38,084 bases of DNA from a virus: the IMG/VR virus record IMGVR_UViG_3300021378_002808, positions 1 to 38,084 of that record, one strand, 5' to 3'. A program made the translations under genes and the position numbers. Below, one piece after another: positions 1 through 38,084 of the stretch; position 1 is the stretch's first letter; every line of letters begins with the position of its first letter. The notes beneath the pieces were generated by a model. The model did not search any database and was not told the origin of the DNA. It saw nothing but the letters and a program-made list of their open reading frames with translations.

Positions 1-79
1 ATTGCATATTCTAGACCAAAACAACAACCATAAAATAAACGGCTAAATTAGCCATATTACCACATCTGATTACGCAATA

Positions 80-107
80 AATACACCTTTTCGGTGTATT
101 TTTTTTT
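80..107 (+). terminator. Rho-independent terminator
   Basis: An 8-bp perfect stem (AATACACC at 80-87, GGTGTATT at 93-100) with a 5-base loop runs into an unbroken T tract to 107. It ends a transcript entering from the left. In frame 1, the window's first 30 bases are open and stop at TAA 31-33, so they may be the tail of a preceding gene, but ten codons are too few to claim it. A GGAG ribosome-binding site for the next gene starts right after the T tract, at 108. Confidence 0.88.
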
Positions 108-118
108 GGAGATATATA

Positions 119-424
119 ATGTCAAATACTTTAGAAATACTACTGATAATAACTTTAGCCATATTAATTTTTAGTGCTGGTCTGTATATTGGTAGGTTTA
201 TGAATAATCATGAATCAGAAGATAAACCTTCCAGTTTCTTAAAAAGTCAAGGAAGAAAGATGTCTAGCCAAAGCAAAAGCATAGAAATTGATGATACCAA
301 AGTGGTTTTAAAAGTAGACACGGGTGGTATGGAGAAAAAATTTGACAAAATGACAGAATCTAAAAGTGTCAAAAATGATATTTCTAGTTCTGTAAACAAA
401 CTTAAAAGCATGAAAGGTAAATAA
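119..424 (+). CDS. small single-pass membrane protein, hypothetical
   Basis: This 101-residue protein has one hydrophobic segment at about residues 5-24 and then a hydrophilic, Lys/Ser-rich tail, so it probably sits in the inner membrane with a cytoplasmic tail. Family not recognised. GGAG at 108-111, 7 bases before the ATG, supports the start. The gene follows a terminator directly and is one base from the actin-like gene, so the two are probably co-transcribed. Whether the tail contacts the actin-like filament protein is only a guess from adjacency. Confidence 0.72.
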   Translation: MSNTLEILLIITLAILIFSAGLYIGRFMNNHESEDKPSSFLKSQGRKMSSQSKSIEIDDTKVVLKVDTGGMEKKFDKMTESKSVKNDISSSVNKLKSMKGK

Positions 425-425
425 T

Positions 426-1427
426 ATGATAGGTCTTGATGTCGGCACAAGTTTTATTGTTGCTTCTTCTTACAATGGAGATAAAATCGAGTTTAATGAC
501 TTTAGAGATGCCTTTTATGTAATTAAACCAACAACACCTATTGCTACAAAAATGGTAGAAAAAGGTCTGAAGGGTAAAATATTTATTAAAGATACAGATG
601 GTTCTTTTGTGATACTAGGAAAAGATGCTATAGAAAAAGCAGTAGAAAGAAATGAAACTGCTCGCCGCCCTATGTATAGAGGCGTAGTATCTGTTAAAGA
701 AAAAGACGCGAAAAGAATATTGGCTTATATACTAAAAGAAGTTGTAGGTCAAGCAAGCGAACCAAATGAGAAGCTGGTTTTCTGTGTTCCCGCACAACCA
801 GTGGATCAAGAAGATGATGATTTTGACGTAGGCTATCATGAAGATGTAGTAAAGACTATCTTATCAGAAGTTGGATATGATGCTAGATCAGTAAACGAAG
901 CTGAAGCATTATGTTATTCTGAATTAGAAGATAGCGATTATACTGGAATTGGTATTAGTTGTGGAGCAGGTATGACCAATGTTTGTGTTATGCTTAACGG
1001 CGAACCAACCGTAGTCTTTAGCACAACAAAGTCAGGTGATTGGGTAGACCGTATGAGTGCGGTAGCTACCGGAGAACCAGATAGCGTTGTTCAGGTTGAG
1101 AAAGAAGGTGGTGGTTTTAAAGTAGGCGAGCCAAATGATAGTCCTGTATTAAGTGCGGTAGCATCTTATTACGACAGACTAGTAGAGTACACAGCCAAAC
1201 AATTATCTTCAGCTTTAGCTGGACACAAATCGTTACCTAAATTTAAAAATGCTATTAAGGTTGTAGTTGCTGGTGGAACATCACAGGCGGATGGGTACAT
1301 TGAGAAACTTCATGAGAAATTATTATCAGCAGAATTCCCTTTAGAGATAGAAGTAGTCAAGCACGCCGCTGATCCACTTCATTCTGTATCTAAGGGGTGT
1401 TTAATCGCTGCTAGTATACTAGAGTAA
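426..1427 (+). CDS. actin/Hsp70-fold ATPase (ParM/MreB-like superfamily)
   Basis: The 333-residue protein shows the ordered motifs of the ASKHA superfamily: phosphate-1 loop GLDVGTS at residues 3-9, a connect-1-like NEAEALCY at 157-164, phosphate-2 loop GIGISCGAGMTN at about 174-185, and an adenosine motif VVVAGGTSQADGY near 280-292. Proteins of this fold bind ATP and either polymerise (ParM, MreB, phage actins) or act as chaperones (Hsp70). The length suits a filament-forming actin-like protein or a truncated Hsp70 ATPase domain without a substrate-binding domain. AAAGG 9 bases upstream supports the start. The gene follows a small membrane protein, which would suit DNA or virion positioning, but that role is inferred. 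Confidence 0.8.
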   Translation: MIGLDVGTSFIVASSYNGDKIEFNDFRDAFYVIKPTTPIATKMVEKGLKGKIFIKDTDGSFVILGKDAIEKAVERNETARRPMYRGVVSVKEKDAKRILAYILKEVVGQASEPNEKLVFCVPAQPVDQEDDDFDVGYHEDVVKTILSEVGYDARSVNEAEALCYSELEDSDYTGIGISCGAGMTNVCVMLNGEPTVVFSTTKSGDWVDRMSAVATGEPDSVVQVEKEGGGFKVGEPNDSPVLSAVASYYDRLVEYTAKQLSSALAGHKSLPKFKNAIKVVVAGGTSQADGYIEKLHEKLLSAEFPLEIEVVKHAADPLHSVSKGCLIAASILE

Positions 1428-1437
1428 GTAATTATGT

Positions 1438-2121
1438 ATGGTAAATTTACTTGAAAATCCATTTAATTTTTTTCAACACATATACTGTATATCTTTACCT
1501 CAATCCTCAGATAGAAAAACAACCATATCCAAACATTTTGAAAATTTAAAAATAAAAGATAGAGTTGAATTTATATATGTCGATGCTCCTGCTGGAAATT
1601 TTCAAAATACTAATTTCAAAAAAGCAGGAGTATTAGGATGTTCTTTAAGTCATATGAGAGCAGTGTATGACGCTGTTGACAACCAATATGATAATTGCTT
1701 AATTATAGAAGATGATACTTTTTTTAGTAAAGACTACCATTCGAGAATGATTGCTGGATTATCCGAATTACCAAAGGATTGGGATATCTTATATTTTGGC
1801 GGTAGTCCTCATGAAAAATTAATACCTATATCTTCGCAACTATCTACATCAGGCATAATGCTCGGCACTATAGCTTATGGATTAAATTCTAAATACTACA
1901 ATAAAATTTTAAACGCATATTTCAACGATATTTGTAAAAATTTTCCTAAATGTTGTGCTGATAATATTTTGAAAAATCTAAACAACCAAAATAAGTCATA
2001 TGCTTTTGATCCCTATATATGCGAAACACATGAAGGTATGAGTTTGATAGAAAATAGACACACATCATATCATAACTATATTTATGACATATGGAAAACA
2101 CACAGTCAAAGAATGGAGTAA
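1438..2121 (+). CDS. glycosyltransferase family 25 (LPS-type)
   Basis: The 227-residue protein matches GT25 layout. It has an N-terminal strand with YCISLPQSSDRK (residues 17-28), GCSLSHMRAV near 67-76, and the metal-binding acidic motif IIEDDTFF near 96-103. GT25 enzymes transfer galactose or related sugars to LPS or protein. A nearby ATG at 1434 opens only a six-codon frame, so 1438 is the likely start although the ribosome-binding site is weak. A second GT25 lies at 11989 on the other strand. Glycosyltransferases are otherwise concentrated from 3250 on, so this is an outlier copy of the same theme. Confidence 0.8.
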   Translation: MVNLLENPFNFFQHIYCISLPQSSDRKTTISKHFENLKIKDRVEFIYVDAPAGNFQNTNFKKAGVLGCSLSHMRAVYDAVDNQYDNCLIIEDDTFFSKDYHSRMIAGLSELPKDWDILYFGGSPHEKLIPISSQLSTSGIMLGTIAYGLNSKYYNKILNAYFNDICKNFPKCCADNILKNLNNQNKSYAFDPYICETHEGMSLIENRHTSYHNYIYDIWKTHSQRME

Positions 2122-2124
2122 ATT

Positions 2125-2445
2125 ATGAATTTATTGTCTATATTCAGAAAAGAAGTAAGATATGCAGTCAGATCACCGGGATGGTCTGCATTACGAAAGA
2201 AACATATAGAAAAACAACCATGTTGTCAGGCATGTGGATCATGTAAAAGGCCGGAAGTACATCATATTGTGCCGGTTCATCTAGACCCATCAAAAGAGCT
2301 AGACCCTGATAATCTTATAACTTTATGCGATAAATACTGTCATTTCCTTTTCGGCCATTTAATGAATTATAAAAGCTGGAATACTAATGTTATAGAGGAT
2401 TCTAAGGTGTATTATAATAAGGTTAAAAATAAACCCTTCAAATAA
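2125..2445 (+). CDS. HNH endonuclease
   Basis: The 106-residue protein has a complete HNH nuclease core. A zinc pair CxxC (Cys34, Cys37) and a second pair (Cys68, Cys72) flank VHHIVP (His46, His47), DNLITLC (Asn63) and a terminal His73. HNH enzymes cut DNA using a metal ion. Stand-alone copies of this size in phages act in packaging or as homing nucleases; no intron or terminase neighbour is visible to choose between these. GGAG inside the upstream gene's end serves as the ribosome-binding site, and only three bases separate the genes. Confidence 0.85.
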   Translation: MNLLSIFRKEVRYAVRSPGWSALRKKHIEKQPCCQACGSCKRPEVHHIVPVHLDPSKELDPDNLITLCDKYCHFLFGHLMNYKSWNTNVIEDSKVYYNKVKNKPFK

Positions 2446-2464
2446 TAATGAAAGGGGTATTGAG

Positions 2465-3244
2465 ATGAAATACCTTATTGTAGCAATACTATTGCTTTTG
2501 CCTATTCAGGCTTATTGCGGAACTATTGACCCTACCGTTTCTGACGCTAAATATTTAGAATACGGAGAGAAATATGAGTGTGTTTTACCCATATTAGGAG
2601 TCATGAATGACGACTTAAATGCACAGTTTAGAGGGTCTTGCGTAGTTATAGACGAATATCATATACTAACTGCTGCTCATGTAGTACATAATTCTATAAC
2701 CCAGCATGTAATATATAAAAATGAAGCATATCCTTGCTCAATCGTAGCTATTCACGGAGATTATAAGTCCGGTGTTATGGGCAAAAACGATATTGCTATA
2801 GCCAGATTGCAAAGACCAATAAAATTAGACTTTTATCCCGAATTGTATAAAGACAAAGACGAAGTTGATAAAGTCTGCGGCCTTTCTGGGTTCGGTCATC
2901 ACGGAGATTTTAATAGTGGATGGATTATGAGTACTTTTGATAATCAAAGAAGGGCTGGATCGAATATTATTGACGGAGTAAGTAAGAATGTATTACAGTA
3001 CTCTGTACACTCAGGAGATAAAACAGAATTAGAGTTTTTAATATGTCCGGGAGATAGCGGCGGAGGTTTATTTATAGATAAAAAATTAGCAGGTATACAC
3101 TCTTATGTTTCTGCCACTGATGGTAAGGGAGATTCTGATTATGGAGATATTGGTTGTAGCACAAGAGTCAGCGATTATGTAGAGTGGATAGAAAAAGTTA
3201 AAACAGTACTTAATGAGGCTATAGAGAAAGCGAAAAATAATTGA
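2465..3244 (+). CDS. secreted trypsin-like serine protease (S1 family)
   Basis: The 259-residue protein starts with a Sec signal peptide (hydrophobic residues 4-16, cleavage probable near AYCG). The catalytic triad is intact: His72 in TAAHV, Asp109 in NDIAIA, and Ser198 in GDSGGG. Several cysteines suggest disulfides, consistent with export to the periplasm or outside. A strong AAAGGGG precedes the ATG. S1 proteases cut peptide bonds; the substrate is unknown. It converges with the minus-strand glycosylation cluster, with only five bases between the two stop codons and no obvious bidirectional terminator. A second exported serine protease is at 35206. Confidence 0.88.
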   Translation: MKYLIVAILLLLPIQAYCGTIDPTVSDAKYLEYGEKYECVLPILGVMNDDLNAQFRGSCVVIDEYHILTAAHVVHNSITQHVIYKNEAYPCSIVAIHGDYKSGVMGKNDIAIARLQRPIKLDFYPELYKDKDEVDKVCGLSGFGHHGDFNSGWIMSTFDNQRRAGSNIIDGVSKNVLQYSVHSGDKTELEFLICPGDSGGGLFIDKKLAGIHSYVSATDGKGDSDYGDIGCSTRVSDYVEWIEKVKTVLNEAIEKAKNN

Positions 3245-3249
3245 TTATA

Positions 3250-4059
3250 CTACAATAAATTTCTTAATTCTTTTATTTTTTTATGAAATGACAATAAGTG
3301 ATTGTTTTGACAGTTATTGCAGTCCTTTACGGTTCTTAACCAAATTTGTTTAATTTCTTCATCTGTTTTATTTTTTATCATATCAAATACCTTTTTCCAA
3401 TGAGTGCCTCCTATTTGTTTCGTGCTTTTAGCATAAGTGTCTTGCCATCTAAAATGTTTTCTTTTAAAATGATCAAATCCTCTGTGGTGAAAGTGAAGTA
3501 ATCCCATATTGGTTTTATGATACTCGTGTTTATAAAGTCCATGATTACCTTGATCGGCTTGTTTAAAAATATTTGTTTTATAAAAAGATTTCCATCTACT
3601 GAATTGATTTTTGTTTTCCTGTTCATAACTATCGCAATTAATTAATAAATCACTATGTATTGTTGAGTTAATGGTTAAAGACTTAAATTTAAAAGAATCA
3701 AATTTATTTGTATAGGTATACTGCATTAGTTCGCGTATAACTTTTGCCTTGTCGCATATAATATTGTCTTTTTTTATATAAACAATAAACTCATCAATAT
3801 CTATTGGAATTACCAGTTTAGAGTCATCTTTGTATTTATGAATAGTCTTGGTTAGTATCTTGGCTTTTCCATTATCTTCAAATGGGCCTTCATACGGTAT
3901 AAGGTTTACGTTATATTTATTTATAGTCTTTCTGCTTTTCTTAGACTTATGATCTATAACATAAATATTTTCTTTTCCAAAAAGATATATATGATATCTT
4001 AGCCAATCTTCAAGTATGTCATCTTCATCTCTTTGTATTGTAAATATTTTAATAGTCAT
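3250..4059 (-). CDS. glycosyltransferase, GT92/GT2_4-like
   Basis: The 269-residue protein opens with IFTIQRDEDDILEDWLRYH, the usual start of GT92-like (DUF23-type) and 'glycosyltransferase 2-like 4' enzymes. It has a metal-binding IDIDEFIV near residues 90-97 in place of the usual DxD. A late HFHHRGFDHFKRKH block provides the His-rich C-terminal part common in this group. It probably transfers a hexose to a growing glycan in the cytoplasm. It overlaps the upstream FkbM methyltransferase gene by 11 bases and is the last gene of the minus-strand cluster. Confidence 0.72.
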   Translation of the reverse strand: MTIKIFTIQRDEDDILEDWLRYHIYLFGKENIYVIDHKSKKSRKTINKYNVNLIPYEGPFEDNGKAKILTKTIHKYKDDSKLVIPIDIDEFIVYIKKDNIICDKAKVIRELMQYTYTNKFDSFKFKSLTINSTIHSDLLINCDSYEQENKNQFSRWKSFYKTNIFKQADQGNHGLYKHEYHKTNMGLLHFHHRGFDHFKRKHFRWQDTYAKSTKQIGGTHWKKVFDMIKNKTDEEIKQIWLRTVKDCNNCQNNHLLSFHKKIKELRNLL

Positions 4060-4666
4060 GACATTGTTTTCTTATAAAATAATATTCATGTGTTACATCT
4101 TTATCTGAGTATGGATTTAGTACTTCGTCATAATTTTTATTCAATAAATATCGTATTTTTTTAATCTCTAATGCTGTAGACTCAACTGATATAGCGTTTA
4201 TGATGCAATTATCTACACTTTCTAAAATTTCATATTCATTTCCGTTTGTATCTAATGCTAAATAGTCTATTTGGTAATCCTTAATTACTTCACTTAATAC
4301 TATAGACTGTTTTCTTATAAATTCGTGTGACATAGTTTTCATTAAATTAGTATGATACTTGTGTGGTTTGGTTGTACTTCTGCCTCTCTGTTCAAATTGT
4401 ATATATTCTACTTCATTACCGTCACCTAAGCACAAATTAAACACTTTACTATTGGGTCTATTTTTACAACAGGCTTCATACCATTCGGTATTAGGCTCAA
4501 ATAAAAATCCTGTCCACCCCAACTCCTCTAATGCATAAGTACAACTACCTCCTATTCCACCACACGCTCCGGCTTCTACAAAAATACCATCACTTTTATT
4601 GGGATAAATAGTTTCACAAATCCATCTGTCATTCCATGTTTTTTTATTGTAGTATTTCTTTTGCAT
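4049..4666 (-). CDS. FkbM-family SAM-dependent methyltransferase
   Basis: The 205-residue protein has FkbM-type motif I (FVEAGACGGIGGS, residues 29-41), an acidic second motif (FLFEPNTEW, 55-63) and DYLALDTNGNEYEIL near 134-148, the family's characteristic 'D.EG.E' region with Asn-Gly-Asn-Glu instead. FkbM enzymes O-methylate sugars or lipopolysaccharide. GGAGAAG just before the ATG at 4666 supports the start. The 39-base gap to the upstream gene holds no clear signal. A second FkbM gene is at 21039. Confidence 0.78.
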   Translation of the reverse strand: MQKKYYNKKTWNDRWICETIYPNKSDGIFVEAGACGGIGGSCTYALEELGWTGFLFEPNTEWYEACCKNRPNSKVFNLCLGDGNEVEYIQFEQRGRSTTKPHKYHTNLMKTMSHEFIRKQSIVLSEVIKDYQIDYLALDTNGNEYEILESVDNCIINAISVESTALEIKKIRYLLNKNYDEVLNPYSDKDVTHEYYFIRKQCHDY

Positions 4667-4705
4667 TTCTTCTCCATATTTTTTGCGTTGTAAATACTTT
4701 TATAC

Positions 4706-5305
4706 TCATAAGATTCTTTCCATCAGACCATAGCACTGTATAAATTTACATCTATTCATATTGATTTGACGAAGCATGTAAAGTTTTTCCCATTGAGGGT
4801 TGTGAAACTTCTTGGAAACTTTAGAATTAAAACCAACCAATATTATATCGTCACGAGTTCTCTTCGTGTTTATAAAGTATTCATAAGCTATTATACCAGT
4901 ACTTATGTTTTTATCCATAGGATACCCTATTCTGTTACGAACATTAGCTAGCTCTTTATCTAATACTCCTAACCTATGTGTCTCGAAATCATAAAAGTCG
5001 ATTTCTTTTTGGTAGTTTCTACTTGCTATACCTGACATATGTGATGGGTGTGAATGAAAATATATTTTTTTAAATAATTCTTGATCTGTATGTATCTGTT
5101 TAATATTAGCATATTTTTCTACTTTGGATGATCTGTCTGATACTTTACGTGATATACAAATCTTATTCTCATAGTCAAGCACTTCTTGGAACCTCAAGGG
5201 CCACAAATAATTAAATAAAACCAGTAAGTTTTCGCCGTTTAATTCTAGTTTATCTATAGATTCTTGTGTGATTTCTATATTATTTGCTATTATGTAGTAT
5301 TTCAT
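4706..5305 (-). CDS. GT29/GT42 sialyltransferase-like protein, divergent
   Basis: The 199-residue protein starts with a Rossmann-like strand (YYIIANNI). It carries STGIIAYEYF at residues 135-144 followed by DIILVGFN at 153-160, which match the 'P.TG ... L.G.DF' sialyl motif S of GT29/GT42 enzymes. His168 and Glu173 form an HX4E pair like sialyl motif VS. The usual GNGP loop is replaced by ANNI, so donor binding may differ. ATGA overlap with the upstream nucleotidyltransferase gene implies coupled translation. A better-preserved relative lies at 19347. The family call is by motif only. Confidence 0.55.
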   Translation of the reverse strand: MKYYIIANNIEITQESIDKLELNGENLLVLFNYLWPLRFQEVLDYENKICISRKVSDRSSKVEKYANIKQIHTDQELFKKIYFHSHPSHMSGIASRNYQKEIDFYDFETHRLGVLDKELANVRNRIGYPMDKNISTGIIAYEYFINTKRTRDDIILVGFNSKVSKKFHNPQWEKLYMLRQINMNRCKFIQCYGLMERIL

Positions 5306-5703
5306 ATTGCTTTATTTCTCTTTATGATGTCTGTAGTAGAATATCCAGGAATTTTAGGGAATAGCATAACATTTTTTACACATTCTGATCCTACAATTTG
5401 CTTATCTTTATAGTCATCTCCAACCACTATAGTTTGCACACTCAAAGACTTGATAAGCATTTTTAGTTCTGAATCAGAATCAAAAACAAAAACTTCATCT
5501 ATCTCATTAATTTCTAAAAGTTTTTTATACCTATATGTTTGACCGTTAATAGGTCGATCAAAACCTTTTCTTTGTTTTATTCTTGTATCTGCGTCTATAC
5601 CTACTATAAGTTTATCTCCCAATGATTTAGCATATCTAAACAACTCTATGTGTCCTTGGTGAATAATATCAAAACAGCCATTAGTCCATATTATTTTTTT
5701 CAT
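5302..5703 (-). CDS. RfaE2/HldE C-terminal-like nucleotidyltransferase
   Basis: This 133-residue cytidylyltransferase-like enzyme has TNGCFDIIHQGH (residues 7-18, HxGH signature), VGIDAD, a long-range DDYKDKQIVG block and YSTTDIIKR near the end. That is the pattern of the ADP-heptose synthase domain of HldE, which joins ATP and a heptose-1-phosphate. E. coli carries this as the C-terminal part of one fused protein; here it is a separate gene directly after the kinase. I took the ATG at 5703 over a GTG at 5709 because AAGGGAA is better spaced. It overlaps the kinase gene by 23 bases. Glycerol-3-phosphate cytidylyltransferase is a close alternative. Confidence 0.75.
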   Translation of the reverse strand: MKKIIWTNGCFDIIHQGHIELFRYAKSLGDKLIVGIDADTRIKQRKGFDRPINGQTYRYKKLLEINEIDEVFVFDSDSELKMLIKSLSVQTIVVGDDYKDKQIVGSECVKNVMLFPKIPGYSTTDIIKRNKAI

Positions 5704-6433
5704 AAACACAAGTTCCCTTTTTTCTTATTACTTGGTTGCAGCATTTTTGAGCATATTCTATTGCTTCTGTAATAGGATTGCCGCAATCAATAGCGTAAGT
5801 AAAAGCTGTCGTGAAAACATCTCCTGCGCCAGAAACGTCAAAAGTCTGCAATACCTTAGGAGGAAGAAATTCTTGTTCATTATATAAAACACCTTTGCTT
5901 CCTCTTGTTATAATTATTTTTTTAATGGTTTCCCTGTCTAGTATATCTGCATTATTGGAGAATTCTTGTTCATTCAGTTTAATAAAGTTATAGCCTTCGA
6001 TTATTTTTTTAGTTAATTTGCGTTTAGTATCTAAAACAGTTAGAGGCGCTGCTCTGCCTAACTTTTCTACATCTATATCCCAAAGAAAGCCTTTGCAGTA
6101 ATCAGAAACTATAATACAAGAAAAGTCTAATTTAATCTCTGTGTTAACTCTATCTACAGAATCGTTAATATCACATCTCAATAGCAATTGATTTGTTTTG
6201 CTGTCTACATATCTAATTTTCCTAATTTCCTCAGGATTATTAGATATAAAATCTATCTTATTTTCCCAAAATATTTTAGCGTTTGCATGAGTGTTACCAG
6301 CCATTCCTAAACACTCTTTAAAACTTTCTATTTTTATTATTGGTACCGGGCCTTCTGGACATATTCTTTCACAAACACCATAAATATATTTATCAATGCA
6401 AGAGTCTCCTATAACAGCATATCTTTTACTCAT
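5681..6433 (-). CDS. PfkB-family kinase, HldE N-terminal (RfaE1)-like
   Basis: This 250-residue ribokinase-fold kinase begins VIGDSCIDKYIYG (residues 7-19), then RICPEGPVPI (23-32), a near copy of the 'RISPEAPVPV' block specific to heptose-7-phosphate 1-kinase. The catalytic DVSGAGDVFTTAF anion hole lies at 199-211 (Asp205 base). It is shorter than the HldE kinase domain (about 315 residues). The start is the ATG at 6433: GAGGAG sits just upstream, and an upstream ATG at 6466 would add an unlikely leader lying inside the phosphatase gene. It likely phosphorylates a sugar phosphate ahead of the nucleotidyltransferase at 5302. Confidence 0.78.
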   Translation of the reverse strand: MSKRYAVIGDSCIDKYIYGVCERICPEGPVPIIKIESFKECLGMAGNTHANAKIFWENKIDFISNNPEEIRKIRYVDSKTNQLLLRCDINDSVDRVNTEIKLDFSCIIVSDYCKGFLWDIDVEKLGRAAPLTVLDTKRKLTKKIIEGYNFIKLNEQEFSNNADILDRETIKKIIITRGSKGVLYNEQEFLPPKVLQTFDVSGAGDVFTTAFTYAIDCGNPITEAIEYAQKCCNQVIRKKGTCVYEKNNMD

Positions 6434-6722
6434 TAAAAAACTCCTCAGGATGTATAGTTTTATCATCTATAAAAATATCATAAGAAGGTTTTCCGAATAT
6501 AATCTTATGTCTTTTACATCCCCATTTATTCAGCTGTTGTACAGTAAGTGCCTCATAATTTTTACCAGAAGCAGAACCTCTCGCAGTCCAATATGTTATT
6601 GTATTTCCGGCTTCAAAAAGATTATTTATGCGTTGTATTCTTGTCTTAATGGGCTTACTGTTTATGTAATCTCCATTAAGGGTAATACAGATAGTGTTGT
6701 CTATATCTACGTAATAATTCAT
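6426..6722 (-). CDS. HAD-superfamily sugar phosphatase-like protein
   Basis: The 98-residue protein has all HAD motifs in compact form: DIDNT (Asp6 nucleophile, Asp8 acid/base), WTARGS (Thr46), a conserved Lys78 in FGKPSYD and FIDDK (Asp86, Asp87). It lacks a cap domain, like small capsule-biosynthesis and heptose-bisphosphate phosphatases. Placed immediately before the sugar kinase and nucleotidyltransferase, it could remove a phosphate between those two steps, the job of GmhB in the ADP-heptose pathway. Its stop overlaps the kinase start by eight bases, and its own start is coupled by ATGA to the cupin gene. Confidence 0.75.
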   Translation of the reverse strand: MNYYVDIDNTICITLNGDYINSKPIKTRIQRINNLFEAGNTITYWTARGSASGKNYEALTVQQLNKWGCKRHKIIFGKPSYDIFIDDKTIHPEEFFNE

Positions 6723-7084
6723 TTGCTGTTTATAATCCTGTATGAGTCGTCATCATCATGGTGAGTAGAAATTTCTATAAAGTCACACGGATAGTCTAGA
6801 TTACTAGTAAATCTATGAGCCACTCCAGCCTCTATGGTAAAAGACTGACCTTTCTTTAATATAATAGTATCAAAAAGTTCTGATTGCCAAAATTCTAATT
6901 CTAAGTTTTCAGAATGTTGCAATAAAAGCTCTCCTTCAATAACATAAAATGTTTCTTTTTTATTTTTGTGATAATGAACAGAACACCACTTATTGTTTAA
7001 AACATGCAAATGTTTTCCGCAATAGAGATCATTGTTCTCTATCCATAATTCATATCCCCATTTTTTTATAACTGTATTAATCAT
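6719..7084 (-). CDS. cupin, sugar-phosphate isomerase-like
   Basis: The 121-residue single-domain cupin has motif 1 CSVHYHKNKKETFYVIEGE (His38, His40, Glu45 region) and motif 2 around EAGVAHRF. It ends ISTHHDDDDSYRI, a tail typical of the type II mannose-6-phosphate isomerase/cupin group. Such proteins isomerise or epimerise sugars using a bound metal. It is probably the first gene of the sugar-activation set (phosphatase, kinase, nucleotidyltransferase), since ATGA couples it to the phosphatase. No clear ribosome-binding site is visible ahead of the ATG. Another cupin lies at 9368. Confidence 0.74.
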   Translation of the reverse strand: MINTVIKKWGYELWIENNDLYCGKHLHVLNNKWCSVHYHKNKKETFYVIEGELLLQHSENLELEFWQSELFDTIILKKGQSFTIEAGVAHRFTSNLDYPCDFIEISTHHDDDDSYRIINSK

Positions 7085-7114
7085 AACTAGTAATAATTTT
7101 TAATTATTGTGAAT

Positions 7115-8707
7115 TTATTTTGTATTAATGTAATCTACAATATTTTTACTGTCTTTATTCAATCCCCAATAATCAACACTATACTTAAATCCATGGGGAT
7201 TATTACATTTTATCTGTAATGTATGTTTATTTCTCAGGTAAACTAAAGCACCAATAGTAGATAACCAAGAATCTATACCTAGATACCCCAAAGAACTATT
7301 GCATATTTCTAAAGATTCTACAATCGAGGTTTTATTTATTAAATTAAGTAGTAGTGGATGTTTAGGCACACCTCCGTAATGAGAGCCTAATACAACACCA
7401 TTTAGCTTCATACTCTCTAAAATACTAATGGTATTTCTCCAGTCTATTTCTGTAAAATTTCTTTTATTTCTATCATCATAAGAATATGGGCATACCGAAA
7501 TATAGTTCTGTAAAACCCCAGTATTTATATTGTGAGGATACTTAAACTCTTGTTTTTTTGTAAGCAAGAAGGTGTCTGTTTTATATGTTTTTTTGATAAA
7601 TAGTTTTTTTATTGAGCAATCTATAGCTGGCTTAATGCTCTGTCTTGTTCTTTGAATAAAATTTTCTAATGAATAATATGCTTTAGAAGAAAACCTAGGA
7701 TCTTTATAGTCTTCTGATTCATTCCACAGCGTTTTAATATTATGAAATATATAATCTTTGCTATAACGAATTAATTCAGCAATTTCTTTGTGCCTACTAC
7801 ATGCTAAGTATATTGTGTCTAAATTATTTTTAATAGAAATATCTAAAGAACAGTCAACTACTCTTAAAAAATCTCCTATACCCCCAGTTATGAAAATATT
7901 ATATTTTTGTGTAGAAATTTTTGTTGTTTTGTTGTCTTTCATTGATCGAATTATGATCTCAGGTTTACTAATGTTTCTCAAACCTTGATCATCATAAACA
8001 TAGCTAGTATATTGCCCGCAAATTTTTTTAGGAGTTATTGTTTTTAAGAAAGGATTAGCCGTCTGCCATTTTCTAGGAAATATAGCTATGTTGTTTTTAT
8101 GCAGAAGTTCGGAAAGCGGTACGGTGTAACCAACTTGCGCGATTACTAGATCGGAAATAAGAACCAAATCAAACAAGTCCGAAACAGAAGTCTGCCCCAT
8201 TAAATCCATGTCGCATTTTATTTTGTAGTAGTTGTTTGTTCCAATGCCTACAAAATAATAATCTTTTTTAAATTCAGATATAAATCGATTAATTAAATTT
8301 GGATTACAACCAAGATTATCTATTCTCTTCTTATTGTGTCTAGGTTCTATATATCTAACAATACATATTTTTTTATTATTTAGCTTATTTTTTAATATAT
8401 TTGTAATCAGATTGTGATTTTTTATTTTATGTTCTTTATAAAAATTAATCTGATAAGGACAAGAGGAGGTTATGTCTTCTAGAATTGTAGTTTTTGAATT
8501 AGACTTATTAGGCAAGTAACTGAATATTTTTGTATCTTTATCTGTGTTTTTCGAAAAAGGAAGTACAAGGCATTTTAAATCTTCAAAAACTTCTGGATAA
8601 TTACTATAAACGGCTATAGGCTCTTTAACATTATCTAAATAAGATTTTACAATCGAATATAAATATATAGAATCTCCTAATCCGCTTTCTCCTCTTATGT
8701 GTAGCAT
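7115..8707 (-). CDS. tandem GT9 (heptosyltransferase)-like protein
   Basis: The 530-residue protein looks like two GT9-type units in one chain. Unit 1 has HIRGESGLGDSIYLY at residues 3-17, an IVRYIEPR strand near 116 and LMGQTSVSDLFDLVLISDL at 169-187, the donor-binding C-terminal half of heptosyltransferases. Unit 2 repeats the plan: FITGGIGDFLRVVD at 272-285, then VCPYSYDDRNKRNF and SLEICNSSLGYLGIDSW near the end. GT9 enzymes use ADP-heptose and usually have one GT-B fold of about 330 residues. Each unit here is shorter, about 255 residues. It lies beside the heptose-activation-like genes. A weak AAAAAG precedes the ATG. Confidence 0.68.
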   Translation of the reverse strand: MLHIRGESGLGDSIYLYSIVKSYLDNVKEPIAVYSNYPEVFEDLKCLVLPFSKNTDKDTKIFSYLPNKSNSKTTILEDITSSCPYQINFYKEHKIKNHNLITNILKNKLNNKKICIVRYIEPRHNKKRIDNLGCNPNLINRFISEFKKDYYFVGIGTNNYYKIKCDMDLMGQTSVSDLFDLVLISDLVIAQVGYTVPLSELLHKNNIAIFPRKWQTANPFLKTITPKKICGQYTSYVYDDQGLRNISKPEIIIRSMKDNKTTKISTQKYNIFITGGIGDFLRVVDCSLDISIKNNLDTIYLACSRHKEIAELIRYSKDYIFHNIKTLWNESEDYKDPRFSSKAYYSLENFIQRTRQSIKPAIDCSIKKLFIKKTYKTDTFLLTKKQEFKYPHNINTGVLQNYISVCPYSYDDRNKRNFTEIDWRNTISILESMKLNGVVLGSHYGGVPKHPLLLNLINKTSIVESLEICNSSLGYLGIDSWLSTIGALVYLRNKHTLQIKCNNPHGFKYSVDYWGLNKDSKNIVDYINTK

Positions 8708-8718
8708 ACTATCTTTTT

Positions 8719-9366
8719 CTATTTTTTTTGGAAAACAAATGACATTATATTTTCTCTACCGCATACAGATTCTTCATCAGACACTTCCAGAATAATATAG
8801 TTCATTTTACTAAAAAAATTAATTAAACCATTATTAGTATAATAATAATAATGTTCATTTGGTCTATAATGCTTGCTTTGTTTAACTTTAAGTATATTAT
8901 CAAATATAGGAATAGATACTATTACAATTTTATTTTTAGGTATTTTATTGAGCAATATATCTGGATTCTTAATATGTTCTAAAACATCCCACATAGTAAA
9001 ACCATCAATATGATCTAGATTGTCTGAGTAAGGGTCTATATATATACCTTTTTGTTTCAATATTTTAATAGCATATGGATTTATATCATGGCCAAAGGCT
9101 TTGTTTTGATATTTTTTAATAAATTCACCAGAACCTATCCCTATATCTAGTACTGAATTACAATATTTACTAGTTATGGATGTTCTGAACTTATTTAACC
9201 TTTTTGATATATCGGTATCTTCGTAACTAATGTATCTATTGAAATAATCTTGACCATAATCAACAGACTCAGACATGTCTCTTTGGTAAGCTATAGTAAG
9301 ATCATTAAGTATATTTAAAGAACCAAATTTAAAGCTTGGTTTTATTTGAATAATAGAATCACCCAT
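8719..9366 (-). CDS. class I SAM-dependent methyltransferase
   Basis: The 215-residue protein has motif I VLDIGIGSGEF at residues 72-82, an acidic FGHDINPYAI (91-100) and a post-II motif MWDVLEHIKNP (125-135). This is the Methyltransf_23 type often found in LPS and glycan clusters. The ATG at 9366 is chosen over an in-frame one at 9399: AGAGG precedes it and the longer form would overlap the cupin gene by 32 bases. The short 11-base gap to the tandem GT9-like gene implies the same transcript. Its substrate is presumably a sugar. Confidence 0.78.
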   Translation of the reverse strand: MGDSIIQIKPSFKFGSLNILNDLTIAYQRDMSESVDYGQDYFNRYISYEDTDISKRLNKFRTSITSKYCNSVLDIGIGSGEFIKKYQNKAFGHDINPYAIKILKQKGIYIDPYSDNLDHIDGFTMWDVLEHIKNPDILLNKIPKNKIVIVSIPIFDNILKVKQSKHYRPNEHYYYYTNNGLINFFSKMNYIILEVSDEESVCGRENIMSFVFQKK

Positions 9367-9367
9367 A

Positions 9368-9706
9368 TTATCTACCTCTTTCAATTCTAATAATATCATT
9401 ATTATCTAATTCTACAAAGTATATTTCAAATGCTATGGTATCCTCCAATGCAGAAAATCTATGTTGTAGTCCGGGAGATACCGAAGTGCTTTGTCCATCT
9501 GAGATAATAGTCGTATCGACTAAATTGTAATCTTTTTGCCATACTTCTATTTGCAATGCTCCTTTTTCGACATAAAACATATTGTGCTTATGTAAATGAT
9601 AATGTTTGGAACACATATATCCTTTGTTTGCTTCTATACGATGTACAGAGACATTATTTTTATCAAAAATACACTCTGTATTTCCCCATATTTTTCCATG
9701 TATCAT
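9368..9706 (-). CDS. cupin, sugar isomerase-like
   Basis: The 112-residue cupin has motif 1 SKHYHLHKHNMFYVEKGAL (His35, His37 and a downstream Glu) and motif 2 VSPGLQHRF. It has the same overall plan as the cupin at 6719 but little close identity, so the two are probably old paralogues or separate acquisitions. A metal-dependent sugar isomerase or epimerase role is likely. AAAGG before the ATG supports the start. It is the first gene of the minus cluster and is divergent from the subtilisin gene across 61 AT-rich bases. Confidence 0.7.
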   Translation of the reverse strand: MIHGKIWGNTECIFDKNNVSVHRIEANKGYMCSKHYHLHKHNMFYVEKGALQIEVWQKDYNLVDTTIISDGQSTSVSPGLQHRFSALEDTIAFEIYFVELDNNDIIRIERGR

Positions 9707-9719
9707 ATTATCAACCTTT

Positions 9720-9738
9720 AGTGTATACTAATTATAAC
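9720..9738 (+). promoter_or_regulatory. candidate late-type promoter (AGTGTA...TATAAC)
   Basis: AGTGTAT at 9720-9726 and TATAAC at 9733-9738 lie 35 bases ahead of the subtilisin ATG. The arrangement matches four other places in the window (26509, 31013, 31689, 36300), where GGTGTA is followed by TATAA or TATAT. A plain TATAAT also occurs at 9744-9749. No TTGACA-like box is present at the usual distance. The 61-base divergent space must also hold the promoter for the minus-strand cluster, for which I see AT-rich sequence but no convincing box pair. Confidence 0.4.
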
Positions 9739-9767
9739 TACATTATAATAAACAAAGGAGATTACTG

Positions 9768-10691
9768 ATGTTTTTCAGCCGCAAAGATTCGTTTCTGTTC
9801 CCATATGTAAAAGAAGATATATACTCAAATTTTGCAGATCGTCAACAGATCCCTTGGTCAATAGCACAATATAATATACCCCGTTTATGGGGTAAATATA
9901 CTGGTCAAAATGTAGTAGTTGCGGTTATTGATAGCGGATGCGAACTAGACCATCCCGATTTAAGAGGTAATTATATAGAAGGATACAATACTATAGACAA
10001 AAATAAAGACCCTATTGACGAAAATGGTCATGGTACTCATGTGGCTGGCACAGTAGCAGCTGTCAATAATAGTCAGGGAGTTGTAGGGGTCGCACCTGAT
10101 GCAAAGATAATGCCTATTAAAGTATTTGATCGTAGTGGATCAGGATCGACCTCTAATGTAGCTAGTGCTGTAGAATGGGCCGGTAGAAATGGAGCAGATA
10201 TTATCTGTATGTCTTTAGGTTCTAAACATGGTAGTAGGCATTTAGAGAAAGCAATTATGGGAGCCTTGAATAGAGGTGCTGTATGTTTTTGTGCAGCAGG
10301 AAACTCTGGTGAAAAAACAGACATCCTTTATCCTGCCAAGTTTGAATTAACAGTTAGTACAGGAGCGATAGACATAAATCGAAATAGAACACTATTTAGT
10401 TGTAGCGGGGAAGAGTTAGACTTTCTAGCGCCCGGCGCAGATATATTAAGTACCATGATGAATGGTCGCTATGCAGTTATGAGTGGTACTAGTATGGCAA
10501 ACCCATACGTAGTTGGATGTGCTGCGTTGCTTTGTGAGTGGGCTAAAAAACACAGAATTAAATTAACAACAGCAAACGACTATATTGAATATCTTAAAAA
10601 GTATACTACGCCTTTAAAAAATGCAAAGTATAAAAACAATAAATCATATGAAGGTCATGGTATTTTAGATCCAAGAAAATTTAATTTTTAG
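9768..10691 (+). CDS. subtilisin-like serine protease, intracellular (ISP)-like
   Basis: The 307-residue S8 protease has an intact triad: Asp55 in VIDSGC, His88 in GHGTHVAG and Ser242 in SGTSMANP, with oxyanion Asn179 in AAGNS. There is no signal peptide and no long propeptide. Instead residues 10-13 read LFPY, placed like the short inhibitory LIPY/F extension of Bacillus intracellular subtilisins, and the DSGC, DHPDL and NGHGTHVAG blocks also resemble that family. It is therefore likely made as a cytoplasmic zymogen that is activated by N-terminal trimming. AAAGGAG at 9755-9761 is a strong ribosome-binding site. It converges with the next gene, overlapping by 11 bases. Confidence 0.88.
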   Translation: MFFSRKDSFLFPYVKEDIYSNFADRQQIPWSIAQYNIPRLWGKYTGQNVVVAVIDSGCELDHPDLRGNYIEGYNTIDKNKDPIDENGHGTHVAGTVAAVNNSQGVVGVAPDAKIMPIKVFDRSGSGSTSNVASAVEWAGRNGADIICMSLGSKHGSRHLEKAIMGALNRGAVCFCAAGNSGEKTDILYPAKFELTVSTGAIDINRNRTLFSCSGEELDFLAPGADILSTMMNGRYAVMSGTSMANPYVVGCAALLCEWAKKHRIKLTTANDYIEYLKKYTTPLKNAKYKNNKSYEGHGILDPRKFNF

Positions 10692-10995
10692 TTTTCTCTT
10701 GATCTTTATAGTAAGAAAAATATGGTGTTTGTTGAGGATCTACTCCCAGCCACCGTAGTATTTTAACAGCAGCCTTTCGTTCTTTTTGTATTTCTTCGTA
10801 CTCGCTACCATCAGCATCATAGATACTAGTATAGATAGGATACTGCTGATACTGAATTTGATTATAAGTAGTCAAGCGACCTCCGTTGTTAGCGAAGTTC
10901 ATGAATTTACTCATACTATTACCAACCATTTGCTGTGCAGAAACAGTAGTGCAACCGACGGATACAATAATTATTAATAAAATTTTTCTAAACAT
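10681..10995 (-). CDS. small exported protein, hypothetical
   Basis: From the ATG at 10995 the protein is 104 residues with a clear Sec signal peptide (FRKILLIIIVSVGC, then TTVSA before Gln-Gln, a plausible SPase I site). The mature part is polar with Gln- and Tyr-rich stretches; family not recognised. A longer form would use TTG at 11025, but it would place ten non-hydrophobic residues before the signal and is less likely. A promoter-like pair lies just upstream (11029-11057), so it may be expressed apart from the glycosyltransferase operon. Its 3' end overlaps the subtilisin gene tail to tail. Confidence 0.66.
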   Translation of the reverse strand: MFRKILLIIIVSVGCTTVSAQQMVGNSMSKFMNFANNGGRLTTYNQIQYQQYPIYTSIYDADGSEYEEIQKERKAAVKILRWLGVDPQQTPYFSYYKDQEKTKN

Positions 10996-11028
10996 AACCA
11001 ATCTTTCTGTTAAGGTATACAACAATAT

Positions 11029-11057
11029 ATAATAATTTGATATGACATGTTTCGCAA
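11029..11057 (-). promoter_or_regulatory. candidate sigma70-type promoter
   Basis: On the minus strand TTGCGA (11057-11052), a 17-base spacer and TATTAT (11034-11029) form a fair sigma70-type promoter. It is placed to start transcription about 30 bases ahead of the small exported protein's ATG at 10995. The -10 box matches consensus at five of six positions and the -35 at four. It lies in the 68-base gap after the upstream transferase gene. Confidence 0.45.
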
Positions 11058-11063
11058 GTTATC

Positions 11064-12014
11064 TTATGCTTGAAATTCGTTCTTGAAAAGTTTATAAAAA
11101 CATTTCTCATCTTCACCTATATCATAGTATGCAGGATCTTCTTTTATATCATGCCACCATTGATAAAAATAAAATTTGTTATATAAATCAGGGTTCTTTA
11201 AAGCAATGCAAGACAAAAGCTCTTCTTCTAAAGTAACAAGATCATTATCCAAACAAATCTGTAACCCTTCATCAAAGTCTCTATGCACAGAACTTATAGC
11301 TTTAGGATCTCCCCCAAATAAACCTCCAACTATATAGTCTATATTTCTGTGTACTAAAGGGACAATCAGCTCTTTAATTCTAGGTCTTATTGGCATCTCT
11401 TCCTTCACTATGGCTAAAAAGTTTTCATTATAATTAGATAAAAACTTACCCATATTAGGAGTAAAAATACTAGCTTTATTCTCTGGATAATAAAGTTCTG
11501 GTTTTGTTTCTTGCTTACTAAATTTTTCTCTACCTCCAAATTTTTCAGGAAAAATACCATGATGAAATAATCCAGCATCTATCCAAAAAAAACTATCAGA
11601 ATTATAATGATTATTATTAACTGCCTGATTTAACCAATAGAGCTTAGACAAACAAAGAGTGTGATTTCTATCGTTATATGTATAAGGAATATCTGATTTT
11701 AGCCTGTCTTTAAAAAACCATCCAGAATTTCTTTTTATATCTAATATCCTAGAGCCATATTCAAAGTCGTTCAAATCTTGTACAATAATTTTATAGTCGT
11801 CACCCCTATGCTTTTGCATAAACTTACTCAACTTACCAAATACTTTTTCATGGGTATATATTATTATTGGCAAATCTAATTTTAGTATATTCAAAAAAGG
11901 AGGAGAGTAAAAATCGAAACACCATCCTCTACCTCCTATTATTTCTTTATGGCTATGGTGATATATTGCTGTAACTAAAGTAGCTTTATTATCTGTTTTT
12001 TTTGCAGTATCCAT
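11064..12014 (-). CDS. HtrL/YibB (WlaTC)-type glycosyltransferase
   Basis: The 316-residue protein begins with ATLVTAIYHH and has FFWIDAGLFHHG at residues 142-153 and IVGGLFGGDPKAI near 228-240. These are the three conserved blocks of the HtrL/YibB family, found in LPS and capsule loci and regarded as putative glycosyltransferases. Length is normal for the family. It overlaps the upstream GT25 gene by 26 bases, so the ribosome-binding site is inside that gene and weak. The N-terminal half of the protein at 14621 is a relative, with the same WIDAG and GGFFGG blocks. Confidence 0.75.
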   Translation of the reverse strand: MDTAKKTDNKATLVTAIYHHSHKEIIGGRGWCFDFYSPPFLNILKLDLPIIIYTHEKVFGKLSKFMQKHRGDDYKIIVQDLNDFEYGSRILDIKRNSGWFFKDRLKSDIPYTYNDRNHTLCLSKLYWLNQAVNNNHYNSDSFFWIDAGLFHHGIFPEKFGGREKFSKQETKPELYYPENKASIFTPNMGKFLSNYNENFLAIVKEEMPIRPRIKELIVPLVHRNIDYIVGGLFGGDPKAISSVHRDFDEGLQICLDNDLVTLEEELLSCIALKNPDLYNKFYFYQWWHDIKEDPAYYDIGEDEKCFYKLFKNEFQA

Positions 12015-12705
12015 AATCCATCAGTCTTTGAGGAAGATTTTTATTAGCATACAACTTCCAATTATAAGTCATAAGGTAATGATTATCTATAACCTGTCCA
12101 CGATTAATCGTTGACGGATCAGCTATTTGAGTAACAATTGGCAAATTACCACAAAAACAATTGAAATTTGGATAAATATAATCACTAAAAAATGTGTCTA
12201 TGGCTTGCATCATTCCGTCATTATTCCATTCTTTAAACACTAAAGGCCATTTTAAAACTTCTGGCAGAAGAGATTTTTTATATATAACAGCACTTAGCCC
12301 ATATATTTTGGTGTGTTTCTCTTCTTTAGGAGGTACATCTCTCAAGCTAATCAAACAGTCATTCCTATCCATCTTTAATGGTCTATGTAAACTAGGCGCT
12401 AGATGAAACATATCCCATTCAACTTTATCTAAAGCCCTTAGACAATCCTCTAAATGTTGTTTTGCGTGAGGCAGAAAAAATATATCGTCTTCACAAACCA
12501 TTAAGTAGTCAAGATTTTTTTCAATACCCAGTAAAGCTACTGCCATGTGACTTTTTGCGCAGCCTACATGACTACCAGTATTAATTCCGGGAAGTCTATG
12601 GTACTCCCATTCCATATATTCAAACTCTTTAACTATATGATTCCATCTATCTGGTCTATTGTCTAGATTTATAATAAATTTAGGAACACTATTGATATCA
12701 ATCAT
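11989..12705 (-). CDS. glycosyltransferase family 25
   Basis: The 238-residue GT25 has the N-terminal FIINLDNRPDRW (residues 10-21), HVGCAKSHMAVA near 46-57 and the acidic motif MVCEDDIFFL near 68-77. It probably transfers a hexose to a glycan or protein in the cytoplasm. It is a second member of the family present at 1438, but the two differ widely outside the motifs. The gene starts four bases after the GT60-like gene ends and runs into the HtrL-type gene, so all three are probably translated from one message. Confidence 0.82.
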   Translation of the reverse strand: MIDINSVPKFIINLDNRPDRWNHIVKEFEYMEWEYHRLPGINTGSHVGCAKSHMAVALLGIEKNLDYLMVCEDDIFFLPHAKQHLEDCLRALDKVEWDMFHLAPSLHRPLKMDRNDCLISLRDVPPKEEKHTKIYGLSAVIYKKSLLPEVLKWPLVFKEWNNDGMMQAIDTFFSDYIYPNFNCFCGNLPIVTQIADPSTINRGQVIDNHYLMTYNWKLYANKNLPQRLMDYGYCKKNR

Positions 12706-12708
12706 GAT

Positions 12709-13974
12709 TTAAAGTAACCCCGTAATCGGTGCGGCCCAGCCTTGAGATTTACTATAAGGCCATACTATCCAGCTATTTGGTTTGATTTCTGTTTGAAATT
12801 CTCTCCACACTTTACAGTATCCGTCAGGATCTGTTTTCATTCTGTGAATTTCGTCTTTATTTGCATCTTGTCTATAAATATCATTTCCTTGATCATCCTT
12901 AAAGGCCACACACCAAAAATCATAATCCTGCAAAGGAACTTGTTCAAAAGATATGTCTATACAATGTCTAAAAATAGAAAGTAAAGACCCATAAAATTCT
13001 TCGTCTGATATATTATTATTGACGTTAGGAGCTATTTTGTCTTTAGTTTGAGGACTTATTGCCCTTTTACTAAAACACAACCCCGCATATTTTTCATATT
13101 CAAATAAACTTCTTTCAGTACCGAAACCGTATTCTGCAAAATCTTCGTCTTGTTTTTCTCCATCCATGCCAAATAATTTTCTATTTCTTAAATGAGATCT
13201 GTCATTGGTTATATGCCAGTTATTGTGGTCATCCCAGTGTTTAGTTCTTCCTTTTCTTGTATATTCATGCCAACATATAAGTTCGTTAGGATGAAATAGA
13301 TCATAGCCATGAGTGAAAGCTCTAGCTGCTATGCTAATTTCTTCTCCATGAAAATACATATAAGGATCATGCCTAACTTCAGTAGCAAACGACCCTAAAG
13401 AAAAAGCAAAATGAGCACTGTAAAACCTAGCAGGCAAAGGTTTAGTCGAGTCGTCATGATTGTCAAAATTTGCCGGTAAGAAAAAAACAGCACCTTCAGG
13501 TATAAATCTATCAAAATTCATTTTCCAAGGCAACCGTACTCTAGATTCTGGATCATTGTCTGGATCAAAGCTTGGTATATATGCAGTAATTAAAGGTTTT
13601 TTATGACCGCGATCCTGCAATCCTTTAATCATGTCCTTGAGTTTAGTATCCCAGCCCTTAACAAATCTATGATGACTATCTAATTGTAAAGTATAGTCTT
13701 CATTGTCATATAATGACTGAACAGCATTTCTTGCCCAACAAACTCCTTTCGCTTCTTTATAATTAATGTCTATTATTCTTATTCTTTTATCATCTTTATA
13801 TTTATCTAGATTGTCCCATTCATCTGCTTCACTATGTTGCCAAGCTATTCCTACGTAGATATCGTCAGGATTATCTGCATTAGAGAACATGTCATCTAAA
13901 GTGGGCAATAATTGAGGATCCCTATAAGATGCTATCTGAACAAATATTGTTTTGCTTTTATTGTTTTTATCCAT
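12709..13974 (-). CDS. GT60-like GlcNAc transferase
   Basis: The 421-residue protein opens with IFVQIASYRDPQLLPTL (residues 10-26), then GVCWARNAVQSLY (77-89) and the metal-binding LQLDSHHRFVKGWD (96-109). These match the 'GlcNAc' family that includes Skp1-hydroxyproline N-acetylglucosaminyltransferase, a cytoplasmic enzyme known from Dictyostelium; bacterial members exist. A later block YFHGEEISIAARAFTHGYDLFHP is also typical. The last 80 residues are outside the core and not recognised. A prolyl-hydroxylase-like oxygenase is coded 3.6 kb away at 17603. The sugar and acceptor are unknown. Confidence 0.78.
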   Translation of the reverse strand: MDKNNKSKTIFVQIASYRDPQLLPTLDDMFSNADNPDDIYVGIAWQHSEADEWDNLDKYKDDKRIRIIDINYKEAKGVCWARNAVQSLYDNEDYTLQLDSHHRFVKGWDTKLKDMIKGLQDRGHKKPLITAYIPSFDPDNDPESRVRLPWKMNFDRFIPEGAVFFLPANFDNHDDSTKPLPARFYSAHFAFSLGSFATEVRHDPYMYFHGEEISIAARAFTHGYDLFHPNELICWHEYTRKGRTKHWDDHNNWHITNDRSHLRNRKLFGMDGEKQDEDFAEYGFGTERSLFEYEKYAGLCFSKRAISPQTKDKIAPNVNNNISDEEFYGSLLSIFRHCIDISFEQVPLQDYDFWCVAFKDDQGNDIYRQDANKDEIHRMKTDPDGYCKVWREFQTEIKPNSWIVWPYSKSQGWAAPITGLL

Positions 13975-13991
13975 AAGATCACTTTGTTTTG

Positions 13992-14621
13992 TTATTCTTG
14001 AATGTTTAGTAAGTTCATATCTATAATAGGTCTATCTGAGTAATTAGTCAGAAAATCCTTGTCTTCTTCTGTTGCATCTAATATGTATATTGGCACTTCT
14101 GAGTTTTTTGTATTATTTTTTATATAGATGCCATAATCATATCTCAAACAGTATATATCGAAATCCCTGTATAGGCTTAAAAACTTTTCGTTATTAAGAT
14201 CATACTGTATATGAATCTCATATTGATTGTCAAATTCAGCTTCTTGTTCAGCATTAAATGGCACTCCTACAATAACATCTTCACAATCACTACTAAATTT
14301 ACTTAAAGTAGTTATTGCATCAACATAAGACATATGCTCTATTATATCTCCAAAAATTGCTAACTGGTATTTTTTTAAGTCTATATCTAAAGATATAACG
14401 TTTTGATGGAAAACATTATTATATTTATCTTTCAAATTAAATTTTAATATATATTCCTCAAATACCTCCACAGCATCTATGTTTTTATATCCCAAAGGAT
14501 ATAGTCTATTATAGTAAGTACCAGCACCAGCACCAATGTCAATAATATTAGATTCAGTATTAATATATTTAGTAATATATTCTATTGTTTGTTCTTTAAA
14601 TATACATGTACTGACAGGCAT
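13992..14621 (-). CDS. class I SAM-dependent methyltransferase
   Basis: The 209-residue protein has motif I NIIDIGAGAGTYYNRL (residues 25-40), acidic DAVEVFEEY and a LAIFGDIIEHMSYVDA post-II motif, placing it among Methyltransf_11/23 enzymes. The C-terminal part diverges. It overlaps the upstream transferase gene as TAATG at 14619-14623, so translation is coupled. In this setting it is likely to methylate a sugar or glycan end. Confidence 0.74.
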   Translation of the reverse strand: MPVSTCIFKEQTIEYITKYINTESNIIDIGAGAGTYYNRLYPLGYKNIDAVEVFEEYILKFNLKDKYNNVFHQNVISLDIDLKKYQLAIFGDIIEHMSYVDAITTLSKFSSDCEDVIVGVPFNAEQEAEFDNQYEIHIQYDLNNEKFLSLYRDFDIYCLRYDYGIYIKNNTKNSEVPIYILDATEEDKDFLTNYSDRPIIDMNLLNIQE

Positions 14622-16249
14622 TAGCTTTCTTTCCTTTCGGACTTTTCGTAATGCTCAGTTCTGTTATGAGTAATTGGACTAGCTAGTAGTATAGCTGGAT
14701 TTATCTTATTCTCTTTAGTAAGAGTGTATATATGACTCATCCATGTCTGCTCATAAGGGTATTTCCATTTTGTATCCAAAAACATTTTTTGATTGCCATC
14801 TCTACTGATTATGTGTGGCCAATTACAATAGTAAATTTCACCTTCTGCGTATGGTATCCTATTGATCTGTTTGATGCATTTAAACTCAGTTGTCGGTCTT
14901 TTGTGTATTTTTCCGAAGTATAAAAATCTTTTATCTTGAGGCACATTATGCCAACTCCATTGTTCGCTATTATTGCCATAAAATTCACTGAAACTCATTT
15001 TTAAAAAGTCATACTGCTCTTTGTCCATTATTTTAACAATGGTTCTAAGCAGATTTTTTACCTCTTTCCTGAAACCAAAACCACAATGTCCAGAAAAATC
15101 CAGTAGCATATCATCTTCAAAAAACATCATATACTTGTCATTTGAATCTCCAAAATCTTCAGCAGCAAATTGTCTTGACCCACAGATACCCATATTTCCT
15201 TTTTTAACCTGCTCAAATCCATAAGCGGTACATATCTCATTATATTCTGAATCATACTCTTCTTTAGTACTATTATTGATTAATATTTTTTGAGTTTTAT
15301 TTAAAAAGTCCTTATCTTTTTCTTCAAAAGATTTAATTACAGAGCTCAGTTGTTTAGGTGAATTATAAGTGTTTATATAAAGTCTAACAGTACTTGATAT
15401 ATTGCTATTCATTATTACAGGTTTTTTACGACTCTTAACATCTTCAAAAAATTTAAACACCAAACCATCTCCATTTATATCAAATAATTGTATAGTGTTA
15501 TTTAATTTTGCTATTAATGAAAATATGCTTTCTTCTGTTCCCATATATCCACTATTAAGAGTATCATTAAGCAGTTGATAATATTCACCATTAATGCTGG
15601 ATATATGATCTTTTCTACCTCCAAAAAATCCTCCCCTACATACATGCTCGACTTTTTTTCCACATATTCTATTCATCTCTTTAATATCAAATCCATGAAT
15701 TTCCGAATTCGTTTCATAAGGATATCTTATAAACATAAAAGAATCTACTATGTCTTCTAGTTTGTCAAGAACTTTGTCATGACTAAAATATCCTGGATGA
15801 ACAGTGTTATTGATACCAGCATCAATCCAGTAAAAAAATTCAGAATCAAAAGTATTCATAATACTGGCGTTATGCAAGAAAAACATCTTGCTCATAACTA
15901 CGGGATTGTACATTTGCAGCATTGCTTGCGTGCTACCAGACAGCCAACCAACTTGATTAAGCCACTTTGTATTCGTCCTAATTTTTTCAACTTGTTCACA
16001 GAAAGGGAAAAAGTCAGAACAGAAATCTGTTATCTCATGTTTAACCCATAATAATCTTTCGCTTCTTTTATTAAGTATTCGTTCCTTAATATCTTCAGAT
16101 GAAAATACTACTATATTTGTATCTTGTGTAGATTCTAATAGTCTATCCAAATTACTTAGATATGTAGAAAAATTCCTAGACCATTCTTTGTCAAGATCAG
16201 ACCTTCCTAGATCCCATAGTCCAGTAACTAGGGTTGTTTTAGATGACAT
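14621..16249 (-). CDS. bifunctional transferase: HtrL/YibB domain + GT2-like domain
   Basis: The 542-residue protein joins two glycosyltransferase-like units. Residues 1-270 are HtrL/YibB-type: TTLVTGLWD at 5-13, FYWIDAGINN at 139-148, RGGFFGGRKDHI at 205-216. Residues 287-542 start TVRLYINTYNSPKQLSSVI, a GT2-like opening, and hold MMFFEDDMLLD at 374-384, an acidic metal-binding motif. Fusion suggests two sequential additions to one glycan. It is the first gene of the minus-strand operon that starts from the divergent promoter at 16291-16318. The HtrL unit is related to the protein at 11064. Confidence 0.76.
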   Translation of the reverse strand: MSSKTTLVTGLWDLGRSDLDKEWSRNFSTYLSNLDRLLESTQDTNIVVFSSEDIKERILNKRSERLLWVKHEITDFCSDFFPFCEQVEKIRTNTKWLNQVGWLSGSTQAMLQMYNPVVMSKMFFLHNASIMNTFDSEFFYWIDAGINNTVHPGYFSHDKVLDKLEDIVDSFMFIRYPYETNSEIHGFDIKEMNRICGKKVEHVCRGGFFGGRKDHISSINGEYYQLLNDTLNSGYMGTEESIFSLIAKLNNTIQLFDINGDGLVFKFFEDVKSRKKPVIMNSNISSTVRLYINTYNSPKQLSSVIKSFEEKDKDFLNKTQKILINNSTKEEYDSEYNEICTAYGFEQVKKGNMGICGSRQFAAEDFGDSNDKYMMFFEDDMLLDFSGHCGFGFRKEVKNLLRTIVKIMDKEQYDFLKMSFSEFYGNNSEQWSWHNVPQDKRFLYFGKIHKRPTTEFKCIKQINRIPYAEGEIYYCNWPHIISRDGNQKMFLDTKWKYPYEQTWMSHIYTLTKENKINPAILLASPITHNRTEHYEKSERKES

Positions 16250-16290
16250 ATATGTACTTAGTTAGAGTATTAATCTCCGGCCCTGCATAA

Positions 16291-16318
16291 ATATTAACAA
16301 CAAATCACGAATAGTCAA
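16291..16318 (-). promoter_or_regulatory. sigma70-type promoter for the 14621-11064 operon
   Basis: On the minus strand, TTGACT (16318-16313), a 16-base spacer and TAATAT (16296-16291) form a promoter about 40 bases ahead of the ATG at 16249. The -35 box matches consensus at five of six positions and the -10 at four. It mirrors the plus-strand promoter 35 bases away, which has the same -35 hexamer and the same spacer length. Confidence 0.6.
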
Positions 16319-16352
16319 GTTTAAAAATATGCATGTGTTTTTTTTATTTATC

Positions 16353-16380
16353 TTGACTTTACATGGCAACCAAATACTAT
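16353..16380 (+). promoter_or_regulatory. sigma70-type promoter for the 16428 operon
   Basis: TTGACT (16353-16358), a 16-base spacer and TACTAT (16375-16380) precede the plus-strand operon that begins at 16428. With the opposed TTGACT promoter at 16318 this makes a divergent pair in a 148-base gap, which holds no gene. A long T run lies just upstream of the -35, and could bend DNA or act as an UP-like element. Confidence 0.62.
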
Positions 16381-16427
16381 AAAAATAGTTAATTTGTTTG
16401 TACCGATACTCTCAAAGAAACAGAAAG

Positions 16428-16607
16428 ATGGAAAAAGAAGACAAGAAGTATATCAGGAAGACCAAAATAGACAAGAAGAAAAGAGATAAGTATCAGACTT
16501 CTGATGCTATGGAACATAAAGCAAAGGTTCAAAATAAGAGAGAGAGACAGGGCGAGTTTGAGGAGGATGAGTGGCAAGATTGGGATAGGTTTTATAATCA
16601 CAAATGA
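16428..16607 (+). CDS. small highly charged protein, hypothetical
   Basis: From the ATG at 16428 this is 59 residues, with over half charged: a basic Lys/Arg-rich first half and a more acidic C-terminal end. A TTG ten codons earlier would lengthen it, but there is no better ribosome-binding site there. It is the first gene after the 16353 promoter. The composition suggests binding to nucleic acid or to another phage protein, but no family is recognised. The stop overlaps the next start (ATGA). Confidence 0.6.
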   Translation: MEKEDKKYIRKTKIDKKKRDKYQTSDAMEHKAKVQNKRERQGEFEEDEWQDWDRFYNHK

Positions 16608-16846
16608 AATACATAGAAGAAATAGATACTGGGCAGTGTTTTTCACACAAAGAAGATAATTTTTTAATGTCTTCAGATTTCAAGAAAAATGGCGAGAGAT
16701 TGGGTATCAGTTTAAAAAATGGAGTTAGTCGTTGGTTTGGTCCTTCTGAGACGGTAGAGGTTGTGGTTTTATACACAATAGACCAGGACAGCAATTTAAA
16801 ACACATTAGACCAGAGGATGCTGATGATCCTAATAAGAGTATCTAA
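16604..16846 (+). CDS. hypothetical small protein
   Basis: This 80-residue soluble protein has an alternating hydrophobic pattern (VEVVVLYTI near residues 51-59) suggesting a small beta-barrel or sheet domain. Family not recognised. It is translationally coupled to the preceding gene by ATGA and overlaps the next gene by 23 bases, so it belongs to the operon read from 16353. Confidence 0.6.
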   Translation: MKYIEEIDTGQCFSHKEDNFLMSSDFKKNGERLGISLKNGVSRWFGPSETVEVVVLYTIDQDSNLKHIRPEDADDPNKSI

Positions 16847-17099
16847 CTTTATCAAATCTCTATTTTTTCACGTATGGTCAGGGTTTCCAAAGTGTAGTAA
16901 AGATCAAATTTTAAAAAGATGGAATACATGTTTAGCCTGCAAAGAATTTAATAAAGAATATTCTATATGTAATATATGCGGATGCAATTTGAATAACAGA
17001 AAAGAGTTCTTCAATAAACTTGCTTGGGCTGATCAAGAATGTCCTGCTGGTAAATGGCCGAAAGAAATTAATAATGAAGACAAAAAAACAAGAAAATAA
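16824..17099 (+). CDS. small zinc-ribbon protein, hypothetical
   Basis: The 91-residue protein has a cysteine set CLACxEF ... CNICGCNL ... ECPAGKW between about residues 34 and 76, a zinc-ribbon pattern with a WADQECPAGKW end that I recall from small phage proteins. The N-terminus has a hydrophobic amphipathic stretch (SNFIKSLFFHVW). The ATG at 16824 is chosen because AGAGG at 16813-16817 is well spaced; ATG 16818 is too close. The final part overlaps the next gene's start. Confidence 0.64.
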   Translation: MILIRVSNFIKSLFFHVWSGFPKCSKDQILKRWNTCLACKEFNKEYSICNICGCNLNNRKEFFNKLAWADQECPAGKWPKEINNEDKKTRK

Positions 17100-17613
17100 A
17101 AGAAAAAATTACGTATATAACAGTAAATACAACCTATTTGATAGCGCACAAGAACAAATAAAATGTGCATCAAATGGATGTAATGCAATTATTGTCAATA
17201 TTTGCAACAGTCAGCACGTACATGTCAATGCATTTAATAAAAAAGTATATAGTAAATACCCATTAGTTCTAGCAAATAGAGAGGCTGTTGGGAGAACAAA
17301 TTTAGGTAAGTGTCAGCCTGTACTTGTAGATAAAAATAAAGAATATAATCATAAATTATATGTAGCTAATTTATATACTTGTTCAGGTAAGAAAACACCC
17401 AAAAATAGGACGATCAATTACTATGCTTTAGGACTAAGTTTACAGCAACTAGCTAGTTTTGTCAGATCAAATATAAATAGCACTGAGAATCCTACATCTA
17501 GAATCTTTATAGATAAACAATGTGTTGCTTTTACTGGCTGCAATTGGTCTTTTGTAGATGATCTTTTAGACGATATAATGCCCGATATTGAGGTGTCGGT
17601 ATATGATCAATAA
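17074..17613 (+). CDS. macro-domain-like protein (ADP-ribose-binding type), divergent
   Basis: From the ATG at 17074 (179 residues) the order of blocks follows macro domains. NAIIVNICNSQHVHVNAF begins near residue 37 (the 'N..N....G.G.A' ligand loop), followed by KVYSKYP, LGKCQPV, LYVANLYTCSG, RTINYYALGLSLQQL, and CVAFTGCNWSFVDDLL, which corresponds to the usual 'GCGLGGGNW..V..L'. The Gly-rich loop is changed to His-Val-His-Val-Asn, so catalytic function is doubtful. Macro domains bind ADP-ribose, ADP-ribose-1''-phosphate or related nucleotides. A 5' in-frame ATG (17020) lies inside the previous gene and is less likely. Confidence 0.6.
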   Translation: MKTKKQENKRKNYVYNSKYNLFDSAQEQIKCASNGCNAIIVNICNSQHVHVNAFNKKVYSKYPLVLANREAVGRTNLGKCQPVLVDKNKEYNHKLYVANLYTCSGKKTPKNRTINYYALGLSLQQLASFVRSNINSTENPTSRIFIDKQCVAFTGCNWSFVDDLLDDIMPDIEVSVYDQ

Positions 17614-18493
17614 CAACATTCAATACCTCAAACAGCATCCCTATATTAGTGACGACGTATATATAGAGATGTACGAAGATCCATTTCCTCATATAGTTAT
17701 TAACAACCTATTTAAAGAAAACATATATGAGATGATATCTAGTCGTTTCATGGAGATGATAGGAAGAACACAATCCTACAAAGATCTTCCGGGTGCTGTA
17801 CATGATTATGCTGCTTATATATATGGCCTAAAAAAAGAAGACTGTAATTATGGCTATGATTTTTTTATAGATGATATTTGGAAAAATTTTAATATGGCAA
17901 CATTTGGTGTTCTACTTAATAAATATATAGCGATGAGCGCACACTGGCATGAAGCACCAGCTAAACCCGGATTTATTCATAACGACTACAATATATGTTC
18001 AGTTATTGATGATGGAGCTAAAGATTATACCTTAACTGGCAATTGTTATTATTCTGATGATACTGCTACCATGACTCCACAGGCTCAAAAAATAGCTAGA
18101 AGCGTAGCTATGTTGTATTATTTAAACAATGAATCAGACCATCCAAGCGATGGAGGAACAAGCGTATATGGTAATTATAAATTTCATAGCAAAATAAAAG
18201 ATATTCCTCCAAAAAATAACTCTATATTTGTCTTTGCTGTTCAGCCTAATTCGTATCATGGTTTTACAGGAGCAAACTTCAATAGGTCTGCGATAGTGCA
18301 ATGGTTCCATTCTAGTCCTGCTTATATGGTTAGTAAATACAAAAAATTAATGAAAGAAAAGTACATTCAGTATGGTTCTGGTTTTGAAAGATGGCAACCA
18401 AAAGAAACTATGTGGGATATTAGAAATGATCCTGAATATAAAAAATATTTTCAAAATCAAAACTTGACACTAGAACAATTACTAAATTCATGA
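17603..18493 (+). CDS. 2-oxoglutarate/Fe(II)-dependent oxygenase (prolyl 4-hydroxylase-like)
   Basis: The 296-residue protein has the iron triad His126-x-Asp128 (FIHNDYN) and His219 (NSYHGF), with a 2OG-binding Arg228 (NRSAIVQWF). Strands SVAMLYYLN and GGTSVYG before it, and the PPKNNSIFVF block, resemble prolyl-4-hydroxylase-like enzymes in phages and bacteria. It likely hydroxylates a protein side chain or a sugar/lipid using 2-oxoglutarate and oxygen. GAGGTG at 17590-17595 supports the ATG at 17603; a TTG five codons earlier is less likely. It overlaps the macro-like gene by 11 bases and is ATGA-coupled to the next transferase. Confidence 0.82.
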   Translation: MINNNIQYLKQHPYISDDVYIEMYEDPFPHIVINNLFKENIYEMISSRFMEMIGRTQSYKDLPGAVHDYAAYIYGLKKEDCNYGYDFFIDDIWKNFNMATFGVLLNKYIAMSAHWHEAPAKPGFIHNDYNICSVIDDGAKDYTLTGNCYYSDDTATMTPQAQKIARSVAMLYYLNNESDHPSDGGTSVYGNYKFHSKIKDIPPKNNSIFVFAVQPNSYHGFTGANFNRSAIVQWFHSSPAYMVSKYKKLMKEKYIQYGSGFERWQPKETMWDIRNDPEYKKYFQNQNLTLEQLLNS

Positions 18494-19350
18494 ACAGACA
18501 AATACTATTTCTTGCTGATGAATTTGCTTCAGACTCAACAGGCGGTGCTGAACTGACCACAGAAGCAGTTATCAATGATAGTCCCTCAGATGTTGACGTA
18601 ATTATGGTTCGAACATCAGAACTAAATATAGATATAATTAATAAATTTAAAGATAATAAATGGATTATAGGTAATTTTTTTGGTCTCAATCCAGATCATA
18701 TGATACATTTAATGTCTAAGAAAATAGATTATTCTATTATTGAATATGATTATAAGTATTGTGTTATGCGTATTCCTAAACTGCACAAAAAACTACATGG
18801 AGAATGTTGTGAAGAAAGCGTGAGAGGACAACTTATATCTTTATTTATGTCTCTTTCTCAAAGTCTGTGGTATATGTCTAGTGGGCAAAAAAACTGGTAC
18901 GAGCAACAGTTCCCTGCTCTTAAAAAAGCTAATAGTTATGTACTAGGTTCTCTGCTAGAACAAAAAACTATTGATTATATTAGTACTCTGGACTGTTCAA
19001 ATAAAAATGATACATACATGATACAAGACCATCCTCATATATTGAAAGGTACAAAAGCAGGTATAGAATTAGCTGAAATTAAAAATTTAAAATACGAATT
19101 GTTTGGGTCTATGAAATCAGAACCTCATCATGAGGTTTTACAAAAATTTGCAAAAGCTAAAGGACTAATATTTGTTCCTACAGAATTTGATACCTGTCCA
19201 AGAATCACAATAGAAGCAAAATTATTGGGTTGTGATTTGATACTTGGAGAAAATGTTCAACATAAAGATGAGGATTGGTTTAATAAAGATAATACAGAAA
19301 TGATTAATCATATGAAAAATAGAACTGAGGTTTTCTGGGAGACGATATGA
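18490..19350 (+). CDS. GT-B glycosyltransferase (GT4-like)
   Basis: The 286-residue protein begins ILFLADEFASDSTGGAELTTEA, a GT-B nucleotide-sugar enzyme opening with a GGAE loop, and ends with KGLIFVPTEFDTCPRITIEAKLLGCDLILG (about residues 214-243), which matches the donor-binding E..P....EA block of GT4. The middle is shorter than in most GT4 proteins. It is ATGA-coupled to the oxygenase before it and to the GT29-like gene after it, which suggests work on one product. Confidence 0.7.
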   Translation: MNRQILFLADEFASDSTGGAELTTEAVINDSPSDVDVIMVRTSELNIDIINKFKDNKWIIGNFFGLNPDHMIHLMSKKIDYSIIEYDYKYCVMRIPKLHKKLHGECCEESVRGQLISLFMSLSQSLWYMSSGQKNWYEQQFPALKKANSYVLGSLLEQKTIDYISTLDCSNKNDTYMIQDHPHILKGTKAGIELAEIKNLKYELFGSMKSEPHHEVLQKFAKAKGLIFVPTEFDTCPRITIEAKLLGCDLILGENVQHKDEDWFNKDNTEMINHMKNRTEVFWETI

Positions 19351-20033
19351 ATAAACGTAAAGAATACGAAGATTACCTAAAAGGCAAAAGAGTTTGTTTG
19401 GTAGGACCAGCGCCAACAGTAAAAGATATAGAGGGGAATTTATATAATAGCAAACAAGAACAAATTGATAAAATCGAATCTTATGACATCATTGTTAGGC
19501 TTAATATAGCACTACCAATGCCCGATTCTTTAGCAGAATACGTGGGCAGCAGAACAGAAATAATTTATAATTGCATGAGTCCAGACCCAGAATCTGGGGG
19601 TTACATTAATATAGATTTTCTAAAAGACAAAATCAACTGGATAGTAGCATCGTTACCTGCTAAACCTCCTTTCACACAGGATATTATAGGGTTTTATCAA
19701 AGAAACCAAAATACTATAAACTTTACAACCGTAGAACTGGAATATTTTAATGAGCTAGAACAAAAAATGCAGACTAGACCTAATACTGGAGTTATAGCAA
19801 TATTAGATATGTTAGCCTGCGATATTAAAGAACTTTTCATAACAGGTATAACATTTTTTAGAGGTGGTTATGTTAAAGAATACAGAGGATATAATGAGCA
19901 AGAAGTATTATCTAGAATGGCTGTCCATAAAAACCATAGACAAGAACCTCAGTTGGCATACATGAAAGAAATACTGTCGTCGGACCCTAGAGTAAAAATG
20001 GATAAATATTTACAGGATATTATCAATGAATAA
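19347..20033 (+). CDS. GT29/GT42 sialyltransferase-like protein
   Basis: The 228-residue protein has VCLVGPAPTV at residues 16-25 (sialyl motif L-like), DIIVRLN (47-53), TRPNTGVIAILDML (143-156) and KELFITGITFF (161-171) (motif S), and a His197..Glu200 region in HRQEPQ near the place of motif VS. These are the features of CMP-sialic-acid-type transferases. A CMP-sugar synthetase gene follows 1.7 kb downstream. It overlaps the neighbouring genes by 4 and 8 bases. The preferred sugar could be another CMP-activated acid such as Kdo. Confidence 0.7.
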   Translation: MNKRKEYEDYLKGKRVCLVGPAPTVKDIEGNLYNSKQEQIDKIESYDIIVRLNIALPMPDSLAEYVGSRTEIIYNCMSPDPESGGYINIDFLKDKINWIVASLPAKPPFTQDIIGFYQRNQNTINFTTVELEYFNELEQKMQTRPNTGVIAILDMLACDIKELFITGITFFRGGYVKEYRGYNEQEVLSRMAVHKNHRQEPQLAYMKEILSSDPRVKMDKYLQDIINE

Positions 20034-21024
20034 AATAATATTATTAGGTTACACAAAAGAAGGCTCTCATACAAATTGGTATCCTTGGTATAGATTTAAA
20101 GAGACTTTCAATGAATTAGGATATGACTCACAATGGATAGAAATCCAAAATTTTAAAAGAGAACCTAATCAAAACTATACTTTTATCTGTTGGAACATGC
20201 CTGATGTTCTTGATTTGATAAGCGCAGGAATTCTACATAAAGATGATACTGTTTTACAAAAAGTTACTTCTATGACAAAGAGGGAGTCATCTGCGAGTTG
20301 GGGTGCAGATCCAGATGCTTTTCATAAAACTTGGAACTGGCCTGCTTATCAAATGTGTTTGGATGTTTTGAATATGGGATACAATATCTATGCTTTTGGT
20401 TGCAGAACATGCTATGAAGATTTTCCTAAAAAGAAAGAATTGATAGAACAATTAGGAGATCGTATGATTATGATACCTTGGACAAGCTGTATGTTTTCTT
20501 ATCAAGAACTACAAAAGCAAAAAGCTATTACTGATAATTTTGAATTAGACTGTTGTTTCGTAGGGTCTATTTGGGGTAGAGAAGGAAGAGGAAACTTAGA
20601 ATCAGTCAGAGATTATCTTTCGCCGGTGTTTAATAGTACGGATAAAGGCTATGCTGCGGGTTCTGGTACTGCCACAGGACCAATCTCAAACGCGAAACAT
20701 GTGGAAGTAATTAAAAAATCTAAATTATGTCCTATTATTAATGCTCCTTCGTGGAGATCAGAAAAAGGAGTGCAAGATAGATTCTGGACAGTATTTGCTG
20801 CTGGCAGATTTGGTGTTGTAGACACAGAAGGAGTCTACGATTTTTTTAGTAAAAATGATGTTGTATGCGAAACAGATCCAAATGAATACGTAGAGAAAAG
20901 CTTGTATTACATGAAAAATCCAGAAAAACAAATTCCTTACATAGAAAAAATACAACAGAGGATTAAAACAGAATACAATTGGAACAATACGTTTAAAAAA
21001 ATATTAACCATTATCTCTCTATAA
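20026..21024 (+). CDS. CgeB-like glycosyltransferase (Glyco_trans_1_2 type)
   Basis: The 332-residue protein's C-terminal third has GVQDRFWTVFAAGRFGVVD and NDVVCETDPNEYVEKSLYYM, the pattern of the CgeB/'glycosyl transferases group 1' family (PF13524-type). The N-terminal half is a Rossmann-like domain with CWNMPD and FGCRTCYED. It likely adds a sugar from an NDP donor in the cytoplasm. It overlaps the GT29-like gene by eight bases, and a 14-base gap leads to the FkbM gene. Confidence 0.7.
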   Translation: MNKIILLGYTKEGSHTNWYPWYRFKETFNELGYDSQWIEIQNFKREPNQNYTFICWNMPDVLDLISAGILHKDDTVLQKVTSMTKRESSASWGADPDAFHKTWNWPAYQMCLDVLNMGYNIYAFGCRTCYEDFPKKKELIEQLGDRMIMIPWTSCMFSYQELQKQKAITDNFELDCCFVGSIWGREGRGNLESVRDYLSPVFNSTDKGYAAGSGTATGPISNAKHVEVIKKSKLCPIINAPSWRSEKGVQDRFWTVFAAGRFGVVDTEGVYDFFSKNDVVCETDPNEYVEKSLYYMKNPEKQIPYIEKIQQRIKTEYNWNNTFKKILTIISL

Positions 21025-21038
21025 AAAAGTAATATCTC

Positions 21039-21722
21039 ATGAGACAAATTACAAAAAATACTATGTACGGCGAAATCACATTTCCTGCAAACGATTATAT
21101 TGCATCAAAATGCGACACACATAAATGGTATCACGGAAAAAATTGCCATACAACTGATATGATATCTAAAATCAATTCTATGATAAAATCCGATTCTACT
21201 TTTGTTGATGTTGGAGCATTTGTTGGCACTTTCTCGATTCCTTTACTCGAAGCAGGCCATTGTGGTTTCATGTTTGAGGCATGTAAAGATTTTTACAATA
21301 TGCTTTCGATCAATACAAGAAAATACGATAAAGCCACAAGCTATAACAATGCTGTCGGAAATAAAAATATTTCTATCGGCATGAGTGTTGAAAATGGTAA
21401 TTTTGGAGGAAGTCATATTACCAAAGGTAATGAAATAAAAATGATTACACTAGATTCTTTTTTTACAAATAGTTCTGTGAATCAAATAGACTTTATCAAA
21501 ATAGATGTGGAGTCTTATGAATATTATGTTTTACAGGGGGCTGTGGCAACAATTAGTCGGTTTAAGCCAATTATATTATGGGAAAATCTTAAACCAAATT
21601 GGAATGACACAAGCCTAGATGCTGAACTTGGCAAAAAAGAAAATTGTTTCGAATTTTTGCAAAATTTAGGATATAATAGGCATCAAGATATATCGAATAA
21701 CATCCTTTCTTTTATTGAATAA
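21039..21722 (+). CDS. FkbM-family methyltransferase
   Basis: The 227-residue protein has motif I FVDVGAFVGTFSIPLLE (residues 55-71), FMFEACKDFYNML (77-89) and IDFIKIDVESYEYYVLQGA (153-171), the best conserved FkbM segment, better preserved than in the copy at 4049. It O-methylates a sugar or related group. It ends TAATG into the CMP-sugar synthetase gene, so the two are coupled in translation. Confidence 0.82.
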   Translation: MRQITKNTMYGEITFPANDYIASKCDTHKWYHGKNCHTTDMISKINSMIKSDSTFVDVGAFVGTFSIPLLEAGHCGFMFEACKDFYNMLSINTRKYDKATSYNNAVGNKNISIGMSVENGNFGGSHITKGNEIKMITLDSFFTNSSVNQIDFIKIDVESYEYYVLQGAVATISRFKPIILWENLKPNWNDTSLDAELGKKENCFEFLQNLGYNRHQDISNNILSFIE

Positions 21723-22363
21723 TGCTCATATTTATACCAATTAAATCAAACTCTCAAAGGGTTAAAAATAAAAACTTTCGTCTTTTTGGAGACAAGCCTT
21801 TATGGAGGCATACTGTTGAAAAACTGAATAAGACATACACAGTTTGCATAGACACTGATTCTGATGATATCATTAGAGAATGTAACAATTTAGACAATGT
21901 ATTGATATACAAAAGAAAAGATTCTTTATGCGGAGACAAGATATCTGTTATTAAGTTGCTAAAGTATTTCAAAAACAAATTTAATGTTGTTGATAATATA
22001 TGCCAAGTTCATGTCACATCTCCTTTTCTAGATGTCAAACACATTCAGTTTGCTGAAAACAAGCTACAAGAAGGTTACGATTCTGTTTTTGGCGTGAATG
22101 TCATGCAGCAAAGACTTTGGAGAAAAGAATCATATGGATATTGCCCTGTCAATCATAATCCTATGAAATTAGAACAAACACAAGATTTGCCCAAATACTA
22201 TTGTGAAAATTCTTATCTTTATGCCTTTAAACCAGAAGTGCTTAACAACAATAATAGGATAGGAAATAATCCATATCTCTTAGAAATAGACTTTCCATAC
22301 AATTTAGATATTGATACAGAGGAAGACTGGGAATTATCACTAAATATAAAAAGGAGAATATAA
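21722..22363 (+). CDS. CMP-sugar synthetase (NeuA/KdsB-like cytidylyltransferase)
   Basis: The 213-residue protein begins IFIPIKSNSQRVKNKNFRLF, the P-loop-like CTP-binding signature of acylneuraminate/Kdo cytidylyltransferases. It continues with CIDTDSDDI, HVTSPFLD near 100 and LDIDTEEDW near the end, all canonical. It joins CTP with a sugar acid (sialic acid, Kdo, or similar), giving CMP-sugar. Two GT29/GT42-like proteins in the window (4706, 19347) could use such a donor, and an aldolase-like gene follows two genes downstream. The substrate is not decided by the sequence. Confidence 0.84.
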   Translation: MLIFIPIKSNSQRVKNKNFRLFGDKPLWRHTVEKLNKTYTVCIDTDSDDIIRECNNLDNVLIYKRKDSLCGDKISVIKLLKYFKNKFNVVDNICQVHVTSPFLDVKHIQFAENKLQEGYDSVFGVNVMQQRLWRKESYGYCPVNHNPMKLEQTQDLPKYYCENSYLYAFKPEVLNNNNRIGNNPYLLEIDFPYNLDIDTEEDWELSLNIKRRI

Positions 22364-22924
22364 ATGGCTAGCCATAATATCTTAATAGAATACATTAACA
22401 AAGACAAAAATATCAAATATAAAAATGTCATTGAAATAGGAACTACAAGAGAAATAACCAGTCAATTAGATAGTTCTTCAAAATTTTACTTACTGTCTAA
22501 AGACAAGCAATTTAATTTTATTACTGTAGATATGGATCCAGAAAATACTAAAAATATTAAGTCTAGATATCCAGATATTAATGCTTTATGCTGTAAAGGC
22601 GAAGATTTTCTACAGAAATATCCTGACACTGTAGACTATTTGTATTTAGATGCATTTGATTTTTATCACAATGGTCATAGTAAAGAAAGACAAGAAAGCT
22701 ATAGAAAAAATTTAGGATGTGAAATTGCCACAGACGATAAGTTGTGTCACCAAATGCATCTTGAATGTTGCCAAAACGTTATTGACAAAATGCCGTCAAA
22801 GTCTATTATTGTTATAGATGATGTTTTAGATGACAAAAGAGGCAAGGGTGTCACAGCTATACCTTTTTTGTTGTCTAACGGCTTTTCATTAATTCAATCT
22901 AACTGCACCTTCCAAAAGGACTAA
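22364..22924 (+). CDS. SAM-methyltransferase-like protein (TylF/Methyltransf_24 type)
   Basis: The 186-residue protein has VIEIGTTREIT (motif I with few Gly), FITVDMDPEN (acidic loop), VDYLYLDAFDFYH and SIIVIDDVLDD, the Rossmann layout of Methyltransf_24/TylF-type O-methyltransferases with metal-binding Asp residues. The nucleotide-binding loop lacks the usual Gly-x-Gly, so activity is uncertain. It starts right after the CMP-synthetase stop and lies five bases before the aldolase. Confidence 0.6.
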   Translation: MASHNILIEYINKDKNIKYKNVIEIGTTREITSQLDSSSKFYLLSKDKQFNFITVDMDPENTKNIKSRYPDINALCCKGEDFLQKYPDTVDYLYLDAFDFYHNGHSKERQESYRKNLGCEIATDDKLCHQMHLECCQNVIDKMPSKSIIVIDDVLDDKRGKGVTAIPFLLSNGFSLIQSNCTFQKD

Positions 22925-22928
22925 AATC

Positions 22929-23663
22929 ATGAAATTATCTTGGCAACAAATACCTTCGGCTACTATCTCTGAAATTATGTGCAAAGGTTTTGACGGAGTT
23001 GTACTTGATACAGAGCACGGTTGTTTTAATCCTGAAACTATTAATAATTGTATTCAAGTAATTAAATTAGCAGGAAAAAAGGCTTTTGTTAGATTAACAG
23101 AAGTTTCGCCTACTGATATTAGGTCATGCCTTGATTCTGGTTGTGATGGTCTTATCTTTTCTACCGTAGAAACTGTTGAACAATGCGAAGCAATTAAAAA
23201 TTGTTGCTATTTCCCTCCAAAAGGAAAGAGGGGTCTTGGACTATCAAGAGAAAATATGTGGGGAGAAAAAAGCCAATTAGTAAGTAGTGGGCCAATTATT
23301 GTTCCTCAAATAGAATCTAAGTTAGGTATTGAAAATATAGAAAAAATTAAAAGTTATGGATTTGACTTTCATCTGATTGGTCCATATGATTTATCTTTAA
23401 GTTTAGAAATACCTGGTGATTTTAAACACGAAAAATTTCAACAAGCTATTAAGACTATGAGAGATAGTATTCCTAATGATAAAATGGCCATACATATTCC
23501 TAAGGATCTTGACGCTTGGAATTTGTGGCAGTCCGAAATGGAAGAATGGTTGAACTATTCAGATTATGGAATGCTATGCATAGGCATGGATACTATAGCT
23601 ATCTTCCAGTATAATAAAGTAAATTTATCTAAAGTCAGAAAGGCTTCTAGTCCGAAATCATAA
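22929..23663 (+). CDS. HpcH/HpaI-family aldolase
   Basis: The 244-residue TIM-barrel protein shows VVLDTEHGCF (residues 24-33), KAFVRLTEVSPTDIRSCLD, GKRGLGLSR, IVPQIESKLGIENI and LIGPYDLSLSL. These are the metal- and pyruvate-binding blocks of the class II HpcH/HpaI aldolase family, which joins or splits pyruvate and aldehydes to make 2-keto-3-deoxy acids. Next to a CMP-sugar synthetase it could make or degrade a keto-sugar acid donor precursor. It ends a run that starts at 16428; a sigma70-type promoter follows at 23678. Confidence 0.82.
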   Translation: MKLSWQQIPSATISEIMCKGFDGVVLDTEHGCFNPETINNCIQVIKLAGKKAFVRLTEVSPTDIRSCLDSGCDGLIFSTVETVEQCEAIKNCCYFPPKGKRGLGLSRENMWGEKSQLVSSGPIIVPQIESKLGIENIEKIKSYGFDFHLIGPYDLSLSLEIPGDFKHEKFQQAIKTMRDSIPNDKMAIHIPKDLDAWNLWQSEMEEWLNYSDYGMLCIGMDTIAIFQYNKVNLSKVRKASSPKS

Positions 23664-23677
23664 TATATAGAATTCGC

Positions 23678-23705
23678 TTGACTTAGCAAAAATTTGCTGT
23701 ACAAT
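23678..23705 (+). promoter_or_regulatory. sigma70-type promoter ahead of the small ORF and guaC run
   Basis: TTGACT (23678-23683), a 16-base spacer and TACAAT (23700-23705) form the best promoter in the window: five of six bases match in each box. It lies in the gap between the aldolase stop and the 41-residue ORF at 23725. The -35 and spacer match the divergent pair at 16.3 kb, so these look like one promoter class. Confidence 0.7.
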
Positions 23706-23724
23706 ATATTGTGAAAGGTGTTGT

Positions 23725-23850
23725 ATGTTAGGAATTTGCATTATTATAGTTATGGTTGCTGGAGTTTTGGACGGCATAAAAAAACTACAAGGACCAGCAA
23801 CAATAAAATCTTCTAATAATCTTGTAGAGTATTTATTTATAGACCACTAA
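23725..23850 (+). CDS. 41-residue small membrane protein, hypothetical
   Basis: A 41-residue ORF starts ATG at 23725 with AAAGG eight bases upstream and ends TAA at 23850, overlapping the next ATG (TAATG). Residues 2-15 (LGICIIIVMVAGVL) form one membrane-like helix; the rest is polar. Because promoter, ribosome-binding site and stop-start coupling all fit, it is probably translated. It may serve as a leader that couples or tunes expression of the next gene, or as a membrane peptide of its own. Confidence 0.62.
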   Translation: MLGICIIIVMVAGVLDGIKKLQGPATIKSSNNLVEYLFIDH

Positions 23851-24380
23851 TGAACAGATTAAAAAATCAAAGAGTTTACTTGGCTGGCGCAATAGATCGC
23901 GTGTATGATAAAGGTAGAGGCTGGAGAGAAGAAATATCTCCATTCTTAGAATCTTTAGGCGTTGTAGTATTTAATCCTATTACAAAACCAACAGAAATAG
24001 GATTGGAAGATAACGATACTCATTTAGTAAAATCCAAACTAAAAAAGAATAAGAGATATGATGAACTAAGTTCTATGATGAAGATCATTAGATCAGTAGA
24101 TCTTAGATTGGTAGACATAAGTGATTTTTTGATTGTAAACTTAGATTTAGATATTCATCCTTGTGGTACTTACGAAGAAATTTTCTGGGCAAATAGACAG
24201 AAGAAACCTATTATAATACATATGGTACAGGGTAAAGAACATGCTCCTGATTGGCTTTTTGGTACAGTGCCTCATCAAATGATATATTCTGATTGGAATG
24301 ATATCTATGGCTATCTGGAACATATCAATTCTTCTGAAAATATTAACACTTACAATAGATGGTATTTTTTTAACATATAA
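23850..24380 (+). CDS. nucleoside 2-deoxyribosyltransferase-like protein
   Basis: The 176-residue protein starts with VYLAGAIDRVYDKGRGWREEI (residues 9-29) and has SDFLIVNLDLDIHPCGTYEEIFWANRQKKPIII (about 91-123), the two nucleobase/ribose-binding blocks of the family, with a catalytic-type Glu in the YEEI segment. Members swap or hydrolyse bases on deoxyribonucleosides or deoxynucleotides; many phage copies act in nucleotide salvage or base modification. It is TAATG-coupled to the small ORF and precedes GMP reductase by 29 bases. Confidence 0.72.
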   Translation: MNRLKNQRVYLAGAIDRVYDKGRGWREEISPFLESLGVVVFNPITKPTEIGLEDNDTHLVKSKLKKNKRYDELSSMMKIIRSVDLRLVDISDFLIVNLDLDIHPCGTYEEIFWANRQKKPIIIHMVQGKEHAPDWLFGTVPHQMIYSDWNDIYGYLEHINSSENINTYNRWYFFNI

Positions 24381-24409
24381 AGTAAAATATTATATGGTTA
24401 ACATTAATT

Positions 24410-25444
24410 ATGAAAATATCTGAAGATATAAAATTGGATTTTAGCGATGTTTTAATTAGACCTAAGAGATCTAATATCTCCAGTAGATCACAGGTAGAAC
24501 TAAACAGAGTATTTAGATTTCCTCACTCTACTAGAGAACTTAATTGTGTGCCTATTATGGCGGCAAATATGGACACAACAGGTTCTATGAAGATGAATAA
24601 AATATTGTCAGGGTTCGACTGCATAACATGCTTACATAAGCATTATACTGCTGATAAACTGCGAGATCATTTTTCATTTCCTAGACAATATGCCTTTTAT
24701 TCTACAGGAATATCTGAGTTTGATATAGAAAAATTAGGATATGTATATGATAAATTACAGAAGAAGCCTAACCTATGTATTGATGTCGCCAATGGATATA
24801 ACGAAAAATTTGTATCAGCAATTAAAAAGATTAGAGAATGGTATCCCGATATTATTATTATGGCTGGTAATGTAGTTACTCCAGAAATGACAGAAGAATT
24901 AATATTTCATGGTGGAGTAGATATAGTCAAGATAGGCATAGGGTCAGGCAGCGTGTGTACCACAAGACTAAAGACAGGCATTGGATATCCTCAGCTTTCT
25001 GCAGTAATAGAATGTGCCGATGCTGCTCATAGTGTAGGTGGTCATGTTTGTAGTGATGGGGGATGTACTACACCAGCAGATGTTTGCAAAGCTTTTTGTG
25101 CTAATGCCGATTTTGTCATGCTTGGAGGGATGCTTGCTGGTACTGATTCCTGTGAGGGAGATTGGGTTTATAATGACGATAAACAAAAAGAGTCTCTAAA
25201 ATTTTATGGCATGAGCAGTGAACGAGCTATGGAAAAACATAATGGGGGCGTAGCAAATTATAGAACCAGTGAAGGTAAGTGTGTCACCATACCATATAAA
25301 GGCAAGACCTCAGACACAATTCAAGATATTTTAGGCGGATTAAGAAGTTGTTGCACATATATCGGAGCAAAAACCCTCAAAGATATGGGCAAAAATACTA
25401 CATTTATAAAGGTAAACAATACTCACAATAAGGTTTTTTCATGA
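24410..25444 (+). CDS. guaC: GMP reductase
   Basis: The 344-residue protein is close to E. coli GuaC in length (347) and lacks the CBS domains of IMP dehydrogenase. It has KLDFSDVLIRPKRS near the start, PIMAANMDTT (residues 48-57), VKIGIGSGSVCTTRLKTGIGYPQLSAV (173-199; catalytic Cys183) and CSDGGCTTPADV, FVMLGGMLAG and FYGMSSERAM. GuaC reductively deaminates GMP to IMP with NADPH, recovering purine for other nucleotides. The 29-base gap upstream holds no strong ribosome-binding site. It is ATGA-coupled to the GT4 gene. Confidence 0.92.
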   Translation: MKISEDIKLDFSDVLIRPKRSNISSRSQVELNRVFRFPHSTRELNCVPIMAANMDTTGSMKMNKILSGFDCITCLHKHYTADKLRDHFSFPRQYAFYSTGISEFDIEKLGYVYDKLQKKPNLCIDVANGYNEKFVSAIKKIREWYPDIIIMAGNVVTPEMTEELIFHGGVDIVKIGIGSGSVCTTRLKTGIGYPQLSAVIECADAAHSVGGHVCSDGGCTTPADVCKAFCANADFVMLGGMLAGTDSCEGDWVYNDDKQKESLKFYGMSSERAMEKHNGGVANYRTSEGKCVTIPYKGKTSDTIQDILGGLRSCCTYIGAKTLKDMGKNTTFIKVNNTHNKVFS

Positions 25445-26499
25445 ATATGCACGTTATGGCTCCGATTGCACAAACAGGTTATGGTTATGTTAGTATGAAC
25501 ATTATTAAGTCTTTAGTAAAGAATAAGAATAATGTTTCTTTAACTCCTATTGGAGGGTCCATAGGTGCTGAATCTCAAGAAGAGTTTGAATTATACAAAA
25601 GCTGCTATGAAAAATTACCAGACTATGACGAGTCTGTGCTTAAAATATGGCATCAGTTCGATCTCATGCAAACAGTAGGAAGAGGTAAATACTTTGCGCT
25701 ACCTTTTTTTGAAGTAGACACTTTTAATCAAAGAGAACAATATCATTTAAATTTTCCTGATGAGCTTATTGTCTCATGTCAATGGGCTAAAGAAGTTATA
25801 CAAAATAACAATGTGAACAAACCAGTACATGTTGTGCCTATGGGAGTAGACACGACTGTGTTTAGACCAATGCCTAAACAAGACTTATCAGACAAGTATA
25901 TATTTGCTACGGTAGGCAAATGGGAAAAAAGAAAATGTCATGACACTATTATAGAATGTTTTAGTAAAGCTTTTTCTTCAGAGGACAATGTTGAACTATG
26001 GCTACTAACTCAAAATCCTTTCCTATCTCCAGAAGCAGAAAAGTTTTGGCTGGATAAGGTTACAGAAAGTCCTTTAAGAGATAAGATACAAGTATATAAA
26101 AAACTAGAAACCCACGAAGCTGTTGCTCGTTTTATGTCTCAAACAGATTGTGGAATATATTTGTCTCGCGGAGAAGGTTGGAATATGGAATTATTAGAAG
26201 CAATGGCTGTAAATAAGCCTGTCATTACTACAAATTTCTCTGCTCATACAGAATATTGCAATAGTGATAATTCTATGCTCGTGGAAATAGACCAACTAGA
26301 AGAAGCTAGTGACGGCAAGTGGTTTTTTGGAGGATCTAAATGGGCCAATATAGGACAAAACCAAATAGATCAAACCATCGAATATATGCGCCAATGTTAT
26401 AAAGAACGTATTAAAACAAATGAATCTGGCTTAAATACAGCTAGATCATTAACATGGTCAAATACTTCAGAGCAAATTGCTAAAATCATGCAAGCCTAA
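25441..26499 (+). CDS. glycosyltransferase family 4
   Basis: The 352-residue GT-B enzyme has a Gly-rich loop TGYGYVSMN near residues 12-20, HVVPMGVDTTVFRP (about 130-143), VGKWEKRKCHDTIIECF (158-174) and GIYLSRGEGWNMELLEAMAVNKPVIT (238-263), where the EX7E-like Glu pair binds the NDP-sugar. It likely extends a glycan in the cytoplasm. Translational coupling to guaC by ATGA is functional only in the sense of shared expression. It is the last glycosyltransferase in the window; virion-type genes follow. Confidence 0.85.
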   Translation: MNMHVMAPIAQTGYGYVSMNIIKSLVKNKNNVSLTPIGGSIGAESQEEFELYKSCYEKLPDYDESVLKIWHQFDLMQTVGRGKYFALPFFEVDTFNQREQYHLNFPDELIVSCQWAKEVIQNNNVNKPVHVVPMGVDTTVFRPMPKQDLSDKYIFATVGKWEKRKCHDTIIECFSKAFSSEDNVELWLLTQNPFLSPEAEKFWLDKVTESPLRDKIQVYKKLETHEAVARFMSQTDCGIYLSRGEGWNMELLEAMAVNKPVITTNFSAHTEYCNSDNSMLVEIDQLEEASDGKWFFGGSKWANIGQNQIDQTIEYMRQCYKERIKTNESGLNTARSLTWSNTSEQIAKIMQA

Positions 26500-26508
26500 A
26501 GTGCGCTA

Positions 26509-26529
26509 GGTGTATATTATAATATAAAG
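26509..26529 (+). promoter_or_regulatory. candidate late-type promoter (GGTGTA...TATAAAG)
   Basis: GGTGTAT at 26509-26515 and TATAAAG at 26523-26529 lie 24-44 bases before the ATG at 26553, with a plain TATAAT overlapping at 26518-26523. No TTGACA-type box is present. The layout matches the pairs at 9720, 31013, 31689 and 36300, and marks the switch from glycan genes to virion-type genes. Confidence 0.45.
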
Positions 26530-26552
26530 CTTATCAAAATTTAGGAGATACT

Positions 26553-27071
26553 ATGCCTCTGCCGTCTAGAAAAGATTCGCAAAATAAAAACAACTTTATG
26601 CAACAATGCATGGGCGATCCGAAGATGAAAAAAGAATTTACAGACACCAAACAAAGGTTGGCTGTTTGTGTTAGACAATCCCAAGCTTCTGATGACATGT
26701 TGGTTGAAAGAGTATGTGATCAGCTATACTATATGAGTGCCTGCTGGAATGAAGAATGGAATGAATTTACACAAGATGTTATTTTAGCTGGCGTAGAAGT
26801 TATTGATGAAGAAGGAAAGAGTCTAGGAGCAGAATATCAAGGTCGCAAAGTAACGCTTAATAAACCCTTCTTAACGCCGAAAGGCCCAAAGAAACGAAGT
26901 GTTTATGTAAAGAACGAAAAAGGTAATGTTGTCAAAGTAAATTTTGGCGACCCCAATATGAGGATAAAGAAGTCCGATCCTGCAAGACGTAAGAGTTTTA
27001 GAGCAAGGCATAATTGTGATAACCCCGGACCAAAATGGAAAGCTAGATATTGGTCTTGCAAAGCATGGTAA
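26553..27071 (+). CDS. virion-associated-type phage protein, hypothetical
   Basis: The 172-residue protein has two blocks I associate with small virion or prohead-linked proteins of marine and other tailed phages: an N-terminal MPLPSRKDSQ...FMQQCMGDPKM...QRLAVC (about residues 1-41), and a C-terminal VNFGDPNMRIKK...ARRKSFRARHNCDNPG with ARYWSCKAW at the end (about 130-172). The pattern CMGDxKM and RARHNCDNPGPK is recalled, not searched. Function unknown. TTAGGAGAT before the ATG is a good ribosome-binding site. Confidence 0.66.
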   Translation: MPLPSRKDSQNKNNFMQQCMGDPKMKKEFTDTKQRLAVCVRQSQASDDMLVERVCDQLYYMSACWNEEWNEFTQDVILAGVEVIDEEGKSLGAEYQGRKVTLNKPFLTPKGPKKRSVYVKNEKGNVVKVNFGDPNMRIKKSDPARRKSFRARHNCDNPGPKWKARYWSCKAW

Positions 27072-27075
27072 TACA

Positions 27076-27744
27076 ATGTCAGATATCCTTAAGCACACTT
27101 TAAATTTATTTGAACTTGACTCTATACAATACGCTCAAGGTTTTGAGTATTACAATTCTGTATATAAGGTTGTAGATTTTTTTGAGTTAGGCGACCTAGA
27201 TTTGTTTTCTATAGTACAATCGCCACCAAAAAATTCTAGCGACATAACTAAACAAGAATTAGAAGAAATATCTAGGTTAACAAAAAACAGAACAAAAGAA
27301 GAAGAAAAGTTGGTTTATTCTATAGACTCAGACTCTATAGCTTTGCACTTAGAAGCTGTTGAGGAGTTGGGAATAAAGTTTGATTATAAAGCATACAATA
27401 CTTTATATCCTGCAGTTTCTGAAATGATAGATCATCTAAAATATTTTTATAATAGAGCAAGACCTTTTCAGATAGCCGATAAATTATCTATTAATATTAA
27501 TAGAATTATCACTAAAACTCATCACACACCATCATATCCCAGTGGTCACGCAATGTCTGCTGTACTAGCCTCTAAAATTTTAACAGACAAATATCCTGAA
27601 CACGGATCTAAATTCAACGAGATAGCCAAAAAATGCGGACACGCAAGAGTTCTACAAGGGGTTCACTACCCCTCGGACAATACAGCTAGTATCAAAATTA
27701 TGGATAAAATATACCCTATAATTAAAAAGTATTTTACGGAGTAA
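27076..27744 (+). CDS. soluble PAP2-family phosphatase
   Basis: From the ATG at 27076 (222 residues) all three PAP2 signatures are intact: KYFYNRARP (Lys122, Arg129, Pro130), PSYPSGHAMSA (His158) and CGHARVLQGVHYPSD (Arg191, His197, Asp201). No signal peptide or membrane segment is seen, so it is a cytoplasmic or virion-carried acid phosphatase/haloperoxidase-fold enzyme rather than a lipid phosphatase. A longer reading from 27016 would overlap the previous gene by 56 bases. Neither start has a strong ribosome-binding site. It could act on sugar or nucleotide phosphates. Confidence 0.82.
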   Translation: MSDILKHTLNLFELDSIQYAQGFEYYNSVYKVVDFFELGDLDLFSIVQSPPKNSSDITKQELEEISRLTKNRTKEEEKLVYSIDSDSIALHLEAVEELGIKFDYKAYNTLYPAVSEMIDHLKYFYNRARPFQIADKLSININRIITKTHHTPSYPSGHAMSAVLASKILTDKYPEHGSKFNEIAKKCGHARVLQGVHYPSDNTASIKIMDKIYPIIKKYFTE

Positions 27745-27750
27745 TATGAA

Positions 27751-28191
27751 ATGAATTATAAAGAAATTTTAAACAATATACAGAATCAAATTTCTGAGAA
27801 TACAGAAGAAAATGTCAAAGATTCAAAATTACATGAGTATAAAAAAGATTTTTTAGATATGAATATAGGCTCTTTAAACGCTATAATGAATCATGCTAAA
27901 TCTATCCTAGAGTCTTTAGATGACGAATCTATAAAAGAAAACTTGACAGAGAGTTGGCTACAGGGTAAAATTGCAGTAACAGAGGACTACATGCGAACAA
28001 TTCATGATTTTGTAAAGTATGTTCCTGCAAATGACGATGATACTAAAGCGACTAATCGACCTGGGTTATGGGAAAATATTAGAAGAAAAAAACAAAGGGA
28101 AGGAGATAATTACAAACCAGCAAAGCCTGGAGATCCAGATAGACCATCGCCAGAGCAATTAAAAAAAGCTCAGAAGAAAAGTAAGAAATAA
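27751..28191 (+). CDS. phage hypothetical with 'GLWENIRRKK' tail
   Basis: The 146-residue protein has a helical first half, then LTESWLQGKIAVTEDYMRTIHDFVKY and a basic tail NRPGLWENIRRKKQREG followed by KPAKPGDPDRPSPEQLKKA. The 'GLWxNIxxKR ... KPGD' tail is common in small virion or scaffold-type phage proteins; this is recall, not a search. It follows the phosphatase by six bases and precedes the sigma factor gene. Function not known. Confidence 0.62.
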   Translation: MNYKEILNNIQNQISENTEENVKDSKLHEYKKDFLDMNIGSLNAIMNHAKSILESLDDESIKENLTESWLQGKIAVTEDYMRTIHDFVKYVPANDDDTKATNRPGLWENIRRKKQREGDNYKPAKPGDPDRPSPEQLKKAQKKSKK

Positions 28192-28231
28192 TTTCGATTT
28201 AACTAAATATTTATATAAAGGATATATAAGG

Positions 28232-28822
28232 ATGGATAAAAAATTTGATTCTTTGGATACTTACATACAATTAGCTAAGAAAACTATTTCTAAGTTTGCT
28301 CCTAAATTTTACAATGGACTAGCTGCTGAAATGCTATCTAATGAGGACGCAATCTCTGACATAGCTACAGCTATTATGTCTGCTGATTGGAAATTTGATG
28401 CAAATAGAGTAGGACCCACAGGACTAAAGAAAACCCAATATTCTTATAGAAACCAGTGTGTTATTTGGGCTATGAAAACTTATGTAACCCATAAATACAA
28501 ACAGAAAACACATTCTAGCTTAGATTTTGATATCGGAGATAAAGACAGCCTATCAAAGACTATCGCTGATGATAAAAGCTCCAACCCCTTAGACGTTATC
28601 ATGGAGCGAGAAGAAAAAGATAATCTTAAGAAAAACTTGCAAGATATTTTGGAGTCTGATATTTTAAATGATAAACAAAGAAATCAAATTAAAATGTATT
28701 ACTACGAGAACAAAACTCTTTCACAAATAGGAAAAGTTTTTGGGGTGTCGAGAGAAGCAGTACGTCAAAACATTAAACGAGGATTACAAAATATTAGAAA
28801 ACTAGAAACATGTTATCACTAA
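28232..28822 (+). CDS. phage sigma factor (sigma70-like)
   Basis: The 196-residue protein has a region-2-like part (AISDIATAIMSADWKFD then YRNQCVIWAMKTYVTHKYK, about residues 47-92) and a strong region 4 (KQRNQIKMYYYENKTLSQIGKVFGVSREAVRQNIKRGLQNIRKLE, about 149-193 with its helix-turn-helix). No region 1.1 is present. Such small sigmas redirect host RNA polymerase to phage promoters. The window has two promoter classes, one of which could be its target (see findings). AAGG before the ATG supports the start; it overlaps the next gene by 13 bases. Confidence 0.8.
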   Translation: MDKKFDSLDTYIQLAKKTISKFAPKFYNGLAAEMLSNEDAISDIATAIMSADWKFDANRVGPTGLKKTQYSYRNQCVIWAMKTYVTHKYKQKTHSSLDFDIGDKDSLSKTIADDKSSNPLDVIMEREEKDNLKKNLQDILESDILNDKQRNQIKMYYYENKTLSQIGKVFGVSREAVRQNIKRGLQNIRKLETCYH

Positions 28823-29229
28823 TTAAAAATATTTATAATCATATAAAAGACATATTTTTCTCTCGATATAATAAAGAGGATAATAATCTAAATGGAATTT
28901 GTTTTTACATAGATTCAAAAAACAATATTACAATGAATGTAGATATAGCCGATCCTGATACATTGTCTTTAGATCAAATAACTAATGATGCAGAAAAAAC
29001 AGCTACAGTAATTAGTTCAATTGTTAATGGAGACATGAATAGTCAAATATTAAAATTTATTAATAAATCTTCTAAGACGACAGAAACTAGTCCTAATACT
29101 AATTTATTTTTTCAGAATGTTTTATCTTTTCATGAGATACAACAAAAAGAAAAACTTGATGCTATCAAGGATAATCTTTATGATAAAGTTGTAGTCAGAC
29201 CATCGGAAGCTTTCAGTAGATATGTTTAA
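28810..29229 (+). CDS. hypothetical protein
   Basis: The 139-residue protein has an amphipathic N-terminus (LSLIKNIYNHIKDIFF) and a mostly polar rest with DPDTLSLDQITNDAEKTATVISSIV. Family not recognised. It overlaps the sigma factor gene by 13 bases and the next gene by 8, so it is part of the same run. Nothing in it suggests a catalytic role. Confidence 0.6.
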   Translation: MLSLIKNIYNHIKDIFFSRYNKEDNNLNGICFYIDSKNNITMNVDIADPDTLSLDQITNDAEKTATVISSIVNGDMNSQILKFINKSSKTTETSPNTNLFFQNVLSFHEIQQKEKLDAIKDNLYDKVVVRPSEAFSRYV

Positions 29230-29674
29230 TACAGAAGAAATAGACGAAAGAGAAAACGTTGTCGTTTGGGAAAAGTGGATAGATCCATATTTGCAAGGCA
29301 TAGAAGACTCTATTCCTACTCCTCCAGAAGTCGAGGAACTAGAGGAAGAGTATTTAGAGGATGAAGAAGAATCAGAAGAAGAAGAAGAATATGGAACCAT
29401 AGACAAGCTAGGTAAATTTAGAGCTATAGCGACTCCTATGGGTATTATACCTATTAATGAATCCACCGCTAGCGGCAAAATATTTAATTTTTGGGTGGGT
29501 CATACTAACTTTGATATCACAAACGCATTAGCCTTGATCATAGAGGAAACGTCGGGAGTAGAGACTTTAGATGTGTTTACAAGATATAGATTTCGTATCG
29601 GAATAGGCAAAGCTTTTCATGACTCAAAAGTTATGAGAGACATTAATTCAAGGGTATATAATTACTTAATATGA
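29222..29674 (+). CDS. hypothetical protein with acidic low-complexity stretch
   Basis: The 150-residue protein has a Glu-rich run at about residues 35-57 built from GAA/GAG repeats, followed by a folded C-terminal half containing FRAIATPMGIIPI, FWVGHTNFDIT and YRFRIGIGKAFHDSKVM. That last segment looks like one found in small phage structural proteins (recall only). It is ATGA-coupled to the ClpP-like gene, which raises the idea that it is a partner or substrate. Confidence 0.62.
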   Translation: MFNTEEIDERENVVVWEKWIDPYLQGIEDSIPTPPEVEELEEEYLEDEEESEEEEEYGTIDKLGKFRAIATPMGIIPINESTASGKIFNFWVGHTNFDITNALALIIEETSGVETLDVFTRYRFRIGIGKAFHDSKVMRDINSRVYNYLI

Positions 29675-30204
29675 CACAAATAAACAACGACTCAGACCTA
29701 TATAATATACATAATTTATGTATAGACTCTAAAAGCAGAGAGCTCTTTTTACACTCTAGTTTGGATTCAGAAGAGGAATCAGGTGTTGAATTTAGAGCAG
29801 CAATAATGTTTGAAAAAAATATTCGATACTTGAATCAGATTTCTCATGATCCAATCCTAGTACATATGCATTTGCCAGGAGGAGATTGGCAAGATTGTAT
29901 GGCAATAGTAGATACGATAAAAACCTCTGCGTCAAAAATATTTATATTAGCATACGGTAAAGTAGAATCTGCCAGTAGTATACTTTTTCAAGCTGCTGAT
30001 TTGAGAGTACTAATGCCTAATACTCATATGTTAATCCATTACGGCTCGCTTAGTATTGACGATGAACATCGAGCAGCCAAAAGTAGTTTTGAGTGGAGCG
30101 AAAAAGAATCTCTAAAAATGATTAATATGTTTACTGGTAGATGCATTGATAGTCCTATAGCCAAAGAAAGAAATTGGAAAAAACATATTATAAAAAACAT
30201 ATAA
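29671..30204 (+). CDS. ClpP-like serine protease
   Basis: The 177-residue protein has the ClpP/crotonase fold landmarks: ILVHMHLPGGDWQDCMAIVDTI (about residues 62-83), KIFILAYGKVESASSILFQAAD (89-110) with the active-site Ser likely at 102 or 103, and PNTHMLIHYGS with catalytic His123. The Ser-His gap is 20-21 residues, shorter than in E. coli ClpP (25), and the 'GQAAS' block reads ESASS. Such phage ClpP-like enzymes can act in capsid maturation. ATGA and TAATG couple it to both neighbours. Confidence 0.76.
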   Translation: MTQINNDSDLYNIHNLCIDSKSRELFLHSSLDSEEESGVEFRAAIMFEKNIRYLNQISHDPILVHMHLPGGDWQDCMAIVDTIKTSASKIFILAYGKVESASSILFQAADLRVLMPNTHMLIHYGSLSIDDEHRAAKSSFEWSEKESLKMINMFTGRCIDSPIAKERNWKKHIIKNI

Positions 30205-30335
30205 TGTCACAATTAGATAATAAAAGCGATTGGATATTAGACGCTGAAGAATCTGTATATTACGGCTTTGCTGACGGTGTATTAGGAGATAGAAAGTTTA
30301 CTACGATAGAAAAACTAAAAAGCAGAAAAAGGTAA
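30204..30335 (+). CDS. 43-residue small hypothetical protein
   Basis: A 43-residue ORF (ATG 30204, TAA 30333-30335) lies between the ClpP-like and DeoC-like genes. Its ATG overlaps the upstream stop (TAATG), and only one base separates it from the next ATG. The sequence is polar with an acidic first part and a basic end (LKSRKR). It includes YYGFADGVLGDRKF, a compact fold-like piece. Family not recognised; the tight packing argues that it is real. Confidence 0.56.
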   Translation: MSQLDNKSDWILDAEESVYYGFADGVLGDRKFTTIEKLKSRKR

Positions 30336-30336
30336 T

Positions 30337-30990
30337 ATGTATATAGAGTATTGTCTGTACGACAGAACACTCAGCGAACAAGAAATATCTAAAGAGATAG
30401 AAAAAGCCATAGATATGGGAGTTAAAAATTTCTGTTTACTTCCCTATTCCCTTTCTTCTTTAAAGAATAGCGGATTATTAAAAGAAATTAATATTTGCGT
30501 ACCTCTTGACTACCCTTTTGGCGTAATGGATATTGATGCAAGAAAAGCGGTCGTGATTAATTTATTAAAAAAATATAAAATACAAGCATTAGATGTAGTC
30601 GCTCCCTCTAAAATATTATCTAATAATAAATATTCTAAATTTAGAGAAGACATAGATAATGTAAATCAAACATCAGAGAATTATGGATTAGACATTAGAT
30701 ATATATTAGAATATAGGCTGTTTAATTATGGTGTTTTATCTAGATGTTGCCAGATTCTATCTGATAAAGGCATTGAAACTATAGTTCCTTCTACCGGTAA
30801 TATGATAGACGATATTCATGATAATATTATTGCTTGCAAATATCTTGAAAGCAAATCTAAAATTAATACTATTTGTAGTGGTAATGTATACCACAATAAG
30901 CATCTCTCCTTGCTCCGCACAAATAATATACATAAAATTAGAGCATTTAATATTAATACGGTCAATATGCTTCAAAACTCAAATTTTTGA
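30337..30990 (+). CDS. DeoC-like TIM-barrel protein lacking the Schiff-base lysine
   Basis: The 217-residue protein follows deoxyribose-phosphate aldolase in order: CVPLDYPFGVMDIDARKAV (residues 54-72), QALDVVAPS (83-91), YILEYRLFN (122-130) and GIETIVPSTG (145-154). In DeoC the last block reads 'VKTSTG' and its Lys forms the Schiff base; here Val150 sits at that place. The later C-terminal 'KPAGG' region is also not recognisable. The fold is probably kept with a new ligand or role. It ends the gene run before the next promoter-like motif. Confidence 0.62.
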   Translation: MYIEYCLYDRTLSEQEISKEIEKAIDMGVKNFCLLPYSLSSLKNSGLLKEINICVPLDYPFGVMDIDARKAVVINLLKKYKIQALDVVAPSKILSNNKYSKFREDIDNVNQTSENYGLDIRYILEYRLFNYGVLSRCCQILSDKGIETIVPSTGNMIDDIHDNIIACKYLESKSKINTICSGNVYHNKHLSLLRTNNIHKIRAFNINTVNMLQNSNF

Positions 30991-31012
30991 ATTTTCTTTA
31001 TATGCTAATTAT

Positions 31013-31031
31013 GGTGTAACTTACTTATAAG
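31013..31031 (+). promoter_or_regulatory. candidate late-type promoter (GGTGTA...TATAAG)
   Basis: GGTGTAA at 31013-31019 and TATAAG at 31026-31031 lie 38-56 bases before the ATG at 31069. The 79-base gap after the DeoC-like gene has no TTGACA-type box. The motif pair matches those at 9720, 26509, 31689 and 36300. Confidence 0.45.
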
Positions 31032-31047
31032 CAATAGGCCTATTTGC
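31031..31047 (+). other. inverted repeat in the 5' leader (GCAATAGG/CCTATTTGC)
   Basis: A 12-base perfect palindrome, AATAGGCCTATT (31033-31044), is extended on both sides by GC and TGC to make an inverted repeat with one extra base. It lies at the likely transcript start or leader of the 31069 gene and could be an operator or an mRNA hairpin. There is no T run, so it is not a terminator. Confidence 0.4.
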
Positions 31048-31068
31048 ACAACAAACCGGAGATATAAA

Positions 31069-31656
31069 ATGAACTTATCAGACAATGTAAAACAAAACGA
31101 TGGGTCAGCGACTACATCTACTAGTACTGTAAATAACGCTGGTACATTTTTGGCTTTTGATAGCACAAATACCAAAATGGATGCAGTTAGCCCAGCATAC
31201 GCAGGCTATCTTGGAGGTTCAGTTCCAGCTGATACCAACAATCCGAATACAGATCAAGCTTTATCGGATGGTAATTTTGCACACAATAATCAAAAACCAA
31301 TTGCCAAGGGCTTGACTACAGTTCTTGGTGGCGGAGCAGTAGATAGCAGATTACTAGCTGGAGCTATGCTTCCTTACAATGATAGCGATTCCATACATGC
31401 TGTTGAAAATATCACCACAACTAGAACTGCTACAGCTATCAGAGGTGGTCAGTTCTTCATTGCTGGTAGAGATAACGACAGATATAATTTTAATCCAGAT
31501 CCTACTACAGCTACAGACGCTTTTGGCAACGATAATGCTGCTAGAGTATCCAGAGCAACTCCTGGTAATTTGGTATTTAAATTAGGTGGACCTTCAAGCG
31601 GCTCAAATCCTGTTGTAGACAGTTACTATTCGACTGTTGATAAAAAGACTGGCTAA
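31069..31656 (+). CDS. structural-type protein, hypothetical
   Basis: The 195-residue protein is rich in Ser, Thr, Asn, Gly and Ala, with a long low-complexity N-terminus and a patterned middle (KGLTTVLGGGAVDSRLLAGAMLP, IRGGQFFIAGRDN). Low charge and small residues suggest a capsid decoration or fibre component. No family is recognised. CCGGAGATAT ahead of the ATG is a strong ribosome-binding site. A promoter-like motif precedes it and a strong terminator (31683) follows, so it may form a single-gene high-level unit, as for an abundant virion protein. Confidence 0.62.
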   Translation: MNLSDNVKQNDGSATTSTSTVNNAGTFLAFDSTNTKMDAVSPAYAGYLGGSVPADTNNPNTDQALSDGNFAHNNQKPIAKGLTTVLGGGAVDSRLLAGAMLPYNDSDSIHAVENITTTRTATAIRGGQFFIAGRDNDRYNFNPDPTTATDAFGNDNAARVSRATPGNLVFKLGGPSSGSNPVVDSYYSTVDKKTG

Positions 31657-31682
31657 TTTTTAAACTTCATAACTTAATGATC

Positions 31683-31717
31683 AAGGACGGTGTATAGTTT
31701 ATATGCCGTCCTTTTTT
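31683..31717 (+). terminator. Rho-independent terminator with long loop
   Basis: An 8-bp stem (AAGGACGG at 31683-31690 with CCGTCCTT at 31706-31713) with a 15-base loop runs into six Ts (31712-31717). It closes the 31069 gene. The stem-loop contains the GGTGTA...TATATG pair of a candidate promoter, so a stop and a start signal overlap. A GGAG ribosome-binding site for the next gene follows at 31721. Confidence 0.82.
31689..31705 (+). promoter_or_regulatory. candidate late-type promoter inside the terminator loop
   Basis: GGTGTAT at 31689-31695 and TATATG at 31700-31705 lie 29-45 bases before the ATG at 31734. The pair sits in the loop and left arm of the terminator stem at 31683-31717. The spacing is shorter than in the other members of the set (five bases after GGTGTA), so this is the weakest of the five. 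Confidence 0.33.
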
Positions 31718-31733
31718 ATTGGAGATATATAAT

Positions 31734-32060
31734 ATGGCAGATCCTAATACTTTAGGTCATTTTTTTGAAAACTTTACTACACATATGGCTAGTGTGGTAA
31801 TTGCACTTATTGGTTTCTGGACTACTTTCGTTCGAAATCTCGTTAGTAGAAAAGAAGTGGAAGAAATGATAAATCATCAAAGTCAATATATGAGAGATAG
31901 AGAATTTATTATGTCTAGGTTAGAGGATCATAAAGAAGATAGTGCTACATTATTTAAGGCGCTTAGTAAAAATACAGAGGTAATGAGTGAACTTAAAGTT
32001 CAAATAGCAATGCTGAGTAAAACTCTCGAAGCATTGGAAAACAGAATAGAAAGAACATAA
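31734..32060 (+). CDS. membrane-anchored coiled-coil protein, hypothetical
   Basis: From the ATG at 31734 (108 residues) the protein has a membrane segment at about residues 18-35 (MASVVIALIGFWTTFVRN) and a long heptad-like helix from about 40 to the end, ending in a basic RIERT. The TTG at 31719 is inside the ribosome-binding site, so it is not the start. Such small anchored coiled coils occur among phage holins, spanins and virion injection proteins. The gene opens a run of small membrane proteins (31734-36296). Confidence 0.64.
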   Translation: MADPNTLGHFFENFTTHMASVVIALIGFWTTFVRNLVSRKEVEEMINHQSQYMRDREFIMSRLEDHKEDSATLFKALSKNTEVMSELKVQIAMLSKTLEALENRIERT

Positions 32061-32094
32061 TTTACAAAACTTTTAGTTAGATGGAGATAAATAA

Positions 32095-32298
32095 ATGGCT
32101 ACTACAGATGTTGCTTTTTCAAGCGATAGTGTCAATCCCTCAGGCATGCCTAAAAATGGTAGTATAATCTTGCATGCTGGGATTAGAACAGGTAATTATG
32201 ATGTGAATAATACTTATGCCACATCTGGTGTTACTGATGATCAAATAGAGGTTAAATATTCTGGTCGATTTGACGATTATGACTATTATTTACAATAG
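32095..32298 (+). CDS. small hypothetical protein, structural-type
   Basis: The 67-residue protein has Ser/Asn/Gly-rich composition with a short IILHAGIRTGNYDVNN block and ends in repeated Asp-Tyr. GGAGATAAATA ahead of the ATG gives a good ribosome-binding site. It resembles in style the 31069 protein, with no related family recognised. Small size and composition suggest a virion component. Confidence 0.58.
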   Translation: MATTDVAFSSDSVNPSGMPKNGSIILHAGIRTGNYDVNNTYATSGVTDDQIEVKYSGRFDDYDYYLQ

Positions 32299-32316
32299 TA
32301 TTTAAGGTTATTTTTT

Positions 32317-32799
32317 ATGAAAAAATCATATCAAACAAGCGAATTTTGGTTTACTATCGTCAGTTTTGTTATAAGTGGTTTATTTATAATAGGCGTAATT
32401 GCAGAGCCAGACACGAAAGACGACCTAATTAGTGTTGGTACTCATGTTGTTGAAAGTATTATACTCTTGGGTGGTCAATTTATGGTGTTCTCTAGATATT
32501 TACAAAAAAGAAAAATAGAAAAAATAGAGTACGAAAGAACGAAACAAAAAGAGCAAGATAATTTAAGAAAAGAGCTTGAAGATTATGTGGGTGTTGGTAA
32601 AAATCATGACGTTGTAAATATTAATACAGCAGACTTAGGAGAACTAATACAGTTACCACATATCGGACCACAACTTGCTCAAAAGATTATTGATTTTAGA
32701 AATACAGAAGATGGTTTCAATGATACCAGTGAATTGGTACAGATTAAAGGTATTGGAGATAGTGTGTTTTCCGATATTCGTCAATACGTCACCGTATGA
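32317..32799 (+). CDS. membrane-anchored helix-hairpin-helix (ComEA-type) protein
   Basis: The 160-residue protein has two membrane segments (about residues 10-29 and 45-62), a charged helix (65-95), then a ComEA-type helix-hairpin-helix domain: VNINTADLGELIQLPHIGPQLAQKIIDFR (99-127) and LVQIKGIGDSVFSDIRQYV (140-158). The HIGP and GIG hairpins bind the DNA backbone. ComEA is an exported DNA-uptake receptor; here the domain is tied to the membrane, and the topology (which side the domain faces) is not known. It might handle DNA at the membrane during entry or lysis. Confidence 0.72.
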   Translation: MKKSYQTSEFWFTIVSFVISGLFIIGVIAEPDTKDDLISVGTHVVESIILLGGQFMVFSRYLQKRKIEKIEYERTKQKEQDNLRKELEDYVGVGKNHDVVNINTADLGELIQLPHIGPQLAQKIIDFRNTEDGFNDTSELVQIKGIGDSVFSDIRQYVTV

Positions 32800-32807
32800 G
32801 GTAAAAT

Positions 32808-33236
32808 ATGAGCAGTAAAGAATTAATTATTAAAGAATTTGATGCCCTTATTGAAAATGTCAAGACTAGCTTAGAAGACGTTAAAAGATTTGCTGTAGGA
32901 GAAGCGTGGAAAATATTACAAGTAGCCACGGCTAGTTTAATACAAACAATCGAAAAACTTGGAGCAGATCTAAAAAGTCCTGAAAAAAAGACTTTAGCTA
33001 TGGAGCTTTTGTCTGGTTTTTATGATAAAATATTTTCAGCTGTGGATATTCCTGTTGTACCTAATATTTTAGAGCCTATTATACATAAGTATGTTAAGGC
33101 GTTTTTAATGGTTTTGGTAAGTGCAACAATTGACGCACTAGTTACGACATTTAGAGAAACAGGTATTTTTCTAAAGAAAAAACTAGATGAAAACCCATAT
33201 AAGAAAGAAGTTATGAAAGTTTCCTACGTTCCATGA
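32808..33236 (+). CDS. helical hypothetical protein with hydrophobic segment
   Basis: The 142-residue protein is mostly helix, with an amphipathic N-terminal half, a hydrophobic stretch at about residues 96-114 (VKAFLMVLVSATIDALVTT) and a basic tail. Family not recognised. It lies eight bases after the helix-hairpin-helix gene and twelve before the next membrane protein, so it is likely part of the same membrane-linked set. Confidence 0.58.
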   Translation: MSSKELIIKEFDALIENVKTSLEDVKRFAVGEAWKILQVATASLIQTIEKLGADLKSPEKKTLAMELLSGFYDKIFSAVDIPVVPNILEPIIHKYVKAFLMVLVSATIDALVTTFRETGIFLKKKLDENPYKKEVMKVSYVP

Positions 33237-33248
33237 AAGGTATAGATT

Positions 33249-33632
33249 ATGAATTTTAGCCAAAGTTTTGAGGAATTTAGCAGCGGTTTAGGCCCAACGG
33301 ATTTGGCTTTGTATGCCGGTGTAGGTATAGTTTTGTGGGTCTTATTTAAGGATAAGCTAAGTCCTGTTCAAAAAATTGTAATAGATTTAGTCAATAAAGC
33401 AAAGTCTTCTTTAGAGCAAGATGGCAAACCTAAAGTATCTGTACCATTGCCAGACAGCATGAAGAATGCTCCTATTGAAACCCAGAATGTATTTTTTGAT
33501 TTAGTAGTTTCTTGGAAACAGACTAGAGATTTAGCAGAACTGAGTGGCTGTAAAAAAGCTGTCGAGGTAGCTGATCAAATGTTTCCTTATTTAAGTCCAA
33601 CAATATGTTCGGAGGATAAAGATGCAGAATAA
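33249..33632 (+). CDS. single-pass membrane protein, hypothetical
   Basis: The 127-residue protein has one membrane segment at about residues 18-33 (LALYAGVGIVLWVLFK), followed by a soluble helical part with FDLVVSWKQTRDLAEL. Family not recognised. AAAGGTAT before the ATG fits a ribosome-binding site. It overlaps the next gene by 11 bases. Confidence 0.58.
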   Translation: MNFSQSFEEFSSGLGPTDLALYAGVGIVLWVLFKDKLSPVQKIVIDLVNKAKSSLEQDGKPKVSVPLPDSMKNAPIETQNVFFDLVVSWKQTRDLAELSGCKKAVEVADQMFPYLSPTICSEDKDAE

Positions 33633-34125
33633 ATTATTATTATTTGCAGGAGTCGTTTTGGTACTCTTTGGGGTATTTAAACCAGATGTATCTAGTTGGT
33701 CATTACCTTTGAACGATGCTGTATGTGTAGCTTCTAATCATGTAACAGACGCTCCCGCTGACGAGGTTTTACTAGAAAAAGCAAGATCTATTACTGAAGT
33801 ATTACTGGCTTCTAGTGATTCGACCAGGAAAAGTGATTGTGTAAAACTCTCTTCTTTATACTGTGATATTGCTACGCTTATAGAACTAGATGAATCTGAT
33901 TTAGTTATTGGAGATACCGCAACTATCAGAGAAGTTAATGGAGTAGCTGGGAAAATGCTTAGACTAGACATTAAAGATAAATATCCTAACTTAGCTGAAT
34001 TAGCTAAAGACCTAGTAGTAGGCAGCATTGGCGATGATGATGTAGTACTAGATAAGGCTTTAAGAAAAAAGGCTGTCGATGCTTTTAGAGCATTAAGTTG
34101 GGCTTTTTGGGAGGGTGGTAAATAA
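33622..34125 (+). CDS. membrane-anchored or exported helical protein, hypothetical
   Basis: The 167-residue protein starts with a membrane helix or signal (LLLFAGVVLVLFGVF, residues 5-19) and has a helical soluble remainder with two cysteines. It is similar in style to the 33249 protein. A GGAG ribosome-binding site lies in the end of that gene. TAATG couples it to the C1-type peptidase gene, so it may anchor, inhibit or be cut by that enzyme; this is inference. Confidence 0.58.
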   Translation: MQNKLLLFAGVVLVLFGVFKPDVSSWSLPLNDAVCVASNHVTDAPADEVLLEKARSITEVLLASSDSTRKSDCVKLSSLYCDIATLIELDESDLVIGDTATIREVNGVAGKMLRLDIKDKYPNLAELAKDLVVGSIGDDDVVLDKALRKKAVDAFRALSWAFWEGGK

Positions 34126-35051
34126 TGTCAAGAATGACTCCACAAAAATTGTATGATGCTTATCGCCAAGGTTATAGTGGATGCCTATGGGAAGAACATA
34201 TATTTGAAGAATTAATATCAAGTTCTAGATATGGATATTTTAAGGACGGCGCTAAGAAAATCAAAAATAGTGGCAAAGGCAAACTTTCTGCTCCATATAT
34301 GTCTGTTTTAAAATTTGATAAAAACGCTTATATAGAGAGGCAAACCACAGGAGACTGTGTTTCTCATGCTACTAGAAATGGGTGCGATATTACAAGAGCT
34401 GTTGAAATAGATATTAAAGGAGATAGAGAAAGCTGGATAGCAAGAGGAGCAACAGAAGCTATATACGGATGTAGAGGTCATGGAGGACAAGGCATGAGTT
34501 GTAGCAGAGCTGCGACTTTTGTTAGTCAAACAGGTGGTGTATTGGTGAGAAAAAACTATCCTGGTGTTGCTGACTTTAGTAGATATAATGGTGGCATGGG
34601 AGCTAAATGGGGATCTAGAGGACTCCCAGATAAAGTTATTGATAAAGCAGATGATCATCAAATCAAAACAGTATCACTAATTAGAACAGTCGAAGAAGCA
34701 AGAGATGCACTTGCTAATGGGTATGGTTTAAGTGTGTGCAGTAGCTATGGATTTTCTAATAAACGTAGCAGTACTGGATTTGCTCGTAAAAGTGGGTCGT
34801 GGGCTCATGCAATGTCTTGGACAGCTTGTGACGACACAGGCAAAGAACCAGCCTTTCTTGTACAAAACAGTTGGGGTAAGTGGAACTCAGGAGGACATCC
34901 AGAGTGGGGACCTATCCCAGACGGCTCATTTTTAATACATGCAGATGTTGCAGAAGGGATGTTGCGACAAAACGGAGCATATGCTTTTAGTGATTTTAAT
35001 GGATTTCCTCCACAAAAACTTCCTGATTATGGTTTCGGAGACTACTTATGA
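34125..35051 (+). CDS. papain-like cysteine protease (C1 family)
   Basis: The 308-residue protein has the papain catalytic set: oxyanion Gln73 with Cys78 in ERQTTGDCVSHAT, His228 in SWAHAMSW and Asn248 in VQNSWGKW. The order and spacing fit C1A. No signal peptide or long inhibitory prodomain is present, so the activity is probably kept in check some other way or acts in the virion or cytoplasm. It may cleave virion or host proteins. A 53-residue ORF follows with a shared ATGA. Confidence 0.82.
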   Translation: MSRMTPQKLYDAYRQGYSGCLWEEHIFEELISSSRYGYFKDGAKKIKNSGKGKLSAPYMSVLKFDKNAYIERQTTGDCVSHATRNGCDITRAVEIDIKGDRESWIARGATEAIYGCRGHGGQGMSCSRAATFVSQTGGVLVRKNYPGVADFSRYNGGMGAKWGSRGLPDKVIDKADDHQIKTVSLIRTVEEARDALANGYGLSVCSSYGFSNKRSSTGFARKSGSWAHAMSWTACDDTGKEPAFLVQNSWGKWNSGGHPEWGPIPDGSFLIHADVAEGMLRQNGAYAFSDFNGFPPQKLPDYGFGDYL

Positions 35052-35209
35052 AACTACTAGATAGAATAGCACTTAATAGTTTAATTAAAACAATTACCAA
35101 TTTCATCTTGGCTATCTTAAAAATGTTTGCACCAACTAAATCTGATGGTTTGGAACCTAAAGAAAGAAAAAAACCCGTCATTGACTTCCTAAGGAGATGG
35201 ATAAAATGA
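35048..35209 (+). CDS. 53-residue small hypothetical protein
   Basis: A 53-residue ORF (ATG 35048, TGA 35207-35209) sits between the papain-like and trypsin-like protease genes with ATGA overlaps on both sides. It has an amphipathic or membrane-like helix at residues 8-27 (ALNSLIKTITNFILAILKMF) and a basic tail. Its packing between two protease genes suggests a membrane partner or regulator; the family is not recognised. Confidence 0.56.
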   Translation: MKLLDRIALNSLIKTITNFILAILKMFAPTKSDGLEPKERKKPVIDFLRRWIK

Positions 35210-36051
35210 ATAAACTAGCCTCACTAATTGTAGTAACATTACTGTTGATACCAGTTTCTTTTTTACGGGGCGAAGAAATTCCTGTTAGTCAATATTTACA
35301 AGATATCAGTGTTACTATTAAAACAGACAGAGGTTCTGGTAGTGGGGTTATATTTACAAGAAAAATAATATCTGATGATGGCGAAAAAAATGTAAATTTT
35401 GTTTGGACAGCTGCACATGTATTAGAAGGTATTAGAAGCGTCAGAAGTATTTTAGATATTGAAGGCAAGACACTAAAGAAACCAGTATTTAAAGATGTTA
35501 AAATAGTTAAAAAGTTAATAGAGAATGGTATTACTGTTGGTGAATTATCTATGGATGCTGTCGTTGTTAAGTATAGTGATGCAACAGACGGCGAAGATCT
35601 TGCTTTACTTATGATTAAAAAGTTTGATTTTGTAGATGTGTCAGCTAAATTTAAAAAAGACGAGAATAATTCTGGTCTCCCTCTAGGAACTCAACTTTAT
35701 CATGTAGGGTCTCTGCTGGGAGAAAGCGGGGCGAATAGTATGACTACAGGCATTATGAGTCAAGTAGGACGTATGCTTGCTCTAAACAGTAGCACCAAGG
35801 TATTATTCGATCAAACAACAGTAACGGCTTTTCCTGGATCGTCTGGTGGTGGGGTTTTCTTAACTACTGGAGAATATATTGGTATGTTGGTTCGTGGAGC
35901 AGGAGAAACTTTTAATCTTATTGTCCCAATGAGACGCATACAAAAATGGGCTAAATCAGAAAATATACAATGGGCATTAGACCCAACAGTTAAAGCTCCA
36001 ACATTAGAAGAAATTAATAAATTACCCAAAGAGAGAATAGGTAAACTATGA
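35206..36051 (+). CDS. exported trypsin-like serine protease (S1C/DegP-like, no PDZ)
   Basis: From the ATG at 35206 (281 residues) there is a signal peptide (residues 5-20) and a full triad: His71 in TAAHV, Asp131 in EDLALL, Ser213 in PGSSGGG. The GSGSGVIFT and GSSGGGVF blocks resemble the DegP/HtrA catalytic domain but no PDZ domain follows. The ATG at 35206 is preferred over 35197: AAGGAG at 35191-35196 is nine bases away and the site is ATGA-coupled to the small ORF. It probably acts in the periplasm or outside. Confidence 0.82.
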   Translation: MNKLASLIVVTLLLIPVSFLRGEEIPVSQYLQDISVTIKTDRGSGSGVIFTRKIISDDGEKNVNFVWTAAHVLEGIRSVRSILDIEGKTLKKPVFKDVKIVKKLIENGITVGELSMDAVVVKYSDATDGEDLALLMIKKFDFVDVSAKFKKDENNSGLPLGTQLYHVGSLLGESGANSMTTGIMSQVGRMLALNSSTKVLFDQTTVTAFPGSSGGGVFLTTGEYIGMLVRGAGETFNLIVPMRRIQKWAKSENIQWALDPTVKAPTLEEINKLPKERIGKL

Positions 36052-36296
36052 GCAGAATATTCATTAGTACAATTGTTAGCCTACCTTTAATCTTTGGTCA
36101 ATTTTTCTTACCTTCTAGCACACCTGAAACATATAGCACTATGGCTGTAGTAACTTTGGTCGGAGCCAAGATATCTGCTGCAAAAGACACCTCCATCAAA
36201 AAATATAAGAGAAAAGACTGCCCAGTTTGCAAAGGAAAAGGCTGGTATATTAGCGGCGATGGAATAGCCAAAATAAGCTGCCAATACTGTGAATAA
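36048..36296 (+). CDS. small exported or anchored protein with one DnaJ-type zinc finger
   Basis: The 82-residue protein starts with a hydrophobic leader (IFISTIVSLPLIFGQFF, residues 4-20) and has a second hydrophobic stretch near 33-42. Its C-terminus holds CPVCKGKGWY and CQYCE, a DnaJ-type CxxCxGxG with its partner CxxC. One such finger can bind Zn and unfolded or cysteine-rich proteins. ATGA couples it to the protease before it. No T-rich terminator follows at once. Confidence 0.66.
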   Translation: MSRIFISTIVSLPLIFGQFFLPSSTPETYSTMAVVTLVGAKISAAKDTSIKKYKRKDCPVCKGKGWYISGDGIAKISCQYCE

Positions 36297-36299
36297 TAC

Positions 36300-36321
36300 G
36301 GTGTATTTTAATTTTATAAAG
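36300..36321 (+). promoter_or_regulatory. candidate late-type promoter (GGTGTA...TATAAAG)
   Basis: GGTGTAT at 36300-36306 and TATAAAG at 36315-36321 lie 33-54 bases ahead of the ATG at 36354, in the 57-base gap after the zinc-finger gene. The pair matches 26509 most closely. Confidence 0.48.
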
Positions 36322-36346
36322 GGCTATACACTCCATAAAGGGCTAT
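36316..36346 (+). repeat. 12-bp direct repeat ATAAAGGGCTAT
   Basis: ATAAAGGGCTAT occurs at 36316-36327 and again at 36335-36346, 19 bases apart start to start. The first copy overlaps the TATAAAG part of the promoter-like motif. The second supplies AAAGGG, about 11 bases before the ATG, the only ribosome-binding-site candidate there. It may be a short duplication or paired binding sites. Confidence 0.55.
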
Positions 36347-36353
36347 CTCTATA

Positions 36354-37385
36354 ATGTCAGATATACAAAAAATAGACACAAACAAGCCCATAGATCATGG
36401 CGGAGTTACGGTTAGATATCCATTCGGTGAAGCAGAAGGTCGTGACGCTAAGATATCCTCTCAGAACATCAAGACTCAAGCAAGTAATTTATTAAATAAA
36501 TTTAAGCCATTAAGACGGTTTGACGCAAAGACATTTTCATCTCTCTATTCCATGTTAACAGATAAGACTTTGGGCATATATCAATCTGACTTACCGTACC
36601 CTAGCACATCTAACTTTACATTAAAATCACAATTAGACTTGGGAATAGGTGTTTTTTCTGTATTTGACGAGCATTATATTTTTAATTATAATAATTATAT
36701 ATACGTATGTTGTAATAACAATAATATTAAATATATAGATGCTGATTTTAATATATCTGAAATTGATATTGGTTACAGGTGGGATCAAATCTTTTTTAAA
36801 GACGATGATACTATTTTTACCTTATTAGATAATAAGATTTATCAAATTGATTTAACAAATAACACAAGCTCTGTTTATGGAACATTAGACAGCTCAATAC
36901 CATATCCTGTAGACGATATTAAATATGATAACACCAATAACAAATTTATATGTTCGTCAGGCAATAAAATATTCATCAGTAATAATAGTTTAACTTTGCT
37001 CTCCACATTAAATAATATAGTACAAAGTTTATTTAATAATAAAAATGGCACTTTTATAGCATCCAGACCCTTAGATGGAGATAATGTTCAAGATAATTTT
37101 CAAATAGACTTATCAGATAATTCTATTACAACATTAACAGACAACAAAAACTATTATGAACATGCAGACTTGTTTTGCAAAAACTACACTAAGACTTCAG
37201 AAACAGGTAATGTTGAACTATATAGTGATTCTACTTTACTAGGTGCTATATCTTTGTTTGATGACGTATTATCTGTAAATCAGGCTACGGACACTATTGT
37301 TGTAAGAGAAGCAGAAAAGAGAAATGTCTATTCTTTAAAAAATGCTCTTAATGGTAAACTTTCTAAACTTGTGGAGTTAGATTAA
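36354..37385 (+). CDS. propeller-like structural protein, hypothetical
   Basis: The 343-residue protein opens with a polar 60-residue N-terminus. From about 85 to 340 it has repeated short beta-strand units with a regular alternation of bulky hydrophobic residues and Asn/Asp-rich turns (for example NNYIYVCCNNN, NKIYQIDLTNN, NKIFISNNS, NVELYSDSTL). This resembles a beta-propeller with weak blades, and a tail or fibre component is plausible. No family is recognised. It is followed by a TAATG-coupled Ig-domain protein. Confidence 0.62.
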   Translation: MSDIQKIDTNKPIDHGGVTVRYPFGEAEGRDAKISSQNIKTQASNLLNKFKPLRRFDAKTFSSLYSMLTDKTLGIYQSDLPYPSTSNFTLKSQLDLGIGVFSVFDEHYIFNYNNYIYVCCNNNNIKYIDADFNISEIDIGYRWDQIFFKDDDTIFTLLDNKIYQIDLTNNTSSVYGTLDSSIPYPVDDIKYDNTNNKFICSSGNKIFISNNSLTLLSTLNNIVQSLFNNKNGTFIASRPLDGDNVQDNFQIDLSDNSITTLTDNKNYYEHADLFCKNYTKTSETGNVELYSDSTLLGAISLFDDVLSVNQATDTIVVREAEKRNVYSLKNALNGKLSKLVELD

Positions 37386-37966
37386 TGAGTGTCCTTGTTG
37401 TAGCACAAAGTGGTGTCTCAATCACCCCAACACCAACACCAAATAGATCTGCAACTCCTACGCCAACACCAAGCGTTACATCTACTCCAATAGTAGTTAC
37501 TGTCACCCCAACTGCTACTTCTACAGTAACTCCCACTCCTACTCTTACCAAAACACCAACGCCCACACCAACAACATCTCCTAGATCAATATCTATACTG
37601 ACTCATCCTAGCGGACAGACAATAGATATAGAACAAAATCAGTCCGTAAGTTTTAGTGCTCAAGCTAGTACAAATTCAGACTTGTATTTTTCTTGGCAGT
37701 ATTCTTCAAACAGTGGAGTAAGTTGGGACTATTTAACCATAAGTGGCCTGCCAACAAGTTCTGGTTTTTCATATCTTAATTTAAGCAACCTCACTACCGA
37801 CCAAAATAACAATCAATACCGCTGTCAAATCAGTAATAATGTATTTACTTCAGAAACAAATAGTGCAACATTAACAATATTGTCAGAAATAAATATTACA
37901 ACACAACCCACAGACACCACTATTTCTAGTAGTGGCACAGCCACATTTACAATAGGTGCAGAATAA
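37385..37966 (+). CDS. Pro/Thr-rich linker plus Ig-like domain protein
   Basis: The 193-residue protein has a Thr-Pro repeat region at about residues 14-66, then an Ig-like beta sandwich (about 67-166) with SFSAQAS, YFSWQYSSNSGVSW and YRCQISNN as strand landmarks. A second Ig-like unit starts at about 168 (INITTQPTDTTISSSGTATFTIGAE) but the stop codon comes after its first strands. The next ORF resumes with YQWQVSQDGG, as if the domain continued. The Thr-Pro region is a typical surface linker and a possible O-glycosylation target. Confidence 0.74.
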   Translation: MSVLVVAQSGVSITPTPTPNRSATPTPTPSVTSTPIVVTVTPTATSTVTPTPTLTKTPTPTPTTSPRSISILTHPSGQTIDIEQNQSVSFSAQASTNSDLYFSWQYSSNSGVSWDYLTISGLPTSSGFSYLNLSNLTTDQNNNQYRCQISNNVFTSETNSATLTILSEINITTQPTDTTISSSGTATFTIGAE

Positions 37967-38084
37967 TGTCAATTAATTATCAATGGCAAGTCTCACAAGA
38001 CGGAGGAGATAACTACTCTAATATTGATGCTACTGGTACAATCTTAAGTTTGAGCGGAATTAAAGCAGACAAACACAATAATCT
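37966..38084 (+). CDS. Ig-like domain protein, partial at the window edge
   Basis: ATG at 37966 overlaps the stop of the preceding gene (TAATG) and the frame stays open for 39 codons to the window end. The translated part begins MSINYQWQVSQDGGDNYSNI, the middle strands of an Ig-like domain rather than a domain start. It lies in the -1 frame relative to the previous ORF, and joins smoothly with that ORF's last segment. It might be the continuation of one longer gene through a frameshift, or a separately started product. Confidence 0.6.
   Translation, partial: MSINYQWQVSQDGGDNYSNIDATGTILSLSGIKADKHNN

Follow-up and report, generated by a model that had tools for sequence, protein, structure and literature searches.

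A phage glycan locus with a GT60-type glycosyltransferase, a candidate initiator of mucin-type O-glycans, and an optional 2OG-Fe(II) oxygenase

Results

The virus record IMGVR_UViG_3300021378_002808 (38,084 nt, hereafter called the window) carries a GT60-type glycosyltransferase gene and a 2OG-Fe(II) oxygenase gene in two neighbouring operons. The reading that we favour, to which we give close to an even chance, is that these genes provide two separable activities in one phage glycan locus: threonine O-glycosylation by the GT60 protein and an optional, sugar-modifying oxygenase. Both open reading frames are intact and far above chance. The minus operon extends from 16249 to 11064 and GT60 is the third gene read, whereas the plus operon begins at 16604 and the oxygenase is its fourth gene; in both, the overlaps or gaps between genes are small. 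The divergent arrangement described in the first-pass annotation was thus confirmed. A scan of 16200-16900 returned 8 sigma70-like sites versus 2.5 expected, as consensus matches only. The features of the window are as follows.

11064..12014, minus strand: second HtrL/YibB-like protein (PF09612, 44.1 bits)
11989..12705, minus strand: GT25-like glycosyltransferase (PF01755, 48.6 bits)
12709..13974, minus strand: GT60-type (PF11397) polypeptide GlcNAc-transferase-like protein, 421 aa
13992..14621, minus strand: methyltransferase-like protein (Methyltransf_23, sub-threshold), between the GT60 and HtrL/YibB-GT genes and variable across relatives
14621..16249, minus strand: HtrL/YibB-like domain (PF09612, 65.7 bits) with a C-terminal GT-like region, 542 aa
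16250..16603, no strand: intergenic region between the two divergent operons; promoter-like sites on both strands
17603..18493, plus strand: 2OG-Fe(II) oxygenase, 296 aa
18490..19350, plus strand: probable GT-B glycosyltransferase, read from sequence, overlapping the oxygenase gene by 4 nt; no Pfam, PHROG or NCBIfam family assigned
19347..20033, plus strand: weakly GT29 (sialyltransferase)-like protein (PF00777, E=0.004, below cut-off)
20026..21024, plus strand: glycosyl transferase-like protein (Glyco_trans_1_2, PF13524, 47.7 bits)
21039..21722, plus strand: FkbM-type methyltransferase (PF05050, 55.4 bits)
21722..22363, plus strand: CMP-sugar synthetase-like protein, closest to PseF/KdsB (PF02348, 62.3 bits; PseF, 64.8 bits, under the equivalog cut-off)
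22929..23663, plus strand: HpaI/GarL-like 2-keto-acid aldolase (PF03328, 65.4 bits; HpaI, 82 bits)
37385..37966, plus strand: Thr-Pro-rich (mucin-like) segment with TPTPTP codon matches, followed by a region of Ig-like appearance; candidate acceptor

The product of the 12709 gene matches PF11397 with 261.7 bits, the curated cut-off being 21 (E=1.8e-77), and phrog_24687 with 570 bits (E=4.5e-171). Its LQLDSHHRF motif occupies residues 96-104, and DSHHR is invariant across 21 aligned phage homologues, so the GT60 assignment made from this motif is borne out. A structure model of the protein (pLDDT 84.9) has a GT-A fold, and the closest PDB folds are the mucin-type GalNAc-transferases GalNAc-T2, T4, TgT3 and T1, several with mucin peptides bound; sequence searches of the PDB chains, profile included, gave no match. 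The modelled fold therefore supports a polypeptide as the probable acceptor. Some GT60 members glycosylate plain threonine and need no hydroxylation (PMC3769586, PMC8724618), and the Skp1 hydroxyproline transferase belongs to the same family (PMC8724618). In the open-access literature, we found no report of a phage GT60 enzyme or of phage mucin-type glycosylation.

The HtrL/YibB-GT fusion follows the GT60 gene in 72 of 83 GT60 loci, mostly as the next gene and always on the same strand, and this coupling includes the phages XacN1 and RAS14. The conserved partner of GT60 is thus this fusion, which is a tighter partner than the oxygenase. XacN1 ORF334 is a homologous GT60 protein (47% identical) with the same partner. 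Among the XacN1 ORFs examined, at least 13 bear mucin-like segments, and one of these resembles a virion structural protein. At least two XacN1 virion glycoproteins have been reported, in a paper whose available portion does not mention GT60, Thr-Pro acceptors or a hydroxylase (PMC5852040).

The stretch at 37385 has three TPTPTP codon-pattern matches versus none expected, and a segment of 57 residues in its protein contains 21 Thr and 13 Pro. This pattern, picked post hoc from examples near GT60, is present in 38 of 56 GT60 records, versus 3 of 18 GT60-free records of the same lineage and 0 of 9 other jumbo phages. For records of at least 100 kb the counts are 18/22, 1/9 and 0/9 (Fisher p=4.8e-4 and 1e-6), the pattern being absent from 4 of the 22 large GT60 records. 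The density of Thr-Pro repeats is 4.8 per 100 kb for GT60 genomes and 0.06 for large relatives that lack GT60, and the nine other jumbo phages have none. The GC content of the fetched loci was 0.330 and 0.338. A Pro-x-Pro control did not give such a split, save for Pro-Gly runs in two genomes. A phylogeny-paired test of GT60 versus Thr-Pro repeats, underpowered with only 4 independent pairs, gave no signal. Matches to phrog_15511 in Thr-Pro proteins were set aside, as at least one of them overlaps the repeats. The repeats are not associated with oxygenase presence (p=0.45). The linker at 37385 had been put forward as a candidate substrate of a hydroxylation-glycosylation pathway; it stands as a candidate GT60 acceptor, the repeats tracking GT60 but not the oxygenase. 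What the data show are the gene identities, the folds, the coupling of genes and the joint occurrence of GT60 and Thr-Pro repeats; the sugar donor, the acceptor residue, the virion location in the phage of the window and the whole chemistry of the oxygenase are inferred.

These results bear on the possibility that the cluster builds or alters a polysaccharide, either of the host surface or lipid-linked, and that the GT60 substrate is a sugar or lipid rather than a protein. The plus operon, with its CMP-sugar synthetase, keto-acid aldolase, FkbM protein and several glycosyltransferases, would suit such a role, as would the UDP-galactopyranose mutase and GDP-mannose dehydratase carried by relatives. 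However, the nearest known families and folds of GT60 are polypeptide transferases, and the Thr-Pro association and the glycoproteins reported for XacN1 virions also argue for a protein acceptor; we consider a sugar or lipid substrate unlikely.

The oxygenase gene starts at an ATG at 17603, a TTG at 17588 being a possible alternative. The protein matches PF13640 (35.4 bits, cut-off 27) and PF13661 (28.8 bits), and H126-x-D128, H219 and R228, which correspond to the 2OG-Fe(II) facial triad and the 2OG-binding arginine, are invariant in 18 homologues; the first-pass recognition of an HxD...H protein was hence correct. A profile search of the PDB returned OGFOD1 (E=7e-4), and the structure model (pLDDT 85.5) matches the folds of OGFOD1 (1e-8), PolD (1.5e-8), PHD (1e-7) and PasI (1.4e-7). 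Overall, prolyl hydroxylases form the majority of its PDB neighbours by sequence or fold, which include OGFOD1, PHD2 and Dictyostelium PhyA. PolD and PasI are nucleoside-sugar enzymes. Another match to the oxygenase fold is a giant-virus protein that bears the name GDP-mannose 4,6-dehydratase. When the oxygenase profile was run against bacterial and archaeal genome contigs, a single contig matched, virus-like and from a MAG.

A short NAD-epimerase-like SDR is fused to the oxygenase or linked with it in 15 of 21 records, and is found in none of 21 records without the oxygenase. Two fusion variants occur, as well as several overlapping or adjacent pairs in either order. The usual partner of the oxygenase is thus a sugar-type reductase, and the oxygenase itself is an optional neighbour of GT60. 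Neither the window nor any of the five records of its own clade has this linkage, and it is for them that the sugar-redox reading is weakest.

A prolyl hydroxylase that acts independently of GT60 on Pro-rich virion linkers would agree with these PDB neighbours. It would recall the Chlorella virus PBCV-1 prolyl 4-hydroxylase, a viral 2OG oxygenase that acts on proline-rich repeats; the phage gene differs from it by its consistent SDR linkage. Long (Pro-Gly)n linkers were found only in two oxygenase-bearing genomes among those scanned, a small and post hoc observation, and Pro-Gly runs are missing from other large oxygenase-bearing records. Given also the SDR linkage and the close fold matches to PolD and PasI, such an enzyme appears unlikely.

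The first-pass annotation had proposed a pathway in which the oxygenase hydroxylates prolines of Pro-rich linkers and GT60 then adds GlcNAc to hydroxyproline, after the model of PhyA and Gnt1 acting on Dictyostelium Skp1, and had looked to co-occurrence of the two families in related phages as one check. Because PF13640 alone missed the oxygenase of one record (G044), the count was repeated with a profile made from relatives of the oxygenase itself. The oxygenase was present in 15 of 50 GT60-bearing records and missing in 35, among them XacN1 (385 kb) and RAS14 (320 kb) as well as several contigs longer than 200 kb; conversely, contigs of 85 and 138 kb carry the oxygenase without GT60. Most records are fragmentary, and absence of a gene is therefore weak evidence. 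PhyH and 2OG-Oxy_5 searches gave one PhyH match (G046) and otherwise none, so these families do not supply the missing oxygenase. For the most part, then, the two families do not co-occur as the annotation would have them do. In all 15 records with both genes, GT60 and the oxygenase lie 3.5-17 kb apart, a closeness explained by a shared sugar-gene island. The Skp1 hydroxyproline transferase within GT60 and the hydroxylases OGFOD1, PHD2 and Dictyostelium PHD among the oxygenase neighbours remain in favour of the pathway, but the oxygenase is not tracked by Thr-Pro repeats and each gene has a tighter, different partner. Owing to the poor co-occurrence, we dropped the Skp1-like pathway as the best model and hold it to be quite unlikely.

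Hypermodification of phage DNA by glycosylation of hydroxymethyl bases is very improbable: the C-terminal half of the 14621 protein weakly matches the HMC glucosyltransferase family phrog_842 (E=0.001), but DNA-modification genes were not recognised among the proteins scanned and PDB searches gave no AlkB or TET resemblance for the oxygenase.

Discussion

According to the favoured reading of two separable activities, GT60 would start mucin-type O-glycans by placing a HexNAc, most likely alpha-GlcNAc, directly on threonines of Thr-Pro-rich linkers of virion proteins, and the adjoining HtrL/YibB-GT fusion would lengthen this sugar. The oxygenase would be an optional member of a variable sugar cassette; in most relatives, where it comes together with the SDR, it would probably oxidise a carbon of a sugar, with reduction or epimerisation of that carbon by the SDR to follow. 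A 2OG-Fe dioxygenase and an NAD(P)H reductase act on one sugar carbon in the KanJ/KanK step of kanamycin biosynthesis (PMC5533434); for the phage pair this is an analogy and not a claim of homology, and the SDR is missing in the clade of the window.

The phage GT60 protein shares its Pfam family (262 bits) with the alpha-GlcNAc-transferases TcOGNT-2 of T. cruzi and DdGnt2 of Dictyostelium (PMC3769586, PMC8724618). As in those systems, Thr-rich, Pro-containing candidate acceptors are available and a second glycosyltransferase probably extends the glycan. In contrast, the predicted phage activity is phage-encoded and cytoplasmic, has no secretory route and is partnered by the HtrL/YibB-GT fusion. 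The Skp1 pathway of Dictyostelium and Toxoplasma (PhyA-Gnt1-PgtA) is similar in its GT60 starter, its 2OG oxygenase, here encoded in the same locus, and its two-domain second glycosyltransferase; however, the phage oxygenase is dispensable and mostly absent, there is no Skp1, and the family searches did not identify the second phage enzyme as a PgtA homologue. Neighbouring genes thus need not form one pathway: genome-wide co-occurrence separates GT60 from the oxygenase.

A broader proposal, for which we would give somewhat less than an even chance, is that a jumbo-phage lineage has its own mucin-type O-glycosylation, with a GT60 initiator, an HtrL/YibB-GT extender, many Thr-Pro-stalked virion proteins and lineage-specific tailoring that includes the oxygenase-SDR pair. 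The reported XacN1 virion glycoproteins (PMC5852040) come from a phage that shares the homologous GT60 and its HtrL-GT partner with the phage of the window. The phage GT60 enzymes and the matching mucin-like proteins point to one defined enzyme and one defined acceptor motif, in phages available in culture (XacN1 and RAS14).

Mucin-type protein glycosylation is known from eukaryotes, and to our knowledge virion glycosylation in tailed phages has rarely been mapped and most of its enzymes are not known. If correct, our proposal would place mucin-type protein glycosylation in bacterial viruses, and would suggest that virion stalks are coated against proteases or host defences.

The GT60 and oxygenase genes lie in divergent operons

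The gap at 16250-16603 of this 38-kb IMG/VR virus record is the origin of two divergent operons, in which adjacent genes overlap or almost abut. The minus-strand operon reads, in order:

14621-16249, minus, gene 1: HtrL/YibB-glycosyltransferase (GT) fusion
13992-14621, minus, gene 2: methyltransferase-like
12709-13974, minus, gene 3: GT60 (262 bits, cut-off 21)
11989-12705, minus, gene 4: GT25-like
11064-12014, minus, gene 5: second HtrL/YibB

The plus-strand operon comprises three small genes, the 2OG-Fe(II) oxygenase (17603-18493), several glycosyltransferase-like genes, an FkbM methyltransferase, a CMP-sugar synthetase-like gene and an HpaI-like aldolase. Both genes recognized by the first-pass annotation are present: judged by sequence, the product of 12709-13974 is beyond doubt a GT60 protein, and the oxygenase gives a modest yet clear Pfam match, with a facial triad and a 2OG-binding arginine that are invariant across 18 relatives.

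Other genes were recorded in the window. The synthetase-like and aldolase genes (21722-23663) vary between close relatives and possibly form a CMP-ulosonic-acid cassette. An IMPDH/GMP-reductase-like gene (24410-25444, 222 bits) lies within the sugar region, an S8 subtilase gene (9768-10691, 185 bits) is kept in 56 of 87 related loci, and 28232-28822 encodes a sigma-factor-like protein (phrog_351, E=6.8e-16). A Volactin-like actin homologue (426-1427; PF25216, 223 bits) is found in this phage lineage, with ~296 relatives on viral contigs; the Volactin family has been described in Haloferax. Related phages carry DUF1501, DUF1559 and FGE-sulfatase domains (loci L110:6078-7379, L128:7127-8461, L084:7886-8770 and L036:11093-12814; DUF1501 in L128 was assigned by reading the sequence). 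These families are expanded in Planctomycetota, a hint that the hosts may belong there.

GT60 does not require the oxygenase

The first-pass annotation had proposed that the oxygenase hydroxylates proline and that GT60 then glycosylates the hydroxyproline. We collected 80 loci around GT60 relatives, plus relatives of the oxygenase, and then searched whole records, counting oxygenases with a profile made from the oxygenase's own relatives. This coupling was not supported, as the oxygenase was found in only 15 of 50 GT60-bearing records. The profile detected none in the large GT60 records G010 (224 kb), G042 (233 kb) and G045 (238 kb), in the cultured phages XacN1 (385 kb) and RAS14 (320 kb), or in G046 (217 kb), which encodes one PhyH-family protein; conversely, the oxygenase is found without GT60 in two contigs, G055 (85 kb) and G058 (138 kb). 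The oxygenase is therefore not required by GT60. In records with both genes, 3.5 to 17 kb separate them, a closeness accounted for by a common sugar-gene island.

The oxygenase is paired with an SDR in relatives

In relatives, the oxygenase is partnered by a short SDR resembling NAD epimerases (Pfam Epimerase, E=9e-8). Two variants of a natural SDR-oxygenase fusion were found (L113:4421-5908, 496 aa; L116:4029-5531, 501 aa), and elsewhere the two genes overlap or are neighbours, in reversed order in record G044, where the SDR pointed to an oxygenase overlooked by PF13640. A strong SDR match was present in 15/21 oxygenase records versus 0/21 others (Fisher p=1e-6, in a sample partly selected via the oxygenase). 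No such SDR was found in the window or its five nearest records, and for this phage the reading of the oxygenase as sugar-modifying thus rests on relatives.

The AlphaFold2 model of the oxygenase (pLDDT 85.5) gave near-equal matches to OGFOD1 (1e-8), PolD (1.5e-8), Dictyostelium PHD (1e-7) and PasI (1.4e-7); PolD and PasI act on nucleoside-sugar substrates, and OGFOD1 and PHD on proline. A profile search of PDB sequences returned mainly prolyl hydroxylases (top, OGFOD1, E=7e-4). Structure therefore leaves the substrate undecided. The second match in a viral fold library was a giant-virus protein of 616 aa labelled GDP-mannose 4,6-dehydratase; the portion of it that matched has the oxygenase fold. 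KanJ/KanK, a 2OG oxygenase and an NADPH reductase acting on a single sugar carbon (PMC5533434), is a precedent for pairing an oxygenase with a reductase.

Prolyl hydroxylation is favoured by one unexplained lead, small and post hoc: among 40 genomes scanned, only G003 and G047, both oxygenase-bearing, have long (Pro-Gly)n linkers, within large proteins:

L224:3140-7648: large protein with long (Pro-Gly)n linker
L225:2852-8380: large protein with long (Pro-Gly)n linker

GT60 is associated with Thr-Pro repeats

The HtrL/YibB-GT fusion comes after GT60 on the same strand in 72 of 83 loci and is traceable as far as XacN1 and RAS14, where the fusion protein is 37-40% identical. The structures nearest to the GT60 model (pLDDT 84.9) are mucin-type GalNAc-transferases. 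Within the family, T. cruzi and Dictyostelium Golgi enzymes act directly on Thr, and the Skp1 hydroxyproline enzyme is also a member (PMC3769586, PMC8724618).

In XacN1, a cultured Xanthomonas phage, GT60 is ORF334. The XacN1 report describes at least two glycoproteins from proteomic analysis and suggests phage glycosyltransferases as their makers (PMC5852040). Among the ORFs examined, 13 have Thr-Pro-dense segments. They include ORF232-237, a paralogous array in which a common N-terminal domain precedes a mucin-like stalk, and ORF325, which adjoins the genes for the baseplate wedge and has a match to a virion structural family.

A TPTPTP codon pattern, chosen after Thr-Pro repeats had been seen near GT60 in several loci, was run on whole records:

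TPTPTP matches by class of record
All records: GT60, 38/56; same-lineage GT60-free, 3/18; other jumbo phages, 0/9
Records of at least 100 kb: GT60, 18/22; same-lineage GT60-free, 1/9; other jumbo phages, 0/9
Matches per 100 kb, records of at least 100 kb: GT60, 4.8; GT60-free, 0.06; other jumbo phages, 0

One of the three GT60-free positives, G090, has its matches in common with G089, a record with GT60, and probably represents a piece of a GT60-bearing genome. Base composition was matched in the fetched loci, a reversed-pattern control was almost silent, and a Pro-x-Pro control gave no comparable split except for Pro-Gly runs in two genomes. The tree of the common actin-like gene implies at least eight GT60 changes, with only four strongly supported independent pairs, which leaves it unproven that the association holds independently of ancestry. 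Thr-Pro repeats showed no association with oxygenase presence (p=0.45). The protein acceptor and the Thr-Pro linker that the first-pass annotation had proposed are kept, in a model that involves no hydroxylation.
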